The notes under the pieces were generated by a model, which was not told the origin of the DNA, made no database searches, and saw only the letters and a list, made by a program, of their open reading frames with translations. A stretch of 64,000 nucleotides of DNA, from assembly GCA_021166685.1 (NCBI GenBank), contig JAJPEU010000010.1, positions 124,001-188,000 on the forward strand, given 5' to 3'. A program made the translations under genes and the position numbers. Positions within the stretch are counted from its first letter, which is position 1. Each line of letters begins with the position of its first letter. This DNA is from Sulfurovum sp. GTDB lineage: Bacteria > Campylobacterota > Campylobacteria > Campylobacterales > Sulfurovaceae. Positions 1-64,000 of the stretch are shown here, in pieces.

Positions 1-41
1 CTGTGTCAGCATCGGGTTATTCCTAAAATTATATTATGAAG

Positions 42-258
42 TTAAAGTGTCACCAAGTCGTCCATCGAAGCGGATGGCCGATTGAGAGATGGTCGGATTT
101 TTGTTTTGTATCGGCATCCCTCCGCTTCTTGCAAGCTCTTTGGAAGAACATAGTGTTTACCGGCAACCTGATTGAGTTGTATGTTCGCTGCCTAAAAGTT
201 CTAAAACGACTTTGGTTTTGAATTCTGCACTAAATTGGCGTTGTTGTCTCCTGCTCAC
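42..258 (-). pseudogene. decayed IS3-family transposase OrfA fragment
   Basis: Read leftward from a GTG at 258, the translation begins SRRQQRQFSAEFKTKVVLEL, the typical start of IS3/IS911-type OrfA (helix-turn-helix transposase subunit). Near 177 the frame shifts by one base and continues as LNQVAGKHYVLPKSLQ, which is the next conserved part of OrfA, so the reading frame is broken. After about residue 45 the expected OrfA sequence is lost, and the rest may be an internal deletion joined to OrfB material. No intact transposase or terminal inverted repeat is visible and the window edge cuts the region. This is a dead insertion-sequence relic and fills most of the first 412 bases. Confidence 0.6.
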
Positions 259-412
259 CCTTTTTCCTAAATGCTTTATTTGCTGTATTATTTAGGCACA
301 GGAAACTCTTAAATCGCTGTCAAATTTTTGCGAGACATTATAAAAATGTTAAGCTGCAGAATGCAGAAGTGAGAGTATAATAAAATAATCACAGTAATGA
401 AAGGGTTATAAA

Positions 413-1063
413 ATGATTGATCAACAGCTTTTGTTGTTAGGGATTATTGCAATATGTATGGTTATCATTACTGTGATAATTGTTTTTTCTGCTATCCAGC
501 ATACCAAAACCATACATAAAGTAAATGCCTTTATTGACCTTGGTCAAGACGGGCTTTCTACTCTTTCGAATAATCTTACTGTAATCACTCAAGAAAGTAG
601 TGATTTACTGGAGAAGCTAGGAGATGAAAGTCAACTATTAACATTCAAGGCCTCCAATAGTATCGCTAAATTAACCAATGCCTCTCTCGCGTTTAAGGCA
701 TTTTCTCAGTTTTTAAAAAAAAATCCAGAAATAAAAGAGGACAACATGAACAAAAATAATCTACTCAGTTTTACAGTCGGTGCAGCTATCGCAGGTATTG
801 GTGCGTATTATATTTTCAAAAATAAAGATGAAATTTCAAATAAAATCAACGCTCTAGAGGAAACTCTTGTTGATGATTACGGAGAATTAGTCAGCAAAGC
901 AAAAGAGAAGCTCGAAGAATTAGTCAAAGCATTTCAATCTACGGCACAAGAATTTTTACATGGCGGGACCGTGGATGAAATCAAAGAGAATGAAATCAAG
1001 CAACTCGTTAAAAAACTCGATAAACTCCAAAAAGAAATAGAATCATTTAGCATAAAAAGTTAA
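413..1063 (+). CDS. membrane-anchored hypothetical protein (DUF948/YtxH-like halves)
   Basis: Not recognised as a named family. Residues 5-28 form one hydrophobic segment (LLLLGIIAICMVIITVIIVF) and the following 80 residues are polar and helical, like small DUF948-type proteins. From residue 112 the sequence restarts as MNKNNLLSFTVGAAIAGIGA, with a second short membrane segment followed by a charged helix, like YtxH-type gas-vesicle/stress proteins. The internal ATG at 746 is preceded by AAGAGG at good spacing, so a shorter product of about 105 residues could also be made. A role in envelope structure or stress is a guess. Convergent with the AI-2E transporter gene 17 bp downstream. Confidence 0.75.
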   Translation: MIDQQLLLLGIIAICMVIITVIIVFSAIQHTKTIHKVNAFIDLGQDGLSTLSNNLTVITQESSDLLEKLGDESQLLTFKASNSIAKLTNASLAFKAFSQFLKKNPEIKEDNMNKNNLLSFTVGAAIAGIGAYYIFKNKDEISNKINALEETLVDDYGELVSKAKEKLEELVKAFQSTAQEFLHGGTVDEIKENEIKQLVKKLDKLQKEIESFSIKS

Positions 1064-1080
1064 TTTTTATTTAAATGTGT

Positions 1081-2154
1081 CTATTCATGCGCAAGGCTTG
1101 ATCGATTGGCTTTGCGGAAAGTCTTAAGAGTTGTAATAGCAAGCGCGATAATAGCAGGTCCTAAGATAAATCCCCAGAATCCAAAAGTTGCCAATCCTCC
1201 CACAATGGCAAAAAATATAATAAACTCATTGATGCGATGGCTGTTCTTACTTACCTTGCGATTGACAAAATTTAAAATGACAAGCTTGACAATATTGTCG
1301 ATGAAAACTGCCATCATAACATACGAATACACAGAGATAATAAGTGCATTAATGATGTTGCCCTGAAGATACTCGTTTACTGCAACAGGAACCCAGACCA
1401 GCCCCGTCCCAAAAAGTGGAAGGATTGACACAAAGCCCACTAAAAATCCAAGCAATAAAGGGTTGTATCCATCAAAAAAAGCAATAAAAACTCCAAACGC
1501 CAATCCTTGCGCAATCATTACGCCCACCAAGGTATAGAAGACAACAGATACCATTATCGTCATCTCTGTAAAAAATTTTCGCTTTAGGGAACGCGCCAGA
1601 GGAATAATGGGAATAAAAAAGAAAATAAGCCTTCGACGGTACAAAGTTAAAAAGAAGAAAAATACAACAACCATCATCATATTGCCCAGCATGAGTATAA
1701 AGTTTTTTAACCCATTGCCAAGCCACCCTGCGAGAAATGCAGTAATCTCTTCTTTGCGTGTTTCTGACATTGGAAAAATGGTATCAATTGGGGATCTCAG
1801 CCATTCCAAATAGTACGGAAGGTTTTGACTCAAGGTTTCAGTTTTATCCAAAAGGGAGAGAATCATCGCCATACTATCTGCAGGACGACTAAGGAAATGA
1901 AATAAAAATACGGTAATTGGCATAAAAACAATCAATAAAAGTGCCAAGGCAACAATGCCGGCAGAAAGTACGGGAGCAAGAGTTTTTAGTTTGTTGTACC
2001 GTTTTATTTTTGCTTCTATAAGATGGTATATAGGAAACGTAGCCATCATCATCAGCAATGCTACAAAAAAACTTTTTAAAAAAGGGAAAAACAACCAAAC
2101 TATCAGCGCAAAAACTCCAAATCCAATCCAGCGTAAAAAATAGTTTTCTTCCAT
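1081..2154 (-). CDS. AI-2E family transporter (PerM/UPF0118)
   Basis: A 357-residue polytopic inner-membrane protein with about eight hydrophobic segments, the normal size for the AI-2E exporter/PerM family. The C-terminal half carries the family's characteristic run around GFLVGFVSILPLFGTGLVWV and the later glycine-rich segment GFWGFILGPAIIALAI. Members are proposed exporters of small molecules, autoinducer-2 in one case and Na+ or H+ coupled traffic in others; the substrate here cannot be read from sequence. It stands alone, read leftward, with a small coiled-coil gene upstream in the same direction. Confidence 0.85.
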   Translation of the reverse strand: MEENYFLRWIGFGVFALIVWLFFPFLKSFFVALLMMMATFPIYHLIEAKIKRYNKLKTLAPVLSAGIVALALLLIVFMPITVFLFHFLSRPADSMAMILSLLDKTETLSQNLPYYLEWLRSPIDTIFPMSETRKEEITAFLAGWLGNGLKNFILMLGNMMMVVVFFFFLTLYRRRLIFFFIPIIPLARSLKRKFFTEMTIMVSVVFYTLVGVMIAQGLAFGVFIAFFDGYNPLLLGFLVGFVSILPLFGTGLVWVPVAVNEYLQGNIINALIISVYSYVMMAVFIDNIVKLVILNFVNRKVSKNSHRINEFIIFFAIVGGLATFGFWGFILGPAIIALAITTLKTFRKANRSSLAHE

Positions 2155-2281
2155 GATATTTGCCTTTAAAATATAGAATTAAAAGAGTATTGTGCCTGAT
2201 GTCGGACCACTCTATCAAATAAACTTAACTTCTAAAATTTACACAGTTGGATTTGCGCTTCTTAGAATCTTGAACACTATC

Positions 2282-2758
2282 TTAGAATACGGAAGTTAAT
2301 TTGAGAAAAATTTCATTGATCTCTTTTCCTGCTTTTTGAGCCAATTTTTCTGCTTCTATTTTGGATTCTTGGTATTTGTGGGAAAGTTCTTTTTGTGTTT
2401 CTTGCCACATGTCTTCACTTTCCATTTTTGCCAGATGTGCTTTGAGGGCAGCAACATCCAATTCATGCTGTGTTTTTTTCGAAATTTTAAGAGCGAACTC
2501 TTCTGCGCTTTTTTTAACTTTTTCAGTTTTATCTCGCGCTTCCATGATGCTTAAATGCGCTTGAAGTTCTGATTTGTTCTCAAATTCGACAGCTGCATCC
2601 TTAAGTTTATTATTGATTGTTGCAAAACGGCTTTTTAAATCGCTCCAAAACTCTCCTGCCTCTCCTGTAAAATTTTCACTTAGATTTTCAATTTTTTCTT
2701 CAGCATTTTTAAGGGATGTTTTGGATTGCTCTATTAATTCTTTCAATTCTTGCTTCAT
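2282..2758 (-). CDS. coiled-coil hypothetical protein
   Basis: 158 residues, almost entirely charged helix (Lys, Glu, Ala rich), with no signal peptide and no membrane segment. The first 60 residues (LIEQSKTSLKNAEEKIENLS) and residues 75-150 have heptad-like spacing, so a cytoplasmic helical bundle or coiled coil is likely. No catalytic motif is visible. The gene shows normal codon use and sits upstream of the AI-2E transporter gene in the same orientation. The family is not recognised. Confidence 0.7.
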   Translation of the reverse strand: MKQELKELIEQSKTSLKNAEEKIENLSENFTGEAGEFWSDLKSRFATINNKLKDAAVEFENKSELQAHLSIMEARDKTEKVKKSAEEFALKISKKTQHELDVAALKAHLAKMESEDMWQETQKELSHKYQESKIEAEKLAQKAGKEINEIFLKLTSVF

Positions 2759-2879
2759 GGACTGTACCTTTTATTTTTAATGGCTATTATAGCATTATCG
2801 ATACCAAATAGATCAAATCAGTCATTTTTTAAAAAATAAAAAACCAAAGCATTGTCTTGCAAAATTAATTCAATAGCAG

Positions 2880-2903
2880 TTCCTCCGAGGTGTTTTGGAG
2901 GAA
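2880..2903 (-). other. stem-loop downstream of NDH-2 gene
   Basis: Arms TTCCTCC (2880-2886) and GGAGGAA (2897-2903) are perfect complements around a 10-base loop, 9 bases beyond the NDH-2 stop codon. No U-tract follows on the coding strand, so it is either a weak transcript-end structure or an RNA-stabilising hairpin. Confidence 0.35.
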
Positions 2904-2911
2904 AATATAAT

Positions 2912-4111
2912 CTATCTGGGATCTTTTATCCTGTTTTTGTAACCTGCGTTTATACGAAGGTGAAGCCCAAGGTAATAGATGTGTGTTATGGCTTTTTTTA
3001 GCAGATACGCTACGTATCCTTTTACTTTTATGACACCGAAAAGTTCTCCTGCTGCCCATCTTCCGCCGAGGGCTATGAAAATTCCAAGCACAGTAGCATC
3101 GAATGGCTGAACACTTTTTTTGTCTATTCTTTTACGGATCGTATTGGCTGCATACTCGGCACTTCTTTCAGCGGTTTGGGCGGTTGGAGGGAGCATGTTG
3201 CCTTGCGCGTCTTGGATCTCGACACAATCGCCGATTGCAAAGACATTGACTTGGCTGCCTATATTGAGTTCGCGGTTTGGTATGAATTGAGAAATTTTAT
3301 TTTTTGAGGCCTCTACGGTATCGTTAAGACTGGAAGCTTTGATCCCGCCCGTAAAAATCATAAAATGATATTTTAATTTTTGGGAATTTTGAAAGTAAAT
3401 ATAGGATTTGTCAACTTTTTCGATAAACGTGTCCGTAAGGATATTCACGCCCAAAGATTCAAGTCTTTTTTGGGTATTGCGTATCAAAAAATCACTCATA
3501 CCCGGAAGAATGGTTTTGCTTGCATCGATGAGATAAATTTTGATAGTTTTGACTCTGTTTCCTATGGTTTTTTTATACATTTCAATCGTATTTGCCATCT
3601 CGGCGGCCACTTCAACACCGCTGAGTCCTGCCCCTCCGATAACCAAATTAATCTCTTCGCAATTGTCTTTTTGAAGTTTTTGATAAATCAAATTTTCAAA
3701 TTCCACCCTGAAGTTATAAGTTCGATGCAGATCTTTAACGCCGTAGCTAAATTCTCTCAGCCCCGGAATAAATGAAAAGAAGTTTGTTTTGGCGCCTGTA
3801 GCAATGATAAGATAGTCGTATGCAAATGCGCTCTTGGAAGTCTGTACGAGTCGGGTTTCAAAATCGATAGAAATTGCTTTATCGTAAACAAAATGTACTT
3901 TTTTTTTGAAGCCGTCACTCCATTCTTGCAAATCAATTACTATATCGTGCATATCGAATCTGCCGGCAATATAACCATACGCTTCTGTTTGAAGGTAATG
4001 ATAGGGGTTTTTATCTATGAGCGTGATATCTAAATCTTCATACTTTGCCAGGAATTCTATAGTTCGCAACCCCCCATATCCGCCACCGATAACTACTATT
4101 CTTTTATTCAA
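2912..4111 (-). CDS. ndh: type II NADH dehydrogenase-like FAD oxidoreductase
   Basis: A 399-residue pyridine nucleotide-disulfide oxidoreductase fold. The N terminus has the FAD dinucleotide motif VVIGGGYGGLRTIEF (residues 5-19). A second Rossmann motif, INLVIGGAGLSGVEVAAE (about 155-172), binds NAD(P)H. The FAD-contacting NVFAIGDCVEIQD lies near residue 295, followed by the PPTAQTAERSAEYAANTI segment typical of NDH-2. The C-terminal helix region is the expected membrane-surface anchor. Family role: rotenone-insensitive NADH:quinone oxidoreduction without proton pumping. Sulfide:quinone reductase is the main alternative, but the paired redox cysteines of SQR are not evident. Monocistronic; the next gene in this direction is coiled-coil. 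Confidence 0.8.
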   Translation of the reverse strand: MNKRIVVIGGGYGGLRTIEFLAKYEDLDITLIDKNPYHYLQTEAYGYIAGRFDMHDIVIDLQEWSDGFKKKVHFVYDKAISIDFETRLVQTSKSAFAYDYLIIATGAKTNFFSFIPGLREFSYGVKDLHRTYNFRVEFENLIYQKLQKDNCEEINLVIGGAGLSGVEVAAEMANTIEMYKKTIGNRVKTIKIYLIDASKTILPGMSDFLIRNTQKRLESLGVNILTDTFIEKVDKSYIYFQNSQKLKYHFMIFTGGIKASSLNDTVEASKNKISQFIPNRELNIGSQVNVFAIGDCVEIQDAQGNMLPPTAQTAERSAEYAANTIRKRIDKKSVQPFDATVLGIFIALGGRWAAGELFGVIKVKGYVAYLLKKAITHIYYLGLHLRINAGYKNRIKDPR

Positions 4112-4213
4112 TGCTTGCCTTTGCTGGAGAAATCGCCGAAATTATACAAAATTATAGATGTTGAATAGGTGTTGAATAAAAATAAAGAGGAGATTTTAAT
4201 TTTTTGGAAGTTT

Positions 4214-4240
4214 CCAAAGGCATTTTCATATAGCCTTTGG
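4214..4240 (-). terminator. stem-loop after Spy/CpxP-like gene
   Basis: Perfect 8-bp arms CCAAAGGC and GCCTTTGG enclose an 11-base loop, starting 9 bases past the stop codon of the leftward gene. No U-run follows on that strand, so intrinsic termination is uncertain. Confidence 0.35.
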
Positions 4241-4249
4241 ATTGATAAT

Positions 4250-4819
4250 TTATTGCTGTTGCTGCTGTTGCATCATCATGCCGCGTTTTGGCATCATGTA
4301 CCCTTTGATCATATTCTTTTTAATCGTTTTTTCGATCATATGGGCAGTAAACTCACGTGTAAAGAGTTTGCGTTGTTCTTCATTGAGGACAGCATAAATA
4401 CTTTCAAGCATATCGGCTCTGGCGCTAATCATCGCATCAGGTTTGCTTAGCATGGTTTCTCTAAATACTTTTTTGTCAAAATTGTCTCCTTTGAAGGCAT
4501 CAAGAGGACAAACCGGCCCTTGTTGTTTCATCGCCATTTTTGCTTGTTTGAAAGTGTTGATCGCATCGGTTACTTTCTGCGCCTGTGCACTGTCAATACC
4601 TGTCTTGCTGACAGCATCGATGACTTTTTTCACAAACTGTTTTTTATGCTGGCTGTGGTGTCCTTTATTTTGCTGTTGCTTGCTGCACATGGAAGAGTTT
4701 TTCATACTGCCATGATTGCACGTGGAAGAACCCTTCATACCATAGTGACCGGATGCCATTGCGCTTCCTATAAGCAGTGTGGAAGCAAGTGCGCTTGCAA
4801 TTAATATACGTTTATACAT
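4250..4819 (-). CDS. periplasmic Spy/CpxP-like (LTXXQ family) protein
   Basis: The start is the ATG at 4819, preceded by AGGAG, which gives a clean signal peptide MYKRILIASALASTLLIGSA ending near AMA-S. An upstream in-frame ATG at 4861 would bury that signal. The mature part is rich in Met, His, Cys and Gln (residues 25-60), suggesting metal contact. The helical core ends with LNEEQRKLFTREF (about 160-170), matching the LTxxQ motif of Spy/CpxP chaperone-like proteins. The C terminus is a Met-rich patch plus a run of six glutamines. The family buffers envelope stress and binds metals or unfolded proteins; which it does here is inferred. Confidence 0.7.
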   Translation of the reverse strand: MYKRILIASALASTLLIGSAMASGHYGMKGSSTCNHGSMKNSSMCSKQQQNKGHHSQHKKQFVKKVIDAVSKTGIDSAQAQKVTDAINTFKQAKMAMKQQGPVCPLDAFKGDNFDKKVFRETMLSKPDAMISARADMLESIYAVLNEEQRKLFTREFTAHMIEKTIKKNMIKGYMMPKRGMMMQQQQQQ

Positions 4820-4958
4820 TTCATTCTCCTTGAAGTAATTTGTATTCTCATCGTACCCCAACTATAATTAAAAGAAAATAAAAATCTTTTTTTTGTTTTA
4901 TCTGATTTCCCTGAGTTGTTCTTTTTTAGCTAAAACCCAGGAGCTGGTCTATGGTCAA

Positions 4959-6407
4959 TTATCTTACGGCGATATTTTTACTTTTAATCATTTCGATCAA
5001 CTGCGTAATGTCTTTAAGCCGTTTTTCTTCTTCTGCGATATGATTGATGGCATCAAGTTGAAAGTGTTCCAATTTTTCATCCAGATAGCTGGTATTAAAT
5101 TTTCCATCAATAAAATCCTGATCCCTGACGATTTCTCTATGCAGGGGAATATTGGTAGGAAGGCCATCGATGAAAAATTCATCCAAAGCCCTTCGTGCTT
5201 TTTTTACTGCCCCTTGCCAGTCCAAAGACCAAATAATCAATTTTCCAAGCATGGAGTCATAGTTTGCAGGAACGGTGTATCCGCTGTAGAGTCCGCTGTC
5301 CATCCGAACCCCAGGGCCTCCCGGTGCTATATAGCTGGTAATTTTGCCTGCGGCCGGGAAGAAATTCTTCTTGGGATCTTCGGCATTGATGCGAAACTCA
5401 ATGGCATATCCCTTAAATTTGATCTCCTCTTGCAAGAATTTTAATTTATCTCCTTCAGCTATCTCTATCATTCTTTGTATGATGTCAATACCGGAGATAA
5501 GCTCAGTGACAGGGTGTTCTACTTGAACCCTGGTGTTCATCTCTATAAAATAGATATTGTCCTGGGCATCTACTAAAAATTCAATCGTTCCTACACTCTC
5601 ATAGCCCAGTTTGAACATGGCTTTGGTAGATATCCTGTAAAGTTCTCTTCGGACATTTTCGTTCAGTCTGGGAGAAGGAGCAATTTCGATGACCTTTTGG
5701 TGTCTTCTTTGAATGGAACAGTCTCTTTCACCCAAATGTACCACATTGCCGTGTTTGTCTGCAACAATTTGCACTTCAATATGTCTTGGGTGTTCAACAT
5801 ATTTTTCGATAAATACATCTCCTTTGCCAAAATACTTTTTAGCTTCAGAGGTAGCGGATTCAAAGAGTTCAGTAAAGTCTTTTTCGTTTCTTACGATACG
5901 CATTCCTCTTCCGCCGCCGCCGAATGCCGCTTTGATAATAACAGGAAAGCCGATCTCTTTGGAGATTTTGATTCCCTCATTGATATCGATAATGGGCTCA
6001 TCTGTTCCTTCCAAAACAGGCACGCCGATCTCTTTCATGGCAACTTTTGATGCCATCTTGTCTCCAAAGAGTGCAATATGTTCGGGTTTTGGCCCGATGA
6101 AAATGAGACCGTTTTCTTCGCAGGCTTTCGCAAATTCGGCATTTTCTGATAAAAATCCATATCCGGGGTGTATGGCGTCGCACCCGCACTTGAGAGCAAG
6201 AGAGATGACTTTTTCGTAGTTAAGATAAGCATCAAGAGGGTTTCCCAGGACGGGATAGCATTCATCGGCTTTTCTTACCCAGAGCCCCTCTATGTCTACT
6301 TCTGAAAACATAGCTACACTTTTAATGTCAAGCTCTTTGCACGCCCTGATAATTCTCAATGCAATTTCACCCCGATTGGCTACCAGTATTTTTGTAATTT
6401 TTCTCAT
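4959..6407 (-). CDS. biotin carboxylase subunit (PycA/AccC family)
   Basis: 482 residues, an ATP-grasp biotin carboxylase. Visible motifs are ILVANRGEIALRIIRACKEL (residues 7-26), HPGYGFLSENAEFA (about 77-90), the glycine-rich ATP loop AAFGGGGRGMRIV (about 160-172), the ERDCSIQRRHQKVIE segment and EMNTRVQVEHPVTE with its metal and bicarbonate residues. It carboxylates biotin on a carrier protein using ATP and bicarbonate. The tail after residue 450 is longer than in standard AccC (about 450) and fits the stand-alone A subunits of two-subunit pyruvate or 2-oxoglutarate carboxylases in Campylobacterota and Aquificae. No carrier or transferase gene is adjacent, so the acceptor is undecided. Confidence 0.85.
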   Translation of the reverse strand: MRKITKILVANRGEIALRIIRACKELDIKSVAMFSEVDIEGLWVRKADECYPVLGNPLDAYLNYEKVISLALKCGCDAIHPGYGFLSENAEFAKACEENGLIFIGPKPEHIALFGDKMASKVAMKEIGVPVLEGTDEPIIDINEGIKISKEIGFPVIIKAAFGGGGRGMRIVRNEKDFTELFESATSEAKKYFGKGDVFIEKYVEHPRHIEVQIVADKHGNVVHLGERDCSIQRRHQKVIEIAPSPRLNENVRRELYRISTKAMFKLGYESVGTIEFLVDAQDNIYFIEMNTRVQVEHPVTELISGIDIIQRMIEIAEGDKLKFLQEEIKFKGYAIEFRINAEDPKKNFFPAAGKITSYIAPGGPGVRMDSGLYSGYTVPANYDSMLGKLIIWSLDWQGAVKKARRALDEFFIDGLPTNIPLHREIVRDQDFIDGKFNTSYLDEKLEHFQLDAINHIAEEEKRLKDITQLIEMIKSKNIAVR

Positions 6408-6555
6408 AACGTTACCGCCTTGTTAAATATTTTTGTCATTGTAGGATGTTTAAAAAAATATTTCTTCTTTTTTAATGCTAAATATATTGTTTGATATTGC
6501 TTATTTTATAATTTATTTGTATTTATAAAATTATTTAAAATAGCTATAATATGAT

Positions 6556-7431
6556 ATGAAAAAAGAGACATTGAAAAAAAGAACTAAAATCGCAAATAAT
6601 ATTATGTACTATATCTATACACATATAGATACGCATATAGATATTGAAGAGTTGAGCAGGGATCTCTCAGTAAGCAAATTTCATATGCATAGGATATTCA
6701 AAGAGGCTTTCGGAAAAAATATTTATGAGAACATCAAATCTATCCGGCTTCAAAAAGCTTCCAATCTGTTGCTGACCAATAAATTTTCGACTATTTCCGC
6801 CATAGCAAATATGTGTGGCTACAGTTCCCAATCCTCTTTCATAAAAGCATTTACCGAACGCTTTGAAATGACTCCCAAAGCATGGAAAAGCGGCGGATAC
6901 AAAACGTATTCAAATCAGATCTTGCAACAATCCAAAACGGCGATGGAGTCTGATGCTGATTTTAGTACATTGACGCCAACTATCGTCAAAATGCCTATAT
7001 TTGAAAGTTATTATATACGCAACAGGGGATACAACGTCAACATCAAACAAGCGTGGCAAAAACTTCACACATGGATACTCAACCATGATATCTCTGAGTA
7101 TAAACAAATCGCTCTTTTTCATGACAATCCAACCATCACACCTCTTGACGAATGTCAGTATATCGCATGCGTGGTCGTTGAAAAAGAAGAGAATATTCCA
7201 AATGATCGTTTGCCTAAATTCAAAATATCTGATGGGGTGTATGCGAAATTTGATTTGCAGGGCAAACAGGGGGACATTTTGAAAATGATACATTGGGTCT
7301 ATCATGAATGGCTTCCGGCAAGCGAATATGAAACGACCACCAAACCTTCTTATGTTATTTACCGCAAGAACAATTTTTTGTCAGAAGATAACACATTTGA
7401 TTTAAGTTTTTATGTTTCTGTAAAATTTTAA
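6556..7431 (+). CDS. AraC-family regulator with GyrI-like ligand domain
   Basis: 291 residues. The N-terminal 105 residues hold the two helix-turn-helices of AraC/XylS proteins: LSRDLSVSKFHMHRIFKEAF (about 35-54) and ISAIANMCGYSSQSSFIKAF (about 80-99). Residues 130-291 match the GyrI/Rob/BmrR-type small-molecule binding domain, starting PTIVKMPIFESYYIRNRGY. This order (DNA-binding first, sensor second) is the Rob/SoxS-related arrangement that often controls efflux or drug response. It is divergent from the biotin carboxylase gene and lies just upstream of the ABC/NnrS operon. Its target and ligand are unknown; the local ABC operon is one candidate. Confidence 0.85.
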   Translation: MKKETLKKRTKIANNIMYYIYTHIDTHIDIEELSRDLSVSKFHMHRIFKEAFGKNIYENIKSIRLQKASNLLLTNKFSTISAIANMCGYSSQSSFIKAFTERFEMTPKAWKSGGYKTYSNQILQQSKTAMESDADFSTLTPTIVKMPIFESYYIRNRGYNVNIKQAWQKLHTWILNHDISEYKQIALFHDNPTITPLDECQYIACVVVEKEENIPNDRLPKFKISDGVYAKFDLQGKQGDILKMIHWVYHEWLPASEYETTTKPSYVIYRKNNFLSEDNTFDLSFYVSVKF

Positions 7432-7481
7432 AAATATTGATGCAAGTCAAGTCTGAATCATTGTTTTTTGTAGTATAATTT

Positions 7482-7496
7482 TAATAATCATTATTA
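7482..7496. promoter_or_regulatory. Fur-box-like palindrome
   Basis: TAATAAT-C-ATTATTA is a perfect 7-1-7 palindrome (8-1-8 if extended to 7481-7497). It differs from the Fur core TGATAAT-N-ATTATCA at one position in each arm. It sits 37 bases before the ATG of the ABC binding-protein gene, overlapping the expected promoter (TATAAT at 7474-7479). Iron repression of the operon is inferred. Confidence 0.55.
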
Positions 7497-7532
7497 ATAT
7501 GATAAAATTTACAATCCGAACAGGAGAAACAT

Positions 7533-8504
7533 ATGCAATTAATAGTAAAAATAGTAATGATCGCTTTTTTCATGCAAACTATAGCTTTTGGAAATCAAAA
7601 AAATATCGTACTAAGCGGACCTATCGCGACTGCATCGCATCCGTTTTTCAAAATCATAGAAGACAACAGCTTGAATGATGTAGCATCCAAGGTTGAGTTT
7701 AAAGTATGGAATAATCCAGACGAACTCAGAGCGATGCTTCTTAACAAACAAGTTGATTTTGTTGCAATTCCGACCAATGTCGCCGCAAATTTATACAATA
7801 AAAAAATCCCGCTGGAATTGATGAATGTTTCCGTGTGGGGTATTTTGGATATCGTAAGCAGAGATTTTGATATCAAAAGCATAGAAGATTTAAAAGGCAA
7901 AGAGGTGGTAATACCGTTTAGGGGAGACATGCCCGATATCATCTTTCAGGCTTTGCTCAAAAAAGCCGGAATGGACAGCAAAAAAGATGTGACGCTTAAA
8001 TTTGTTCCGACTCCTCCCGATGCGGTAACCTCTTTAATGCTTAGACAAAGCGATACGGTGCTTTTGGCGGAGCCTGCCACTTCGATGGTAATGAGAAAAA
8101 CCGGCTCGTTTCCTTTGAAACTGGTAGCACCCGAGATAAAAAGAGTGCTCAATATAGAAGATGAGTGGGGCAGAGTGACAAATACGGAAAACAAATTACC
8201 CATAGCGGGTATCGCAACGTTTGCAGATATGGATGAGCATACCAAAAAAAGAGTGGACGAGGAGTATAAAAAAGCGCTTGAGTGGTATAAGCAAAACCCG
8301 AAAGAGGCTGCAGCGTTGACTGCAAAATATCTTAAGATGTTTGATAAGGAAGTGATCGAAGATTCTATAGGGTTCGTAAAACTTGAGTACAAAAATGCCC
8401 AAGATTCCAAAAAAGAGTGTGAAAGTTTTTTTGGTGAGATGTTGGAGATTGAGCCTAAACTCATAGGCGGAAAATTGCCTGAAAGCGGGTTTTACAGCAA
8501 ATGA
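7533..8504 (+). CDS. ABC transporter substrate-binding protein (NitT/TauT type)
   Basis: 323 residues with an N-terminal signal sequence (residues 1-20, ending TIAFG). The fold is the NMT1/SsuA/TauA-like periplasmic binding protein: an opening strand IVLSGPIATASHPFFKIIED, then a conserved segment SIEDLKGKEVVIPFRGDMPD (about 115-134) that forms the ligand hinge. It delivers a small solute to the adjacent permease. The ligand is not predictable: nitrate, sulfonate, pyrimidine and cofactor precursors all occur in this family. RBS AGGAGA precedes the ATG. First gene of an operon with permease, ATPase, NnrS and HPP genes, under a Fur-like box. Confidence 0.85.
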   Translation: MQLIVKIVMIAFFMQTIAFGNQKNIVLSGPIATASHPFFKIIEDNSLNDVASKVEFKVWNNPDELRAMLLNKQVDFVAIPTNVAANLYNKKIPLELMNVSVWGILDIVSRDFDIKSIEDLKGKEVVIPFRGDMPDIIFQALLKKAGMDSKKDVTLKFVPTPPDAVTSLMLRQSDTVLLAEPATSMVMRKTGSFPLKLVAPEIKRVLNIEDEWGRVTNTENKLPIAGIATFADMDEHTKKRVDEEYKKALEWYKQNPKEAAALTAKYLKMFDKEVIEDSIGFVKLEYKNAQDSKKECESFFGEMLEIEPKLIGGKLPESGFYSK

Positions 8505-9283
8505 AATTTATTTTAAAAGTACTGAAAGATTTTCCATGGTTTTTGTGGAGCGGGTGGGGTGCTGTTGCTTCCATCTTTTTGTTTATCGCCCTTTGGGATG
8601 TGGGATATCAGCTTTATGGCGAATTGGTGCTTCCTTCGCCGAAAGAAACTTTTGGCGCAGTGGTTGGATTCTTTGATGATGAAGATCTCACAAGAGACAT
8701 GATTCTTACACTTACAAGAGCGGTTATTGGATTTGCTGCTGCTTTGGTGATCGGTTCTGTTTTGGGGCTTATGGCAGGATTTTTTGCTACAGCTTCTATC
8801 ATGAGCAGGCCTATTGTTACTATTTTGGTTGGAATGCCTCCGATTGCATGGGTGGTGCTTGCCATGATCTGGTTCGGGATGGGGGATACCAGTGTGATCT
8901 TTACGGTGGTTATTGCTTCCTTTCCGATTGTTTTTGTCGGTGCGATGCAGGGGACTAGAACGATAGAGGGCGAACTTAAAGAGATGGTAGACAGTTTTGG
9001 ATTGTCGCTGTGGCAGAAATTTACCAATCTTTATTTTCCTCATATCTTTTCTTATATCTTTCCTGCCTGGGTAAGCGGATTGGGAATGAGCTGGAAGATT
9101 GTCGTGATGGCAGAGCTTTTAAGCAGCAGCGACGGCATAGGAGCGGCTTTGGCAGTCGCAAGAAGTCAGCTGGATACAACCGTTGCGCTTGCGTTGGTGG
9201 TCGTGATGATAGGTTCGCTTTTGTTTTTGGAGTATATTGTATTGGAACCCATTAAAAAAGAGGTGGAAGCATGGAGAGATTAG
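8501..9283 (+). CDS. ABC transporter permease (SsuC/TauC type)
   Basis: 260 residues with about six membrane helices. The EAA-type cytoplasmic loop that docks on the ATPase lies around EMVDSFGLSLWQKFTNLYFP (about 159-178), followed by the helix FSYIFPAWVSGLGMSWKIVV. Family: binding-protein-dependent permeases of the nitrate/sulfonate/taurine group. It overlaps the binding-protein gene by 4 bp (ATGA) and the ATPase gene by 13 bp, so translation is tightly coupled. It forms the inner-membrane channel of the importer. Confidence 0.9.
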   Translation: MKFILKVLKDFPWFLWSGWGAVASIFLFIALWDVGYQLYGELVLPSPKETFGAVVGFFDDEDLTRDMILTLTRAVIGFAAALVIGSVLGLMAGFFATASIMSRPIVTILVGMPPIAWVVLAMIWFGMGDTSVIFTVVIASFPIVFVGAMQGTRTIEGELKEMVDSFGLSLWQKFTNLYFPHIFSYIFPAWVSGLGMSWKIVVMAELLSSSDGIGAALAVARSQLDTTVALALVVVMIGSLLFLEYIVLEPIKKEVEAWRD

Positions 9284-10008
9284 AAGTTAAAAACCTAAAC
9301 CATTCGTTTGGTTTTTTTAGGGTCTTGGAAGATATCAATTTTACGCTTGAAAAAGGAAAAGTGATCTCAATTGTGGGGCCAAGCGGCGGTGGAAAAACCA
9401 CACTTTTGCATCTTTGTGCAGGTTTGCTTGATCTTACCGAAGGCGAAATCGTCAATACGTTTAAAAGCAGTTCTTTTGCCTTTCAGGAGCCAAGACTTCT
9501 TCCTTGGAAGAGTGTGCTTGAGAATATTTCTTTGGGACTTATCGCCAAAGGGATTTCCCAAAAAGAGGCTGATATGAGGGCCACAAATATCGCTCTTGAA
9601 TTCGGACTTGAACTTAAAGATCTAGAGAAATTCCCCAAAGATCTAAGCGGCGGCATGAAACAAAGGGTAAGCTTCGCAAGAGCGCTGGTGGTGGAGCCTG
9701 GTTTGCTTTTTTTGGATGAGCCTTTTTCTGCACTGGATATCGGACTCAAAAAAGAGTTGCAAAATCATCTCATCGATTATATTGCACATCATAATCTAAC
9801 GATTTTATTTATTACGCATGATATCATGGAAGCAATTCGGCTGAGCAACGAAATACTGCTTCTTAAAAGCGATCCCGGAGAAATAGTGAAACATATCAAA
9901 ATACCCACTCCGCAAATAGAAAGAAGTGACAAAGAGGTGTTTGATATGATGATTGAACTGCTCAAAGATAAAGACATACTTAATACATTTGAACTGGAGA
10001 TTAAATAA
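9271..10008 (+). CDS. ABC transporter ATP-binding protein (SsuB/TauB type)
   Basis: 245 residues. Walker A GPSGGGKTT (about 35-43), ABC signature LSGGMKQRV (about 128-136) and Walker B LLFLDEPFSALD (about 147-158) are all intact, followed by the switch histidine in LFITHD. It supplies ATP-driven transport for the preceding permease. The start ATG lies inside the permease 3' end, with an AGAGGTGG ribosome site just before it. The stop TAA overlaps the NnrS start (TAATG). Confidence 0.9.
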   Translation: MERLEVKNLNHSFGFFRVLEDINFTLEKGKVISIVGPSGGGKTTLLHLCAGLLDLTEGEIVNTFKSSSFAFQEPRLLPWKSVLENISLGLIAKGISQKEADMRATNIALEFGLELKDLEKFPKDLSGGMKQRVSFARALVVEPGLLFLDEPFSALDIGLKKELQNHLIDYIAHHNLTILFITHDIMEAIRLSNEILLLKSDPGEIVKHIKIPTPQIERSDKEVFDMMIELLKDKDILNTFELEIK

Positions 10009-11231
10009 TGGCAAACGCGACAAAACATTATCTTCATTACCCCGAGGAAGAAAATGTACCCATTTATTTGGCTTACGGGTTTAGACCCATCTTTTTGCTG
10101 CTTGCTCCCTACATCATTCTTACTACGGTTGTATGGGCTTTTGTATGGGCAGGAGTGATTAATCCTTTTGGTAATTATATGTTGGAGTGGCACATCTATG
10201 AATATCTTTTCGGCATCGGAGTGGCGGGGATTATGGCGTTTGTTTTTACCGGTGTTCCTGAACTTTTTCCCGGGGTTGTTCCGCTGATTGGTAAAAAATT
10301 AAAATACGTGATCCTGCTTTGGATAGCCGGCAGGATAAGTTTTTGGATGATCGATATTCTTCCTCTCTTTTTGGTGGCTCTCATCAATCTGTCTTTGCTT
10401 GTAGTTGTTATCGCATGGGCTTTTAAGCCTGTGGTACTTGACCCGCTGCAAAGACATGCCTCTTTGGGATATGCACTGGCGACGATGCTGATCGTAGAAC
10501 TATGGTTTTATGGTTCCATGATGGGGATTTTTGAAACGCCGGCATTGGAGATTTTAAAAGCGGCATTGAGCATTATGATGATCCTTCTGCTTTTGGCGTT
10601 GCGAAGAGTCAATATGGAAGTTATCAATGAAATCATGGAAGATGAGGGAATGGATGACAAATTTTTCGCCAAACCTTTCAGGTACAATCTGGCTATTTTC
10701 AGTATCGCTTTGTTTACAGTAGTAGAATTTTTTTACGGGACAAACTCAGCGTTGGGATGGATAGGATTGGCTGCATTTGCAGCCATTTTGGGTATTTTGA
10801 ATGACTACAATCTTGAATTTGAAAAAATTACATTTAAACCGTATACGATGTATTTGTCATTGATTTTTGTGCTGATGGCTTGCGGGTACGGCTTTATGGG
10901 GGTTGATATCCTTTATGGGCAGGGGGCGCTGCAAAATCACTTTAGGCATTTTTTGAGTACGGGAGCTTTCGGGCTGAGTTTTTACATGGTGATGGTGATC
11001 GTCTCATACGTGCACACCGGAAGACATCTAACATCAAATAAGTTGATGATTTTAAGCGTACTGTTGATAGTTGTTGCTACAATTGCGCGGATCAGTATCG
11101 CATATTTTCCGCAAGCGGCAAATATGCTTTATGTTTTGTCCGCAATCATTTGGATACTCCCTTTTGGGATCTATTATGCGACATTCTATCGCTATTTGCT
11201 TTTGCCAAGGGCTGACGGAGTACAAGGCTGA
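10008..11231 (+). CDS. nnrS: NnrS family haem/copper membrane protein
   Basis: 407 residues with roughly twelve hydrophobic segments. The N-terminal stretch LAYGFRPIFLLLAPYIIL (about 19-36) and the conserved WHIYEYLFGIGVAGIMAFVF (about 61-80) are hallmarks of NnrS. The histidines in WHIYE and in HFRHFLSTGAFG (about 315) are the expected haem/metal ligands. In denitrifiers NnrS protects against nitrosative stress. Here it is translationally coupled to an ABC importer and followed by an HPP protein, with no denitrification gene nearby, so a link to NO, nitrite, haem or copper handling is inferred from family only. Confidence 0.85.
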   Translation: MANATKHYLHYPEEENVPIYLAYGFRPIFLLLAPYIILTTVVWAFVWAGVINPFGNYMLEWHIYEYLFGIGVAGIMAFVFTGVPELFPGVVPLIGKKLKYVILLWIAGRISFWMIDILPLFLVALINLSLLVVVIAWAFKPVVLDPLQRHASLGYALATMLIVELWFYGSMMGIFETPALEILKAALSIMMILLLLALRRVNMEVINEIMEDEGMDDKFFAKPFRYNLAIFSIALFTVVEFFYGTNSALGWIGLAAFAAILGILNDYNLEFEKITFKPYTMYLSLIFVLMACGYGFMGVDILYGQGALQNHFRHFLSTGAFGLSFYMVMVIVSYVHTGRHLTSNKLMILSVLLIVVATIARISIAYFPQAANMLYVLSAIIWILPFGIYYATFYRYLLLPRADGVQG

Positions 11232-11256
11232 TCTTACAAAGTGCCAGAGGATACCA

Positions 11257-11805
11257 ATGAAATCGTATTTGAATAAAATGAGGCCGAAAACAAAAAATCC
11301 GCCTCGCAAAAAGGTGAGCAAGATTTTATGGTCAGCCTTGGGGTCTTTTTTGGGTATCTACTTTTTGGCAGTATTTGGCAAACTGTTTTCTTTTGAAGAG
11401 AGTATTTTTCTGCTCGGTTCCTTTGGTGCTTCGGCTGTACTCATCTACGGTGCACCCGAAGCCCCTTTTTCGCAACCCAGAAACCTCATAGGCGGGCACA
11501 TGATCTCCGCGTTTGTAGCAGTGGCATTGGTAAAGTGCTGTCAAAATATTTTTTCATTGGAAATTTTATGCGCGCTTGGTGTCGCATTGGCAGTGCTGGC
11601 GATGCATCTTACCCGCACCATCCATCCTCCCGGCGGTGCGACTGCGCTTATTTATGTGATGGGTACTGATTTTATCCAGGGGTTCGGCTGGCTTTATCCT
11701 TTTGCTCCGATAGGAGTAGGTGCAGTAGTAATGCTTCTTGTGGCGTTGTTGGTCAATAACCTTTCTTCTAATGAAAAAAGACACTATCCTCAATACTGGG
11801 TTTGA
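11257..11805 (+). CDS. HPP family membrane protein
   Basis: The ATG at 11257 has AGAGG six bases upstream and lies 25 bp after nnrS; a longer in-frame extension to 11071 overlaps nnrS and is not credible. The 182-residue product has four to five membrane helices. It carries the family-defining HLTRTIHPPGGATALIYV (about 116-133), whose His-Pro-Pro names the family, plus the earlier FGASAVLIYGAPEAPFSQPR. Some HPP proteins of plastids and cyanobacteria transport nitrite. With the NnrS neighbour, a nitrogen-oxide function is plausible but unproven. Confidence 0.8.
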   Translation: MKSYLNKMRPKTKNPPRKKVSKILWSALGSFLGIYFLAVFGKLFSFEESIFLLGSFGASAVLIYGAPEAPFSQPRNLIGGHMISAFVAVALVKCCQNIFSLEILCALGVALAVLAMHLTRTIHPPGGATALIYVMGTDFIQGFGWLYPFAPIGVGAVVMLLVALLVNNLSSNEKRHYPQYWV

Positions 11806-11821
11806 GCGTGAAGCAGTTTTT

Positions 11822-12133
11822 TTAGAAAAACAGCCATACAAGCAAGGCGATACCAAGAAGAAGATTGATCCAGCTTCCGCCGCTCTCGAACAGCATTACT
11901 AAAAATTCGTACCAGTAATGTGTGATGCCTGAGGGGTTGGCGGGCAGTGCTTCTTTGGCAAACTTGGTGATCTCATCCCCCCAGATAAATGCAACAATTT
12001 CCGGAATAATGAAAAAAAGAATCACTCCCGCAAATCCCCATAGGGATTTTTCGGGTTTTAGTGATGTTAATGCTTTTTTGGCTGCAGGGTTTTGGATAAG
12101 TTTTTGGGTTTTGAGTTTTATTTTAGTTTGCAT
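11822..12133 (-). CDS. small hypothetical membrane protein
   Basis: 103 residues with two membrane segments, WGFAGVILFFIIPEIVAFIW (about 32-51) and SWINLLLGIALLVWLFF (87-103, at the very C terminus). The basic N terminus (KIKLKTQKL) should face the cytoplasm. The short stretch between helices, rich in Trp/Tyr and Gly, would be periplasmic. Family not recognised. Convergent with the HPP gene, 16 bp apart. Confidence 0.65.
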   Translation of the reverse strand: MQTKIKLKTQKLIQNPAAKKALTSLKPEKSLWGFAGVILFFIIPEIVAFIWGDEITKFAKEALPANPSGITHYWYEFLVMLFESGGSWINLLLGIALLVWLFF

Positions 12134-12220
12134 GGTGCAATTATGCCAAACTCTTCTTTATGTTTGTGTTTGTATGTTGTCCCCGCAACAGGCGGAAGGC
12201 ATGGGTGGGGGTAAGCGGTT

Positions 12221-12718
12221 TTACAGCTGAACAAATGTTTCCGGTTTGACGCCGCAAATAGGGCAGTTTTGTGTGGGAGTGCCGAGTTCTATATAGCCGC
12301 ATATCGGACACAGATAAATCGTTACTTCATCCAGATCCTTTCCTTCTTTAGCAGCTTGAAGCGCTTTTGTATAAAGCTGTGCATGTACTTTTTCGGCTTC
12401 AAGTGCATAACCGAACATTTTTTTGGCTTTGTGGTTTTCGGCCACAGCCTGTTCATACATAGGCGGATACATGTCTTCAAACTCGTAGGTTTCTCCGCCG
12501 ATGGCTGCCTCAAGGTTTTCTATGGTAGAGCCTACTTTGTCCATCGCTTTGAAGTGTGCTTCTGCATGTATGCGTTCAGCTTCTGCTGTGGTGCGAAACA
12601 GTTTTGCTATATTTGCAAATCCGTCTTTTTCTGCTTTTTTGGCAAATGCGCTGTATTTTTGATAGGCTTCGCTCTCGCCGCAAAATGCAGTCTCTAAGTT
12701 TTCCTTCGTTGTCGGCAT
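12221..12718 (-). CDS. rubrerythrin family protein
   Basis: 165 residues from the ATG at 12718 (five bases after GGAGG; the ATG at 12721 is too close to that site). The ferritin-like four-helix bundle shows di-iron ligands in CGESEAYQKYSAFAKKAE (about 13-30), EAERIHAEAHF (about 46-56) and ALEAEKVHAQLY (about 105-116). A C-terminal rubredoxin-like iron site is formed by YLCPICGYIE and NCPICGVKP. Rubrerythrins reduce hydrogen peroxide in microaerophiles and anaerobes, taking electrons through the rubredoxin centre. Single gene, read leftward. Confidence 0.92.
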   Translation of the reverse strand: MPTTKENLETAFCGESEAYQKYSAFAKKAEKDGFANIAKLFRTTAEAERIHAEAHFKAMDKVGSTIENLEAAIGGETYEFEDMYPPMYEQAVAENHKAKKMFGYALEAEKVHAQLYTKALQAAKEGKDLDEVTIYLCPICGYIELGTPTQNCPICGVKPETFVQL

Positions 12719-12886
12719 CATAGCCTCCTTCTTTTTGGTATGGTGATTGATTGTATCGTCTTGGCACTTAAATGTGTATGGGGTTTTGCCCAGTTTTTAG
12801 AGGGATGAAATAAGATCTTTGAATTCTAAATCAAGTTTTTAATAAAAGCAAATTGTTTTCCTGCGGGATAGTCTATGAACACTAGT

Positions 12887-13600
12887 TTAAACGATATGTT
12901 CATTGTTCTGTGTTTCAGAGATAATGATTTTTTTATTTTCGATCTTCAAGATTTTATCACAGTAGACAAGCATTCTCTCATCATGCGTTACCATGATGAT
13001 GGCAACATTTTGTTCCTGCGCTATTTTTTTAAGCATTTTCACGACACTGACGGAACGCTCCACGTCCAGTGCCGCCGTTGGCTCGTCAGCGAGGATGATT
13101 TCCGGTTCATTTGCGAGTGCCCTGGCGATCGCAACCCGTTGGTTTTGTCCGCCGGAAAGCTGCGAGGGCATGGATTTTGCTTTTTCTGCGATCTCCAGAT
13201 ACTCCAGCAGCTCCATCGCTTTGGCATGCGCTTTGTCTTTTGTTAAGCCGTTGGTTTGGGGCAGAAGGGTGACATTGTCTATCACATTCATAAAGGGGAT
13301 AAGATAATGCGATTGAAAGATAAAACCTATTTTTTCGCGGCGGATGCGGCGGGTATCACTGCCTAGCCAGCGGTCATTGTAAACCGCTTCTTCTCCAAGC
13401 CATATCTTCCCCGAAGTAGGCTCAAGCACACATCCGATCATCATCAGCAAAGTGGTTTTCCCCGCCCCGCTGGGCGCAATGAGTGCGACCAGTTCGCCTT
13501 TATTGACCACAAAAGAAGCTCCGTCGATCACATTGACAAGGCTTTCGCCTTGACCAAACTTTTTAACCAGATTTTCAACACGAATGCCTTGTGTATCCAT
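12887..13600 (-). CDS. ABC exporter ATP-binding protein (MacB/LolD/DevA type)
   Basis: 237 residues. Walker A reads APSGAGKTTLLMMIG (about 42-56), with alanine at the usual first glycine but the GxGKT core intact. The signature is LSGGQNQRVAIARAL (about 143-157) and Walker B EIILADEPTAALD (about 162-174). This subgroup energises FtsX-type permeases that work mechanically on periplasmic partners. It is the last gene of a four-gene operon, one base after the permease stop. Substrate unknown; macrolide, lipid, peptide or metal export all occur in relatives. Confidence 0.88.
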   Translation of the reverse strand: MDTQGIRVENLVKKFGQGESLVNVIDGASFVVNKGELVALIAPSGAGKTTLLMMIGCVLEPTSGKIWLGEEAVYNDRWLGSDTRRIRREKIGFIFQSHYLIPFMNVIDNVTLLPQTNGLTKDKAHAKAMELLEYLEIAEKAKSMPSQLSGGQNQRVAIARALANEPEIILADEPTAALDVERSVSVVKMLKKIAQEQNVAIIMVTHDERMLVYCDKILKIENKKIIISETQNNEHIV

Positions 13601-13601
13601 C

Positions 13602-14750
13602 TTACCCTCCTATCGCTGCGGCAGGATCAGCATGGATCACTTTGGCGACACCGACAAAAGAAGAGAGTATGGATGCTACGATAACCACACCAAAAAGCAT
13701 CCAGGCATCAGGGATTTCCAATACGATCCGTTTGGGAAAATTGTCAGAAATAAGATGTGAAAAAATGTTGCCGAAGATAAAAGCCAGTACACCGAGTATC
13801 AGTGTTTCCTGAACGATCATTTTGATAATCATACTGTTAGGTATGCCTATGAGCTTCATGATGGAAATCTCTTTCATTTTTTCAAGGGTCATGGTGTAGA
13901 TGATCAGTGCGATGATAATTGTAGAAACCACTACCAAAATCGCCGTAAAAAGTCCGATCTGTTTGGAGGAGCGTTCGATAAGATTTTTAGTCAGAATCGC
14001 TTTTTGCTCAGTCCGGGTATAGACACTTTCGTGTTTCCATTTTTTTATTTTGTTTGCCACATTATCGATAACATATCCGGGCTTGACGGTGGCGACAATG
14101 GCATTTGCCATCTTCATCTCTTTGTTTTCCAAAATGCCCCGTGCACGATCACTTCGAATGCGCGCATTGGAGTAAAGGAATTGTAAATTTTGGGCATCCT
14201 TGAGGCTGAGATACACAAGCAGGTCTCCGCCGGAAGAAACGGTATCTCTCGTGACCCCTACGACACGATAGATATCGCGCCCGAGTTTCAAGGTGTCATC
14301 CACTTTGTATCCTGTTTCTTCAGATACCACGATTTGATAATGCTCTTTTGTGAGGGGTTTTCCGGCAGTGAGACGCTCAGGATTGATGGGATTGATCTTC
14401 CCGAAAACATCAAAACCCACCGCCGTAACCCGTATAGGTTTCGTTTCTCCGGGTAACTGTAGGTTTTGAAAGGTTAACGCTTCGCTTTTGTCTATGCCTT
14501 CAAAAGCGCGCAGCGTGTCTTTGAGGTCTTCGTGTACCCGCGATGCTTCGGCAAAAGGACCAAGCGTATCTTCTTGCACAATCCAAAGATCGGCATTGAT
14601 ATCATTAAGCAGAATTTCTGCATCCACCATCATTCCCCTATAGACGCCGATCATGATCAGTACGATACCCAACAGCATGCCCACGCCCATCGCCGTGACC
14701 AGAAACTTCCCGAGCGTATGGGTGATATCTTTTTGTGCAAGATTGATCAA
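13602..14750 (-). CDS. ABC exporter permease (FtsX/MacB-core type)
   Basis: 382 residues: one N-terminal helix (about 15-37, LGKFLVTAMGVGMLLGIVLI), a long periplasmic domain (about 40-255), then three C-terminal helices (about 260-375), the standard FtsX/DevC topology. The start overlaps the adaptor stop by 4 bp (ATGA). With the TolC protein and adaptor it would build a tripartite exporter that pushes substrate from the periplasm through TolC. Confidence 0.87.
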   Translation of the reverse strand: MINLAQKDITHTLGKFLVTAMGVGMLLGIVLIMIGVYRGMMVDAEILLNDINADLWIVQEDTLGPFAEASRVHEDLKDTLRAFEGIDKSEALTFQNLQLPGETKPIRVTAVGFDVFGKINPINPERLTAGKPLTKEHYQIVVSEETGYKVDDTLKLGRDIYRVVGVTRDTVSSGGDLLVYLSLKDAQNLQFLYSNARIRSDRARGILENKEMKMANAIVATVKPGYVIDNVANKIKKWKHESVYTRTEQKAILTKNLIERSSKQIGLFTAILVVVSTIIIALIIYTMTLEKMKEISIMKLIGIPNSMIIKMIVQETLILGVLAFIFGNIFSHLISDNFPKRIVLEIPDAWMLFGVVIVASILSSFVGVAKVIHADPAAAIGG

Positions 14751-15892
14751 TAGTGTATCCTCATTCCTTCCGAAAGGGTTTTTTTGCCCGCATCAGGGAT
14801 GATGAGCAGGCTTTCTTTGGTAAGCCCTTGCGCAATACCGGCTTCATGTTCGCCTCGAACGGTTATTTTTAGCGGTTGAAAATGTGCGCGATTTTCTTTT
14901 GCTGTCCAGACACCGGTATGACCGGCATATTGGCGCAGCAAAGACAGGGGTATTTTGATAGTATCGTCAACCGTTTCTACCGTAACGGATACTTCGGCTT
15001 GTTCGTTCATATAAAATGGAATAGGAAGCGTATCGAATGCCACGTTAACCTCCCGCTCCTGGGTCACCGCATCACTCATGGCGCTAATGCGCGCTACGTA
15101 ACCCGAAAGCGGTTTGCTGTTGCGCGAGCGCAAGAAAATTTCCGCAGGGTTCCCTGTTTTTACTTTTCCGCTGATGCGTTCGTCGATATAAGCTTTTATC
15201 CAGACTGTTTTGGGGTCAACAATGCGAAATATCGTCTGCGACGGTGTGAGAGTTTGGGCAACTTCGGCATCTTTAGAGATCACGTATCCGTCGATGGGGG
15301 CATACACATGAAAACGTGAAAGTTTTTCACTCAAAGCTTCGATATTTTTTTGCATGCGGCCTGTTTCGCTTTTGCTCGAATCAATATGTGCCAGTGTTGC
15401 CGCTATTTGCGCCTTGATGCCATCTAGATCGGTTTTGGCTTTATCGTACTCGGCCTGCGAGACGTATCCTTGCTCTTTCAGTTTTTTGTAGCGCCCGTAG
15501 GTGAGCAGGGCAAGCTCCTTTTGCGCGTGCAGATTTTCAAGTTCTTTTTGCAGTGCTGTAGATTCTTGGATTGTTTTTTGCAGCACAATTTTTGTTTCTT
15601 CGAGTAACTGGGGAAGATCTACGGGGTCGATAGTGGCCAAAAGTTCTCCTTTTTTGACCCACTGTCCCTGATCGCTTAGAAGAGTCAAAATCTTTCCGCC
15701 CATTTGAGAGCCGACCGGATAGATATCTCGTGCACCGACTTCGCCGATACCGAACACGTTTACTTCAATTTTTCCTTGTTTTGGAGCGGTCGTTTTAAAA
15801 GTTGTTTTGGGTACATATGCCTTGAAGTAAAAAAGTGCCCCTCCTATTGCAATAAGCAAAACGGCTATAGTGTATTTGGCCCATGTTTTCAT
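14747..15892 (-). CDS. periplasmic adaptor (HlyD/MFP family) of ABC exporter
   Basis: 381 residues. A single N-terminal anchor (residues 8-24, TIAVLLIAIGGALFYF) is followed by a lipoyl half-motif (GKILTLLSDQGQWVKKGELL, about 69-88), an alpha-helical hairpin (about 100-195, charged coiled coil) and the returning lipoyl half (RFHVYAPIDGYVISKDAEV). Beta-barrel and membrane-proximal domains follow. It bridges the inner-membrane ABC complex and TolC. Four-bp overlaps with tolC and the permease gene mark one transcription unit. Confidence 0.88.
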   Translation of the reverse strand: MKTWAKYTIAVLLIAIGGALFYFKAYVPKTTFKTTAPKQGKIEVNVFGIGEVGARDIYPVGSQMGGKILTLLSDQGQWVKKGELLATIDPVDLPQLLEETKIVLQKTIQESTALQKELENLHAQKELALLTYGRYKKLKEQGYVSQAEYDKAKTDLDGIKAQIAATLAHIDSSKSETGRMQKNIEALSEKLSRFHVYAPIDGYVISKDAEVAQTLTPSQTIFRIVDPKTVWIKAYIDERISGKVKTGNPAEIFLRSRNSKPLSGYVARISAMSDAVTQEREVNVAFDTLPIPFYMNEQAEVSVTVETVDDTIKIPLSLLRQYAGHTGVWTAKENRAHFQPLKITVRGEHEAGIAQGLTKESLLIIPDAGKKTLSEGMRIHY

Positions 15893-17145
15893 TTTATTTT
15901 TCCTGTAAGATAATCTATACGATTGAGCGTGACGCGTTGTTTGTATCCGATTTCAAGCAACCCCAATTGCGCACTCAGTAAAAAAGACGCAGCATCAAGT
16001 ACTTCTACATAGGTAGACAACTCCTCTTTGTATCGGGCATCTACTACCTCTTGGGCTTCCTTGGCAGAAACCAGCTGTGCCTTTTTGGCTTTCGTACTCT
16101 CTTGGTAGCTCTCAAGATCAAGAAAAAGGTTTTCAAACTCTTCTTCTAGGGCAATGGATTTGGATTCCAGCTGTTCTCGCGCCACGTTTGTTTCGATTTG
16201 CATGCGCTGTTCTTCCGCACTAAGACGCCCGCCGCTATAAAGCGGGACATTCAGAGTCACTCCGATCACATTGGTATCGTATCGGTTGAGCATATCGGTT
16301 TGCGTATGCGATGCGGTAGCATCGATAGAACCAAAATGGCTTGCTTTGGCGGCTTTATGGAGCTTTTGGTTTTTATCGATCTGCTTTGATGCGATTTTGA
16401 TTTGGAGGTTGTCTTTGAGTGCTTGATGCTTTAATGCGTAGGTTTTTTTCAAGCCGATACCACCCGACTTGATGGTTGTGAAATCGAGTTTAACATCTTT
16501 ATTGATACGTATACCAGTGTACAACGCCATGGTGTTACGCGATTTGTCAAATGAAGCTTGCGCTACCTCAAGATCTTCTTTGGCAAGGTAGTGGGCCGCC
16601 TTAAACCGAGCCACGTCAGCCTTTGTTTTAAGGCCTTGCTTATGAAATCCCATCGCTTGCTTATAAAACGCTTCTTTGGCTTTTGCATCTTTACGGCGGA
16701 CATCAATGGCTTCACGCTGAAGCACCATGAGGGCATAGAGAGATTTGATTTTGTATGCCATGACCGCTTTGGCATCTTCTAAAGAAAGTCCTGCGATTTG
16801 TTGTTCTATCTGAGAGGCTTCTGTGAGGGAAGTCGTTTTTGAAAAATCCCAAATTTTCTGCTTAAGCATCACGCCGATAGACCAGCCGTCATCGTCTATG
16901 GTATCAAATTGCCCGGATTGCTGCAAGACGTAAGTGCGCTGAGGATTGTATTCGCCCAGCAGGGCGACCTGAGGCAGGTAATCCGAGCGCGATACGGTGT
17001 AGCTCTCCTCGCTTTGTGCAACTTTGAGCATAAAAATTTTGATATCAGGATGGTGTGTCAATGCTTGGTCCACACACTCTTGCATGCTAAGGATTTGTGC
17101 CTTCAAAGAGAGCGTGAACAAAACAAAGAACAGCAACTTTTTCAT
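15889..17145 (-). CDS. TolC family outer-membrane efflux protein
   Basis: 418 residues with a cleavable signal (MKKLLFFVLFTLSLKA). Two repeats of the OEP fold are visible: long amphipathic helices at about 25-200 and 230-415. The outer-membrane strand region lies near PLYSGGRLSAEEQRMQIE (about 303-320), a conserved TolC landmark. First gene of the leftward exporter operon. Its 5' end and leader are duplicated in decayed form at 18003-18236, about 1 kb upstream, beyond the FmdE-like gene. Confidence 0.88.
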   Translation of the reverse strand: MKKLLFFVLFTLSLKAQILSMQECVDQALTHHPDIKIFMLKVAQSEESYTVSRSDYLPQVALLGEYNPQRTYVLQQSGQFDTIDDDGWSIGVMLKQKIWDFSKTTSLTEASQIEQQIAGLSLEDAKAVMAYKIKSLYALMVLQREAIDVRRKDAKAKEAFYKQAMGFHKQGLKTKADVARFKAAHYLAKEDLEVAQASFDKSRNTMALYTGIRINKDVKLDFTTIKSGGIGLKKTYALKHQALKDNLQIKIASKQIDKNQKLHKAAKASHFGSIDATASHTQTDMLNRYDTNVIGVTLNVPLYSGGRLSAEEQRMQIETNVAREQLESKSIALEEEFENLFLDLESYQESTKAKKAQLVSAKEAQEVVDARYKEELSTYVEVLDAASFLLSAQLGLLEIGYKQRVTLNRIDYLTGKIK

Positions 17146-17224
17146 GACAGCCTTTTTTGTAAATTTTTTATTGTATTCATTATAGTGTATTGCTATGAAT
17201 TAAATCTGAATTTTATGCGTATAG

Positions 17225-17249
17225 CTATTCCCGCGGAGACCGCGGGAAA
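17225..17249. repeat. palindromic intergenic repeat, copy 1
   Basis: TTCCCGCGG-AGA-CCGCGGGAA forms a perfect 9-bp stem with a 3-base loop between tolC and the FmdE-like gene. The same core (TTCCCGCGG...GCGGGAA with preceding TAT-GCA/GCT) recurs near 18204, 25690 and 28692. No U-run follows on the strand of the FmdE-like gene, so a REP-like element is a better name than terminator. Confidence 0.6.
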
Positions 17250-17263
17250 AAGAGAAAGTTGGG

Positions 17264-17857
17264 TTAGTATTGAACCACCTCAATCACCGTGTTTTTGTTT
17301 TGAAATACGGTGTGTACCATCTGTTGAAACCGGTGAGGGAAGCTTTCCTTGTCTTCCGGTGTAGCATTAGGGCCGATGGCACTCATCAAAATCTGCATGG
17401 GGTTTACCACCTTGCCCGGCCGATAGTTTACGCCCACCTGCATATTCGTATCCAGGCGGGTAAACCGAACATCGGTATCGATGGGCGCACCGTAGAAAAG
17501 CAAATCCTGGCGGTTGAACTTGCCGCCGGGGATACCGCCGAAACCATAATCCGTAGTGGCCCCTGTAATATTTGAGAGCACAAAGCCAACCACGCCCGTA
17601 TGGTCCTCATTAACCGGTTTTCGCAATTCTACTTTAATCTCACCCCTTTTGGGAACTTCATCTCTGTACAGCGCTTTCAGCCCTTCCAGGGCCATAAGAT
17701 AGGCTCCGCCGACAGTCGCGCAACTGTGTCCGGCTACCTTTACGATATCCAGGTAGGAGATTTCAAATATCCCGTCATCGTTTACCCCAAGAAAACGCGC
17801 CAGCTCATCTTGTAATGTGATGGGTTCTATCTCGTCAAAAAATTTCTGGTATTTCAT
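17264..17857 (-). CDS. FmdE-like protein
   Basis: 197 residues, soluble, no signal. The N-terminal half contains VKVAGHSCATVGGAYLMALE (about 40-59), which resembles the HGHxCPG-type motif of the FmdE family (formylmethanofuran dehydrogenase operon protein E and relatives), with a His and a Cys as possible metal ligands. FmdE proteins occur far outside methanogens and their function is unknown. A glycine-rich stretch, ATTDYGFGGIPGGKFNRQD (about 101-119), may form a binding loop. It has a good ATG but its own context: it is enclosed by an intact and a decayed tolC 5' end. Confidence 0.5.
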   Translation of the reverse strand: MKYQKFFDEIEPITLQDELARFLGVNDDGIFEISYLDIVKVAGHSCATVGGAYLMALEGLKALYRDEVPKRGEIKVELRKPVNEDHTGVVGFVLSNITGATTDYGFGGIPGGKFNRQDLLFYGAPIDTDVRFTRLDTNMQVGVNYRPGKVVNPMQILMSAIGPNATPEDKESFPHRFQQMVHTVFQNKNTVIEVVQY

Positions 17858-18002
17858 ATTTTTACTTCCTTTTGTTTTTTTGTTTGGTGTAACTGCAAAT
17901 CAAAATAGTTTATCTCTCTTCACTGCTTCGAACAGATGTTACCATTGTTACTATATAATCAAGCCTTCCAGATAAGCCCTGCGGACAGTTTTTTCTTTAG
18001 TA

Positions 18003-18119
18003 TAAAGACTTTGATATTGAAATGATTTGCCGGTGTTCGTTCTACGCATTCTTGCATGCTGAGGGTTTGCGCTCCTTAATAAAAGCGTAAGCATAAAGCT
18101 AAGAACAGCAACTTTTTAT
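18003..18119 (-). pseudogene. decayed copy of tolC 5' end
   Basis: Read leftward from about 18119, this stretch aligns with the first 40 codons of the intact tolC at 17025-17145: the start KKLLF, later AQ-LSMQECV and NIKVFILK are recoverable. The start codon is lost, there is an in-frame stop after about 13 codons and the downstream gene is absent. The leader upstream (18120-18236) also matches 17146-17250, including ATGAATTAAAT and the palindromic repeat. This is a relic of a duplicated exporter locus. The rest of 17858-18240 shows nothing coding. Confidence 0.65.
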
Positions 18120-18202
18120 GATGGCCTTTTTGTCCTTTGTCCGATCTATTTTATCGCATCGATATGAATTAAATATGAATTAAATATGAATTTTATGAGT
18201 AT

Positions 18203-18236
18203 ATGCATTCCCGCCGTAAGCGAGGGGGAATGCATA
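18203..18236. repeat. palindromic intergenic repeat, copy 2
   Basis: TATGCATTCCC and GGGAATGCATA are perfect 11-bp arms around a 12-base interior (18203-18236), 5 bp after the metE stop codon. It belongs to the same family as the repeats near 17225, 25690 and 28692, but has a diverged inner core. Confidence 0.6.
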
Positions 18237-18240
18237 GTGT

Positions 18241-20514
18241 TTATACTCTATCCTTTGCGATCCTGGCGGCCTCTACCATATTTTTAAGCGCAGGTATCAC
18301 TTCTTCCCATTTTCTTGTCTTTAGCCCGCAATCGGGATTGATCCAAAGCTGCTCTTTTGGCAATACTTCAAGCAGAAGTTCTATCTGTTTTACTATCTCC
18401 TCGACGCCTGGAATCCTTGGGCTATGGATGTCATAAACTCCCGGACCTACCTCTTTTGTGTATCCCGCTTTTTTAAAAATTTTTAGCAGTTCATTCCCGC
18501 TTCTGGCGGTCTCTATGGAGATAACGTCCGCATCCATATTTTCTATAGTATCTATAATATCGTTAAACTCGCTATAGCACATATGCGTATGTATCTGTGT
18601 TGTTTCCTTTGCACTGCTAACGGCAATTTTAAAGTCTCTCACTGCCCATTCTTCATACTCTTTTATTTTATCTTTTCTTAGAGGGTACCCCTCTTTAAAT
18701 GCCGCTTCGTCGACTTGGATGATTTTGATACCCGCATTTTGCAAGTTCTCTATCTCATCGCAAATCCCAAGAGCTATCTGTTTTGAAACTTCGCTTTTTG
18801 GTATATCATCTCTGACAAACGACCAGTTGAGTATGGTCACGGGACCTGTGAGCATGCCTTTTACTATCTTTTTAGTTTTGCTTTGCGCATAAATTATCCA
18901 CTCAAGCGTCATAGGTTTTGGACGGCTCACATCGCCGTAGATAAGAGGAGGTTTTACGCATCTGCTTCCGTAGCTCTGCACCCAGCCGTTTTGGGTAAAT
19001 GCAAACCCTTCGAGCTGCTCGCCGAAATACTCCACCATATCGTTTCTCTCGGGTTCTCCATGGACCAGTATATCCAATCCGCACTCTTCTTGGATGGCTA
19101 TACACTCATTTATATATTTCTTGATGACATTGTCATACTCCTCTTTTGAGATAAGAGCGGCGTTAAAATCGCTTCTGGCTTTTCGCAGCTGTGGAGTTTG
19201 CGGAAATGAGCCTATGGTGGTAGTTGCTAGATCGCCGTACCCCAAAAGCTCTCTTTGAATGGAGAGCCTTTTGGTTGAGGCTCCCTCTCTTTGAAACTTT
19301 GCAAGATTATGCACTCTTGTTTGTACTGTTTTATTGTGTATAAGAGATGAGTTTTTTCTGCTTTGGTTTGCTTGTATATTCTTTTGCAGCGCCTCTTTTT
19401 GGGCAACACCCAAATTGTCCTCTCTATCAAAAAAGATTTTTGAGATAAGCGATATCTCACCAAGTTTCTCCAGTGCGAAACTGAGCCACTCTTTTATTTG
19501 CGGATCTAATTTTTGCTCATATTTTAAGGTGTAAGGGGAGTGTAAAAACGAACATGAAGAGCTTATGATGATATTTTCTTTTTGCACACTTTTGGCGATA
19601 TCTTCTAAAATCTCCACGTTCTTTTTTATATCGTTTACCCATATGTTTCTACCGTTTACTACACCGCAGATGAGTTTTTTGCCACTGGAGGCTATTCGTT
19701 CAAGTGAATCGAGATTTATTGACCCATGTACAAAGTCAAGCCCCAACGCCCAGATAGGCGTATGAACTAAAATCTTTGTCGCCTCGTTTGAATGTTCAAA
19801 ATAGGTTACGACCGTAATTTTTATATGTGATGAAACTTTGCAAAGTCTATCGTAAGTCGGTTTTATAAGACTTAGTACTTTTGTATCTAATCCTTTTGCA
19901 AAAATCGGCTCATCTATCTGCACGACTATTTCATCATCAAGAGTGCTTATAACTTTTAAAAGGTCTTCATAGAGAGGAACTATTTTGCCCCAAAACTCAT
20001 AAACATCGCCTCGGTCTACTCTTTTGCTAAGTCCCAGATAAGTGATAGGGCCGATGATATTTATCTTCGTTTTGATGCCAAGAGCCTTTGCCTCGTTGTA
20101 TTCGTCTATAATTTTGGAAGCATTTAGGCGATACTCATCATTCGGACTTAATTCGGGGACTATGTAGTGGTAGTTGGTATTGAACCATTTTGTCATCTCC
20201 ATAGCCACACTTGAAGCATTGCCTCTCGCCATCGCAAAGTAAAGTTCCTCATCCTTTAAATGACGAAATCTTTTAGGGATGGCGCCTAACATGATAGAGG
20301 TATCAAGCATATTGTCGTAGAGTGAAAAATCATTTGAGCTTATGAAATCCATTTTGGCATCTTTTTGATACTCCCAATGTCTCTTTTTTAGTTCTTTTGC
20401 AATTTTTTCAACATCGTCAAATGAGCATTTTTTTGCCCAAAACTCTTCTAAAACTCTCTTTAACTCTCTTTGTTCTCCAATTCTTGGAAAACCAATTACA
20501 TAATTTTTTGACAT
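18241..20514 (-). CDS. metE: cobalamin-independent methionine synthase
   Basis: 757 residues, full length for MetE. It transfers methyl from 5-methyl-tetrahydropteroyltri-glutamate to homocysteine. The N-terminal domain starts YVIGFPRIGEQRELKRVLEE (about 5-24). The C-terminal catalytic domain starts near LATTTIGSFPQTPQLRKAR (about 430). Zinc ligands are visible in IHTHMCYSEF (His and Cys, about 645) and NPDCGLKTRKW (Cys, about 730). Monocistronic and leftward. No B12 riboswitch is apparent in the 60-base leader, so regulation is not evident. Confidence 0.95.
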   Translation of the reverse strand: MSKNYVIGFPRIGEQRELKRVLEEFWAKKCSFDDVEKIAKELKKRHWEYQKDAKMDFISSNDFSLYDNMLDTSIMLGAIPKRFRHLKDEELYFAMARGNASSVAMEMTKWFNTNYHYIVPELSPNDEYRLNASKIIDEYNEAKALGIKTKINIIGPITYLGLSKRVDRGDVYEFWGKIVPLYEDLLKVISTLDDEIVVQIDEPIFAKGLDTKVLSLIKPTYDRLCKVSSHIKITVVTYFEHSNEATKILVHTPIWALGLDFVHGSINLDSLERIASSGKKLICGVVNGRNIWVNDIKKNVEILEDIAKSVQKENIIISSSCSFLHSPYTLKYEQKLDPQIKEWLSFALEKLGEISLISKIFFDREDNLGVAQKEALQKNIQANQSRKNSSLIHNKTVQTRVHNLAKFQREGASTKRLSIQRELLGYGDLATTTIGSFPQTPQLRKARSDFNAALISKEEYDNVIKKYINECIAIQEECGLDILVHGEPERNDMVEYFGEQLEGFAFTQNGWVQSYGSRCVKPPLIYGDVSRPKPMTLEWIIYAQSKTKKIVKGMLTGPVTILNWSFVRDDIPKSEVSKQIALGICDEIENLQNAGIKIIQVDEAAFKEGYPLRKDKIKEYEEWAVRDFKIAVSSAKETTQIHTHMCYSEFNDIIDTIENMDADVISIETARSGNELLKIFKKAGYTKEVGPGVYDIHSPRIPGVEEIVKQIELLLEVLPKEQLWINPDCGLKTRKWEEVIPALKNMVEAARIAKDRV

Positions 20515-21152
20515 TAAAATATCCTTTAATATTTTTTTATTTTGATTTGTAGCGATTAGATAAAAATATAATTAAAGAGGAGGGTGTACGCCTGTACGCC
20601 TAAATGCAAAACAGGTTGTATAGTAGGGGCAACGAGGGATAAAATGATTTAACAGAAGGATAAGTCTTATTTTTAGTTTGAAAAATCTGTTGCAATGGCA
20701 AGGCTTGCCATTTTGCAGCAACAATAGAGGTTCCGGCGATGGCGGTTCATCTTCTTCCTCATTTTTTTTGCACAACAGGGAGTTTGACAAAAAAGCCAGA
20801 CATGCGCTAGCGTCGGCGCTAAGTTTTATATTTGCCGAGTGAGCTTGTATGGCGCTTAGCGTAAAGTAATTTTTGCCAAATCCCTTTATCATGTTTTAGC
20901 CTTTTGCTGCCTTTAAATATAACCATTTTTTAAAATGGTGCCATTTGTTGTAGATGATTGTTTTTATTTATTTGACATATTATAGTATATCCAACCGCAT
21001 TTTAAGTTTATATAAAACCCTTTCGCATGCGTACCAACAATACAAATGCTTTGTAAGCAGTTTTGCACCTAACCTTTTTTGATACGCTTATCAGGTGTAC
21101 AGAAAAAGTTTTGGCTGACGAAAGGTAAAGGTATATAACTCACCTGATAAAA
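20515..21152. other. intergenic region with strong inverted repeats; weak ORF
   Basis: No convincing gene. A 106-codon leftward ORF (20572-20892) lacks a ribosome site and any family match; its C-terminal half reads through a hairpin, so it is probably not real. Structures seen: a long hairpin at 20689-20722 (GTTGC, AATGGCAAG / CTTGCCATT, GCAAC), a perfect palindrome at 20922-20939 (ACCATTTT TT AAAATGGT), and a split inverted repeat TTATCAGGTG (21088-21097) / CACCTGATAA (21141-21150). TTGACA-like and TATAGTAT promoter elements lie around 20970-20990. A non-coding RNA gene is possible here. Confidence 0.4.
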
Positions 21153-21167
21153 TGATATGTATTATCA
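21153..21167. promoter_or_regulatory. Fur box 1 of exbB-exbD-hemP operon
   Basis: TGATATG-T-ATTATCA matches the Fur 7-1-7 core TGATAAT-N-ATTATCA at 12 of 14 arm positions. It lies 85 bases before the exbB start, upstream of or at the promoter. Confidence 0.65.
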
Positions 21168-21217
21168 TAATCATAAAACTTTAAGTTTTTGTAGGATATA
21201 ATTATTTTATTAGTAAT

Positions 21218-21232
21218 TGATAACGAATATCA
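21218..21232. promoter_or_regulatory. Fur box 2 of exbB-exbD-hemP operon
   Basis: TGATAAC-G-AATATCA matches the Fur core at 12 of 14 arm positions and sits 20 bases before the exbB start, after a TATAAT at 21197-21202. The pair of boxes on an iron-uptake operon supports iron repression. Confidence 0.65.
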
Positions 21233-21251
21233 TTACAGTTAAAGGATTTGT

Positions 21252-21686
21252 TTGGAACAGTTAAAATATGCAGTCGATTACGGCACGCTGGGGATACTTT
21301 TTTGCATGAGTGTCTTGGTCTTTGGATTTGCAATGGAGCGGTGGAGATTTTTTAGAAATATTGACTTTGACAGTTATGAGAGTAAAAATCAGATAGAAAG
21401 AGCAACAACAAAAAATCTCACCATCATCTCGCTTATCAGTTCAAACGCCCCTTATGTAGGGCTTCTGGGTACAGTCGGCGGGATAATGGCGGTCTTTTAT
21501 GAGATCGGTATGAGCGGAGGGGCACTTGATACTTCTAAAGTGATCGTCGGCCTTGCGCTGGCCCTAAAAGTCACTGCCGCAGGCCTTTTGGTGGCGATTC
21601 CTGCGACGATGGTCTATGGCGGGTTGATGCGAAAAGTTGATATCGCAATAAGTGAGTGGGAAGATGCGGTCTTTAAAAAAAGTTGA
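21252..21686 (+). CDS. exbB: ExbB/TolQ-type proton channel protein
   Basis: 144 residues with a TTG start, five bases after AAGGA. Three membrane helices are expected: about 12-27, 60-85 (SSNAPYVGLLGTVGGIMAVF) and 100-122 (VGLALALKVTAAGLLVAIPA). The conserved GLLGTVGGI and ALKVTAAGLLVAIPA belong to the MotA/TolQ/ExbB family. With ExbD it uses the proton gradient to energise TonB. First gene of the Fur-preceded operon; its 3' end overlaps exbD. Short N terminus compared with E. coli ExbB, as in other Campylobacterota. Confidence 0.92.
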   Translation: MEQLKYAVDYGTLGILFCMSVLVFGFAMERWRFFRNIDFDSYESKNQIERATTKNLTIISLISSNAPYVGLLGTVGGIMAVFYEIGMSGGALDTSKVIVGLALALKVTAAGLLVAIPATMVYGGLMRKVDIAISEWEDAVFKKS

Positions 21687-22047
21687 GGGCATCAATGTCG
21701 TGCCGCTTATTGATATCATGCTTGTGCTTTTGGCGATCGTGCTTACGATATCATCGTTTATTGCTTTAGAAAAGATCGAACTTACCCTTCCAGGCGGCAA
21801 AAGTTCATCTAAAATAGAGCCAAAAACATATGACATTGCGATCAGCAGTAACAAGGAGTTTTTCTTCAACAGTGCCAAAGTCAAAAAAGAAGATATCGAA
21901 ACAAAACTATTTGAGATCAAAAAAGAGGATGTCGTTTCCATTCGGGCAGACAAACTTACCCCTTATGAAGAGTTTGTCTTTATAGTAGATATGCTCAAGC
22001 AAAAAGGGGTAGAAAAGATAGCGATGGTGGTACAAAGTGAAAAATAA
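21664..22047 (+). CDS. exbD: ExbD/TolR biopolymer transport protein
   Basis: 127 residues from the ATG at 21664 (a GTG at 21652 is also in frame). One N-terminal membrane helix (about 12-30) follows a short cytoplasmic tail; VVPLIDIMLVLLAIVLTISS contains the membrane aspartate (Asp-16) that carries protons in ExbD. The rest is a periplasmic domain ending KGVEKIAMVVQSEK. Overlaps exbB by 23 bp and hemP by 11 bp. Confidence 0.92.
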   Translation: MRSLKKVEGINVVPLIDIMLVLLAIVLTISSFIALEKIELTLPGGKSSSKIEPKTYDIAISSNKEFFFNSAKVKKEDIETKLFEIKKEDVVSIRADKLTPYEEFVFIVDMLKQKGVEKIAMVVQSEK

Positions 22048-22174
22048 CCAAATTAAAGCGATAGATTCGCAAATGCTTTTTGATAAGGGTGAAAAAATCA
22101 TCCACATCATTCATGACGGAGTTGTATATACATTGAGAATTACCAAAGAGAATAAACTTATTTTGACTAAATAA
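22037..22174 (+). CDS. hemP: HemP-type small iron/haem uptake protein
   Basis: A 45-residue protein starting at GTG inside the exbD 3' end. The translation contains IKAIDSQMLFDKGEKIIHII and then HDGVVYTLRITKENKLILTK, matching HemP, whose signature is the C-terminal I-x-H-x-G-x-x-Y-x-L-R-x-T-x-x-x-K-L-I-L-T-K. HemP proteins accompany haem and siderophore uptake loci and in some species act as regulators of the haem receptor. It sits in the expected place between exbD and the receptor. A GGTGG just upstream may serve as ribosome site. Confidence 0.85.
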   Translation: MKNNQIKAIDSQMLFDKGEKIIHIIHDGVVYTLRITKENKLILTK

Positions 22175-22250
22175 CAGCAAAATAGCCAGCAAATTCTAAT
22201 CTCTTATAGATAGTAGCCAGCCAAAAAATCAAAAAACAGGAGGAAGAAAT

Positions 22251-22685
22251 ATGAAAAAGATAGCGGTACTATTTTTAACCGTTTTGGCTTTAAATGCAGC
22301 AAATATAGAGGAGAGGTTTCCGGGAGATTATTTTATGATCCATAAAAATTTGCCTCACTATATGCAGGTTTTCAGGATGCATGGGGATGACTCTGTGTTG
22401 GGGTTGGATGCAACGCAAAAACAAAAACTCTCTGCACTTCAAGAATCGGTCGTGCTAAAGATTACGAAAGCTGCAAGTCAAATCAAAGAACTTGAGCTTA
22501 TCGTTCAAAAAAGAGTTGTGCACGAAAATGCCAAAAGCGCAGACCTCAAAGAGCTGATCGCAAAAATCGCAAAGCTAAGAGCAGACTTGACGATGGAGCA
22601 TATCAACTGTATCAACCAGGTACAGCAGGTTCTTACACCAAAACAGCGTCAATTTTTTATCGATAAATTGGGGATAAAGCAATGA
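22251..22685 (+). CDS. Spy/CpxP-like periplasmic protein in iron operon
   Basis: 144 residues with a signal peptide (residues 1-17, ending ALNAA) and an excellent AGGAGGA ribosome site. The mature chain is helical, with a central LGLDATQKQKLSALQESVV (about 60-78) and a terminal VLTPKQRQFFIDKLG (about 127-141), two copies of the LTxxQ-type motif of Spy/CpxP/CnrX-like proteins. These act as periplasmic chaperones or metal sensors. Its last codons overlap the receptor start (ATGA). A gene of this type inside a TonB/HemP operon is uncommon; a role as a metal or haem sensor is speculation. Confidence 0.75.
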   Translation: MKKIAVLFLTVLALNAANIEERFPGDYFMIHKNLPHYMQVFRMHGDDSVLGLDATQKQKLSALQESVVLKITKAASQIKELELIVQKRVVHENAKSADLKELIAKIAKLRADLTMEHINCINQVQQVLTPKQRQFFIDKLGIKQ

Positions 22686-24841
22686 AAAAGATCATATTGC
22701 TAAGCATAGCGGCAGCTTCTTTTGCAGCAGCAACCGAAGTGGTGGAACTAGAACATATTACAACGATTTCAACCGCTACAAAAACGGAAAAAAAGATCGA
22801 CGGCGTTGCGGCCTCGGTCGAAGTAGTCACCGAAGATGAGATAAAAAAAATGGGCGCCGAGTCGCTTAAGGATATTTTAAATAACACCGCGGGCGTAAAT
22901 GTCCAGTACGGTACATTTCCAAGTGCCAGCAGCAAATCAAAGTCTTCAATATCTCTTAGAGGCATGGGGGCAAAAGGAACGCTGTTTTTGGTTGACGGCA
23001 AAAGGCTTGGAGGGGAGGTGGCAAATCCGTATGATTTGGATCGTATCCCGGCGAGCCAAATCGAAAAAATAGAGATCGTCAAAGGCCCCATGAGCACATT
23101 ATACGGTGCAGACGCTACGGGCGGAGTTGTCAATATCATCACCAAAAAACCAAAAAGCGGCAAACCTCAGATTGATTTCGGTGTGCGATATGGGCAAAAC
23201 GGTAACGGCGATGACCAAAACAAAAACGTAAATTTTTCCGTCAGAGGAAAAGAAAATAAACTCGGATACAGTTTGTATCTCAATAAAACCGCTACCACAC
23301 CTTATACTCAAAAAGAGTTGGCAGACGTCTATGTGAAACAAGTAGGCGGGCCAAATCACGGTACCATACAAAAACCTTCAAATATTACCGACGGTACCCC
23401 TTCAGCGCAACTTAAAAGCTTGAGCGATACCTATCTGCATGATGTAACGTACAAAGAAGAGAGCGATATTTTTACGTACGGCGGGCGGATCGAATATGAT
23501 TTGAGCGATGCAGTGATTGCCGGATTTGAGCTCAATGCTTTCACGGAAGAGAGGGAGGGCAGCTATATCGGCTATTTTCATCCATCCAATGTCTCTCCGG
23601 CTCCCGGGCAGAAAATCCCCGTGTTCAATATTCCAGTTGATTCCGAAGATGACAATGAACGGATGGATATGGCCGCTGATGTCAAGATCAAAGCAAGCGA
23701 TGAGCTAAATCTCTTCTTTAGGGCTTACCAAAGCTATTATGAAAAGCGAAACAAAACAACCACGCCGTATTGGAATGAACTTAAATACACCAGTCAAGAA
23801 GCATCGGCGCAAAACGGCATGGACGCCAATGTCGATATCAAAAGCATAGAAGCCATGGCAAACTATCTGTTTCGCGAAAATCATCTGCTTACTTTCGGAG
23901 CAGAGTACAGAGAAGAAGATCGGGAAGGAACAGTATTTGACCCTGACAGTAATGCAATGACGGGCAAAAACGTTGATTATAAAGCGCTTTATTTGCAAGA
24001 TGAATGGATGGTGGATGAATCGCTTAATGTTATTTTGAGCGCCAGATACGATGATATCAGCAATGCCGATGCGAAGGCTACCTTTAAACTTGGAGCGGTA
24101 AAAAACTTTTCCAAAGCGCTGAATGTCAGAGCCAATATCGCACAAGGGTACCGGGCGCCGGATATCAGAGAGCTTTATATCTTTAAAAATACGCCAAGCG
24201 GTGCACAAAGAGGGGCTGAAGTCATAGATGCTTCTGTCGGTAAAACGGAAGTGTATGATTTGCAGCCCGAATCAACCTTGACTTATGAGATCGGCACGAG
24301 TGGAACACTTGGGGCGACGCGATATGATTTGGCGCTTTTTTATAACGACATAGAAGATTTGATCAGCGAAGTCAATAAGGGTGCATACTATACCTTTGAA
24401 AATATCTCCAGCGCGAAAACCTATGGGGCGGAGTTTACGCTCTCTCGCGATTTCAGCGATACCCTCAGCGGAAGTTTGAGCTGGAGCGAGCTGGGAAGCG
24501 AAAACGATCAGACCGGCAAAGAGATCGAGTTCAATCCTGAACGCATTATCGGCGCGAAACTTACCTATCAAGCCACAAGCGACATTGATACAAGTTTGGG
24601 GGTAAAGCATGTAGGGGAGCAGTACTATAAAAAAACAATCAACCGCGGCACTCCTGCCCAAGCGATCATAGACAGCAAAACGGACGCCTTTACGACAGTT
24701 GATTGGAATATCAATTATGCCTATTCTAAAAACTTCTCAATCTACGGCGGAGTCAACAACCTCGCCGATGAGAAAATCGATGATGTGCTGGGAAGCACCA
24801 GCGGAAGATACTTTTTTACAGGGATGAGAGTAAGTTTTTGA
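22682..24841 (+). CDS. TonB-dependent outer-membrane receptor (iron/haem operon)
   Basis: 719 residues with a signal peptide (1-19). The plug domain is seen at about 35-150: SVEVVTEDEIKKMGAESLKD, SSISLRGMGAKGTLFLVDGK and KGPMSTLYGADATGGVVNII. The C-terminal barrel ends in a phenylalanine (GMRVSF), as outer-membrane proteins do. HemP and Fur boxes point to haem or ferric-siderophore uptake. The haem-receptor FRAP/NPNL landmark is altered here (YRAP ... DLQPE) and no histidine lies between its halves, so haem is not assured; a siderophore or other metal complex is equally possible. Confidence 0.88.
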   Translation: MKKIILLSIAAASFAAATEVVELEHITTISTATKTEKKIDGVAASVEVVTEDEIKKMGAESLKDILNNTAGVNVQYGTFPSASSKSKSSISLRGMGAKGTLFLVDGKRLGGEVANPYDLDRIPASQIEKIEIVKGPMSTLYGADATGGVVNIITKKPKSGKPQIDFGVRYGQNGNGDDQNKNVNFSVRGKENKLGYSLYLNKTATTPYTQKELADVYVKQVGGPNHGTIQKPSNITDGTPSAQLKSLSDTYLHDVTYKEESDIFTYGGRIEYDLSDAVIAGFELNAFTEEREGSYIGYFHPSNVSPAPGQKIPVFNIPVDSEDDNERMDMAADVKIKASDELNLFFRAYQSYYEKRNKTTTPYWNELKYTSQEASAQNGMDANVDIKSIEAMANYLFRENHLLTFGAEYREEDREGTVFDPDSNAMTGKNVDYKALYLQDEWMVDESLNVILSARYDDISNADAKATFKLGAVKNFSKALNVRANIAQGYRAPDIRELYIFKNTPSGAQRGAEVIDASVGKTEVYDLQPESTLTYEIGTSGTLGATRYDLALFYNDIEDLISEVNKGAYYTFENISSAKTYGAEFTLSRDFSDTLSGSLSWSELGSENDQTGKEIEFNPERIIGAKLTYQATSDIDTSLGVKHVGEQYYKKTINRGTPAQAIIDSKTDAFTTVDWNINYAYSKNFSIYGGVNNLADEKIDDVLGSTSGRYFFTGMRVSF

Positions 24842-25617
24842 TGCTAAAGGCCATGAATTACGAAGCAAGAGGGATCGTTCTTTCTCTCTTGGCACATGTT
24901 GTGGTGTTGGGGGCTGTTTTTTTATATCATGAAGAGAAACAGCCGGTACAAAGTGAAAAAAAGATTGCGATTGATTTGATGCAATATCAAATCGTAAAGC
25001 AAGAGCCTCCAAAGCCGGAGCCAGTTATAAAAAAAGAGCCCCCTAAACCACAGCCGATCGAAAAAACTATTGAAAAACTGAAGCCCAACCCTGTCCCAAA
25101 AGAGGCAAAAACGCATAAGCCCGTCATTCATGAAAAACCAAAACCCAAGCTAAAACCCGCAGAGAAGCCAAAACAAGAACCCATCAAAAAACCGAAAGAA
25201 ACAAAACCTGCCAAAAAAGCAAAACTGCAAAAAGAAAAAGCCAAACAAACGGTAAATCCTCAAAAGATGCAGCCAAAAGAGGTTAAAAGAACTGCAAAGA
25301 TACAACAGCCTCTTGATGCCCGAGCGCAGCAGCAAGCATTTCTGAAAACAAATTTTGCAGTTATCAGAGATATGGTTTTGTCAAATCTTGAATATCCGAG
25401 CATTGCAAAAAGGATGAGATGGAACGGAACGGCAGAAGTCAAACTCATCATCGATACTTCAGGAAAACTTCTTCACTGCAGCATCTTCAAATCTTCGGGA
25501 AAAAAACAGCTCGATAAAGCTGCCTTGGAAGCGGCAGAGTCGATAGTCTCCAAAACATTGCCAAAACCAAACGTGAAAACGGTCGTGATATTGCCGATCA
25601 TTTTTGAACTGCGATAG
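24841..25617 (+). CDS. tonB: TonB energy-transducing protein
   Basis: 258 residues from the ATG overlapping the receptor stop (TGATG). An N-terminal membrane helix (about 10-29, GIVLSLLAHVVVLGAVFLYH) has the expected Ser-His residues for ExbB/ExbD contact. A long Pro-Lys/Pro-Glu spacer (about 45-155) spans the periplasm. The C-terminal domain begins VLSNLEYPSIAKRMRWNGTA (about 181-200) and ends TVVILPIIFELR, the TonB_C fold that binds receptor TonB boxes. It should energise both receptors in this window. Confidence 0.93.
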   Translation: MLKAMNYEARGIVLSLLAHVVVLGAVFLYHEEKQPVQSEKKIAIDLMQYQIVKQEPPKPEPVIKKEPPKPQPIEKTIEKLKPNPVPKEAKTHKPVIHEKPKPKLKPAEKPKQEPIKKPKETKPAKKAKLQKEKAKQTVNPQKMQPKEVKRTAKIQQPLDARAQQQAFLKTNFAVIRDMVLSNLEYPSIAKRMRWNGTAEVKLIIDTSGKLLHCSIFKSSGKKQLDKAALEAAESIVSKTLPKPNVKTVVILPIIFELR

Positions 25618-25717
25618 TTTTCCCCTCACACCCATGCCTCCCTCCTGGATGGAATGGAAGTGTATATTTCAGGGTATTGTTGCAATATGTATTCCCACGG
25701 AGGCCGCGGGAATGAGA
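25618..25717. repeat. extended palindromic repeat, copy 3
   Basis: This 100-bp stretch after tonB matches 28634-28722: both have CCCCTC, CCATGC, then TTAGGGTATTGT or TCAGGGTATTGT, then ATTCCC-CGG and GCGGGAA. The palindromic core is TTCCCACGG / CCGCGGGAA (25692-25712; one mismatch). The two copies bracket the ModE-receptor-binding-protein module. The rest of 25618-25856 is the promoter region of the next gene. Confidence 0.55.
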
Positions 25718-25782
25718 GAATTGTTTCACGTTGCAAAACTTCACTATAGCAATTAGATTATATTAAAAAAAATAATGTACAA

Positions 25783-25814
25783 TATCCGTTATATTATTTT
25801 TAACATAACGGATA
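25783..25814. promoter_or_regulatory. ModE-type operator
   Basis: Perfect 10-bp inverted arms TATCCGTTAT and ATAACGGATA, 12 bases apart. Inside, CGTTATATT (25787-25795) and ACATAACG (25803-25810) have the sequence and spacing I know for the E. coli modA operator bound by ModE-molybdate. The site lies 43 bases before the receptor ATG, where binding would block transcription. The modE gene is not in this window. Confidence 0.7.
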
Positions 25815-25856
25815 AAATTTAAAAGAAAAAAAATAGAAATAAAAACAAGGACAAAC

Positions 25857-27818
25857 ATGAACAAACATTTATTTATTCTCCCTCTGGCTGCTTCATGCGT
25901 GCTGGCCGATACGTTTACGCTCGGGCAGATCAACGTTCTTGATGCCGCTCTTGAAGAGAGTCCTTTTGAACAAACGATCAGCTCCAAAGCGATCGAACAA
26001 CATGATTGTGAAACAATCTCTGATGCTCTTGACAATATGAGCGGTATCAATCAAGATCTCCAGGGAGGCCGCGGCGAATCTACTCTGTCTATAAGAGGAT
26101 TTGATGCCAGACGCATCGGGGTTTTTATCGACGGAATACCGGTTTATGTCCCCTATGACGGCAATTTTGATTATGACCGTTTCCTGACAGGCGATATCGC
26201 TCAAATCGATGTAGCCAAGGGTTTTTCTTCTGTTGTGTATGGCGCCAATACGATGGGAGGAGTTGTCAATATCATCTCGAAAAAACCGACCAAAGCATTG
26301 GAAGGAAGCATAAAAACAGGAGTGATTCTTGACAATGACGGTTCAATGTCCCGCCATGTTGAATCGATCAATATAGGAACCAAACAAGACCACATCTATG
26401 CGCAGCTAAGCGGAGTATACAGCAGCAGGGACCACTTTCGCTTAAGTGATGACTATAGCGCCACTGCCTCTCAGCCCGAAGGTGACCGCGTCCGCTCCAA
26501 GGCTGAGGATTACAAAGTGAACTTCAAAGCCGGGTATATCGCTGATGACTGGAGTGAGATCGCTGTGGGATATGCAAAACAAAACGGCGAGAAACAGCAG
26601 CCGCCTGTGACAGACAGTGCCTTTAGTAAACCAAAATATTGGGATTGGCCGTACTGGGACAAAGAAACGGTTTACATCACCGGCCAGAAAAATATCGGCT
26701 TGGGATACCTAAAAGCAGTTGCCTATCATGATACATTCAAAAATTCGCTCTATTCCTATGATGATGCCTCGTACTCCACCATGAATTCAAAATCTTCATT
26801 CAAAAGCAAAAATGACGATCGTGGTGCCGGAGCACGCCTAGAATACGGCATCGAACTTGACAAGCATTTCCTTACCGCTGCGGCAAACTACAAAAAAGAT
26901 TTTCACAAAGGCTACGATATTGATAAAACAACCAGCATAGCGACCCTGACAGAACATTTTGTCGATAACACGATATCGCTCGGAGTAGAGGATGTCTATA
27001 CCATTTCTCCGAATTGGCAGCTGTTGGGCGGGATGAGCTATGACCGCAAAGAATCAGATAAAGCTTACGATAAAATTTCCGAAAGCGTGCCTTTGTCGCT
27101 GGGGGAACAAGGCGCTTTCAATCCTCAAGCAGCATTAATTTACGCGATCGACGATACCGGTAAAATGCGTGCGAGTATCTCCAGGAAAACGTATCTTCCA
27201 AGCATGAAGGACCGCTACAGCAGAAAGCTTGGCACAGCGCTGCCAAATCCTGATCTTGATGCCGAGACGGCAATACACTATGAGCTTAGCTACCAAAAGA
27301 ATACAGGAGCATTCAGCGGGCGCATCAACGCATTTTTTGACAGGATAGATGATGCTATCGAGTCGGTAGTTGTAACAACCGATGAAACACAAAACCAAAA
27401 TGTAGGAAGTTTTGATCATCGCGGTATAGAAGCAGAGCTTAGCTACAAAGCAGACGGGTTGGAGATCGGAGGAAATTACACTTATATCTCTGTCAAAAAC
27501 CGTACAGATGAAGATATAAAAAGAATAGACATCCCCAAACACCAAATTTTTGCCTTTGCACAAAAAGAGTTGGGAAACGGGTTCTCATTGTACGGAAATA
27601 TCAAATGCCGCAAAGGGGCGTATGAGCAAAAACTTGACAAAACATACGTGATCAATCCTACCTTCACGACATTTGACATTAAAGCTATCTATGAGCCGGT
27701 CACCGCTGTCACTGTAGAACTTGGAGTTAAAAATATAACCGATAAACTATATCAATACGATATTGGATTCCCTATGGCCGGAAGAGAAATTTTCTTAAAT
27801 GTAGGATATACTTTCTGA
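25857..27818 (+). CDS. TonB-dependent receptor, predicted molybdate/tungstate uptake
   Basis: 653 residues, signal peptide 1-17 (ending CVLA). The plug has a TonB-box-like start (TLGQINVLD) and the landmarks KAIEQHDCETISDALDNMSG, ESTLSIRGFDARRIGVFIDG and FSSVVYGANTMGGVVNIISK. The barrel ends ...GREIFLNVGYTF with terminal Phe. It should move a scarce solute through the outer membrane using TonB from the neighbouring operon. The substrate is inferred from the ModE-type operator upstream and the TupA-like gene overlapping its stop (TGATG); sequence alone would only say iron-complex-like receptor. Confidence 0.85.
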   Translation: MNKHLFILPLAASCVLADTFTLGQINVLDAALEESPFEQTISSKAIEQHDCETISDALDNMSGINQDLQGGRGESTLSIRGFDARRIGVFIDGIPVYVPYDGNFDYDRFLTGDIAQIDVAKGFSSVVYGANTMGGVVNIISKKPTKALEGSIKTGVILDNDGSMSRHVESINIGTKQDHIYAQLSGVYSSRDHFRLSDDYSATASQPEGDRVRSKAEDYKVNFKAGYIADDWSEIAVGYAKQNGEKQQPPVTDSAFSKPKYWDWPYWDKETVYITGQKNIGLGYLKAVAYHDTFKNSLYSYDDASYSTMNSKSSFKSKNDDRGAGARLEYGIELDKHFLTAAANYKKDFHKGYDIDKTTSIATLTEHFVDNTISLGVEDVYTISPNWQLLGGMSYDRKESDKAYDKISESVPLSLGEQGAFNPQAALIYAIDDTGKMRASISRKTYLPSMKDRYSRKLGTALPNPDLDAETAIHYELSYQKNTGAFSGRINAFFDRIDDAIESVVVTTDETQNQNVGSFDHRGIEAELSYKADGLEIGGNYTYISVKNRTDEDIKRIDIPKHQIFAFAQKELGNGFSLYGNIKCRKGAYEQKLDKTYVINPTFTTFDIKAIYEPVTAVTVELGVKNITDKLYQYDIGFPMAGREIFLNVGYTF

Positions 27819-28621
27819 TGCGTACGATTGTATTTATTTTCATAGTTTGTTTTTCTGCGGTTCAACTAGATGCAAAACAAGAACCGGCTTTACGTGTTGC
27901 CGTCATAGGCGGTATGACGATGAGCGGCATGTGGGATAAAGTTGCCCAGGCATTTGAAGAGGCTTATCATATTCGTGTCGAAGTAGCAGCGACTGGCCCA
28001 AAACATGTGCTGGATACATTTAGCCGCGCTCATGAGGTGGATTTAGTGACCATGCACTCAAGCGATACGATGGTTGACCTAGCGGCCGACGGGATCGTCG
28101 AAGACCTAACCCCATGGGCCCGCAATTCACAAATACTGGTAGGAGACCGCTCCAATCCAGCGCAGATCGACGCAGGCGATGCATTGGATATTGCCATGCA
28201 AAAGCTTGTTCGATCACATTCTCCCATCCTTATACATGCCAGCGGCGGAACGTTTGAAGTCTTTAACGATGTAAGCTCTTCATACAAATTCTCTCCCGGC
28301 CAAATCCATTTGGTGACTACCAAGCACGGTTTTTTAGACGACGTTGCCAAACTAAAAGGATATACTTTTTACGGGGCTATACCGTTTTTGATGCAAAAAC
28401 AGTACAATCCAAATATGCAAGGCTTCACGTTTGACGACAAAAGACTGCGCCGCCCATATCTTGCAGCTATCGGCACAAAAGAACGGATAGGCGAAATCCG
28501 ATACCAAAATGCCCAAAAACTACTTATGTTCCTCACATCAAAAAAAGCACAACAGATCATCCAAAATTTTAGAATCGAAGGGTTTAGCGATACTCCGGTA
28601 TTTTTCCCTGTAAAACCGTAG
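27818..28621 (+). CDS. TupA-like periplasmic oxyanion-binding protein
   Basis: 267 residues with a signal peptide (1-19, ending QLDA). The mature start RVAVIGGMTMSGMWDKVAQA (about 26-45) and AATGPKHVLDTFSRAHEVDL (about 59-78) follow the TupA/ModA-like PBP fold, where the first loop and the T-G-x-x-x-x-L segment contact tungstate or molybdate. VDLVTMHSSDTMVDLAADGI parallels the LLVHAP...F...G part of TupA. No permease or ATPase genes follow, so it would have to share an inner-membrane transporter elsewhere. Translationally coupled to the receptor gene. Confidence 0.65.
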   Translation: MRTIVFIFIVCFSAVQLDAKQEPALRVAVIGGMTMSGMWDKVAQAFEEAYHIRVEVAATGPKHVLDTFSRAHEVDLVTMHSSDTMVDLAADGIVEDLTPWARNSQILVGDRSNPAQIDAGDALDIAMQKLVRSHSPILIHASGGTFEVFNDVSSSYKFSPGQIHLVTTKHGFLDDVAKLKGYTFYGAIPFLMQKQYNPNMQGFTFDDKRLRRPYLAAIGTKERIGEIRYQNAQKLLMFLTSKKAQQIIQNFRIEGFSDTPVFFPVKP

Positions 28622-28633
28622 AAGAGTTTTTTA

Positions 28634-28722
28634 TTTTCCCCTCGTTTCCATGCTTCTGCGCGGGAGCATGTATTTTAGGGTATTGTGGGTGTATGCATTC
28701 CCGCGGAAGTGCGGGAACAAGT
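28634..28722. repeat. extended palindromic repeat, copy 4
   Basis: Homologous to 25618-25717. The core is TTCCCGC (28699-28705) / GCGGGAA (28712-28718), preceded by the shared TTTTAGGGTATTGT. On the minus strand the repeat supplies the last dozen codons and stop of the HEPN gene. Confidence 0.55.
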
Positions 28723-29304
28723 CAGCATCTTATTATTTTTTATAATGCAAAGCAGATAATTCTTTGCACTTTCTAAAGTAAGGCAGATATATTCTTTTTC
28801 TATGCTTATCAAATTTGAACATTCTACAGAAATATACTCAATATCTTTAAATTTATTCTTTTCATTATCTTGTACATATCCTCCATTATGAATAAATTTG
28901 TTTCTAATTAATCTAAGTTTATCTAGATCATCATACATTTTTTTTAAAGGTTTATCATATTGAAGCCCAAAATATATTTCTATATATTTTCTATATTGAT
29001 GGAAATCATTATTACCTTTAATATCGTTAAAATTTAATGTAAGATTGTTTTTATCCTTTATCAATAAACAAATTTTTTGTAACCAAAACTCAAGATAACT
29101 ATATATATTGATAACCATATCAGGCTTCATAAGATGTGAAATGCTAATGCATGTATCAGGTAAAGAGGTAGCGTACATACTATGTGCTTCAGGTATTTTT
29201 TCTCTCTCTTCTTTTTGCGAATTTTCTAAAACTTCAAACATTTTTTCAAAATATTTTTTCAAATTTTTATAGTCTAAGTCAATACGAGCTTCAATCATGC
29301 TCAT
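28675..29304 (-). CDS. HEPN-domain protein coupled to RM enzyme
   Basis: 209 residues, soluble and helical. The key feature is RLIRNKFIHNGGYV (about 139-152): Arg-Asn-x-x-x-His fits the R-x4-H motif of HEPN RNases and nucleotide-binding toxins. An earlier helix, VINIYSYLEFWLQKICLLIK (about 63-82), resembles the Mae/RiboL-PSP HEPN subgroup. The start codon overlaps the stop of the restriction-modification gene (ATGA), so the two are co-translated. Members often act in phage defence as RNases. The last residues (CSRTSAGMHTPTIP) come from the adjacent palindromic repeat, so the native C terminus was probably lost. Codons are AT-richer than in most neighbours. Confidence 0.6.
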   Translation of the reverse strand: MSMIEARIDLDYKNLKKYFEKMFEVLENSQKEEREKIPEAHSMYATSLPDTCISISHLMKPDMVINIYSYLEFWLQKICLLIKDKNNLTLNFNDIKGNNDFHQYRKYIEIYFGLQYDKPLKKMYDDLDKLRLIRNKFIHNGGYVQDNEKNKFKDIEYISVECSNLISIEKEYICLTLESAKNYLLCIIKNNKMLTCSRTSAGMHTPTIP

Positions 29305-32300
29305 TTTATTCCTTCCACAATCTTAATCTCATCTTCGCTCAGGTCGTAGAGTTTATAGACCATCTCATCTATCTCTTTGTCGGTTTTGGCTATCTCATCT
29401 TTAAGCTTGCATGTAAGGGCTTTGTCGTTCTCAAAAATGGCTTGCCACTCTTGTTTGAAGTTGCGTTCTTGGAGTTTGTCGGCAAATTTTAGTTTCTTTG
29501 CTTTTGCGTATTCGCTCACAAACTCCTCAAACTCCAGCTCCTCAAAATTTTGCAGTTTCTTTGTCGGTTTTTCTAACCCCAGCTCATTTGTAAAGTTTTG
29601 TTTTGTCTCTTGGAGTTGTTTGTTTAGAGAGAGCATTTTGTCGGCTTTTTGGGTAAATGGTTGCTGCATATTTAAACTTAATATTTTTATAGGAAGTTGG
29701 GATAAATGTACAGGTTTAACTTCATATTCATTAAAAACATTATTAAAATAAAAATCCATTAATTCAGAATTTAAAAGCACATAAATATATTTTATATCAA
29801 AATCTTCATTAGTTAATACCACATTAGACAATCTATTTAAATTATAGTATTTGTCTAAATCAAGATAGCAAATAAGTTTCCTTTTTAATCCTCTTCTTGT
29901 TCTTTGAATTAGTATTTTATCATTTGAAAAAATATATTCTTGCGGTAAACTTCTACCTCTATCACCAAAACTTTTTACAAAATCTTTGTCATATAAAATC
30001 CATTCACCTGACCAAGACACTGTATATCTTCCGATATTTTTGCCATTCAACATTTTATGATATCTTGTGTCTTTTTGAAAATCAGATGTCAAATCATCTT
30101 TTATATAACCCGTATTAATTCCTACTGTGACATAACATATATTGGATAATTTTGTAAAATCAATATTCATCTTATTTATAATTTTTTTTACTTCATTACT
30201 AAGATAAATGTTATATTCATTATCTTGATTATCTGAATTAATTAAATTGATTTTATATTCTTTTTCAGGCGTATCAATGTCTATATTTCGTGTTCTTTGA
30301 ATCTTAATATTAGTATCACTTCCAATATTTTGTTTACCTAAAATATAAATAATACTTTCAACAATAACATTCTCAAAAACACCTAAACCTAAATCATAGA
30401 TTTCTTTGATATTAGTATTATCAATAATTATTTTTCTTAAATTAGAGTAGGATTCAGCACTTAAAAATGTATTCGGAACAATCATACCTATTAGCCCAAT
30501 CTTATTAACAAGATTAATAGTTTTTTCCATAAAAAATTTATATAAATCATAATTTCCTTGAGTAGATATATAATGTTGCTGAAAATAAAATTTATCCACT
30601 AATACATTTCTATATGTATACGGCGGATTCCCAATTACAACATCAAAGCCGCCTTGTGCAAAAACTTCTGGAAACTCCTCTTCCCACACAAACGCATTTT
30701 CAGCAACCGAACGATCAGCGATCAGAGAGTTGCCGCATTTGATTTTATTTGCCAAACTAGTAAGCTCCCTGCCTCTGTGCGCCGTGCGAAGCCACAAAGA
30801 GAGTTTTGCTATCTCAACTGCGTCTTCGTTGATGTCCACGCCGTAGAGGTTGTGCTCGAGGATATTTGTCTCGATATCGTAAAGGCTCAAGGCCTCGTTT
30901 TCATACGCACGGCGATAATCATCCACGTGTTTATGCTCACGGATCAGAAATTCCAGCGCCTGGTTGAGAAACGCACCGCTTCCGCAGGCGGGATCGAGGA
31001 TTTTGAGGTTTAGAAGCCAGTCGCGGTATTCGTAGAGTTTGGCGAGTGTTTCCTTTTCGGCTTTGGTAAGCTTTTTGGGGTTTTGCGGCTCTTCGATACC
31101 GGTAAGCCCCAGTGAAGCTTTTTTCTCTTCGCACAGTTTGCCCAGCGTATTTTCGACGATGTAGCGGGTGATGTACTCGGGAGTGTAAAATACGCCGTCT
31201 TTTTTACGTTTGCTCTTTTTTTTGTCAAATTCGGTCTCGTTGATGGAGGCGTTCATCTCTTCGAGGTCGGTGAGGGACTGTTCGAAGATGTGCCCTAAGA
31301 TATTGACCGATATGTCGCTGACGAAATCAAAATCCGAGAGCTTTTGGGCTTTGAGGTCAAGGTACGCATCTTCGATGACGAGCGAGTCCAGCAGGTCGTC
31401 TTTGGCAAAAAGCCCGCCGTTGTAGCGGGGGATATTCAGCTTTTCGTTGCCTTCGTTGATAGCGTTAAAGTAAAACTTGTAGATATCGTATAGCGTATAG
31501 GAGGTGAATTTCTGGTTTTGAAACTCTTCTCTTATCTCTTTGATCGTGTTGGGCGTGAGCAGTCCTCTGTCCTCTGCAAAAAGGATGAAGATGATACGGT
31601 CGCAGAGTTTTTGGGTGAGGCGGAGCAGGGTTTGTTTGTCCGGCAATCTGTCATCCTCGTGCTTGACACGGGGATCCACACTCTGGATTCCTGCCTTCGC
31701 AGGAATGACGGTGTTTATAGCAGGATGGCGCAAGGTATCTGTTAACCGCTCATTGCTCGTTGCTATCTGCTCACTGCTCCCATAGTTGTTTTTGATGATA
31801 TTCTCAAAGAGATGGGTGCGGAACTGGCTGAAATCACGGTACAGCTCTTTGGAGATCTGCTGTTCGAAATTGGCAGATTTTTCTTTGAGTTTGAGCGGCA
31901 AGCCTTCTTTGATGCTCTCAAAAGAAAGAAGAAGATGCAGCTTTTTAAACTCCTCATAGTTCAGGCTAAAAAGGCTAAATTTCTCATACGCTGTTTTTTT
32001 GTCTATATAAAAGCGCAGCTCGTCGAAGTTCGAGATGATGATATAGCGGCTGTTTGCATGGGAATTGTGATAGTTGAAAGCCTGCGCTTCGATGGCGTCG
32101 AGATTTTTCGTTTTTTGGTCTTTAAGCTCCACGACACCTATCACTTCGCCTTGTGCATAGATGACACCGTCGGCTTTTTTGGCGTCGGTTTCGTTTTTCT
32201 TTTCCCGTTCAAGGTTAAAGTCGGCAGGATCGGTGCTGTCAAGCGTGTAGCCTAGGGCATTTTCAAATACATCCTTGAAAAACCCGTCTTGGTATTTTTC

Positions 32301-32423
32301 TTCTTTGACCTCTTTGATGAAATCTGTTTTTGCCAGGTATGCCTGAAAAGCAGCCCATCTTTGGGCGACGATACTCTCATCTTGGGATACATTTTTTAAA
32401 ACGGATGGTTGAAAAATAGACAC
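29301..32423 (-). CDS. type IIG-like restriction-modification enzyme (Eco57I/TaqI-type N6-adenine methylase)
   Basis: About 1040 residues. GTG at 32423 follows AAAAAGG and gives SIFQPSVLKN; an ATG at 32453 is the longer option. The N-terminal third has a nuclease-like region (NLEREKKNETDAKKADGVI, then IGVVELKDQK, a D-ExK arrangement). Methylase motif I is LDPACGSGAFLNQALEF; motif IV is VIGNPPYTY (N6-adenine). A target-recognition half follows (about 690-1050), AT-rich like the HEPN gene and so more recently acquired. It would methylate and cut one DNA site as a single protein. Residues about 248-268 derive from an inserted palindromic repeat; function despite the insert is likely but unproven. 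Confidence 0.85.
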   Translation of the reverse strand: MSIFQPSVLKNVSQDESIVAQRWAAFQAYLAKTDFIKEVKEEKYQDGFFKDVFENALGYTLDSTDPADFNLEREKKNETDAKKADGVIYAQGEVIGVVELKDQKTKNLDAIEAQAFNYHNSHANSRYIIISNFDELRFYIDKKTAYEKFSLFSLNYEEFKKLHLLLSFESIKEGLPLKLKEKSANFEQQISKELYRDFSQFRTHLFENIIKNNYGSSEQIATSNERLTDTLRHPAINTVIPAKAGIQSVDPRVKHEDDRLPDKQTLLRLTQKLCDRIIFILFAEDRGLLTPNTIKEIREEFQNQKFTSYTLYDIYKFYFNAINEGNEKLNIPRYNGGLFAKDDLLDSLVIEDAYLDLKAQKLSDFDFVSDISVNILGHIFEQSLTDLEEMNASINETEFDKKKSKRKKDGVFYTPEYITRYIVENTLGKLCEEKKASLGLTGIEEPQNPKKLTKAEKETLAKLYEYRDWLLNLKILDPACGSGAFLNQALEFLIREHKHVDDYRRAYENEALSLYDIETNILEHNLYGVDINEDAVEIAKLSLWLRTAHRGRELTSLANKIKCGNSLIADRSVAENAFVWEEEFPEVFAQGGFDVVIGNPPYTYRNVLVDKFYFQQHYISTQGNYDLYKFFMEKTINLVNKIGLIGMIVPNTFLSAESYSNLRKIIIDNTNIKEIYDLGLGVFENVIVESIIYILGKQNIGSDTNIKIQRTRNIDIDTPEKEYKINLINSDNQDNEYNIYLSNEVKKIINKMNIDFTKLSNICYVTVGINTGYIKDDLTSDFQKDTRYHKMLNGKNIGRYTVSWSGEWILYDKDFVKSFGDRGRSLPQEYIFSNDKILIQRTRRGLKRKLICYLDLDKYYNLNRLSNVVLTNEDFDIKYIYVLLNSELMDFYFNNVFNEYEVKPVHLSQLPIKILSLNMQQPFTQKADKMLSLNKQLQETKQNFTNELGLEKPTKKLQNFEELEFEEFVSEYAKAKKLKFADKLQERNFKQEWQAIFENDKALTCKLKDEIAKTDKEIDEMVYKLYDLSEDEIKIVEGIK
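31650..31710 (-). repeat. in-frame palindromic repeat (VIPAKAGIQ type) inside RM gene
   Basis: On the coding strand the translation is TVIPAKAGIQSVDPRVKHED, a peptide known from genome-wide palindromic repeats that invade genes. Its core ATTCCTGC-CTTC-GCAGGAAT (31687-31706) is a perfect 8-bp hairpin. The insertion keeps the frame. The preceding stretch 31740-31785, with repeated GAGCAATGAGC-like units, may be part of the same insertion. Confidence 0.75.
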
Positions 32424-32427
32424 GTTG

Positions 32428-32451
32428 GATACCTTTTTATGAATAGGTATC
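32428..32451 (-). promoter_or_regulatory. hairpin/operator over RM gene ribosome site
   Basis: Arms GATACCT and AGGTATC (perfect 7 bp, 10-base loop) lie at the RM gene start. In the leftward transcript the second arm contains the AAAGG ribosome site used by the GTG at 32423. The hairpin could therefore hide the site, or the DNA palindrome could be a repressor operator. Either would limit expression of the enzyme. Confidence 0.45.
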
Positions 32452-32494
32452 ATTGTAGCAAAAAGAACCCAAAAATCAATTTGGGGTTAAAGGG

Positions 32495-33340
32495 CTAAAC
32501 TGCTTTGAATGCCACCAGGCTGATCGCCATCACAAGCATGCCAAGGGTGATGCCGGCGATGGTGGTGTGGGCGTTGCCGTAGACTCTTGCCGCAGGCAAA
32601 AGCTCGTCAAAAGAGATGTAGATCATGATCCCCGCTACCGCCCCGAAGGTGATCCCAAGCGCCGCATCTCCCAAGAAAGGCAAAAGCAGAAAAAACCCGA
32701 TCACCGCACCCAAAGGTTCGGCAAGCCCCGAAAGGGTCGCATACCAAAAAGCGCTTTTTTTGTTTCCCGTCGCATGGTAGATGGGCAAAGATACGGCCAT
32801 GCCTTCGGGTATGTTGTGGATCGCAATGGCAAAAGCGATCGTCAGGCCGATCGTGAGGTCATCCAGCGCCGAGACAAACGTGGCAAAACCTTCGGGGAAG
32901 TTATGGATAGCGATCGCCAGCGCGGTGAAGATACCTGTTCTTTTGAGGGCGGAGCTTTTAAGATCATGGGCGTTTTTTTGGGGTTTGAGTTCTGAGAGTT
33001 CTTTGTCGCTTTTTATCTCGTGGGGATTGACATCTTCGGGGATAAGGTAGTCGATAAGCGCACTCAGCCCGATGCCGGCAAAAAAAGAGGCTATCGCCAA
33101 AGATTCACCTAAAATCTCATTTGAATAAAGCTGTGTAAAAGAGTACTTTGATTTGCTGAGGATCTCTACAAAAGAGACATAGATCATCACGCCGGCTGAA
33201 AAACCCATACCTACGGAGAGGACGGTATAGTTTTTGTCTTTTGAGAAAAATGCCAGCATCGCACCGACAGAGGTGGAGAGCCCTGCAAATAAAGTAAGCA
33301 AAAAAGCCTGTAAAAAAGTATTCAGTGATAATTCTTCCAT
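32495..33340 (-). CDS. zupT: ZIP family zinc transporter
   Basis: 281 residues from the ATG at 33340 (MEELSLNTFL); 23 further upstream codons are in frame but look untranslated. Eight membrane helices. The metal path is in IAIHNFPEGFATFVSALDD and IAIAIHNIPEGMAVSLPIYH (about 140-200), each with the His-Asn-x-Pro-Glu-Gly motif of ZupT. A charged loop (NPHEIKSDKELSELKPQ, about 95-111) links helices 3 and 4. It imports Zn2+ and other divalent cations. Monocistronic, leftward; no Zur box was found by eye. Confidence 0.9.
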   Translation of the reverse strand: MEELSLNTFLQAFLLTLFAGLSTSVGAMLAFFSKDKNYTVLSVGMGFSAGVMIYVSFVEILSKSKYSFTQLYSNEILGESLAIASFFAGIGLSALIDYLIPEDVNPHEIKSDKELSELKPQKNAHDLKSSALKRTGIFTALAIAIHNFPEGFATFVSALDDLTIGLTIAFAIAIHNIPEGMAVSLPIYHATGNKKSAFWYATLSGLAEPLGAVIGFFLLLPFLGDAALGITFGAVAGIMIYISFDELLPAARVYGNAHTTIAGITLGMLVMAISLVAFKAV

Positions 33341-33553
33341 AGAGTGATTATAGAATGTTGCAAATAAATGACCGCTTTGTTGTCCTTTGAAATTTTGGCA
33401 GGGCTGCAAAAAATATAAATCAAAATCGGGCAGGCTTATCTCTGATAACTTCTGTTTATATTGAGGAGGTTTGTCAAAAACAGTATTTTTGACGGTGTTG
33501 TTAAATTTTTACTAAGCGCGTATAAATTCATATGGTAATTTTGATAAAAGAGG

Positions 33554-34957
33554 TTATGCGGCTTCTAATTTCGGAATCTTTACAACGATTGCAGTGCCTA
33601 TAGTTTCGATACTGCTGATTTCTATAGCATAATGGTGGATATCCAAAATCATCTTTACTATGGACAGCCCAAGCCCTGTTCCGCCTTCTTTTCGGGAGCG
33701 AACTTTATCCGCTCTGTAAAATCTCTCAAAAATAAAAGGTAAATCATTTTCACTTATACCGTATCCGTTATCTTCTATTGCAAGAAGATATTCATCGCCA
33801 TTTTCACTTAAGGAGAGATAAATATGCGAATCTTTGGGGCTGTATACAACAGCATTTCTAAGGAGATTGGTTATTGCAATTTTTAGAAGCGTTTCATTTG
33901 CACATAGTGTTAAAGGAATAACTTGTTTTATATTAATCTTGATATTTTTCGTTGCAGCAAATTTTTTTATCTGCATAACACTATCGGTGACTATTTCATC
34001 CAAATAGAGTTCTTCAAAATCGCTTCTTAATTCATTTTTTTCTTTTTTTGCAAGAAACAACAACTGGTCAATTATTTTTTGTATGCTAATACTCTCTTCT
34101 AAAATATCTTGTAAAACCTCTTTGTACTCTTGCGGTTTTCTCTCTTGTTTGAGAGCTACTTCAATTTCTCCGCGAATAACGGTTAATGGAGTTTTGAGCT
34201 CATGCGAAGCATCGTTGCTAAATGATATTATTTTATTAAACGACTCTTCCAGATTATTTAAAAGATGGTTGAAAGTTGCCACTAATTCATTTATCTCGCT
34301 GGGAATATTGTTTGTACTTACTCGATTTGAGAGGTTGCTTGAAGAGATGGACTTAACCGATCCTATGACCTCTTTTACGGGAGAGAGAGTTTTGTTTATC
34401 AGCATGTTTGCAATCAATAAAAATAGTATTAAAACAATTGGGGTTGCGATGATTAAACCAAGAGAGAGTTGTTTTAAGTACGGTGAGTCAGTATCTTTTT
34501 GCATGGCAAGCTGAATAAAAATTTTAATTTCATCTTTTTCGAAAAGCAACATGGAACTTGCGCGGTAGTTGCCTTTATTGAAGTAATATATGCTTCCTGT
34601 ATGCCCAATCTCATTGAGCGGTATATCAAAAAGCCAACTGTATTCTTTTGAAGAGACACTTTCATGCTCTATTTTTTTGGCTGTTTTATTGTAGTAGACA
34701 ATTTTTACAAACAGAGGCTCAATAGCAAACTCTTCTGCAAGATCATCTGCAATATCTTTGGCGTTTTTATAACCCTTTTTTTTGAAATCAAATGTAACAT
34801 CCACTGATATCATTTTAAGCTCCGCGTCTATTGTATTTAAGACGCCTTTTTTTGCGGTGTTGTAGAGAAATACGTCATAAACGGACAAAACTATTACATT
34901 GGTGATAAAAAAATAAAACAGCAGCTTTAATCTTAAACTTTTAAACATTTTCATCAC
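33554..34957 (-). CDS. sensor histidine kinase (OmpR-partner type)
   Basis: 467 residues. Two membrane helices (about 11-28 and 165-187) enclose a 135-residue periplasmic sensor with no recognised domain. A HAMP segment follows (about 188-240), then the phospho-His box SNDASHELKTPLTVIRGEIE (His about 254), N box NLLRNAVVYSP, and G boxes EDNGYGISEND and EGGTGLGLSIVKMIL. It phosphorylates the adjacent response regulator; the start overlaps that gene's end by 17 bp. Divergently read lipid-phosphate genes suggest envelope-charge or cation sensing (PmrB-like), an inference. Confidence 0.92.
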   Translation of the reverse strand: MMKMFKSLRLKLLFYFFITNVIVLSVYDVFLYNTAKKGVLNTIDAELKMISVDVTFDFKKKGYKNAKDIADDLAEEFAIEPLFVKIVYYNKTAKKIEHESVSSKEYSWLFDIPLNEIGHTGSIYYFNKGNYRASSMLLFEKDEIKIFIQLAMQKDTDSPYLKQLSLGLIIATPIVLILFLLIANMLINKTLSPVKEVIGSVKSISSSNLSNRVSTNNIPSEINELVATFNHLLNNLEESFNKIISFSNDASHELKTPLTVIRGEIEVALKQERKPQEYKEVLQDILEESISIQKIIDQLLFLAKKEKNELRSDFEELYLDEIVTDSVMQIKKFAATKNIKINIKQVIPLTLCANETLLKIAITNLLRNAVVYSPKDSHIYLSLSENGDEYLLAIEDNGYGISENDLPFIFERFYRADKVRSRKEGGTGLGLSIVKMILDIHHYAIEISSIETIGTAIVVKIPKLEAA

Positions 34958-35615
34958 TAAGCATGTAGCCTAAACCGCGAACAGTATGGATAAGTTTCAA
35001 GTCATAATCTTTATCTATTTTATTGCGCAGCCTATAGATGTAAACATTGATAATATTGCTCATGCTCTCTTGAGCCATATCGCTAATATTCTCTTTTATT
35101 ACGGTTTCACTCAATAATTTTTTATTGTTTCTTGCCAAAAATTCAAGCAGCGCATACTCTTTGGCGGTGAGATTTATTTTTTTGTCTGCACGGCTTACTT
35201 CGCGGCGGGCCGTATCTATGGCTAAATTTGCAATCGTTATAATATTTGAAGCATTTGAGGGGTTTCTTAATTTAACTCGTATACGCGCGAGTAATTCCTC
35301 AAATGCAAAAGGTTTTGTCAGATAATCATTTGCTCCGCTATCAAGTCCTTCAACTTTATCTCTAAGGCTATCTCTTGCGGTTAGTATAATTATCGGGGCC
35401 GTAATATTTTTGTTTCTGATGTTTTTGCAGACATCCATTCCGCTCAAACCATGAATCATTAAATCAAGCAATACAAGATCATACGCGTTGGTCTCTGCTA
35501 GGTAAATTGCCTCATGTCCATTCTCTGTGACATCTACGCTGTAGGACTCTTCCTGTAGGCCCTTTTTTATAAAAGAGGCGATTTTTTCATCATCTTCAAC
35601 AACTAAAATACGCAT
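34941..35615 (-). CDS. OmpR/PhoB-family response regulator
   Basis: 224 residues. Receiver domain at 1-115 with acidic pair EDD (7-9), phospho-acceptor Asp-51 in DLVLLDLMIHGLSG and Lys in NDYLTKPFAFEELLARI. A winged-helix DNA-binding domain spans 130-222 (LTAKEYALLEFLARNNKKLL, then IINVYIYRLRNKID and LIHTVRGLGYML). Likely target: the TTCAT repeat array in the promoter region between this gene and the divergent phosphotransferase gene. Confidence 0.93.
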   Translation of the reverse strand: MRILVVEDDEKIASFIKKGLQEESYSVDVTENGHEAIYLAETNAYDLVLLDLMIHGLSGMDVCKNIRNKNITAPIIILTARDSLRDKVEGLDSGANDYLTKPFAFEELLARIRVKLRNPSNASNIITIANLAIDTARREVSRADKKINLTAKEYALLEFLARNNKKLLSETVIKENISDMAQESMSNIINVYIYRLRNKIDKDYDLKLIHTVRGLGYMLSDENV

Positions 35616-35736
35616 AAAACCTCAATATTTGCATAATTGCCTATTCTAACATTTTATTTGGCTGTAATAGATAAATTTTACTAAATGAATTTCTGTTCTG
35701 CGCAGATGTACCAATTTATATTTTTATGAAAAAAAA

Positions 35737-35769
35737 TTCATTTTATTTTCATTCCTATTTCATTTTCAT
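35737..35769 (+). promoter_or_regulatory. TTCAT direct-repeat array, likely response-regulator site
   Basis: TTCAT occurs at 35737, 35748 and 35759, an exact 11-bp period, with a fourth at 35765. OmpR/PmrA-type regulators bind such half-sites, one DNA turn apart. The array lies 37-69 bases before the ATG of the LTA-synthase-like gene and upstream of its RBS (AAGGAT), so it could activate that gene and autoregulate the divergent two-component genes. Confidence 0.55.
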
Positions 35770-35805
35770 TTTTTAGACTTTCGCAATTTATTTTAAGGAT
35801 GCTCC

Positions 35806-37728
35806 ATGCAAAAAAATATACGAAATAGATTTGATTATATACATTTGGTTTTTGGTTGTTTTTTAATTATCTCTGCTGTTACAAGAACGGTTCTTTTGGT
35901 TAAAACAACGGATATGGTAGATTTTTCATTTATAGAGATTTTAAAGATATATTCTACAGGCGCATTTTATGATTTTGTAAGTGTCAGCTATTTGGCAATT
36001 CCTTTTATACTTTATCTGCTTTTTTTGCCGCAAAAAATTTTTAGTTACAGGCTGCATCATTATATTGTCTATATTTTTACCTATATTCTTCTTTTCGGGG
36101 CTGTTTTTTTAGCATTTAGCGAGTGGTTTTTTTGGGATGAGTTTAGTGTGAGATTTAATTTTATTGCAGTGGATTATTTAGTCTATACGAATGAGGTTAT
36201 CGGCAACATAAGGGAGTCGTATCCTATGGGTACGCTTTTGAGCGTTATTGCAATAATTTCCGGAATGCTTTTTTATGCTATTTACAGATTTAACTATATT
36301 GAAGATATTTTAAAAAATGAGAGCAAAATGAAAGAACGATTCAAACCTGCGCTTATCTATCTTTTGATTCCGATTGTGTCTTTTGCCGGAGTAACCCAAG
36401 ATTTTGTACACGTTTCTACAAATCAATACAACAATGAACTTAGCAAATCAGGACTGTATTCTCTTTTTGCTGCTTTTAGAAATAATACACTTGATTATGA
36501 TACCTTTTATGTAACCCATAAGCAAAAGAATGTTTTGTCAAATCTACAAAAAGCCATAGATGCAAATAACTCTGTTTTTTTAGATTCCAATACTATAACA
36601 AGAAATATAGTAAATCCAGGCGAGGAGAAAGACTATAATGTAGTAATGATTGTCGTTGAGAGTTTAAGCGGTAAATTTTTAGAATCCCTTGGAGGAGAGA
36701 AGGGTTTAACGCCAAATCTCGATTCATTGGTTCCAAAAAGTATGTTTTTTAACAATTTTTATGCTACAGGAACACGAACGGTAAGGGGAATGGAAGCAAT
36801 CACGCTCTCTGTTCCGCCGATGGCCGGCCGATCTATTGTAAAGCGGCCGGATAATCATAATATGTATTCAAGCGGATTTATATTTCGCGGCAAAGGATAT
36901 GAGACAAAATTTATATACGGCGGATACGGTTATTTTGATAATATGAACGAATTTTTTTCAAACAATGGATTTGATGTTGTTGACAGATCAAATTTTAGCG
37001 ATGAAGAGGATACGTTTCATACTGTATGGGGAGTTTGTGATGAGGATCTATTAAATAAAACAATAAAAGAAGCGGATTTATCATATAAAGCGCACAAACC
37101 TTTTATGAGCTTTGTTATGACAACATCGAACCATAGGCCGTACGACTATCCGAACGGACGAATTGATATACCCTCGCACACCGGAAGAGACGGTGCCGTA
37201 AAATATACGGATTTTGCAATCGGGGATTTCTTGAAAAAGGCACAGGAGAAGCCTTGGTTTAAAAATACTATTTTTGTTATTGTTGCGGACCATTGCGCTT
37301 CAAGCGCAGGGAAAGTGGAACTTCCGATTGATAAATATCATATCCCTATGATTGTGTATGCACCTGATATCATAAAACCGCAAGTTATAGATAAGGTTTC
37401 AAGTCAAATTGATAGTATGCCGACGATTTTTGGCTTGTTAAATTGGTCATACAAAAGTAAGTTCTATGGAAAAAATATCTTGGATCCTTCATTTGGGCAG
37501 CGAGCATTTGTGGGAACTTATCAAAAGCTTGGATTTTATAAAGACGACAAACTATGTGTACTTTCCATCGGCAAGAAAATTCAAACCTATAAAGTGTTAA
37601 AACAAGATGTCTTTATGACTCAATATGAGGAAATTCCAACTGATGCAAAAATAAAAAATGAAACTATCGGTTACTATCAGGGGGCAAGCCTGCTTCATAA
37701 AAAAAGATTAGACAGATATGAAGATTGA
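35806..37728 (+). CDS. LTA-synthase-family sulfatase/phosphotransferase
   Basis: 640 residues. Five membrane helices occupy residues 12-220, then a periplasmic sulfatase-fold domain (about 270-600). Catalytic signs: NVVMIVVESLSGKFLESLG (metal-binding Glu), ATGTRTVRGMEAI (nucleophile Thr region) and IFVIVADHCASSAGKVELP (Asp-His metal ligands). Family enzymes move a phospho-polyol or phosphoethanolamine group from a lipid to an acceptor. In a Gram-negative cell the acceptor is probably lipid A, a glycan or a membrane-derived oligosaccharide, not lipoteichoic acid. Overlaps the PAP2 gene by 11 bp. Confidence 0.85.
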   Translation: MQKNIRNRFDYIHLVFGCFLIISAVTRTVLLVKTTDMVDFSFIEILKIYSTGAFYDFVSVSYLAIPFILYLLFLPQKIFSYRLHHYIVYIFTYILLFGAVFLAFSEWFFWDEFSVRFNFIAVDYLVYTNEVIGNIRESYPMGTLLSVIAIISGMLFYAIYRFNYIEDILKNESKMKERFKPALIYLLIPIVSFAGVTQDFVHVSTNQYNNELSKSGLYSLFAAFRNNTLDYDTFYVTHKQKNVLSNLQKAIDANNSVFLDSNTITRNIVNPGEEKDYNVVMIVVESLSGKFLESLGGEKGLTPNLDSLVPKSMFFNNFYATGTRTVRGMEAITLSVPPMAGRSIVKRPDNHNMYSSGFIFRGKGYETKFIYGGYGYFDNMNEFFSNNGFDVVDRSNFSDEEDTFHTVWGVCDEDLLNKTIKEADLSYKAHKPFMSFVMTTSNHRPYDYPNGRIDIPSHTGRDGAVKYTDFAIGDFLKKAQEKPWFKNTIFVIVADHCASSAGKVELPIDKYHIPMIVYAPDIIKPQVIDKVSSQIDSMPTIFGLLNWSYKSKFYGKNILDPSFGQRAFVGTYQKLGFYKDDKLCVLSIGKKIQTYKVLKQDVFMTQYEEIPTDAKIKNETIGYYQGASLLHKKRLDRYED

Positions 37729-38383
37729 AAAACAAATTTTAATCACAATATTTTTTTTAGTTATTGTTTTTTTTCTTTTTGAATTTACAAACCTTGACAT
37801 TTTTGTGCAAAATTTTTTTTATAATGATGAGACTCATCAGTGGTTTTTGTCTCATCAAAACGGAAGCTTATTGGATATTGTTTTTTATTCCGGCATCAAA
37901 AAAGCAATTATTTTTTTTGGGGTTTTGGTGCTGTCTTTGTCTATCTATTCTTTTAAAAATTCGGCAGCAACATTAAAAGAGTATAGAAAGGGATTGCTAA
38001 TTGTTTGGTTGAGCCTCGCCTTTGTTCCGCTTGTTGTCGGAATTTTAAAGGCGATATCAAATGCGCCTTGCCCGCGCGATTTTGTAGGATTTGGAGGTGA
38101 TTATCCGCATATAAGAATTCTTGACGGTATGCCTGAAGAAATTACAAAAAAATTTAAATGCTATCCTGCAGGGCATGCAAGCGGCGGTTTTGCGCTTATG
38201 TCACTCTTTTTTCTTTTTAAAACATACAAAAATAGAATCATAGCTCTACTTTTTGCTTTTGTCATAGGTTGGAGCATGGGGGTTTATAAGATGTTGATCG
38301 GACATCATTATTTAAGTCATACTGTAATAACAATGATTTTGTCATGGCTGCTGATATTGGCGATTTATAAAAGTATAAAATAA
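37718..38383 (+). CDS. PAP2 family membrane phosphatase
   Basis: 221 residues with about six membrane helices. The phosphatase signature is split in the usual way: KAISNAPCPRDFVGF (about 110-124), CYPAGHASGGFALMSLFF (about 148-165, the central His) and GWSMGVYKMLIGHHYLSHT (about 187-205, the last catalytic His). PAP2 enzymes remove phosphate from lipids such as lipid A or undecaprenyl pyrophosphate. Its coupling to the phosphotransferase gene suggests the pair swaps a phosphate for another group on a surface lipid. Confidence 0.88.
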   Translation: MKIEKQILITIFFLVIVFFLFEFTNLDIFVQNFFYNDETHQWFLSHQNGSLLDIVFYSGIKKAIIFFGVLVLSLSIYSFKNSAATLKEYRKGLLIVWLSLAFVPLVVGILKAISNAPCPRDFVGFGGDYPHIRILDGMPEEITKKFKCYPAGHASGGFALMSLFFLFKTYKNRIIALLFAFVIGWSMGVYKMLIGHHYLSHTVITMILSWLLILAIYKSIK

Positions 38384-38648
38384 ATATTGCGGCCCACTTG
38401 GAATCATTTTCAAAGTTAGATTATAATATCTAATTAAAAGAATGAAAGATGAAAAATGATTTGGTTACAAACAGAGCGTAAAGATTTTTCAAGAGACGCG
38501 GTGAACGATAGTGGCAGAAAAGCCAATAGCAGAGTTAAAGTATTTAATGGTAATTATTTTTTACAAACTAACATTTTTCATGTACTAAAAGCAAAACTTT
38601 TGGCGTATACTTCAACTAGTAAAAAGCGTAAAAAAGGAGGATATAAAA

Positions 38649-39017
38649 ATGAGAGGTGTGATTTTGGTGGCACACGGAAGTCAAAAAGAGAGTTCCAATA
38701 ACGAAGTTTTGGCACTGGCAGATCGGCTCAATAAGAAAAAACCGTTTCATTTGACTGCCATTAAGCCTGCATTTTTGGAGTTTGCGCATCCTGACATCCC
38801 AACCGCCGTAAAAGAGATGGCCGATGCGCATTGCAGCGTGATAGATATCTATCCCTTTTTTTTGAATGCAGGAAAACACGTCAGTGCGGATATCCCTCAA
38901 ACGATTGAGCGGCTAAGAAAACTTTATCCCGAGGTAGAACTGAGAATCCTTCCCCATTTTGGCGGATCTTCCAAGATCACAGATGTGATCTTGAATGATT
39001 TGGAGGATATTTCATGA
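38649..39017 (+). CDS. cbiX: CbiX/SirB-type sirohydrochlorin chelatase
   Basis: 122 residues, the short single-domain form. GVILVAHGSQKESSNNEV (about 3-20) holds the first metal-site His, and YPFFLNAGKHVSADIPQTI (about 66-84) the second. The enzyme inserts Co2+ or Fe2+ into sirohydrochlorin (cobalamin or sirohaem synthesis), or Ni2+ for F430-like cofactors. AAAGGAGG ribosome site. The stop overlaps the next gene (ATGA). First gene of the long rightward cluster. The 265 bases before it hold no convincing gene. Confidence 0.88.
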   Translation: MRGVILVAHGSQKESSNNEVLALADRLNKKKPFHLTAIKPAFLEFAHPDIPTAVKEMADAHCSVIDIYPFFLNAGKHVSADIPQTIERLRKLYPEVELRILPHFGGSSKITDVILNDLEDIS

Positions 39018-39961
39018 AAATAGCTGTTTCATCCTGTTTGCTCGGCACATCGATCCGTTTTGACGGAGGACACAAGCATGACCGTTTTATCACCGATGAG
39101 CTGGGCAGATATGCCGATTTTGTTCCTTTTTGCCCTGAGCATTTGGCTTTTGGAACGCCCAGACCGACCATAAAAGTCGTCATAGATCAAGAAATACCCA
39201 TGATCGTCTCCAACAAAAACGGAGCCGATCTGACCGATGCGCTTCAAAAAACAAGCGAAGATGAAACCCGCGCGATCAGCCAGGCAGGCATAAGCGGCAT
39301 CATTTTTAAGTCAAAATCTCCAAGCTGCGGGCTGGGGAGCACGATCGCCTATCTGCCAAACGGCTATGCGGGCGGAAAGACCGACGGGATGTTTGCGGCG
39401 ATGTGCAAAGCCAATTTTCCTCTCTTGCCCATGGAAGAAGAGGGCAGGCTGTATGATCCCTGGCTGCGGGAAAATTTCATCATGCAGCTGTTTGCTTATG
39501 ATGATTTTGAACGGTTCAAGGCATCCCGTCCTGCCATGGGCAAACTGGTAGCGTTTCATCAGTCTTATAAATTTCTGCTCCAGTCTAAACACGAGCTTTC
39601 GTACAGAAGACTGGGCCATATCGTAGGAAATTTGGACAAACTTTCTTTTGACGAGGTTTTGGATCTTTATGAGTCCGTGTTTAAAGAGACGATCGGCATC
39701 AAAAGCAGTATCAAAAAAACGCGCAATGTCCTTGAGCATATGGCGGGATTTCTCAAGATGCATCTGACCTCGGTTGAAAAGGCCGTCCTGCATGAGCAGA
39801 TCAACGACTATGCAAACAAAATCATTCCTTTGATAGCGCCTTTGAGTACACTGGATATGTTTGCTAAAAAATATGAAGTCGAGTATCTTTTGAAACAAAA
39901 ATTCCTCACTCCGTATCCCAAGGAGCTTGCATTACGGTCTGATATCAGAAGCGGAAAATGA
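39014..39961 (+). CDS. DUF523 + DUF1722 protein (YbgA-like)
   Basis: 315 residues in two domains. Residues 1-145 are DUF523: IAVSSCLLGTSIRFDGGHKH and the cysteine motif KSKSPSCGLGSTIAYLP, both with conserved Cys. Residues 190-310 are DUF1722 (YbgA), with FHQSYKFLLQSKHELSYRRL. This fusion is very often next to photolyase genes and is suspected to aid DNA or light-damage repair, but its reaction is unknown. Its start overlaps cbiX and its stop overlaps the photolyase start, both by 4 bp. Confidence 0.88.
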   Translation: MKIAVSSCLLGTSIRFDGGHKHDRFITDELGRYADFVPFCPEHLAFGTPRPTIKVVIDQEIPMIVSNKNGADLTDALQKTSEDETRAISQAGISGIIFKSKSPSCGLGSTIAYLPNGYAGGKTDGMFAAMCKANFPLLPMEEEGRLYDPWLRENFIMQLFAYDDFERFKASRPAMGKLVAFHQSYKFLLQSKHELSYRRLGHIVGNLDKLSFDEVLDLYESVFKETIGIKSSIKKTRNVLEHMAGFLKMHLTSVEKAVLHEQINDYANKIIPLIAPLSTLDMFAKKYEVEYLLKQKFLTPYPKELALRSDIRSGK

Positions 39962-41322
39962 AACGTATCCTGTGGTTTCGGCGCGATCTGAGAATTGAGG
40001 ACAATCCTCTGCTTTCCTTAGGCGGGGAAGTGCTGCCCATTTTTATCTTTGATACGAACATTCTTGAAAGATTGCAGAGGGACGATAAACGCGTTTCTTT
40101 TATCTTTGGTGCAGTAGTGAAGCTCAAAGAAGCATTGCGGCAAATGGGACTCGATCTGAAAGTATTTTTTGGTGATCCCGTTGAGATCTTTGCATATCTT
40201 GAAACCTTGGGGTTTGACGAAGTGGCCGCTAGCGGAGACTATGATGCGTATGCCAAACAAAGAGACATCAGGGTATCGCACCTCCTTCATTTTCGCTATC
40301 TGCACGATACGTACATTTTTGAGCCAAAGGAGATACTTAAAGAGGACAAAACGCCTTATCTGGTTTTTACGCCGTTTTACAACAAAGCAAAAGCGCACTT
40401 TTCAAAACAGCATCTAAGCGCATATGCGTTTGCCAAAGATCAGCAGCTTTTTCGCATCTCCTATGAGGGCATGACGGTTTTAAAAGAACAAAAAGAGACG
40501 GGCCTTCCGTTAACGGTCGAGTCGCTCGGCTTTAGCGAGAATATGCCCAAAGTTGAAACACCGCAAATCAAACTTAACCGTTTGAAAGAAGCACTTTCTT
40601 CTTACCAGACGAACAGGGAGTATATGGACAAAGAAGCGACCTCGCATTTGAGCTGTGATCTGCGTTTTGGCACGATCTCAATCCGTGCGGTATTGCGGTT
40701 TTTGGCGGAACAAAAAAGACAAGGAGTGCAAACGGAGCCTTTTTTTAGGCAGTTGGTTTTTCGTGACTTTTATGCCTATTTGCTTTATCATTTTCCTTAT
40801 CTTGAAACAGAAAATTACAAATACCGCTTCAAAGGTATAAAAAATGAGGTAAAATATGATCTTTTTTGCAGGGGGATGACGGGTGTGCCTATCGTAGACG
40901 CGGGAGTAAGAGAATTGCTTCAGACGGGTTTGATGCACAACAGGGTGCGCATGATCTGCGCCTCTTTTTTTACAAAAGATCTGTTGCTGCCCTGGCAGTG
41001 GGGCGAAGCTTTTTTTGCGAAACATTTGCTCGATTATGATGCGGCGTCCAACGTGCTCTCTTGGCAGTGGAGCGCAGGGACAGGTATCGACCCTCAGCCG
41101 TATTTTCGGATTTTCAATCCTTATTTGCAGAGCAAAAAATTTGACAAAGAGGCGCGTTATATCAAAAAATGGATTCCCGAGCTTGCCTTTGTAAAGGCAA
41201 AAGATTTGCATGATGAAAACGTTTTGTTTGAACACTATATAGAGGGGTATCCAAAACCCGTCGTGCGTCACAAAGAGGCTGCCCTGGCGGCTTTGGCGTA
41301 TTTTAAAGGGCGATTGAAATAG
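39958..41322 (+). CDS. phr: deoxyribodipyrimidine (CPD) photolyase
   Basis: 454 residues, class I photolyase/cryptochrome. The N-terminal alpha/beta antenna domain begins ILWFRRDLRIEDNPLLSLGG (about 4-23). The FAD-binding helical domain (about 200-450) includes RQLVFRDFYAYLLYHFPYL, GVPIVDAGVRELLQTGLMHN, NRVRMICASFFTKDLLLPWQ and WQWSAGTGIDPQPYFRIFNP, with the Trp residues of the electron-transfer chain. It splits cyclobutane pyrimidine dimers using blue light. Its presence suggests life in lit water or sediment. Confidence 0.94.
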   Translation: MKRILWFRRDLRIEDNPLLSLGGEVLPIFIFDTNILERLQRDDKRVSFIFGAVVKLKEALRQMGLDLKVFFGDPVEIFAYLETLGFDEVAASGDYDAYAKQRDIRVSHLLHFRYLHDTYIFEPKEILKEDKTPYLVFTPFYNKAKAHFSKQHLSAYAFAKDQQLFRISYEGMTVLKEQKETGLPLTVESLGFSENMPKVETPQIKLNRLKEALSSYQTNREYMDKEATSHLSCDLRFGTISIRAVLRFLAEQKRQGVQTEPFFRQLVFRDFYAYLLYHFPYLETENYKYRFKGIKNEVKYDLFCRGMTGVPIVDAGVRELLQTGLMHNRVRMICASFFTKDLLLPWQWGEAFFAKHLLDYDAASNVLSWQWSAGTGIDPQPYFRIFNPYLQSKKFDKEARYIKKWIPELAFVKAKDLHDENVLFEHYIEGYPKPVVRHKEAALAALAYFKGRLK

Positions 41323-41334
41323 AAAGGATAATGT

Positions 41335-41973
41335 ATGTTAGATTTGCAAGATATGAGAACCGAATACAAAAAAGCTACCTTGGATGAAAGCAGTGTACCT
41401 GCCGATCCGCTGGTGCTGTTTGAGCAGTGGTTTAAAGAAGCGGTGGATTCACAGATCGTCGATCCCAATACGATGATCCTGGCAACAAGCGGAAGCGACA
41501 ATATCCCCAATATCAGGGCAGTGCTTCTGAAGATATTTGATGAAAAGGGATTTGTTTTTTTTACCAACTATAACAGTGCCAAGGCTAAAGAGATCACTCA
41601 AAATGCGCATGTGGCATCTGAATTTTTGTGGCTGGATCTGGAGCGTCAAGTCAGGATCAAGGGGGTATGCGAAAAGATCAGCACCGCCGAATCGATGGCG
41701 TATTTTATGAAACGTTCGCGCGGAAGCCAGATCGGCGCTTGGGTGAGCGATCAAAGCAGCGTGATCAGTTCGCGAAAGATGCTGCAAATGCAGATCGAAA
41801 AAATGAAACAGAAATTTGCAAAAGGCGATATTCCGCTGCCTGATTTTTGGGGCGGCTATCGGATCATCCCTGCACAGATAGAGTTTTGGCAGGGGCGCGA
41901 AAGCCGACTGCATGACCGCATCCTTTATACCAAAACCGATCAGGGATGGCATATCGAGCGGCTTGCGCCTTAG
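41335..41973 (+). CDS. pdxH: pyridoxamine 5'-phosphate oxidase
   Basis: 212 residues, the normal length. Family landmarks: NTMILATSGSDNIPNIRAVL, FFTNYNSAKAKEITQN (FMN phosphate loop), the internal SWVSDQSSVISS-like motif, here GAWVSDQSSVISSRKML, and the C-terminal PDFWGGYRIIPAQIEFWQGR then SRLHDRILY. It makes pyridoxal phosphate with FMN and O2. It sits 12 bp after the photolyase gene with its own AAAGGATA ribosome site. Confidence 0.94.
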   Translation: MLDLQDMRTEYKKATLDESSVPADPLVLFEQWFKEAVDSQIVDPNTMILATSGSDNIPNIRAVLLKIFDEKGFVFFTNYNSAKAKEITQNAHVASEFLWLDLERQVRIKGVCEKISTAESMAYFMKRSRGSQIGAWVSDQSSVISSRKMLQMQIEKMKQKFAKGDIPLPDFWGGYRIIPAQIEFWQGRESRLHDRILYTKTDQGWHIERLAP

Positions 41974-42041
41974 GAGAGTTGTTTCTTTTTGGAGGATTGG
42001 TGTATACTTAATACTAATCCAAACATTATCAAAGGAATTTT

Positions 42042-43496
42042 ATGAAAGTACTGCTTACGGGTGCAAACGGATATATCGGAAGACGGCTCAAGCAAAAACT
42101 TTTAAACGAAAAAATAGCATTAAGGATACTTGTCCGCAATCCTAAAAGCATAGGGCTGGACGTTCATGTGCGTACCGAAGTATTTCGCGGAGATACGTTT
42201 GATGTGCAGTCTCTTGAGTATGCGCTGGAGGGGGTAGATGTTGCTTACTACCTTGTGCACTCTCTTCAGCATGAAAATTATCGGGAGTTAGATAAAATAA
42301 GCGCCCAAAATTTTTTAGATGCGGCGATCAAGCAGGGAGTAAAACGCATCGTGTATCTGGGAGGACTGGGTGTCAAAGCGCATGCCAGCAAACATCTTCT
42401 CAGCCGCATAGAAACAGGAGAGATCCTCTCAAGCAGACCTGATCAGATACAGACTGTTTGGATCCGTGCAGGTGTGATCATCGGATCAGGAAGTGCGAGT
42501 TTTGAGATCATTCGGCATTTGGTTGAAAAACTTCCGGTGATGATCACACCCAAATGGGTCAACACGCTTGCGCAGCCCATAGGGGTGGATGATGTAATCT
42601 CTTATCTGAATGAAGCCAAAGACCTTGCCTGCGATAAAAATCTGGTAGTGGATATCGGCAGCGAAAAAATGACTTACAGAGAGATGATGCTGGGATGCGC
42701 CGATGCATTGGGTTTGAAGCGCTTCATTATCCCCGTCCCTGTTCTTTCGATCAAGTTTTCTTCCCATTGGCTCAACATCTTTACTCCCGTTCCGTACAAT
42801 ATTGCCAAATCTTTGATCGAGGGGCTCTCTTCGGAGGTCATTATACAAAATGATCATGCCAAGCAGTATTTTCCCCATATCCATCCGTGTCCTTTTAAAA
42901 ATGCCGTACAAAAAGCCATTAAAGAGATGGAACAAAATCAAATACTCAGCCGTTGGAGCGATGCGGAAGGCGGCACAGATCTATGGGAGCACCATCAGAA
43001 TGATCCCTCTGCAGCCATTTTGACGGACCGTCAGCGCATTGAGATCCATGGAGCATCCAAAGAGGCGGTTTACCGCACATTTTGCTCCATAGGGGGCAAG
43101 GAAGGCTGGCTTGCGCATCATTGGCTTTGGGAAATTAGAGGATGGTTCGATAAGATCATCGGCGGTGCGGGGCTTAAACGCGGAAGACGCCATCATCACA
43201 GACTTAGGGTGGGAGAGAGTGTTGATTTTTGGAGAGTGGAAGACCTTGTAGAGAACGAGCGGCTTTTGCTGCGCGCCCAGATGAAAGTACCCGGGAAAGC
43301 ATGGCTTGAGTTTAGAATCAAAAATAACGAACTGATTCAGACAGCCTATTTTTATCCGCGGGGGCTTTGGGGAAGGGTGTATTGGTATATGATGATACCT
43401 GCGCATTATTTTGTATTTCGCAGTATGATCGCAATGATCTTAAAAAAAGCACAAAATGAACAGACAAAATTCCCCTATCAAAATCAATCCAGTTAG
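42042..43496 (+). CDS. SDR-family NAD(P)-binding protein with DUF2867 domain
   Basis: 484 residues. The N-terminal Rossmann domain starts KVLLTGANGYIGRRLKQKLL (about 2-21) with the TGANGYIG glycine motif; AYYLVHSLQHENYRELD follows the YbjT-like pattern. Residues 330-470 form a DUF2867 domain with WLAHHWLWEIRGWFDKIIGG and the Arg/His-rich RGRRHHHRLRVGE. Its substrate is unknown. In other proteobacteria this fusion is a common member of light-response clusters with photolyase. A TATACT -10-like element (42002-42007) suggests its own promoter. Confidence 0.85.
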   Translation: MKVLLTGANGYIGRRLKQKLLNEKIALRILVRNPKSIGLDVHVRTEVFRGDTFDVQSLEYALEGVDVAYYLVHSLQHENYRELDKISAQNFLDAAIKQGVKRIVYLGGLGVKAHASKHLLSRIETGEILSSRPDQIQTVWIRAGVIIGSGSASFEIIRHLVEKLPVMITPKWVNTLAQPIGVDDVISYLNEAKDLACDKNLVVDIGSEKMTYREMMLGCADALGLKRFIIPVPVLSIKFSSHWLNIFTPVPYNIAKSLIEGLSSEVIIQNDHAKQYFPHIHPCPFKNAVQKAIKEMEQNQILSRWSDAEGGTDLWEHHQNDPSAAILTDRQRIEIHGASKEAVYRTFCSIGGKEGWLAHHWLWEIRGWFDKIIGGAGLKRGRRHHHRLRVGESVDFWRVEDLVENERLLLRAQMKVPGKAWLEFRIKNNELIQTAYFYPRGLWGRVYWYMMIPAHYFVFRSMIAMILKKAQNEQTKFPYQNQSS

Positions 43497-43523
43497 TATA
43501 TAATAAACAAAAAGGAGCTACAA

Positions 43524-43781
43524 ATGATAAAAGATATTTTATATACCGGACTAGGCGGTGCAGTGCTGCTTAAAGAACGCGTAGAAGAGGAGCTCGCAAA
43601 ATTGCAGGAAAAAGGCAAAGTGAGCAAAGAAGATGCCCAAAAATTTATCGAAAATCTTAAAACACGTGGTGAAGAGGAAGAAGCGAAAGTAAAATCACAT
43701 ATCAAAGAGGCTCTCAAAGAGGTCATCGAAGAGATGGAACTGGCCACAAAAAAAGATATCGATGCACTGAAAGATAAATAG
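43524..43781 (+). CDS. small phasin-like coiled-coil protein
   Basis: 85 residues. A short hydrophobic start (IKDILYTGLGGAVLL) is followed by a heavily charged helix (KERVEEELAKLQEKGKVSKE and onward). This resembles small phasin-family (polyhydroxyalkanoate granule or general helical) proteins. It lies directly before the UbiB-like kinase gene, an association seen in other proteobacteria. AAAAAGGAG ribosome site and a TATAAT element (43499-43504). Confidence 0.7.
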   Translation: MIKDILYTGLGGAVLLKERVEEELAKLQEKGKVSKEDAQKFIENLKTRGEEEEAKVKSHIKEALKEVIEEMELATKKDIDALKDK

Positions 43782-43786
43782 AAGTG

Positions 43787-45325
43787 ATGCGAAAGCTCTA
43801 TTCGCCTCTGCGGGTATGGAGGGTTTTTACTGTCTTGCTGACGCTTTATCTGCTGATCAAAAAGCGTTCAAGCTTTCTTTTTGTTCGAGCGCTTTCGCCC
43901 GACCGGCTTGTAGAAAGAATCACCCACTTGGGCGCAAGTTTTATCAAGCTTGCACAGGTGCTGGCAACCCGTAATGATTTTTTTACGCCTGAATATCTTG
44001 CAAAACTGAAAACACTGCATGATGAATTGCCTCCGATGAGCCAAACACAAATGCAGGGTGTTTTTGATCGCGCATTTGCACAGAATCCTTTTTGCCGCTT
44101 CGAAAAGACGCCGATTGCGTCGGCGTCCATAGGCCAAGTGCATGAAGCATGGCTGGATGAAAAGACAAGGGTGGCCGTCAAACTCAGGCGTGAGGGGATT
44201 ACCCGGCAGGTAAAAGCCGACATAGTGATTTTGAGAATGTTTAACGGCCTTTTCAGGCCGCTTTTTTCTCATTATACCAAACACTCTATCGAGGCTGTGA
44301 TAGAAGAGTTTGCCTCGATGATCCTAAAAGAGGTCAGCCTCAATCAGGAGCGTGAAAATCTCATAAAATTTTCTAAAATGTATGCCGATTTGAAGATCCG
44401 TTTTCCCAAAGCGTATGGAGCCGTCTCAAGCGATGATGCATTGGTGATGAGCTTTGAAGAGGGGTATCGGTTTGACGATCAAGATTCGCTTCAAAAGCAC
44501 AATATTCAGATCAAACCTCTCATTAAAACGCTGGTTGGCTTTTATACCGAGCAGATGCTTGTGAAAGGTTTTTTCCATGCCGATCCGCATCCCGGAAATC
44601 TTCTTGTCTCCAAAGAGGGGCAGTTGATCTTGCTTGATTTTGGGATGGTAAAAAGCGTGCCCAATGAAACACGTATCGCCATCATAGAGCTTATCAAGGC
44701 AGCCAACGAAGAGGACTATGAGCGCTATATCAGCGCATGTAAACGCTTAGGTACGGTAGCATATGATGCACCGACGGCAGAACTTGCGGAGTTTACACAG
44801 CGAATGTTTGATATTTTCAATAATGATGCACTGGATAGTTCAAGTATGCAGAAGCTGGCTTTTGATGTGCTTGAGCAGACGAGAAGCCTTCCCTTCAAGC
44901 TTCCGCAGGAGGCGATCTATATTTTGCGGGTGAGCGCTATCATCGAAGGACTGGGAACTACGTATATCGAAAATTTCAACGGTATCAAAGATATCCTGCC
45001 GATTCTTCAGCAAAATATTCCAAGGGCGCTGGGTGCGGGTGAAGGGATCATTGAAATGATCGTGGACGAATTTAAGAGTTTGCCTATGGACATCAGGGCT
45101 TTTAGAACGACGCTTTACCGCATGAGCGAAGGGGAACTTGCGGTGGAACTTTCCAAGCCGCAGCTGGAGAGTTTGAAAAAAACTCTCAAAGAGTCTTTGT
45201 CTCCCGTGATAAGCGGGATGGTGCTGCTTTTGAGTGCCGTTTTCGTTTTGCTTTTGGACCGTTCTCTTGAACCTTTTGCGGCGGTTCTTTTTGGGACAGG
45301 GCTGGTACGTTTGATATTTCGATAG
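43787..45325 (+). CDS. ABC1/AarF/UbiB-family atypical kinase
   Basis: 512 residues from the ATG at 43787 (a GTG at 43784 abuts it). Family motifs: LGASFIKLAQVLATRNDFFT (about 35-54), where UbiB's KxGQ reads KLAQ; ASASIGQVHEAWLDEKT (nucleotide loop); the catalytic FFHADPHPGNLLVSKEG (about 262-278); and ILLDFGMV. Two C-terminal membrane helices span about 475-511. Family members support ubiquinone or other isoprenoid lipid synthesis and protect against oxidative stress. No ubi or men gene is adjacent. Confidence 0.88.
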   Translation: MRKLYSPLRVWRVFTVLLTLYLLIKKRSSFLFVRALSPDRLVERITHLGASFIKLAQVLATRNDFFTPEYLAKLKTLHDELPPMSQTQMQGVFDRAFAQNPFCRFEKTPIASASIGQVHEAWLDEKTRVAVKLRREGITRQVKADIVILRMFNGLFRPLFSHYTKHSIEAVIEEFASMILKEVSLNQERENLIKFSKMYADLKIRFPKAYGAVSSDDALVMSFEEGYRFDDQDSLQKHNIQIKPLIKTLVGFYTEQMLVKGFFHADPHPGNLLVSKEGQLILLDFGMVKSVPNETRIAIIELIKAANEEDYERYISACKRLGTVAYDAPTAELAEFTQRMFDIFNNDALDSSSMQKLAFDVLEQTRSLPFKLPQEAIYILRVSAIIEGLGTTYIENFNGIKDILPILQQNIPRALGAGEGIIEMIVDEFKSLPMDIRAFRTTLYRMSEGELAVELSKPQLESLKKTLKESLSPVISGMVLLLSAVFVLLLDRSLEPFAAVLFGTGLVRLIFR

Positions 45326-45372
45326 AAAGAAATCGATGCATAAACAAAAATAAATAACAAAAGGGGTATAAA

Positions 45373-45909
45373 ATGCGTGTCATACTGTTTATAGCGATGT
45401 TTTTACTGGCAGGATGTGTAGACAAGCCTGAAAAAGTGACGCCTGTGAAGAATTTTGAACTTTCGCGCTATCTTGGCACGTGGTATGAGATCGCAAGGCT
45501 TGATCACTCTTTTGAGAGAGGGCTGGAGCAGATCAGTGCGACGTATGGCATGAGAGAGGATGGCGGAGTCAAGGTCATCAACAGAGGGTTTGATACAAAA
45601 AGCAAGCAATGGAAAGAGGCTGAAGGAAAAGCGTATTTTGTGCAGGATTTTGATACCGGCTTCTTGAAAGTTTCTTTCTTTGGGCCTTTTTACGGCTCTT
45701 ATATCATCTTTGATCTTGACCATGAGCAATACTCGCTCATCAGCGGTCCGAATCTTTCGTATCTTTGGATACTTTCGCGTACGCCGAGTTTGGATGAAAA
45801 AATCAAACAGCGTTTGATACAAAAAGCCAAAGATGCGGGATTTGATACGAGCCGATTGATCTTTGTGGAGCATGCAGATACCAATCAATCTGCATCAATC
45901 AGCAAATAA
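45373..45909 (+). CDS. blc: outer-membrane lipocalin (Blc)
   Basis: 178 residues with a lipoprotein signal: LFIAMFLLAGC (lipobox LAGC, Cys at 15). The lipocalin signature GTWYEIARLDHSFERGLEQI (about 36-55) is intact, followed by the beta-barrel (KVINRGFDTKSKQWKEAEGK; YIIFDLDHEQYSLISGPN). Blc binds lipids or lysophospholipids and serves membrane maintenance under stress. It is a common partner of photolyase and SDR genes in light-response clusters. Confidence 0.92.
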   Translation: MRVILFIAMFLLAGCVDKPEKVTPVKNFELSRYLGTWYEIARLDHSFERGLEQISATYGMREDGGVKVINRGFDTKSKQWKEAEGKAYFVQDFDTGFLKVSFFGPFYGSYIIFDLDHEQYSLISGPNLSYLWILSRTPSLDEKIKQRLIQKAKDAGFDTSRLIFVEHADTNQSASISK

Positions 45910-45969
45910 TTTCTGCAAAACAGACAGGTTTGCATATAGTATAAAGACACAATACAAAAAGGAGTAGCC

Positions 45970-46473
45970 ATGTTTCATACATATAAAACGCTAGAAGGCA
46001 GCAACCATTCGCAACCCAGAGTGGCTGCGCTTTTGGCTTGCAAGGGCAATCTTATGGCAGCCTCGTGGCATATGCCGATCTCAAAATCTCCTTTTCGCTA
46101 CGGCGTTGCAGTGCGCAAAGAGAACCACACCCATGCGCTTTTGTGTGAGCACGGCAGTTTCGCACTTAATTTCCTTCCTTATGAATACTATGAAACGGTC
46201 GATCTTATGGGGCGTTTGCATGGCGATGAACATGATAAATTTGCATTAAGCCGCCTTGAAAAAGAGGGTTTGGATGAAAACAGCAATCACCTGCTGAGTG
46301 CTTCTGATTTTATCTATGGGTGCAAGGTTTGCGATATGTATGTCAACGGCGATCATACGATATTCATCGCCGATGTAGTCAAAATTTATGTCAATGAAAA
46401 TCAGAAAAAAGAGCCGATGCTGTTTTTGGGGCGCGGCCGCTATGCTACGGTATGCAAGGATGTGACTGTTTAG
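45970..46473 (+). CDS. flavin reductase-like (FMN-binding split barrel) protein
   Basis: 167 residues. The N-terminal TLEGSNHSQPRVAALLACKG and later HALLCEHGSFALNFLPYEYY (about 55-74) fit the flavin reductase/FlaRed fold that binds FMN through main-chain and Ser/Asn contacts; HTIFIADVVKIYVNENQKKE (about 126-145) is the conserved strand. It probably reduces flavin or another small electron carrier with NAD(P)H. Own TATAGTATAA promoter-like element and AAAAAGGAG site. Confidence 0.82.
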   Translation: MFHTYKTLEGSNHSQPRVAALLACKGNLMAASWHMPISKSPFRYGVAVRKENHTHALLCEHGSFALNFLPYEYYETVDLMGRLHGDEHDKFALSRLEKEGLDENSNHLLSASDFIYGCKVCDMYVNGDHTIFIADVVKIYVNENQKKEPMLFLGRGRYATVCKDVTV

Positions 46474-46481
46474 AGTTAGGA

Positions 46482-46790
46482 TCAATATTGAGTGACGATG
46501 ATTTTGTCTTTATAGCGTTTTTTTCTCTCCGGGGTATAGTCCCACCACACACGCGGCTCGCCCCCGTTCATAAAATCAGTAATCGACATCAGCACATCAA
46601 GCAGGCACGGATCTTTCCTTTCTCCAAAGGCGTGACACAATTGCACATAAAGCTCATAAGGGTCTTGGTCTATGAAATCTTCAGGGCGGGTGATTCCGAT
46701 CGATCGCAAATCACGGGCAACCGTTTTGCCGACATTGGGAAGGTCGGTCATCTTTGATACTTTTTCTCGAATAACTTTAGAAGGATTCAT
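46482..46790 (-). CDS. Cdd1-like helix-hairpin-helix protein
   Basis: 102 residues from the ATG at 46790; 14 earlier in-frame codons lack a ribosome site. The HhH element MTDLPNVGKTVARDLRSIGI (about 13-32) and DPYELYVQLCHAFGERKDPC (about 42-61) match the Cdd1 (pathogenicity locus) family, related to DUF4332 and the TfoX C-terminal domain. The HhH fold suggests DNA or protein contact; the function is unknown. It is the only leftward gene in the cluster, convergent with the flavin reductase gene. Confidence 0.8.
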   Translation of the reverse strand: MNPSKVIREKVSKMTDLPNVGKTVARDLRSIGITRPEDFIDQDPYELYVQLCHAFGERKDPCLLDVLMSITDFMNGGEPRVWWDYTPERKKRYKDKIIVTQY

Positions 46791-47024
46791 CTTTTTAACA
46801 CCTTGTTTGCATAATTTTTTCAAGCCCGTCAAAATGCAGCGGCTCTTTGATGCATGGTAAATGATACACTTAATTCTCTGCTTATTGCAAGTATCGTATC
46901 TTTTGTATAGTTTTGGCTTTTTGGAGTCGATAAAACTGCCTAATTACGGTTTAAGCGGCAAAAGTTTTCTACCAAACGGCAAAAAAATATCATATAATGT
47001 GTCTATAAAACAAGGAGGTGCATG

Positions 47025-47846
47025 ATGAAAATAGCAATCACCGGCGCAAGCGGATTTGTGGGTACGGCACTGCAGCAGACATTTGCCGATAATGTGGTAA
47101 TCGATAGAAATGATGATGAGGCAGCCATTCTCAAAAAGCTTGAGGGGGTTGACGCAGTGATCAATCTTGCCGGCGCTCCGATCATTAAGCGGTGGAGCGA
47201 TCCTTATAAAAAGGTGCTTCAAGAAAGCCGCATTAAAACAACAAGGGCACTTGTGCAGGCGGTCAATCAAAGCGAGGTGTCCTACTTTATCTCTACTTCG
47301 GCTATCGGTATTTATCCTGACAACAAGCAATGCGATGAGAGGTGCAAAGATAGAGCGGATGATTTTTTGGGTTCTTTAGCATACGATTGGGAACAAGAAG
47401 CGCTTTTGTGCCATAAGCCAACCGCGATACTGCGCTTTGGAGTAATCCTTGGCAAAGAAGGCGGTGCGTTGGCTCAGATGCTTACGCCGTTTCGGCTGGG
47501 AGTAGGCGGCATTATTTCGGATGGGAAGATGATGACAAGCTGGATAGACATAGAAGATCTGATGCGAATTTACCGATTTTTGATAGACCGTCGGCTTAGC
47601 GGTATCTATAATGCCGTCTCTCCCCATCCCGTAAGCAATTATGTTTTTACCAAAGCACTGGGAAAAGCACTTCACAGACCGACTGTCTTGCCGATACCCA
47701 AATTTGTGCTGCAAATCATGTACGGCGAAGCAGCCTCGGTGCTGACGGGATCCAAAGAGGTTTATCCCGGTGCGCTGCAAGCGCAAGGATTTACGTTCAA
47801 ATATCCCGACATCGAGGCATCTCTTAAACATATTTTGGAGGAGTGA
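47025..47846 (+). CDS. TIGR01777-family NAD-dependent epimerase
   Basis: 273 residues from the second ATG (six bases after GGAGG). KIAITGASGFVGTALQQTFA (about 2-21) is the Rossmann NAD loop; DAVINLAGAPIIKRWSDPYK (about 44-63) and the Ser-x-x-Gly-Ile-Tyr catalytic segment STSAIGIYPD are diagnostic of the YfcH/SDR39U1 group. The C-terminal DUF1731-like domain includes KALGKALHRPTVLPIPKFVL. Substrate unknown. A recurrent neighbour of photolyase and ferrochelatase in light clusters. Confidence 0.9.
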   Translation: MKIAITGASGFVGTALQQTFADNVVIDRNDDEAAILKKLEGVDAVINLAGAPIIKRWSDPYKKVLQESRIKTTRALVQAVNQSEVSYFISTSAIGIYPDNKQCDERCKDRADDFLGSLAYDWEQEALLCHKPTAILRFGVILGKEGGALAQMLTPFRLGVGGIISDGKMMTSWIDIEDLMRIYRFLIDRRLSGIYNAVSPHPVSNYVFTKALGKALHRPTVLPIPKFVLQIMYGEAASVLTGSKEVYPGALQAQGFTFKYPDIEASLKHILEE

Positions 47847-47940
47847 TCCAAAAACTGCGTTTTTTCAAACCAATAAACAAAATCGGCCTACCAACTGCAT
47901 AGGCACCAAGATACAATAATCAAAAAATGCGGAGGTATAG

Positions 47941-48882
47941 ATGAAAAGAGCTGTTTTATTGATGAATATGGGCGGGCCGAACAATCTTGACGAGGTGGAG
48001 GTTTTTTTGAACAACATGTTCAATGACAAGCGAGTCATTGGAGCGCCGAAACCCATAAGAATGGCCATTGCCAAACTGATAACATGGGGAAGAAAAAAAG
48101 AGGCAAAACATAACTATGCAACGCTTGGCGGAAAATCGCCCATTGTAGGGTATACCAAGAACCTTGTTTCAAAACTGCAATCGGTTATTGATGCGCCGGT
48201 GCACATGGTGATGCGCTATACACCGCCATTTGCAAGCGATGTGCTGGAAAATCTCAAAGATGTCGACGAGATCTACGCTATCCCTCTCTATCCGCATTAC
48301 TCTTCGACAACGACTCTCTCAAGTATGGACGATTTGCATGCTGCTCTTAAACATCACGGCATTAGGGCACAAATTAAAACGATAGACCATTACTACAGCC
48401 ATCCTGAGTATATCAGTGCCATTGTTGGGCGTATCAAGGAAGCATTGAACGGATGTGATGCAGGTGAATTCGAGCTTGTTTTTTCTGCGCACGGATTGCC
48501 GAAGAAAATTATAGAAAGAGGAGACAGCTACCAGCTTCATATCAAGCGAAATCTTTTTTATGCACGCAAAGCATTAGTGGAAGAAGGGATATATTTTTCC
48601 AAAACCCATCTTGCCTACCAGTCTCGTCTTGGGCCGATGGAATGGATAAAGCCTTATCTTGAGGATAAACTCAAAAGCCTGAAAAAGAAAAAAGTCATCA
48701 TCTATCCTATCGCATTTACGATTGATAATTCTGAAACAGAATTTGAGCTTGATATCGAGTATCGCGGGATCGCGCAGGAGATCGGATTTGAAGAGTATCG
48801 CGTCGCAAAAGCACCCAACGACCATCCGGCTTTTGTACGCTGTATCGGGCATCTTTATGAGAGCATGAAGGCAGCGTCATGA
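47941..48882 (+). CDS. hemH: ferrochelatase
   Basis: 313 residues. The N terminus KRAVLLMNMGGPNNLDEVEV (about 2-21) and LVFSAHGLPKKIIERGDSYQ (about 180-199, the metal-site His) are typical; the second active-site acid is in FTIDNSETEFELDIEYR (about 260). It inserts Fe2+ into protoporphyrin IX to finish haem. No C-terminal Fe-S cysteines are seen. Its place beside photolyase-type genes fits removal of phototoxic porphyrin. The stop overlaps the next gene by 4 bp. A preceding CGGAGG site decides the start. Confidence 0.92.
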   Translation: MKRAVLLMNMGGPNNLDEVEVFLNNMFNDKRVIGAPKPIRMAIAKLITWGRKKEAKHNYATLGGKSPIVGYTKNLVSKLQSVIDAPVHMVMRYTPPFASDVLENLKDVDEIYAIPLYPHYSSTTTLSSMDDLHAALKHHGIRAQIKTIDHYYSHPEYISAIVGRIKEALNGCDAGEFELVFSAHGLPKKIIERGDSYQLHIKRNLFYARKALVEEGIYFSKTHLAYQSRLGPMEWIKPYLEDKLKSLKKKKVIIYPIAFTIDNSETEFELDIEYRGIAQEIGFEEYRVAKAPNDHPAFVRCIGHLYESMKAAS

Positions 48883-50300
48883 TTGATTATGCTGTTGTAG
48901 GATCAGGTATAGGGGGCAGTACGATTGCAGCTTATCTTGATGCTAAAGGATTTGAAACGGTTTTGTTTGAAAAAGAGCCTTATCTTGGCGGATGCAGTTC
49001 TTCGTTTTCGCACGGCGGGTTTTTATACAATACAGGCGCAACAACTCTTGTGGGGTACCAAGAAGGGCATCATGTCAAATCCATGTTTGATGCGATTGGA
49101 TTTGTGCCTGATCTTATACTCAGCGATCCCTCTATCGTTATCGTGCAAAACGGTAAAGCCACACCAAGATACAAGAACTTTGAGGCATTTTTGTCCGCAG
49201 TAAAACAAAATTATCCGCATCCCAAACATGATGAATTTTGGTCTTTGGTAAAACAGACAGGAGAACAGTTTTATGCTGTAAGCGGATACTATTACAGTAA
49301 TCGGGCATTGTTTAAAAAATGCGTATCGCTGATGAGCTACTTGCCTTTGATGGTGCGGTTTCAACGCTATTTGCGTACCGATGCATATCGTTTCATCAAG
49401 GATTTTTACGGAGAAATCTCCCGGGAGCATATGCAGTTCCTCGAAGCGCAGATTCTTATCGTAGCGCAGGCTCCTTCCGGTAAGATAAATTTTTTAACCG
49501 CGGCATTGTCTTTGGGATATACGTTTAATGAAACCTATTATGTGTTCGGGGGCTTTAGCCGGCTGTTTGATCAAATGACATCCAAGATGAAGGATGTTAG
49601 ACGCAAAACAGAGATAAAAAAGATTGCAAAAGAAGCCGATTATTATGCGCTGCACACCAGCAATGAAACTGTTTATGCAAAAAATGTGATACTCAATACA
49701 ACGGTCTACGACAGTGCGAAACTTTTTGATAATCAACGGATAAAAAAATATTATGAAACATATGAAAAACTCGACAATCATCAAAGTTCATTTATGCTTT
49801 ACATGACGATTAAAAGTGAGAAAAAGTTTCAGCATCATTATCAGCTGATACAAAATGAGCCTTTTGTGCATACGCTTTCGAGTGCAGTGTTTGTTTCTTT
49901 CTCTGATCCGAGTGATACGCTGCTGTGCAAAGACGGCTATCGCAGCATCACGGCATCTATTCATACCGACACAAGATGGTGGGAAGAAAAAGAAACCTAC
50001 AATGTTAAAAAAAATGCGCTTAAAGACGCGCTGACAAAGTCTATCTGTGATATGCTCGATATCAAAGAGGAGCAGATCGTTCACCGGTTTGCAGCCACGC
50101 CAAAAACATTTAAGCGTTATATCAACCGATCGCAATTGGGAGGCAATGCCGTTACCATGGAGAATTTTCTGCCCAAACTCCCCGGTAATGATACACCCAT
50201 AAAAGGACTTTATCATGTGGGAGATACCGTTTATGCTGCACAAGGATGGCCGGGCGTGATGCTGGGCGTTGAAAATCTTAGAAGACTGCTGTATGCATGA
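48879..50300 (+). CDS. CrtI/CrtD-like FAD oxidoreductase
   Basis: 473 residues. The FAD loop VVGSGIGGSTIAAYLDAKGF (about 6-25) and LFEKEPYLGGCSSSFSHGGF (about 30-49) belong to COG1233 phytoene-desaturase-like proteins. The C-terminal FAD motif is GLYHVGDTVYAAQGWPGVML (about 446-465), near-universal in CrtI/CrtD/CrtISO. Substrate could be a carotenoid, another polyene or an unrelated lipid; no crtB or crtE is in the window. It overlaps hemH by 4 bp and the LytS gene by 8 bp. Confidence 0.85.
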   Translation: MIDYAVVGSGIGGSTIAAYLDAKGFETVLFEKEPYLGGCSSSFSHGGFLYNTGATTLVGYQEGHHVKSMFDAIGFVPDLILSDPSIVIVQNGKATPRYKNFEAFLSAVKQNYPHPKHDEFWSLVKQTGEQFYAVSGYYYSNRALFKKCVSLMSYLPLMVRFQRYLRTDAYRFIKDFYGEISREHMQFLEAQILIVAQAPSGKINFLTAALSLGYTFNETYYVFGGFSRLFDQMTSKMKDVRRKTEIKKIAKEADYYALHTSNETVYAKNVILNTTVYDSAKLFDNQRIKKYYETYEKLDNHQSSFMLYMTIKSEKKFQHHYQLIQNEPFVHTLSSAVFVSFSDPSDTLLCKDGYRSITASIHTDTRWWEEKETYNVKKNALKDALTKSICDMLDIKEEQIVHRFAATPKTFKRYINRSQLGGNAVTMENFLPKLPGNDTPIKGLYHVGDTVYAAQGWPGVMLGVENLRRLLYA

Positions 50301-51303
50301 TATTGCTTTACGCATTAAGGTGACTGATTGGCTGTATATTTTGCTGATCGGCATTTTTTTTGCCGCACTGCTCTCTATGCTGGGATATATACTTTTAGGG
50401 TATTCTTGGGTATCGGGCGTACAGTATGGGGCTGTGCTTGGTTTTATGATCGCATTGTTTTCTTTGGTGTCTGTTTCGTTTATGAATCAAATCATTTTAC
50501 CTAAGATGCATCAAAGATACTGGCTGTCTATGGCAATGGTTTTTTCTTTTTTTTCAGGCTTTTTTGGTACGCTTTCAGGCACGCTGACCGCCAAAAAAAT
50601 GAGTATAGAGATCGTACCGCCGCTGGATACCAATCTGGTCAATATCGCTGCAGCAATAGGCATGTTGACCTATATTGTCGGAGCGCTGCTGTATCGTTTT
50701 GTTAAAATGCGCAATGAAAAAGAAGCGATAGACCATTGTTATGTGCAAAGCCGTTTGCGCTCGCTGGAAACACAGCTTAATCCGCATTTTTTGTTTAATG
50801 CGCTTAATTCGGTCGCCGAACTGATTCATTACGATCCGTTTAAAGCAGAAGAAGCTTTACTGAGAGTGTCTGCTTTTTTGCGTAATACCATGAAAGAGGA
50901 GGCGCTTGTTTTTCTTGAAGAAGAGTTGCAAAACGTACAAGACTATATCGCATTGGAAAATATACGGTTTTCGGGTAGAATTCATTGGACGCAGCAAGAA
51001 AATATTCCTCCGTTGCGATTGCCTAAATTTTCGATTCAGCTGTTAGTGGAAAATGCGGTCAAGCATGGTATGAAAGCACAACAATCATTGCATATTTCGC
51101 TCTGCTTTAATGAAGAAAAAAAACAATTGATGGTTAAAAATGACGGAGAGCCGATGAGTTCAGCCTCTTTTGGAATCGGATTGAACAATCTAAACCAAAG
51201 ACTTGCGCTTTTATGCAAAGGACATCTGGAAGTTGCACAGATGAATCCGCCTATTTTTAGTATTCATCTTGGAGAATGTTATGAAAATACTCATCGTCGA
51301 TGA
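50293..51303 (+). CDS. LytS-type sensor histidine kinase
   Basis: 336 residues from the ATG at 50293, inside the end of the oxidoreductase gene. Four to five membrane helices (about 10-150) have almost no outer loops, so the signal may lie in the membrane. The kinase is the His_kinase (PF06580) type: LRSLETQLNPHFLFNALNSV (about 155-174, phospho-His in NPHFLFN) and an ATP domain with LLVENAVKHGMKAQQSLHI and FGIGLNNLNQRLAL. It pairs with the overlapping LytTR regulator. Confidence 0.88.
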   Translation: MHDIALRIKVTDWLYILLIGIFFAALLSMLGYILLGYSWVSGVQYGAVLGFMIALFSLVSVSFMNQIILPKMHQRYWLSMAMVFSFFSGFFGTLSGTLTAKKMSIEIVPPLDTNLVNIAAAIGMLTYIVGALLYRFVKMRNEKEAIDHCYVQSRLRSLETQLNPHFLFNALNSVAELIHYDPFKAEEALLRVSAFLRNTMKEEALVFLEEELQNVQDYIALENIRFSGRIHWTQQENIPPLRLPKFSIQLLVENAVKHGMKAQQSLHISLCFNEEKKQLMVKNDGEPMSSASFGIGLNNLNQRLALLCKGHLEVAQMNPPIFSIHLGECYENTHRR

Positions 51304-51976
51304 TGAAATGCTGGCATTGGCTCGGCTTAAAAGAATGCTGAATACTCTTGGCTATATGGATATTGTGGAGTGCCAAACCCCCGAGGCAGCAGTTGAGCTT
51401 GTGAGGCAATTTCATTTTGATCTTGTGCTGCTTGATATCAATATGCCTAAGACAAACGGCCTTGAACTTGGATATGAGCTTCGCTATCACCGAACAGATC
51501 TTGCCATTATTTTTCAAACGGCCTATAGCGAACATACACTAAAAGCCTTTGATGTCGGTGCAGCAGGCTATCTGATTAAGCCTTACAGTATCCAGCAGCT
51601 GCAAAACAATATGGAACGCATCACTACGGAAAGAAAAAATGACGCAACCTTTAGGCTGATGAGCAAAGCAGGAGAGAGTTATTATCTTCTTGATCCCAAA
51701 GAAATTTTTTATGTCAAAGCAGATCTTACGGAAGTTATTTTGCGTTCATTAAAAGGGTTTTCGTATTATACACAAAAAATATCAGATCTCGAAAAGAAGC
51801 TTGCAGCCTATAATTTTTTACGGATTCATCGTTCTTGTTTGATCAATCTTGACAAAATCAAAGAGATAAAAACTATAGAACAGAGCAAATTGTGTTTTTT
51901 CTTTCATGATATAACGGATAAAGTTGAATCAAGCAAAGACGGGGCAAAAAACTTTAGAAATCAATTTTCTCTATAG
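51281..51976 (+). CDS. LytTR-family response regulator
   Basis: 231 residues from the ATG at 51281 (after GGAG). Receiver: DDE (7-9), phospho-Asp-52 in LVLLDINMPKTNGLELG and Lys in AAGYLIKPYSIQQL. The LytTR DNA-binding domain starts near residue 130 (SYYLLDPKEIFYVKADLTEV) and includes the signature FLRIHRSCLINLDKIKEI. Overlaps the kinase gene by 23 bp. Targets unknown; the surrounding cluster is the obvious candidate. Confidence 0.92.
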   Translation: MKILIVDDEMLALARLKRMLNTLGYMDIVECQTPEAAVELVRQFHFDLVLLDINMPKTNGLELGYELRYHRTDLAIIFQTAYSEHTLKAFDVGAAGYLIKPYSIQQLQNNMERITTERKNDATFRLMSKAGESYYLLDPKEIFYVKADLTEVILRSLKGFSYYTQKISDLEKKLAAYNFLRIHRSCLINLDKIKEIKTIEQSKLCFFFHDITDKVESSKDGAKNFRNQFSL

Positions 51977-52069
51977 CAATAAGTGACGCGCATCTAAAAA
52001 ATTGAACCTTTTGAAAGAAAATGCAAAGAATAAATAGTATTCATGCGGTTTTAATGTATAATTTTTTTC

Positions 52070-54331
52070 ATGGACTTTATTAACTTATTACAAAAAATAA
52101 AAAAACTGCAAAGTACGGATCAAATGGTCATAAGTACACTATATGCGTTGTCCGAAAAAAGTATTCTTGCTGCAATGAGCGTTGTAGTGTTAGCAGCTGT
52201 TTTCCTTTTTTCTTCGCTTTCGTATGCCATAGTGATATGGAGCATTGTGCTGGTCTGCTTGTTGCTTTATCGGTTGAAAGAAGCATACGTTTTTAAAAAA
52301 ATGCCCCAAACCCATACGATGGAGGTTTGGTATCAGCGGTTTGCCTGCATGGCATTTACAACGGCTTTTTTGATTTCTTTGCTCGGTTTTGCTTTTATCC
52401 ATTACACAGATGCATATTATCAGCTTTTTATCGTAACCGTGCTGGTGGGTATTACAGCTGCTTCGGCTATTTCTTTGTCTGCAGATCCGCGAATCGCCAT
52501 AGGCTATATCACTATCATTCTGTTTCCTCTGATTGCTGCGACATTGGCCGGCAGCTATCTGCAGATGCAGGGTATTCTTGTGGCGCTGATTATTTTGTAT
52601 TATCTCTCGCAACTGATGATGATCGCAAGATCGTATAAGCAAAGCCTGCAAAATAAAGAGCTGCAAGAAAGCAAAATGATGCTTCATGATATTTTCAAAG
52701 AAGCGCCGATGGCTATTTTTTCCTATGATCCCACATTACATATCACCAATTTTAATCCCCAGTTTCATACCCTTTTTGGTCAGCATGCCGAAGAGATGAT
52801 GGGATTTGATTTAAATCTGTTGCCGGAGAGAAAGTTGTTTACTGTGATGGAACAGGCATTGGAAGGGTATTCTCAAATATATGCCGGCACCTACCCTGTC
52901 TCTAAAGACAGAGTACTTTGGCTGGAAGCAAAATGCTTTCCTTTAAATGGCAACGGTAAGCGGCTGGGGGGTATTGCCATTGTTGACGACAAAACCAAAG
53001 AACATTTTGCATTAAAAGAGTTGGCATATATGGCGCAGCATGATGAACTGACGGGGCTTTTGAACCGAAGGGGACTTAAAAATTATATGCAAGAGCTTGT
53101 TCAAGACGAAAAGCATACCGATTTTTACTCTCTTTTGTATTATTTGGATTTGGATGAATTCAAGGGGATTAATGATTCTTTAGGGCATAGCGTGGGTGAT
53201 CATGTTTTGATAGCCGTTTCTGAACGTTTAAGAGCGACTTTGGATCAAAAATGTGAAATATTCAGGCTGGGCGGTGATGAGTTTGTTATCGTTTGTCCCT
53301 ATATTTTTGATGAAAAAACGAAAACAAAAGAGTATGCCGATGCCTATGCGCAAAAGATAAAAGATGCTTTTTCGGATGCATTTGACATAAAAGGTTTCCA
53401 TTTGCATCTTCAGGGCAGTATCGGCATTATTGTTATTGACCCAAAAGAAAATAATATAGAAGAGATCATTCGTCATGCCGATCTTACGATGTATCAAGCC
53501 AAAAAAGCTAAAAAACATCTCTCTTATTATGATGAAGATCTAGATAGGGCACAAAAAGAACTTTTTATACTGCAGCATGAACTTACCGTAGCTATTGCCA
53601 AAAACCAATTCGAAGTTTTCTTTCAGCCAATTGTTTCCATCAAAGACAATAGGGTGGTTGGGGCTGAAACACTGATACGCTGGAATCATCCTACAAAAGG
53701 GCTGCTTGCACCTGCTGACTTTATACCGTTGGCTATAAAGGCAGGGTTGCTTGGAGAAATTACATGGTGGATGGTGGACGCTTTGTGTCAAATTATCGCA
53801 AACTGGAAAAAAGAAAAACAATGGAGCATTTCGTATATTTCTCTCAATGTAAACGCCAGACAACTGCTTGAAGAAAATTTTGCTCAGCTTTTTTTAGCAA
53901 AACTTAAAGCGTATCATATAGAATCTGATGCCATTATGCTTGAGATTACGGAGCGTTCTTTGATAGATAATTTTGAATATGCCCAAAGCATTATCAATAC
54001 TCTTCAGGAGCATGGAGTGAAATGCGCTATCGATGATTTCGGTGCAGGGTATTCTTCTCTTACTTATTTGAAAAGGCTTTCATGCAATACACTAAAAATA
54101 GACAAAGAATTTATACAAGACATCATGGATAACCCAAAAGAGATTGCATTGCTGGTAGCGGTACTGAATATAGGCAGACAGTTTAATTATAGAACAATCG
54201 TAGTAGGCGTAGAGAACGAAGCGCAAAAATCCCTGCTGATGGAGCTTGATGATCAATTGTATTATCAAGGATTTTATTTTAACCAGCCAATGCCGCAGGA
54301 TGAGTTTGCGCAAAGCTATCTTCGCGTTTAA
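52070..54331 (+). CDS. membrane PAS-GGDEF-EAL protein (c-di-GMP turnover)
   Basis: 753 residues. Five or six membrane helices (about 30-185), a PAS domain (about 200-320, KMMLHDIFKEAPMAIFSYDP), a GGDEF domain (about 330-490, FRLGGDEFVIV, active-site motif intact) and an EAL domain (about 500-750). The EAL signature is ETLIRWNHP where EALLRWxHP is usual. Other phosphodiesterase residues stay: YISLNVNARQL, LEITERS, DDFGAGYSSLTYLKRL and KIDKEFIQDI. It can probably make c-di-GMP; hydrolysis may still work. The PAS or membrane part would set the signal. Confidence 0.93.
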   Translation: MDFINLLQKIKKLQSTDQMVISTLYALSEKSILAAMSVVVLAAVFLFSSLSYAIVIWSIVLVCLLLYRLKEAYVFKKMPQTHTMEVWYQRFACMAFTTAFLISLLGFAFIHYTDAYYQLFIVTVLVGITAASAISLSADPRIAIGYITIILFPLIAATLAGSYLQMQGILVALIILYYLSQLMMIARSYKQSLQNKELQESKMMLHDIFKEAPMAIFSYDPTLHITNFNPQFHTLFGQHAEEMMGFDLNLLPERKLFTVMEQALEGYSQIYAGTYPVSKDRVLWLEAKCFPLNGNGKRLGGIAIVDDKTKEHFALKELAYMAQHDELTGLLNRRGLKNYMQELVQDEKHTDFYSLLYYLDLDEFKGINDSLGHSVGDHVLIAVSERLRATLDQKCEIFRLGGDEFVIVCPYIFDEKTKTKEYADAYAQKIKDAFSDAFDIKGFHLHLQGSIGIIVIDPKENNIEEIIRHADLTMYQAKKAKKHLSYYDEDLDRAQKELFILQHELTVAIAKNQFEVFFQPIVSIKDNRVVGAETLIRWNHPTKGLLAPADFIPLAIKAGLLGEITWWMVDALCQIIANWKKEKQWSISYISLNVNARQLLEENFAQLFLAKLKAYHIESDAIMLEITERSLIDNFEYAQSIINTLQEHGVKCAIDDFGAGYSSLTYLKRLSCNTLKIDKEFIQDIMDNPKEIALLVAVLNIGRQFNYRTIVVGVENEAQKSLLMELDDQLYYQGFYFNQPMPQDEFAQSYLRV

Positions 54332-54378
54332 AACGATTTTTCAGGCATATGTGTTTGTACTCTTTTTATGGTTTTGCT

Positions 54379-54690
54379 TTAGGGGGTTGTCTCGTTACCG
54401 TTTTCTTTTTGCTTTAAATGCAGAGCAGATTTTGCCATCAGATGGGCACTGATCGGAGCGGTTATAAATAAAAAAAACGTAATAAGAATTTCATGAAGGC
54501 TTAGTTCACCCGAACTTACAAAAAAGAAAATACTAGAAGCTATTAAAATAGCTCCTGCACCCAAAGTGGTAGCTTTTGTGGGGCCATGAAGCCTCGTAAA
54601 AAAATCCGGCAGTTTCACGATGCCAATAGAACCAACCAACGTAAAAAAAGCACCCACCAAAACAAGTATAGCCAGTGTAATTTCAAACAT
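54379..54690 (-). CDS. mrpG: Mrp cation/proton antiporter subunit G
   Basis: 103 residues, three membrane helices. VGSIGIVKLPDFFTRLHGPT (about 20-39) and the following TLGAGAILIASSIFFF are the MrpG/MnhG family core. Small subunit of the Na+(K+)/H+ antiporter complex. Last gene of the leftward operon, 10 bp after mrpF. Confidence 0.93.
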   Translation of the reverse strand: MFEITLAILVLVGAFFTLVGSIGIVKLPDFFTRLHGPTKATTLGAGAILIASSIFFFVSSGELSLHEILITFFLFITAPISAHLMAKSALHLKQKENGNETTP

Positions 54691-54700
54691 GCACTCCCCC

Positions 54701-54970
54701 TTATTCTATGATATCGCCGCGAAGCAGATATTTGCTAAGTGCAACGGTGCCTACAAATCCCATTACCGCAATGAGCAAAGCAGCTTCAAAGTACAAAGTG
54801 CTTCCAAGATACAAACCAAAAAGTATCAACAATACAATAGAATTGATGTAAAGTGTATCCAGGGCTAAAATTCTATCGGGCATACCGGGACCGGCAATGA
54901 GCCTATAGACATTTAAAAAAAGTGCCACGACAATCATACCAATAGCAACAGAAAGTGCAAATTCTAACAT
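54701..54970 (-). CDS. mrpF: Mrp antiporter subunit F
   Basis: 89 residues, three membrane helices. AGPGMPDRILALDTLYINSI (about 27-46) is the conserved MrpF segment, with the functionally important Asp. Overlaps mrpE by 7 bp. Confidence 0.93.
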   Translation of the reverse strand: MLEFALSVAIGMIVVALFLNVYRLIAGPGMPDRILALDTLYINSIVLLILFGLYLGSTLYFEAALLIAVMGFVGTVALSKYLLRGDIIE

Positions 54971-55464
54971 GGTTTAAATACCTCCATAAGGGGTTTTTCG
55001 TATCTTGTTTTTATCTCATCGATAATTTGATCTGCATTGTTTATGCTGAGGCCATGAACAATGAGATAGGTTTTGTCTTCGCTCAAATCACAACTCACAG
55101 TACCCGGTGTCAGTGAAATGGTGCTGGCTAGCAAACTGATGCCCAGGGGATGTTCTATGTCGAGCGGAAGATTGAAAAATGCGGGTTTCAGATTTTTGTT
55201 TGGACCCAGTATCAGCCTTGAAACAGCAATATTTGCCATAAGTATGTCATACGCGACTATGCCTGAGAATTTTAAAAAAGTTAAAGGCTGTTTAGCACAA
55301 ACCTCCTCAGGCCAAAAATCAGAGGTAAACCGGGGTATCAAAACGGCAAGAATGATACCCAGCACACAATGTCCTGCAGAGAATGTATTGTTGAGCAAGA
55401 GCCATATAAATACCAGCGCGATACTCAGAACGGGATGCGGTAAAATTTTTTTTATTTTTTTCAT
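54964..55464 (-). CDS. mrpE: Mrp antiporter subunit E
   Basis: 166 residues: two N-terminal helices and a cytoplasmic domain. FKPAFFNLPLDIEHPLGISL-like segment (here LKPAFFNLPLDIEHPLGISL, about 92-111) and SLTPGTVSCDLSEDKTYLIV (about 116-135) are MrpE signatures. Stop and start overlap with the neighbours shows a single transcript. Confidence 0.92.
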   Translation of the reverse strand: MKKIKKILPHPVLSIALVFIWLLLNNTFSAGHCVLGIILAVLIPRFTSDFWPEEVCAKQPLTFLKFSGIVAYDILMANIAVSRLILGPNKNLKPAFFNLPLDIEHPLGISLLASTISLTPGTVSCDLSEDKTYLIVHGLSINNADQIIDEIKTRYEKPLMEVFKPC

Positions 55465-56978
55465 TGGCGTGTCTCCGTGGAGATATTTAAAACAGCCTCA
55501 ATATAGGCGTTTGTATTGAAGATCATTTCTGCCGTATTTTGAGTAAACTCGGTGATCGGATTTGCAAAGATTACCATAAGCGGAGCAAATATAAATAAAA
55601 ATAGCACAGGGGGGAAGTATTTGTTCGTTATCTTTGCATGAATCGGCTCAGCCGAATTGTCCGTATCGTAAAATATCTGAGAGCCGGTCTTTGCCAAAGT
55701 GACAATACTAAGCAAACCGCTTAGCAAAACAACAGTCAAAACCATTCCTGCGTGCGGATGATCGATAGCGGCAAAAAGTATCATTAGTTTTCCAAAAAAA
55801 CCTGAAAGAGGGGGCATTGATGCGATCGCGATCGCATACAAAAAAAACAAACTGCCGATAAAAACACTATTGTTAAATAAAGGCGCTTTTATAAGCTTTC
55901 CTCTTATTTGACCTCTTGAACGCACAATGATATCTGAAAGCAAAAAAAAGCCGCCGGCTATAAGCGTAGAGTGAATCATATAGTAAATTGCCCCGCTCAT
56001 GGCAGCAACGCTGTGGATTCCTACGGAAATGAGAAGTGTTGACACTGAAGCAAGTACCAAATAAGCTATCTGGTTTTTTAGTTCTTTTGCGCTCATGGCG
56101 CCAAAAGTGGCCATAATAAGCGTGATCAGCCCGGCATTTAACACCCAAGGTGCATAATAGTTCGCAAGCTCACCGGCATTATCACTAAAAATAGTACCAT
56201 GCACTCTTATAATGGCATAAATTCCGACTTTGGTCATAATGGCAAAAAGTGCCGCAACAGGAGCCGACGTTTTGCTGTAGGCGCCAGGCAACCACAGATA
56301 AAACGGAAACATAGCCGCCTTTAATCCGAATACAACCAAAAGCAAAAGCCCCGCAGCTGCGACGACACCCACATCACTGCTTGGCAAAATAGATATTTTA
56401 TAGGCAAGATCCGCTATGTTTAAGGTGCCAAGGATCCCATAGAGTGTGCCGACTGCAAACAAAAATAAAGTTGATCCTACAAGATTGATCACCACATAAT
56501 GAAGTCCGGCTTTTGTTCTTCCGTTGCCCTCGCCATGAAGAAGCAGACTATATGAAGCAAGGAGCAGAATCTCAAAAAATACAAATAAGTTAAAGAGATC
56601 TCCTGTTAAAAAAGCACCATTTAGACCATAAAGCTGTAAGTGAAAAAGAACATGAAAGTGTGCACCCCTTTTGTCTGTATCGCTGACTATGGCATACCAC
56701 AATGCACCAAGGGCCAAAAGTGATGTGATGATAATCATCAAAATGGATAACCTATCCATAACCAAGACGATTCCAAAAGGAGCTTGCCAACCGCCAACCG
56801 CATAAACGACGGGATTGTTTTGTAAAACCTGAGGCAATGCTAAAAAAGAGATGACAATTAAAATTATTATCATAGCAACTGATAAAATTCTTTGATTTTT
56901 TAGTCCAAAATGTTTAGCAAGAAGCAATAAAATTCCTGCTATTAAAGGAATCAAAATGGGCAAAATAGCACTATGCAT
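55461..56978 (-). CDS. mrpD: Mrp antiporter subunit D (NuoN/M-like)
   Basis: 505 residues, about 14 membrane helices of the proton-translocating NADH dehydrogenase/antiporter type. The key glutamate is in LFNLFVFFEILLLASYSLLL (about 127-146), with the channel lysine near VVFGLKAAMFPFYLWLPGAY (about 215-234). It forms one of the two ion paths of the complex. Start overlaps the mrpC stop by one base. Confidence 0.93.
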   Translation of the reverse strand: MHSAILPILIPLIAGILLLLAKHFGLKNQRILSVAMIIILIVISFLALPQVLQNNPVVYAVGGWQAPFGIVLVMDRLSILMIIITSLLALGALWYAIVSDTDKRGAHFHVLFHLQLYGLNGAFLTGDLFNLFVFFEILLLASYSLLLHGEGNGRTKAGLHYVVINLVGSTLFLFAVGTLYGILGTLNIADLAYKISILPSSDVGVVAAAGLLLLVVFGLKAAMFPFYLWLPGAYSKTSAPVAALFAIMTKVGIYAIIRVHGTIFSDNAGELANYYAPWVLNAGLITLIMATFGAMSAKELKNQIAYLVLASVSTLLISVGIHSVAAMSGAIYYMIHSTLIAGGFFLLSDIIVRSRGQIRGKLIKAPLFNNSVFIGSLFFLYAIAIASMPPLSGFFGKLMILFAAIDHPHAGMVLTVVLLSGLLSIVTLAKTGSQIFYDTDNSAEPIHAKITNKYFPPVLFLFIFAPLMVIFANPITEFTQNTAEMIFNTNAYIEAVLNISTETRQ

Positions 56979-57316
56979 TATTTATCTTTCCTTTTTACAG
57001 GTGTTCCGTTTATATGATCATTTCCAAATTTACTATAAGCTTTTAAAGAAAGTGCGATGACAAATGCAGTCATAGCAAATCCGATAACAATGGCTGTCAA
57101 AACAAGCGCCTGGGGAAGAGGATCGGTGTATTCTGCGTTATTGTTCAAAATGGCAGCTTTGTCAATATGCAATCTACCCATCGCAAATAAAAAAATATTG
57201 ACACCGTAGGCAAGCAAGGTAAGTCCCAAAACCACCGGATAGGTCCTTGCCCGAAGTATTAAAAATATACCCGCAGCCGTTAAAACAGCAATAATTAAAG
57301 CAAGTAGTATTTCCAT
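56978..57316 (-). CDS. mrpC: Mrp antiporter subunit C (NuoK-like)
   Basis: 112 residues, three helices. YPVVLGLTLLAYGVNIFLFA (about 27-46) and DPLPQALVLTAIVIGFAMTA (about 65-84) are the MrpC/NuoK hallmarks, the latter with its membrane-embedded acidic region. Overlaps mrpA by one base. Confidence 0.94.
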   Translation of the reverse strand: MEILLALIIAVLTAAGIFLILRARTYPVVLGLTLLAYGVNIFLFAMGRLHIDKAAILNNNAEYTDPLPQALVLTAIVIGFAMTAFVIALSLKAYSKFGNDHINGTPVKRKDK

Positions 57317-60138
57317 CAGTTTTGCCCCTCTTTAGATTTTTTTTTGTGAGTTTTATGCGAATTGAGACTTAGTTTGCCTAGCTGTACAAGTATCATAACG
57401 GTAGTGCCAACTACAACCAAGAAGACTCCAAGATCGAAAGCAATGGCACTGGCAATCTCAAATTCTCCGATCAAAGGCCAATTAAGATGCGTAAAGGCAG
57501 AAGTTAAAAACGGATATCCAATCGTCATTGATACAAGTCCTGTTGCAATGGCAATCAGTAATCCGTAAACAATCAGATTGTGGGTACTAAAAGGAATTCT
57601 TTTTCTTGTCCATGCTATCCCGTTTGCAAGATATTGAACAACAAGCGCTATAGAGGCAATGAGTCCGGCAATAAATCCTCCGCCGGGAAGATTATGGCCT
57701 CTTAAAAATATATAGACACTCACCATGAGCATCAATGGGAGCAGCAGTCTTGCAAGTGTTTGAAGTATTGACGGATAGATATCTGCCGACCAGGCAAAAC
57801 CATGGATATCTTTTGACGGCGCATAAAGTTTGAGTCCTTGAAGCATGGCAAATATACCAAGTCCGGCAATCGCTAAAACAGTAATCTCCCCCAAGGTATC
57901 AAATCCTCTGAAATCAACTAAAATCACATTGACGACATTTGTTCCGCCGCCGCCTGTGAGCGCATTTTCTAAAAAATAGGTTCCAATAGTGGTATATTCT
58001 CTGCTTAGTACCGCCAAAGTAAGTACAAAAACGCCTATGCCTCCGCCAATGGAAAGAATGAGGTCTCGGATTATTCTGAATTTAGATGATTCTTTTGGCG
58101 TATGTTGAGGAAGATAATAAAGTGCAAGCAGTATAAGTATTACCGTCACCACTTCAACGCTAAGTTGGGTTAAAGCCAAATCGGGTGCTGAAAACTTAAT
58201 AAATATCAATGAAACAATAAGTCCTGCCACTCCAAGTGAAATAAGTGAAACCAATCTGCTTTTATGCATTAAAACCGTTGCAATGATTGCTATAATAAAA
58301 ATAGAAGCAACCGCGATTGAAATCCAATCCATACTTAAAAAAGCCCTGTTGCCAAATAGCGGTGAATCTCCATAGGAGAATCCTGCAAATACTGCTAAAA
58401 ATGATGCTGCCAACGTCCATGCAATCATTGTTTGCAGGGATTCTTTGTTGAATCCCGAAGTGATAAAATCTGCTAAATCAAACAGAGCATTGAGTATGGT
58501 ATTGTAGGGTACTCTTGCGTCAATTCGCGATATGTTTTTTTCATACCGTGCAAACAGTTCTTTTCTTTGGCGATAAATAAAAATCCCCCCAAAAAATGCA
58601 ATAAAACTCATCAGGAGCGGCAAAGTAAATCCATGCCAGAGCGCAAGAGAATACTCAGGAAGCGGAGCCTGCAGCGATCCTGTCACAGCAATGGCCAATA
58701 CAGGAGCTACAGTAAACACAGGAAGTGTTCCTACGGCAAAACAAGCAACCACAAGTAAATCAACAGGTATTTTCATAAACCTGGGGGGTTCATGCGGATT
58801 TTTGGGCAAATTCTTTAGTTGGCCGTTAAAAAATACATTATGAATAAACCTGATAGAATAGGCAACCGCAAATGCTCCTGCCAGCGTAGCAAAGATGGGC
58901 GATAAAAAATTTAAAAGTGTTTCATCGATGAGCGTTCTTTCAAAAAACATCTCTTTGCTTAAAAATCCATTGAGTAAAGGAACGCCGGCCATGGCTGATG
59001 CTGCTATCATTGCCAGGGTTGCCGTGTGAGGCATAAAAGACCATAGTCCTCCCAGCCGCCTCATATCTCTGGTGCCGGTTTCGTGATCAATGATGCCGGC
59101 CACCATAAATAGCGACGCTTTAAATGTGGCATGATTGATGATATGAAAAATAGCAGCCACCGTAGCCAATGGAGTAGAAAAGCCAAAAAGCAAGGTGATG
59201 AGACCAAGATGACTGATGGTAGAATAGGCCAAAAGCCCTTTGAGATCGTGTTTAAACAAAGCGGTAAAAGCACCAAGCAAAAGCGTAATCATGCCGGCTG
59301 TTGAAACAAGTACGATCCACTCTTCCGTGCCGCTAAGAGCAGGGTAAAGCCTTGCGAGCAAAAAGATACCGGCTTTAACCATGGTGGCTGAATGAAGGTA
59401 TGCCGATACCGGAGTGGGGGCTGCCATAGCATGTGGAAGCCAAAAATGAAATGGAAATTGAGCTGATTTGGTAAATACTCCAAGCAGTATAAGTAAAATA
59501 ATGGGTGTGTATAAAGCGTGTGATCTTATCGCATCGCCGGCGGTAAGGATATCGCTTAAAGTATAGCTTCCCGCTGCATGTCCAAGCAGCAATATGCCCG
59601 CAAGCATCGCAAGTCCGCCGCCGCCTGTGATGGTCAATGCCATTTTTGCGCCGTCTCTTCCTTCGGGCTTGTGCTGCCAATAGCTGATAAGCAAAAATGA
59701 ACTCAGCGAGGTGAGTTCCCAAAATACCGCAAGCTGAAGTATGTTTTCTGACAATACAATCCCAAGCATTGAGCCCATAAAGAGCAAAAGGTAAGAGTAG
59801 AATCTGCCCATGCTGTCACGCGAAGAGATATAGTATCGTGCATACACAATAACAAGCAAACCAATGATTAGGATCAGGTAGGCAAAAAGAAGTCCCAGTC
59901 CGTCAAGCCTAAAGGCAAACGTAAGCCCGATAGAAGGTATCCAGTTCCAAGAGTGGATAAGTGTCTTTCCCTCAAATGGCACATATGCCAAATTGGTCAA
60001 TATGGCTATGGAGAGTGCGGTGACAATTCCTGCACCCCAGGCACTTGCGATTCTATTTTTTTGCGCAACACCAGCTACAATTGCTGCTCCCAAAAAGGGA
60101 AGCAGCACTATAAGCGGCAAACCTATTGTTTGTAAAAT
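57316..60138 (-). CDS. mrpA: Mrp antiporter subunit A fused to B
   Basis: About 940 residues. The N-terminal two-thirds is NuoL-like: [20 protein letters not shown] (key Glu), [20 protein letters not shown] and [12 protein letters not shown]-type helix. The C-terminal MrpA-specific part is followed by an MrpB domain (about 770-920, [20 protein letters not shown]), so A and B are one protein. Start: AGGAG at 60145-60149 sits six bases before an in-frame ATT (60138); the first standard codon, TTG at 60120, is 24 bases away. An ATT start is therefore favoured. The complex exchanges Na+ or K+ for H+ and supports pH and salt tolerance. Confidence 0.92.
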
Positions 60139-60187
60139 ACTATACTCCTCTTTTTAGGTATTTAAAATGACTGCATGTGTCCTTGGG

Positions 60188-60316
60188 TCAAAAAACAATT
60201 TTTCCGTCCTGCTGCATGCGGTGCATGATCTCTTTGGCTTTTTCATATACTCTTTTGCAAGAAGAGCATCGTAGGCTTTGTGGATCATTGTGCGCCCAGT
60301 CCCTGAAGCTCCGCAT
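60188..60316 (-). CDS. possible small Cys-x-x-Cys protein overlapping valS end
   Basis: A 42-codon frame starting at ATG 60316, inside the last 32 bases of valS, and ending 67 bases before the mrpA ATT. It reads MRSFRDWAHNDPQSLRCSSC, then KRVYEKAKEIMHRMQQDGKI-VF. The CSSC pair and following basic helix suggest a small zinc-ribbon-like or metal-binding peptide. Ribosome site is weak (AAAGTGA). Family not recognised; chance is a real alternative. Confidence 0.35.
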   Translation of the reverse strand: MRSFRDWAHNDPQSLRCSSCKRVYEKAKEIMHRMQQDGKIVF

Positions 60317-62924
60317 TCACTTTATCCATCTTTTCTTGAGCTTCCTGAAGTGCTTGTCTGTTTTCTGTAATGACTTGTGCAGGAGCGTTGGCTACAAATC
60401 TTTCATTGTTGAGCATGCCGCTGAGCTTGCCGATCTCTTTGTCCAATTTTTCTTTTTGTTTGGTCAGCTTGCTTATGATGGCGCCCATATCGATATCTTC
60501 TGTGGAGATCATCGTTTCCAGCGAATCAGATACATCGGTTACGCATTTTTCAAGTTTTTCGGTAACAAAACTGATCTCTTCTACTTTGCCCAGTTTTTCA
60601 ATAAACGGTTTAAGTAAAGCAGTGTCTGTTTTTCTGTTGAACCGGATAGAAGCTTTTTCTATTTTTTGGTTCCCTTTTTCTATAAGTGTTTTGCAGCGGC
60701 GTACCGAAACGATCGCTTCGATCGCAAGATTAAACTGTGCGGCGATCTCTTCATCGATCGTTTCTGCTTTGGGGTAAGGAAGGATCATGATAGACGGCGT
60801 ATCCACGAGTTCTTTGCCGGAAAGTCTTTGGTATAGGTTTTCTGTGATAAACGGCATGAACGGGTGCAAAAGTTTCAATGACGCTTTGAAAATACTTCCA
60901 AGTTCACCGACACTTTCCTTGCTTGCTTTGCTCAATTCGATACCCCAGTCGCAGAATTCGCCCCACATAAAGCGGTAAAGCGTAGTTGCGGCATCGTTAA
61001 ATCGGTAGATATCCATGAACTCTCTGGTCTCTTTGACTGCAAGATTGAAACGCGAAAGCATATAGCGGCCCAGCGGTGTTTGGATGTTTGCCGTATTGAG
61101 ATCTTTAAAAACTTCTTGGTTAAGCTGCAGATAATTGGCCGCATTGAAAAGTTTGTTCGTGAAATTGCGGCTTTGTTCAAGTTTTTCTTCGCTGAGTTTG
61201 ATATCCCTGCCTTGAACCGCAAGAACTGCCAAGGTGAAACGAAGTGCATCTGTAGAGTATTTTTCTATCATCACAAGCGGGTCAATCACATTGCCTTTGG
61301 ATTTGCTCATCTTCTCGCCTTTTTCGTCTTTGACCAATGCGTGAAGATAAATGTCTTTAAAGGGCAGCTCTCCGGTAAGATTTTCGCCCATCATCAGCAT
61401 TCTTGCTACCCAGAAAAAGAGGATATCAAACCCTGTGATAAGCAGACTGTTGGGATAAAAAGTTTTCAAGTCGTCTTCTGACCATTTGATGCCTTTGAAT
61501 GCATCGCCATTTCCCCAGCCTAAAGTCGAAAACGGCCACAGTCCGGAAGAGAACCACGTATCAAGGACATCATGGTCTTGATGGATATGAGAGCTTCCGC
61601 ATTTTTCACAAACCGCGGGAACTTCTCCGTCAAAAGCAAATTCCGCACCGCATGCATCACAATACATGACAGGAATCTGGTGTCCCCACCAAAGCTGACG
61701 GGAAATACACCAGTCGCGAAGTTCACCCATCCAGGCATTGTAGGAATTTATCCAGTGGGACGGGAAAAATTGTGCTTGATGGCGGTTTACTTTCTCTATA
61801 GAAGAAGCGGCAAACTCTTTTTTGACAAACCACTGTTTTGAGATGTACGGCTCTACAACATTTTTACATCGGTAACAGTGTCCCACCTGATGAGAGTGTT
61901 CTGCGATTTTTTCGATAAAACCTTCTGCTGCAAGTTTTGCCACAATAGGCTCTCTGGCTTCAAGACGTTCTTGGCCTTCAAACTCCCCGCAGTAATCATT
62001 CAGGATCCCTTTCTCATCAAAAACAGTGATAAACTCCAGGTTATGTCTTTTGCCTACTTCGTAGTCATTTGGATCATGCGCAGGCGTCACTTTTACAAAT
62101 CCCGTACCAAATTCCATATCGACATGCTCATCGGCAATAATTTCAACTTCTCTGCCGATAAGAGGAAGAATGACTTTTTTCCCTATCAGATGCTTGTGTC
62201 TTTCATCTTCGGGGTGCACCATCACTGCCGTGTCGCCAAAATAGGTTTCCGGACGTGTAGTTGCTACGATAATTTCACCCGATCCGTCTGCAAGAGGGTA
62301 TTTGATATGGTACATTTTGCCCATATGGTCTTCATGCTCTACCTCGATATCCGAAAGTGCTCCATCGTGGGTACACCAGTTTATCATATAGTTTCCGCGA
62401 ACGATATGTCCCTTGTCATACATTTGTTTAAACGATTTTTTAACCGCATTGGCCAAGCCTTCATCCATGGTAAAGCGCTCACGGCTCCATGCAGGAGAAA
62501 CCCCGAGTTTTCTTAGCTGTGAAGTGATGGCATTTTCAGAATCATCTTTTTGCTGCCAGGCACGTTTTAAAAACGCTTCCCTTCCTATGGTTTCTTTGGT
62601 TGTTCCCTCAGCAAAGAGTTGTTTTTCTACCACATTTTGCGTAGCGATCCCCGCATGGTCAACACCCGGCTGCCAAAGGGTTTTAAATCCGTCCATGCGT
62701 TTATAGCGAACGATGATATCCTGAAGCGTAAAAGTGAGGCCGTGGCCGATATGAAGGTGTCCTGTGACATTGGGCGGGGGCATCATAATGGCAAAATGTT
62801 TGTTTGGTTCTTGTATGCTGCGGTTTCCGTCAATTTCAAAATAACCGCGTTCTTCCCATATTTTATAGTAATGCTCTTCTATTTCTTTTGGGTTGTAGAC
62901 AGCTTTTTTTGTTGTTTCGCTCAT
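60285..62924 (-). CDS. valS: valyl-tRNA synthetase
   Basis: 879 residues from the ATG at 62924 (MSETTKKAVY); a 55-codon upstream extension covers the promoter and is rejected. Class I motifs: MMPPPNVTGHLHIGHGL (HIGH at 58-61) and EKMSKSKGNVIDPL (KMSKS). Editing (CP1) domain between them (for example TTRPETYFGDTAVMVHPEDE), and a C-terminal coiled coil (KLTKQKEKLDKEIGKLSGML, about 815-834) that is typical of ValRS. It charges tRNA-Val and edits Thr. Confidence 0.96.
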   Translation of the reverse strand: MSETTKKAVYNPKEIEEHYYKIWEERGYFEIDGNRSIQEPNKHFAIMMPPPNVTGHLHIGHGLTFTLQDIIVRYKRMDGFKTLWQPGVDHAGIATQNVVEKQLFAEGTTKETIGREAFLKRAWQQKDDSENAITSQLRKLGVSPAWSRERFTMDEGLANAVKKSFKQMYDKGHIVRGNYMINWCTHDGALSDIEVEHEDHMGKMYHIKYPLADGSGEIIVATTRPETYFGDTAVMVHPEDERHKHLIGKKVILPLIGREVEIIADEHVDMEFGTGFVKVTPAHDPNDYEVGKRHNLEFITVFDEKGILNDYCGEFEGQERLEAREPIVAKLAAEGFIEKIAEHSHQVGHCYRCKNVVEPYISKQWFVKKEFAASSIEKVNRHQAQFFPSHWINSYNAWMGELRDWCISRQLWWGHQIPVMYCDACGAEFAFDGEVPAVCEKCGSSHIHQDHDVLDTWFSSGLWPFSTLGWGNGDAFKGIKWSEDDLKTFYPNSLLITGFDILFFWVARMLMMGENLTGELPFKDIYLHALVKDEKGEKMSKSKGNVIDPLVMIEKYSTDALRFTLAVLAVQGRDIKLSEEKLEQSRNFTNKLFNAANYLQLNQEVFKDLNTANIQTPLGRYMLSRFNLAVKETREFMDIYRFNDAATTLYRFMWGEFCDWGIELSKASKESVGELGSIFKASLKLLHPFMPFITENLYQRLSGKELVDTPSIMILPYPKAETIDEEIAAQFNLAIEAIVSVRRCKTLIEKGNQKIEKASIRFNRKTDTALLKPFIEKLGKVEEISFVTEKLEKCVTDVSDSLETMISTEDIDMGAIISKLTKQKEKLDKEIGKLSGMLNNERFVANAPAQVITENRQALQEAQEKMDKVNAELQGLGAQ

Positions 62925-63063
62925 AGGTATATTCCATTTATAGGGTATAGTATTGCCGAGATTATAACGTATTGGTGCTTTTATGGAGTTGGGGGAGGCA
63001 GGGCCGCTTTTTCTATTGACAATCCTATCGTAATGAAATACAATGACAAAAAAGGAGTATGTC

Positions 63064-63258
63064 ATGAAGCAGAAAATAGAAGAAACCATTGAGCATATTG
63101 AGCATTCAGATCAAATTTCGCAAGAGATTAAGCCTGCGGTTATTGAAAAGCTCAAAGAGTGGAAAGAAGAAGAAAATGCGATCAATGATGTTGCCGTCAG
63201 GCTTGAACAGTGGTGGGCCGAAATAGAGCCTATCTTTGCAGAATTGGGATGGGTGTAG
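63064..63258 (+). CDS. small helical hypothetical protein
   Basis: 64 residues from the ATG at 63064, seven bases after AAAAGGAG. Acidic, helical, no membrane segment: KQKIEETIEHIEHSDQISQE then KEWKEEENAINDVAVRLEQW. It resembles DUF4404-type short regulators only loosely. It is followed 3 bp later by another small gene, so the two are probably expressed together. Confidence 0.65.
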   Translation: MKQKIEETIEHIEHSDQISQEIKPAVIEKLKEWKEEENAINDVAVRLEQWWAEIEPIFAELGWV

Positions 63259-63261
63259 GAC

Positions 63262-63450
63262 GTGGAGCTTTATACCCAGTATCTCTATGAAAAAGGATGG
63301 TCAAAAACCACAAAAGAGCAGGCGCTTCGCATGATTCAGCAAGAGATGCCTCAAGCCGATGCGGAGGCAACACTCAAATACATACTTGAACAACTGCAAA
63401 AAGGCAAGGCGATTACATTGGGGGAATGCCGCTTTAAATTTGCCCCGTAG
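63262..63450 (+). CDS. small hypothetical protein
   Basis: 62 residues with a GTG start three bases after the previous stop. ELYTQYLYEKGWSKTTKEQA and then QQEMPQADAEATLKYILEQL form a compact helical protein, ending in a short strand (KAITLGECRFKFAP). No family recognised. Translational coupling to the upstream gene is likely because of the 3-bp gap. Confidence 0.55.
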   Translation: MELYTQYLYEKGWSKTTKEQALRMIQQEMPQADAEATLKYILEQLQKGKAITLGECRFKFAP

Positions 63451-63591
63451 CATTTTTTCTTCTTTGGTATATTTTTTATAAAAAAACCGCATTACGTTTT
63501 CCTGTCGACAGCCGCAATGACTTAACACTAAATTCACACTTCCGTATTAAAATCGTTTCTTGCAATAAAAAAATATAAAAAGGATAGAAAG

Positions 63592-64000
63592 ATGAATGAA
63601 AAAAAAGAAAGCCGTAGAGATTTTTTATCAAAAATGCTAACAACAGGTGTAGGTGCAGTTACTTTAATGTCAGTATCTTCTTATGCAAAAGGCCCAAAAG
63701 GGACAAATCCAGGCACACTGCTTACCGATGAGCAAAAAGATAAACTTTTTTTTATTTATCAAGAAGAAAAGGTGGCCAGAGATTCGTATATCACGCTTGG
63801 AAATATTTATACAGACGAGCAAACATTTGCTTCCATTCAGCTTTCCGAGCAAAGACATATGGATTCAGCCAAAGAACTTTGTATAAAGTATGGTGTAGAT
63901 GTTTCTGAAGTTGATGAGACTAAGGTAGGGGAGTTTGTTTTGCCGCTGTTGCAAACGCTGTATGATGAACTTATGATGAGCGGCGAAGAGTCTTTGCTGG
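63592..64000 (+). CDS. Tat-exported DUF2202 ferritin-like protein (truncated by window)
   Basis: 136 residues visible; the gene continues past the window. The twin-arginine signal ESRRDFLSKMLTTGVGAVTL (about 6-25) ends near SSYAKG. The mature start has the ferritin-like pair of DUF2202: LFFIYQEEKVARDSYITLG (Glu ligands) and SIQLSEQRHMDSAKELCIKY (Glu-x-x-His). Export by Tat suggests it folds with its metal first. Role unknown; peroxide or metal handling in the periplasm is plausible. Ribosome site AAAAAGGA. The 141-base gap before it has no gene. Confidence 0.8.
   Translation, partial: MNEKKESRRDFLSKMLTTGVGAVTLMSVSSYAKGPKGTNPGTLLTDEQKDKLFFIYQEEKVARDSYITLGNIYTDEQTFASIQLSEQRHMDSAKELCIKYGVDVSEVDETKVGEFVLPLLQTLYDELMMSGEESLL

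Follow-up and report, generated by a model that had tools for sequence, protein, structure and literature searches.

The 64,000-nucleotide stretch of Sulfurovum sp. DNA analysed here (hereafter the window) contains, behind a Fur-like palindrome, a run of genes that encode an ABC importer, an NnrS protein and an HPP protein:

7482..7496, no strand: Fur-like operator, perfect 7-1-7 palindrome TAATAATCATTATTA (motif search; boxes in relatives)
7533..8504, + strand: periplasmic binding protein of the NitT/TauT (SsuA/NMT1-like) fold (VitK2_biosynth 33.2 bits, NMT1 29.6 bits)
8501..9283, + strand: ABC permease (BPD_transp_1, PF00528, 56.6 bits)
9271..10008, + strand: ABC ATPase (ABC_tran, PF00005, 98.1 bits)
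10008..11231, + strand: NnrS, ABC-linked subtype (PF05940, 232.7 bits, cut-off 28)
11257..11805, + strand: HPP membrane protein (TM_HPP, PF04982, 184.7 bits, cut-off 27.2)

The binding-protein and permease genes overlap by ATGA, the permease and ATPase genes by 13 bases and the ATPase and NnrS genes by TAATG; because these coding sequences overlap, translational coupling of the first four genes is plausible, as the sequence-only reading of this DNA had supposed. The ATG of the HPP gene follows 25 bases after the NnrS stop. The palindrome, which that reading had likened to a Fur box, lies 36 bases 5' of the binding-protein gene and is indeed only two mismatches away from the Fur consensus TGATAATNATTATCA; an exact search for TAATAATNATTATTA gives a single match in the window and none in 100 shuffles. 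A TATAAT seen by eye at 7474-7479 was considered as part of a sigma-70 promoter at the box, but the promoter scan gave three promoter-like sites against 2.3 expected and the TATAAT was absent from them; therefore, no promoter is claimed. A terminator 3' of the operon was also rejected (two weak stems inside the HPP gene against 1.3 expected).

The binding protein has a hydrophobic N-terminus that resembles a signal peptide by eye, and its AlphaFold model (pLDDT 90) matches 3hn0 (Z 31.6), PqqT (Z 27) and SsuA (Z 27), the highest-ranking solved structures being 12-23% identical to it. The structural relatives found are binders of nitrate, sulfonates, taurine, thiamine precursors, bicarbonate and PQQ, and include no siderophore binders. 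An SsuA/NrtA/Thi5-fold binding protein with one permease gene and one ATPase gene makes this a NitT/TauT-type importer; the window genes match VitK2_biosynth/NMT1 and BPD_transp_1, not the Peripla_BP_2 binding protein and FecCD permease combination. Since the closest named families among the matches listed include SsuA, TauB/TauC and NtrB, the operon could be an ordinary nitrate, sulfonate or vitamin-precursor importer that adjoins nnrS by chance. However, the NCBIfam curated cut-offs of the families listed are widely missed (SsuA 57.7 vs 163.5 bits; NtrB 72.2 vs 209; TauB/C 165.3 vs 357 and 78.7 vs 342, the ATPase being compared with the best 25 of 186 models), and we rejected a nitrate, sulfonate or taurine importer on this ground. 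An SAO organometal transporter fails in the same way, although both models rank high (SaoA 154.9 vs 360 bits, SaoP 109.8 vs 295). PQQ uptake was rejected as well: PqqT comes second in fold, yet its identity is 14% and other binding proteins score almost as high. The PqqU receptor model does not appear among the best 25 of 31 models for the TonB-dependent receptor of the window (see below). The importer shares binding-protein fold and ABC architecture with SsuABC, TauABC, NrtABCD and PqqT but differs from them by its low identity, the missed cut-offs, its Fur-like control and its NnrS partner.

Conserved linkage of ABC genes to nnrS, on which the earlier proposal had been staked beforehand, was found. 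Among 78 relatives (from 80 loci, two in which no binding protein was recognised being left out), 43 have 4 kb on both sides, and in 38 of these the ATPase and NnrS genes lie with that of the binding protein. Gene order over the 80 loci is binding protein-permease-ATPase-NnrS in 47, permease-ATPase-NnrS-binding protein in eight and divergent in four (the loci L032-L073 and L077-L156 overlap in genomes), and the permease is 64-73% identical in the Campylobacterota core loci. In a table of 248 genomes assigned by reading, 35 contain, among the matches listed, both the binding protein (at least 42% identity, or a fragment of such) and the ABC-linked NnrS subtype (counting the fragments G117 and G247), two and two contain one alone and 209 neither; eight genomes with a 29-32% binding protein, G106 (a 47-residue match) and G055 (a 90-residue NnrS end) are scored as neither, and in G011 the binding protein is present and NnrS was not found. 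The ABC-NnrS linkage is therefore real, conserved and not peculiar to this genome. The HPP gene, by contrast with the earlier view of it as a fifth member, occurs near only 2/78 relatives (L077 and L078, the nearest two relatives of the window): it is present after nnrS here as described, yet it is a local addition downstream, outside the conserved cassette, and the hint of nitrite that was drawn from it is not supported either. Fur control and ABC-NnrS linkage are thus what stands of the initial interpretation.

At up to two mismatches, the Fur consensus has five matches in the window against 0.66 expected, and 25 sites over the whole genome against six for the backwards pattern; in the same genome, boxes with one mismatch also belong to FeoB and to a barrel that has 50% identity with a c5 barrel. 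In relatives, Fur-like boxes precede 79/94 cassette operon starts and 56/289 other gene starts, a background of mechanically picked ORFs that includes divergent neighbours with a shared intergenic region and from which FeoB- and imelysin-labelled genes were left out. The backwards motif precedes 2/94 operon starts and 1/289 other starts, so that the background itself is well above it (56 vs 1), and exact boxes are equally frequent in both sets (3/94 operon starts, 8/289 other genes). The operator is thus conserved upstream of the operon in related genomes, as in a Fur regulon. No Fur-like box was found before the genes of the other NnrS subtype (0/12, these being the 12 of 15 fetched loci recognised by regular expression), and in the Campylobacter-like loci (L064-L070, L075, L076) a box of at most two mismatches was found in 1/9 (L066). 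Where the operon start is a relocated permease, the box is present at L187 and absent at L188 (five mismatches) and L189 (three mismatches). Sites at 56726 and 56858 of the window lie inside an antiporter-like ORF and were taken as chance, and sites in L206, L212 and L214 lie within coding sequence and were not counted. The plasmid pACLO has three Fur-like sites, one of which (two mismatches) is 97 bases 5' of its receptor, a weak signal, as 13/200 shuffles reach this count of three. From this comparative motif evidence we infer, as first proposed, that Fur regulates the cassette. Because of the linkage, the boxes at operon starts and the co-occurrence, and with the linkage kept across phyla and the boxes standing before the importer in Campylobacterota, a chance neighbour of nnrS importing an ordinary solute is very improbable.

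A second operon preceded by Fur-like boxes, which, like the link to the outer membrane and the second NnrS subtype, the initial interpretation had missed, is found 14-18 kb downstream of the cassette:

21153..21167, no strand: Fur-like box, two mismatches, first of a tandem pair (motif search)
21218..21232, no strand: Fur-like box, two mismatches, second of the pair (motif search)
21252..21686, + strand: ExbB (TIGR02805, 165.1 bits, above the cut-off of 135.35)
21652..22047, + strand: ExbD (PF02472, 87.1 bits; TIGR02804, 109.1 bits, below the cut-off of 123.45)
22251..22685, + strand: small periplasmic-looking protein, no family match (homologues between cassette genes in L081 and L118)
22682..24841, + strand: TonB-dependent receptor (behind the two Fur-like boxes; identity to cassette-adjacent receptors)
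24838..25617, + strand: TonB (PF03544, 58.6 bits)

A plug-bearing receptor together with ExbB, ExbD and TonB is present, as in TonB-dependent siderophore uptake. The receptor is 59-68% identical to receptors that lie directly 5' of the binding protein in other loci (L085, L141, L032, L034, L243) and about 37-54% identical to most other receptors beside the cassette; neither a TonB receptor nor a c5 barrel is nearby in 24/43 complete-flank loci. The shared features with TonB-dependent siderophore and haem uptake are the Fur-like boxes, the plug-bearing receptor, ExbBD-TonB, a periplasmic binding protein and an ABC importer; the difference is that a NitT/TauT-kind binding protein and permease replace the FecB/BtuF-type and FecCD-type components, with NnrS as a regular partner.

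Iron-related neighbours of the cassette occur in a minority of loci: FeoB (L034, L085, L093, L104, L106, L187) or imelysin (L037-L040, L060, L089, L096, L135, L148, L189), several of these loci sharing a genome; among the complete-flank loci, one or the other accompanies it in 6/43 and neither does in 37/43. The cassette run of a 27-kb Nitratiruptor plasmid begins with a Fur-family gene, and ferritin, imelysin and FTR1 are encoded on the opposite strand. On pACLO, a ChaN gene lies 3' of NnrS. Copper or haem acquisition could also account for such a system, with copper, a copper chelate or haem/tetrapyrrole being imported for NnrS to use or insert. Accordingly, NosL lies beside the binding protein in L040; pseudoazurin is found in L249/L256, the haem genes hutW/hutX in L255, ChaN in L243 and CobN in L241; and the TonB-copper model is matched by the one receptor of Campylobacter type that was scanned (L064). 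That match, however, is far under its cut-off (180 vs 472 bits), the window receptor scores 171 bits against haem models (cut-off 317), no better than against others, and the conserved Fur-like boxes and the FeoB, FTR1, ferritin and imelysin neighbours speak for iron; we consider copper or haem a possible cargo, though an unlikely one.

Plasmids also carry the cassette, which extends into alpha- and betaproteobacteria, in part next to denitrification genes. We opened 19 plasmid regions, 15 via the binding protein (67 records) and four via NnrS (135 records), the latter being excluded as linkage evidence. The neighbours of the cassette in L249, L254 and L258 are nor, NnrU, pseudoazurin or an Rrf2 regulator, and these stretches contain no TonB receptor or iron gene. 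The cassettes of Agrobacterium, Rhizobium, Martelella and Chelatococcus lie with nap, nor, NnrU or an Rrf2 regulator, and PMC1274295 counts nnrS among the core members of NO regulons. The operon might thus serve against nitrosative stress, NnrS guarding against NO and the ABC genes importing an unrelated protective solute, in which case iron control would reflect iron as an NO target. However, a second NnrS subtype of the same order is without ABC genes and Fur box in the loci examined, and a TonB-type receptor is near at least nine of 16 four-gene plasmid loci, which makes a purely protective operon distinctly improbable in our view.

Known chiefly from responses to nitric oxide, NnrS is a haem protein of the membrane that is recorded as haem- and copper-binding. 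In haem-copper oxidases, the low-spin haem is bound by histidines of helices 2 and 10 and the CuB ligands are on helices 6 and 7. The window NnrS has 12 long predicted helices, and H62, R200, H314 and H336 are invariant in the ABC-linked proteins; the three histidines are invariant throughout 46 ABC-linked, 12 other-subtype and seven Campylobacter-type sequences, whereas H7, E65, E85, R109, D116, H150, E204, R401 and D403 are invariant in the 46 but not in the 12. The NnrS of NO regulons (Rhodobacter, Vibrio, denitrifiers) has in common with it the Pfam family, 12 helices and the invariant histidines on helices 2 and 10 (H62 on helix 2, H314 at the start of helix 10); the difference is a distinct subtype, ABC-linked and with a Fur-like box. 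The fold is predicted to be that of haem-copper-oxidase subunit I (model Z 27-29 over 357-379 residues; CcoN, Z 28.9 over 376; NorB, Z 27.8 over 361), with Foldseek E-values of only 0.016 and weaker. Besides this predicted fold, the histidine of helix 2 is shared (residue 62 in NnrS, 61-62 in 11/16 CcoN of relatives); NnrS differs by having no PF00115-type profile match and no invariant histidine on helices 6 and 7, and a sequence-level link to CcoN/CtaD was rejected (two alignments of relatives gave hhalign probabilities of 0.2% and 0.4%).

We thus propose, at about an even chance of being right, that the cassette serves Fur-controlled uptake of an iron chelate, or of some other small molecule that bears iron, with NnrS as a redox or NO-guard subunit. 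Both the iron-bearing nature of the solute and the action of NnrS on it are inferred rather than observed features of this scheme: (i), the ligand would be taken across the outer membrane by a TonB-dependent receptor, which in the window belongs to the separate operon at 21.2-25.6 kb, or by a barrel of the Phenol_MetA_deg type, (ii), the NitT/TauT-type binding protein would capture it, (iii), the permease and ATPase would import the ligand or its chelator and (iv), NnrS, presumably standing beside the importer as a 12-helix haem protein of haem-copper-oxidase fold with no obvious oxidase copper site, would most likely hand electrons to the incoming iron or free it of NO, which would let usable Fe(II) reach FeoB or the cytoplasm. 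Pyoverdine FpvCDEF-FpvG and Fiu-PiuB similarly pair an ABC importer or a receptor with a putative iron reductase of the inner membrane, a possible likeness of function only. PMC9246220 reports that NnrS shields the cellular iron pool from dinitrosyl-iron formation. A bolder form of the iron-chelate proposal, tentative and rather unlikely, is that NnrS, with a haem-copper-oxidase fold but lacking the copper site of the oxidases, is a membrane redox subunit of the ABC importer within a plasmid-borne cross-phylum module that imports an iron chelate and reduces or de-nitrosylates it at the membrane. Should this be true, iron supply and nitric-oxide defence would be one machine, and the NO protection by free-standing NnrS would be a by-product of its iron chemistry.

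In the conserved four-gene unit, which appears to be under Fur control, NnrS, a protein of NO regulons, gains a transporter as partner and a regulatory setting; coinheritance with an apparently iron-regulated importer suggests that NnrS may help iron acquisition. Among the matches listed in open-licence literature on NnrS with iron, NO, haem-copper, TonB/Fur and siderophores, and on iron in Arcobacter, no title, abstract opening or excerpt describes the cassette, and there was no paper on NnrS in Sulfurimonas or Campylobacterota. If the predicted oxidase fold is right, NnrS would be a structural relative of the haem-copper superfamily, with a haem site open to rational mutation. The cassette is distributed over many vent, sediment and sewage bacteria, and it may represent a metal-uptake route, for which we found no description, in vent and sediment Campylobacterota, rhizobia and denitrifiers, partly carried on plasmids.

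The linkage of the ABC importer genes with NnrS is a genuine, conserved module. In the window (G000:C8:124001-188000, from a genome of 1.80 Mb in 21 contigs) the stop codon of each of the first three operon genes overlaps the next gene, and the relevant features are:

from 7482, perfect 7-1-7 palindrome (sequence inspection)
7533-8504, binding protein (ORF and family match)
8501-9283, permease (ORF and family match)
9271-10008, ATPase (ORF and family match)
10008-11231, NnrS (ORF and family match)
11257-11805, HPP protein, after a 25-base gap behind NnrS
21153-21167, Fur-like box (consensus scan)
21218-21232, Fur-like box (consensus scan)
22682-24841, TonB-dependent receptor (family matches)

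The palindrome that the sequence-only reading placed before these genes stands: the window has a single copy of its exact sequence, and 0 of 100 shuffles have any. Immediately 5' of the operon lies an AraC/Rob-type regulator with a GyrI-like ligand domain (6556-7431, plus strand). Among the best 80 of 432 relatives, the closest binding protein is that of a Campylobacterota MAG (L077, 96% identical), and that of Sulfurovum sp. UBA4779 (L078) is 94% identical; both loci carry an ORF of equal length at the regulator position. Convergent to the HPP gene, on the minus strand, are a small protein without a Pfam match (11822-12133) and a short rubrerythrin (12221-12721); on the same strand, 12887-17145 holds genes of the ABC ATPase and MacB/FtsX permease types, beside others that by eye look like an adaptor and an efflux protein of the outer membrane.

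Scanning 84,980 species genomes gave the 432 relatives, and the best 80 form the locus survey, nearly all titled Campylobacterota (other titles, L098 and L140); the binding protein was recognised in 78 of the 80, and 43 loci have 4 kb on either side. Within these 43, ATPase and NnrS are found in 38 and the permease in 35, bearing out the proposed conserved linkage, and HPP, proposed as a fifth member, is found in one and drops out of the module. Other companions are a TonB receptor (10 loci), the c5 barrel, a Phenol_MetA_deg-type outer-membrane barrel (9), and FeoB or imelysin (6). The order binding protein-permease-ATPase-NnrS is held by 47/80 loci and permease-ATPase-NnrS-binding protein by 8/80; four are divergent, nine partial, and twelve have the binding protein alone (five with complete flanks). 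In three genomes the binding protein stands apart and permease-ATPase-NnrS lies elsewhere (L187, L188, L189). Because the linkage outlasts rearrangement, it argues for a joint function of the ABC genes and NnrS.

Any binding-protein match at all occurs in 54 of 248 genomes from the order, and NnrS, among the matches listed, in 134. There is more than one NnrS subtype; with a profile built from the ABC-linked one, 53 of the phylum's 397 genomes score 450 bits or more, the other six matches being one 102-bit fragment and five of 60-66 bits. Binding protein and ABC-linked NnrS occur together in 35 of the 248 genomes, singly in 2 and 2, and neither in 209 (Fisher p 9e-38, a statistic that ignores shared ancestry). 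As to the exceptions, in G241 the contig stops within the permease (L186), and in G011 a binding protein is present and no NnrS was found among the matches listed. The second NnrS subtype adjoins, by eye, an ABC-3-type (zinc-uptake-like) permease and a thiol-peroxidase-like gene (L198, L199, L201, L202, L204, L205).

The Fur consensus is TGATAATNATTATCA. With up to 2 mismatches, the window's genome holds 25 such sites vs 6 for the backwards pattern. Its five 1-mismatch sites lie 5' of FeoB (L207; PF02421, 198.6 bits), 5' of a Phenol_MetA_deg barrel (L210) that shares 50% identity with a c5 barrel, directly before an iron-sulfur/NrfD-like/molybdopterin-like operon recognised by eye (L208 ~2932; C6:7431), before a 219-codon ORF of no recognised kind and within a receptor gene. 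From these counts and the genes behind the sites, the consensus is plausibly the Fur operator of this genome. Across 68 loci, a box with up to 2 mismatches precedes 79/94 operon-gene starts (median 64 bases from the start; 61/68 loci) vs 2/94 for the backwards motif; at other gene starts of the same loci the figures are 56/289 and 1/289. Another count, including Campylobacter-like loci, gives 25/54 vs 35/322, and a box is present in 1/9 Campylobacter-like loci. The second NnrS subtype has a box at 0/12 starts, the closest site there having 4 mismatches. For the three relocated ABC-linked permeases, a box with 1 mismatch precedes the start in L187, and none was found in L188 and L189. The conserved motif suggests that the cassette is under putative Fur control.

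In the window's genome the outer-membrane part is apart from the cassette, yet behind its own Fur-like boxes: those at 21153-21232 are followed by ExbB, ExbD, a small periplasmic-looking protein, the receptor and TonB. This receptor is kin to receptors found immediately 5' of the binding protein elsewhere (L085, 68% identical; L141, 66%; L032 and L034, 60%; L080, 59%) and to that of the Arcobacter cloacae plasmid pACLO (65%); most other cassette-adjoining receptors are ~37-54% identical. In other loci the c5 barrel is the alternative outer-membrane protein adjoining the cassette.

Iron-related genes are neighbours in a minority of loci. FeoB lies 3' of NnrS in L034, L085, L093, L104 and L106, and 5' of the permease in L187 with one small ORF between; imelysin genes occur near the cassette in L037-L040, L060, L089, L096, L135, L148 and L189 (apart from L034, L037 and L246, loci were labelled by BLAST to these three, and several loci share one genome). 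Nitratiruptor sp. YY08-14 carries the cassette on a plasmid of 27 kb, in a run headed by a Fur-family gene (42.8 bits to PF01475) that has two boxes just 5' of it; c5-like barrel, binding protein, permease, ATPase and NnrS follow, and the opposite strand encodes an OprD-type porin, ferritin, imelysin, a multihaem cytochrome and FTR1. On pACLO, ChaN follows NnrS. A c10 membrane protein (133-141 aa) adjoins the cassette in L032, L036, L040, L054, L080, L088, L096, L108, L120 and L155; six compared sequences share His and FRT residues, and one scanned member had no Pfam match.

The cassette has spread beyond the phylum. Plasmid records matched the binding protein in 67 cases and NnrS in 135. Among 19 regions opened, all four genes are present in 12/15 opened via the binding protein (L245, L257 and L259 are without NnrS) and 4/4 opened via NnrS. 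The 16 four-gene hosts are three Campylobacterota, Diaphorobacter, Agrobacterium (2), Azospirillum, Shinella, Bartonella sp. HY328, Cereibacter, Chelatococcus, Rhizobium, Paracoccus, Martelella, a Dysgonomonadaceae record and a Neisseria gonorrhoeae record. At least 9/16 have a TonB-type receptor nearby (L241-L244, L248, L251-L253, L255) and 6/16 have genes of denitrification or NO (nap, nor, NnrU, pseudoazurin or Rrf2; L242, L249, L253, L254, L256, L258), L248 and L250 being unannotated in these counts. Iron/TonB is thus one setting of the cassette and NO/denitrification the other, and an explanation must account for each of them. In the Dysgonomonadaceae (L249) and Martelella (L256) plasmids the cassette genes are the same and their relative coordinates agree; the two may be one sequence, and either misassignment or very recent transfer is possible. 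The Neisseria record (L248), called a plasmid at 2.17 Mb, has a Campylobacter-type binding protein, permease, ATPase and NnrS-like gene, with a receptor-like gene 5' that reads as two ORFs.

This divergent Campylobacter-type version (L064-L070, L075, L076; binding protein 29-31% identical) has a receptor-like barrel in 8/9 loci and an NnrS-like gene in seven; L064 and L065 have instead, by eye, a siderophore-type binding protein and FecCD-like permease. One scanned receptor matches PF00593 only, with no Plug match, and resembles a TonB-copper model. Because of this likeness, and of haem genes beside some cassettes, copper or haem as what the system takes up are still live, if rather unlikely, alternatives to an iron-bearing molecule.

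The binding-protein model (pLDDT 90) matches 3hn0 (Z 31.6), PqqT (27; described in PMC12124388), SsuA (27), and CmpA and NrtA (25-26), a predicted fold that does not tell the ligand; residues invariant in 28 sequences include S35, W59, D63, R66, N82, D132 and D135. The NnrS model (pLDDT 89, 12 long helices) resembles subunit I of cbb3 oxidase (Z 28.9 over 376 residues, 3.5 A) and NorB of NO reductase (Z 27.8 over 361 residues), with Foldseek E-values of 0.016 at best; profile-profile comparison with oxidase subunit I found nothing, and no solved chain matched by sequence at E 1. All 65 NnrS sequences compared share H62 (helix 2), R200, H314 (where helix 10 begins) and H336. In CcoN of relatives, the helix 2 histidine of the RPLHT motif is residue 61 or 62 in 11/16 and 69 in one, the motif not being found in 4/16. 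In oxidases, CuB is held on helices 6 and 7; these carry no invariant His in the 65 NnrS sequences. From the fold match, H62 and H314 and this absence, NnrS may be read as a cytochrome of oxidase fold that lacks the oxygen-reducing site, the ligand roles of these residues being putative.

The literature searched yielded no description of the cassette. nnrS is a core NO-regulon gene in PMC1274295, whose main text lacks the term 'ABC transporter'; it is under FixK2 (PMC6710368) and, in iron-limited Paracoccus, NtrYX (PMC9409073), and NnrS is entered as a cuproprotein (PMC6769254). TonB and iron genes are reported for Arcobacter butzleri in PMC9927503, with NnrS absent from the paper's text. Vibrio cholerae NnrS is reported not to remove NO directly but to prevent dinitrosyl complexes from forming in the iron pool (PMC9246220; on the iron pool, similarly PMC11526790), and this reported sparing of iron joins the two settings. 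The best-supported account, for which we see about an even chance, is that an iron-bearing molecule is taken up under iron control, with NnrS as redox or NO-guard partner. The single parts are of known kinds; what is new is how they are combined, the Fur-like control of the unit and how widely it has spread.

Follow-up and report, generated by a model that had tools for sequence, protein, structure and literature searches.

We propose that two overlapping genes in the 64,000-nucleotide stretch of DNA analysed here (the window) form a ModE-controlled module for uptake of a molybdenum or tungsten (Mo/W) species across the outer membrane, and that this module is one branch of a wider ModE regulon; we put the probability of this reading at roughly 0.7. 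The first gene (25857–27818, plus strand) encodes a TonB-dependent receptor of 653 amino acids, TBDR2, with Pfam Plug (PF07715, 1.3e-23) and TonB_dep_Rec_b-barrel (PF00593, 2.8e-35) domains, both above Pfam cut-offs. The second (27818–28621, plus strand) encodes a periplasmic solute-binding protein (SBP) of 267 amino acids, with a TupA/ModA fold and an altered anion pocket. The receptor TGA overlaps the SBP ATG (TGATG), an arrangement already read correctly in an earlier note on this DNA. That note regarded the two genes as a two-gene importer through the outer membrane; the Mo/W uptake context has held up, but their sufficiency has not, because the window operon contains neither an ABC permease nor an ABC ATPase, and the two genes alone would thus not make an importer to the cytoplasm. 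Comparison of genes and promoters supports the view that ModE controls the operon and that it belongs to a Mo/W uptake regulon, in a system larger than the note described, with a second ModE-associated receptor accompanied by MolA/MolBC-like ABC genes.

The candidate operator is a perfect 10-bp inverted repeat at 25783–25814, with arms TATCCGTTAT (25783–25792) and ATAACGGATA (25805–25814), and within it lies a 24-bp core, CGTTATATTATTTTTAACATAACG, at 25787–25810. The E. coli ModE consensus is CGNTATATA-N6-TATATANCG, set within a slightly longer repeat (PMC545781); the window sequence agrees with it at 13 of 16 fixed positions (three mismatches), with identical spacing. The core ends 46 nt before the receptor ATG (25857) and the full repeat 42 nt before it, such that the perfect repeat of the earlier note stands and its distance of 43 bp is corrected. 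When the 239-bp intergenic region was shuffled with dinucleotides preserved, 13 of 5000 shuffles produced a site with three or fewer mismatches and 49 of 5000 a perfect 10-bp inverted repeat. Across the 1.8-Mb genome, sites of this quality number 14, against 24 for the reversed-pattern control, so that a lone three-mismatch site is weak evidence. An early scan of four genomes with a loose ModE-site pattern also yielded many sites, at a frequency no higher than that of its control; what is informative there is the clustering of near-palindromic sites. As judged from the sequence comparisons, then, the weight of the evidence for the operator comes from specificity and conservation, the lone site being modest.

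Specificity is seen first in the genome of origin (G000), which is of Sulfurovum type, its named relatives being Sulfurovum, and belongs to a sulfur-oxidising bacterium. It encodes one clear, full-length ModE, the predicted cognate regulator, in which a LysR-type HTH is accompanied by two TOBE/Mop domains (TIGR00637 match, 109.6 bits over cut-off). Five ModE-type sites fit the consensus better than any others in the genome, with one or two mismatches each, and every one of them sits at a modE/mol/mod cluster that begins with modE on contig C2. They precede three sets of genes there. One comprises a BtuF/MolA-like SBP, the 743-aa receptor TBDR1, a permease of FecCD type and an ATPase; another groups an OprD-type porin with ModB and three ModA-like proteins; and the last is a further porin, which follows mop, modB and modC. 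In the first of these, which we treat as a sister operon, the best PDB match of the FecCD permease is HI1471, the MolB of H. influenzae (192 bits, 1.6e-55), compared with 160 bits for the hemin permease HmuU, and for the SBPs HI_1472/MolA is the third-best PDB match, after 4pag and 4ovk, the best of which, 4pag, is recorded as a periplasmic binding protein with no ligand named. Seven receptors in the genome carry a recognisable plug domain, and in the 350 bp before each of their genes only TBDR2 has a ModE-type site closer to the consensus than six mismatches; for the other six, the window neighbour included, the best sites have at least six. TBDR1 is an eighth receptor, left outside the seven by its weak plug match, and lies under the ModE-type site of its own operon. 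Three different ModA-like proteins stand in a row before a single ModB-like gene at L009:16467–18686 of this genome.

Conservation was followed across Campylobacterales. A scan of contig proteins recovered only two relatives, and whole-genome profile searches found more: the TBDR2–SBP pair occurs in 8 of 299 sampled genomes from five genera (by SBP profile), plus G001 and G060 (the latter the Zeitz clone genome), with G061 and G232 apparently being one UBA7648 genome. The orthologues of TBDR2 at seven other loci share 42–72% identity with it. Scanning of these orthologous loci, as the earlier note had proposed, places the pair at about eight independent Campylobacterota loci, seven having an operon-promoter site with three or fewer mismatches (G000, G001, G060, G232, G300, G127 and G314) and one, in the genus of G304, G326 and G228, having only a four-mismatch site. 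In G001 a site with one mismatch lies 23 nt before TBDR2, G300 has two one-mismatch sites immediately before the TBDR2 start, and in G127 a one-mismatch site is followed, in one operon, by a small gene for a molybdopterin-oxidoreductase-domain protein (PF00174, L070:10370–10891), TBDR2 and the SBP. In G060, a two-mismatch site precedes a globin-like gene, TBDR2, the SBP and a methyltransferase, with the genes running onward to modD, and in G232 and G314 a three-mismatch site heads a long operon containing the pair. With the ModE-type operator before the receptor thus matching at 13 of 16 positions, correctly spaced, and recurring at orthologous loci, the central observation of the earlier note is borne out. 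Two results that the note named as counting against its reading, a genome devoid of modE and orthologous loci devoid of ModE sites, were looked for and did not turn up.

TBDR1 is the more widespread receptor: eight genera are represented among the 23 of 299 genomes that have it, and most of its loci carry ModE-type sites, often beside modE. A tonB gene lies inside the Mo cluster in L031, L033, L069 and L075; in L081 and L082, exbB-exbD-tonB and Mol-type ABC genes diverge from modE, with a site between. A ModE-domain match was found in all 8 pair genomes and all 23 TBDR1 genomes, to be read against a base rate of 226 of 299 at the loose threshold used. Conserved methyltransferases, an LLM flavin monooxygenase and truncated-globin-like proteins lie between the receptor genes in L031, L032 and L069, and these companion proteins hint that the ligand is organic or undergoes processing. 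At L035:5169–6906 in G001, an NMT1-like SBP and ABC genes sit between modD and a porin associated with a ModE site, possibly representing a further uptake system.

Over all loci, ModE-type sites with three or fewer mismatches were found in 31 of 50 Mo-type promoter gaps and in 0 of 95 others. This set includes loci that had been fetched for their sites, and a second test was therefore confined to loci selected for protein similarity and nothing else, where 20 of 36 Mo-type promoters have a site, against 0 of 57 others (Fisher 7e-11); the reversed consensus gave 4 of 36 and 0 of 57 in the same loci. Shared ancestry means that the counts are not fully independent and that the p-values overstate the evidence, but the contrast between Mo-type and other promoters in these sequences is plain despite this.

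The layout of the operon offers some insight into its history. A terminator-like hairpin follows both genes (28649–28670, plus strand), identified by consensus match only, in a search that found five such hairpins where 3.1 were expected. The operon is bracketed by two copies of a degenerate direct repeat (25618–25710 and 28634–28715), 76% identical over 46 nt, the core motif of which occurs only at these two places in the 1.8-Mb genome. The pair is also more similar to its counterparts in G060/G061 (SBP 70–77%, TBDR2 72% identity) than is TBDR1 (64–65%), and no match to the pair was found in G034, the closest relative by Mo cluster. Taken together, the flanking repeats, the higher similarity of the pair and its absence from G034 suggest, without proving, that the receptor–SBP module was acquired together with its operator.

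The SBP itself matches Pfam SBP_bac_11 (2.4e-10), and its AlphaFold model (pLDDT 89.4) has as its top Foldseek matches the TupA-type structures 3muq, 5my5 (TupA), 3kn3 and 3lr1, which places it in the ModA/TupA family by its type II SBP fold. In TupA, the oxyanion site is made up of TTTS, His59, Arg118, Thr124 and Asp170 (PMC5517513). In four SBP orthologues aligned with TupA, TTTS, Arg118 and Asp170 are absent: the stretch aligned with TTTS is IGGMTMSG-like, Arg118 falls opposite His140 and Asp170 is unmatched, whereas His59 and Thr124 are retained as His80 and Thr145. Across ten orthologues, Lys62, His80, Ser142 and Gly144 are invariant, and His140 and Thr145 nearly so. By this alignment the pocket is conserved yet different from that of TupA, and the loss of TTTS, Arg118 and Asp170 means that the ligand may be something other than plain tungstate or molybdate. 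The match to the TupA model is sub-threshold (28 bits against a curated cut-off of 400), no TupA-model match was found anywhere in the genome at E 0.001, and no TupB/TupC genes lie beside the SBP in the window operon or in the relatives' loci that were read. The three defining residues and the neighbours therefore rule out identification as TupA, making that name unsuitable; of the earlier description of a TupA/ModA-like periplasmic protein, the fold survives and the defining residues of TupA do not.

These properties also bear on what the SBP does. It could instead be a sensor, a chaperone or a partner that strips ligand from the receptor, leaving onward carriage of the metal to ModA- or MolA-like proteins; this alternative touches the second gene alone and agrees with our main reading of the receptor. 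The replaced TupA ligand residues would fit, as would the SBP being linked to a receptor, and followed by no cognate TupB/TupC-type permease, in the loci read. However, the strong SBP fold, with TupA structures at the head of its matches, and the invariant and near-invariant residues listed above suggest a maintained pocket, and we regard such a role as unlikely, if still worth keeping in mind.

Upstream of the pair lies a second TonB-associated unit (21252–25617), comprising exbB and exbD (21252–22047, plus strand; TIGR02805/ExbD), a TonB-dependent receptor of 719 amino acids (22682–24841, plus strand), whose best upstream ModE-type match has seven mismatches (L087), and tonB (24838–25617, plus strand; TonB_C, 8.7e-16). 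Fur-box-like sequences precede it at 21140–21240, with GATAACGAATATCATTACA at 21219 matching at 14 of 19 positions, a score reached by 38 of 2000 shuffles; these suggest an ordinary iron-uptake unit under Fur control, probably outside the Mo/W module. The earlier note had this adjacent exbB-exbD-tonB set powering the importer, and that specific link fails: besides the Fur-like boxes, no such set was found beside the pair in the relatives' loci read, and the genome encodes five proteins with a TonB C-terminal domain, the window tonB included. As a dedicated Mo/W energiser the set was rejected on these three grounds. The window TonB may well energise TBDR2, and perhaps several receptors, though nothing found here ties it to molybdenum.

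An operon under ModE control need not carry Mo/W. The cargo might be, for example, an iron siderophore, cobalamin or an organic ligand required while molybdoenzymes are at low levels, or else a shared ligand taken up in step with Mo status. In the PDB, TBDR2 is best matched by BtuB and catecholate receptors (BtuB/CirA), chiefly over the plug region, and though such matches do not identify the cargo, this plug similarity leans towards vitamin and siderophore ligands; the methyltransferase, LLM flavin monooxygenase and truncated-globin-like companions in relatives suggest an organic ligand, and the pocket of the SBP differs from that of TupA. In Azotobacter, TonB receptors are reported to be induced without Mo and V, via VnfA1 and not ModE (PMC9542535). 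Against this, the ABC permease of the sister operon is nearest MolB, and modABC, mop and modD are common to the same sites and clusters. Neither a cobalamin riboswitch nor any other Rfam match was found within 20500–29500, and no Fur-like box was found at the receptor–SBP operon, where the best match is 12 of 19. The reading of TBDR2 as a B12 receptor was rejected on the missing riboswitch, and a cargo other than Mo/W is, in our judgement, distinctly improbable. Least credible of all is chance resemblance, in which an ordinary iron or vitamin receptor happens to lie beside an AT-rich palindrome unused by ModE: the absence of genome-wide enrichment of three-mismatch sites over the reversed control and the iron-regulated look of the neighbouring genes would allow it, but sites before seven independent orthologous operons, some with a single mismatch, and the promoter contrast in both the full and the site-blind sets leave it very little room.

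Returning to Mo/W uptake as the preferred reading, we suggest the following sequence of events. In a replete cell, metal-loaded ModE would occupy 25787–25810 and stop transcription, acting presumably as a repressor, and scarcity of Mo/W would release this block. The receptor, powered by a TonB-ExbB-ExbD complex, would then carry its ligand across the outer membrane to the periplasm, where the TupA-fold SBP would receive it and pass it to an ABC transporter encoded elsewhere, perhaps ModBC or the MolBC-like permease and ATPase of the modE cluster. TonB-dependent receptors normally carry bulky ligands and the pocket differs from that of TupA; for both reasons we conjecture that the cargo is likelier to be complexed or thio-substituted (a thiomolybdate in sulfidic water, for example, or a metallophore complex) than free molybdate. 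More broadly, and at slightly less than even odds, Campylobacterota may possess a complete ModE-controlled, TonB-energised route for Mo/W import, probably in complexed or thio form, made up of dedicated outer-membrane receptors (as many as three in one cluster), Mol-type ABC transporters, a re-tooled TupA-fold carrier and, in some genomes, a TonB or ExbBD-TonB reserved for the task. On this view the receptor–carrier pair would also pass from genome to genome as a portable module bearing its own operator.

Several known systems resemble parts of this proposal. The full-length ModE and CGNTATATA-N6-TATATANCG-type sites before modABC-like genes recall the E. coli-type ModE regulon; here, however, TonB receptors and porins, and in relatives TonB, also lie under ModE-type sites, whereas the ModE targets known to us, and those described in the literature found, are inner-membrane transporters and molybdoenzyme genes. 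In H. influenzae, the molybdate/tungstate ABC importer MolABC (HI1470–1472) has counterparts in the sister operon, the FecCD permease resembling HI1471 and the SBPs HI1472, but the Campylobacterota operon adds a TonB receptor under ModE-type sites, and the window pair lacks a permease. TupABC shares with the window SBP its fold and the equivalents of His59 and Thr124, and differs in having TTTS, Arg118, Asp170 and TupBC neighbours and in not being tied, as this SBP is, to an outer-membrane receptor. The TonB-dependent uptake of metal complexes (siderophores, B12, nickel) offers the same plug–barrel, the SBP and FecCD-type ABC genes of the sister operon, and the tonB or exbB-exbD-tonB of relatives' clusters; what sets the present case apart is the predicted regulator, ModE in place of Fur, NikR or a B12 riboswitch, together with a predicted Mo/W cargo. 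Finally, T6SS-secreted ModA and the outer-membrane protein IcmP have been proposed to give active passage of molybdate across the outer membrane in P. aeruginosa (PMC8602904), again pairing an SBP with an outer-membrane partner; there, however, the ModA is secreted and the partner is of metalloproteinase type, in contrast to a TonB receptor under ModE control.

The usual assumption is that porins let molybdate and tungstate through the outer membrane passively. If a ModE-controlled TonB receptor is indeed at work, some bacteria would pay an energy cost for the crossing, the most plausible settings being those in which sulfide converts molybdate to thiomolybdate or organic matter binds Mo/W. 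We found no report of such a receptor in the literature reached, which covers ModE-controlled inner-membrane molybdate transport (PMC545781), MolBC-A, TupA (PMC5517513) and T6SS-ModA/IcmP (PMC8602904); the survey of ModE sites by Studholme and Pau (2003) could mention one. The analysis flags a receptor family that automatic annotation would label as iron or B12 receptors, and provides defined genes, operators and relatives with which the question of Mo/W passage across the outer membrane can be settled directly.

Two further regions of the window were looked at. The stretch at 57316–63089, considered as tandem 934-aa duplicates, instead encodes unrelated proteins, an NADH/Mrp antiporter-type subunit and a valyl-tRNA synthetase. 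At 29301–32453 lies an Eco57I/MmeI-type restriction-modification protein, the frame of which includes the peptide VIPAKAGIQSVDPRVKHEDD; we take this to be the kind of peptide typically seen where a dispersed palindromic repeat has inserted in frame.
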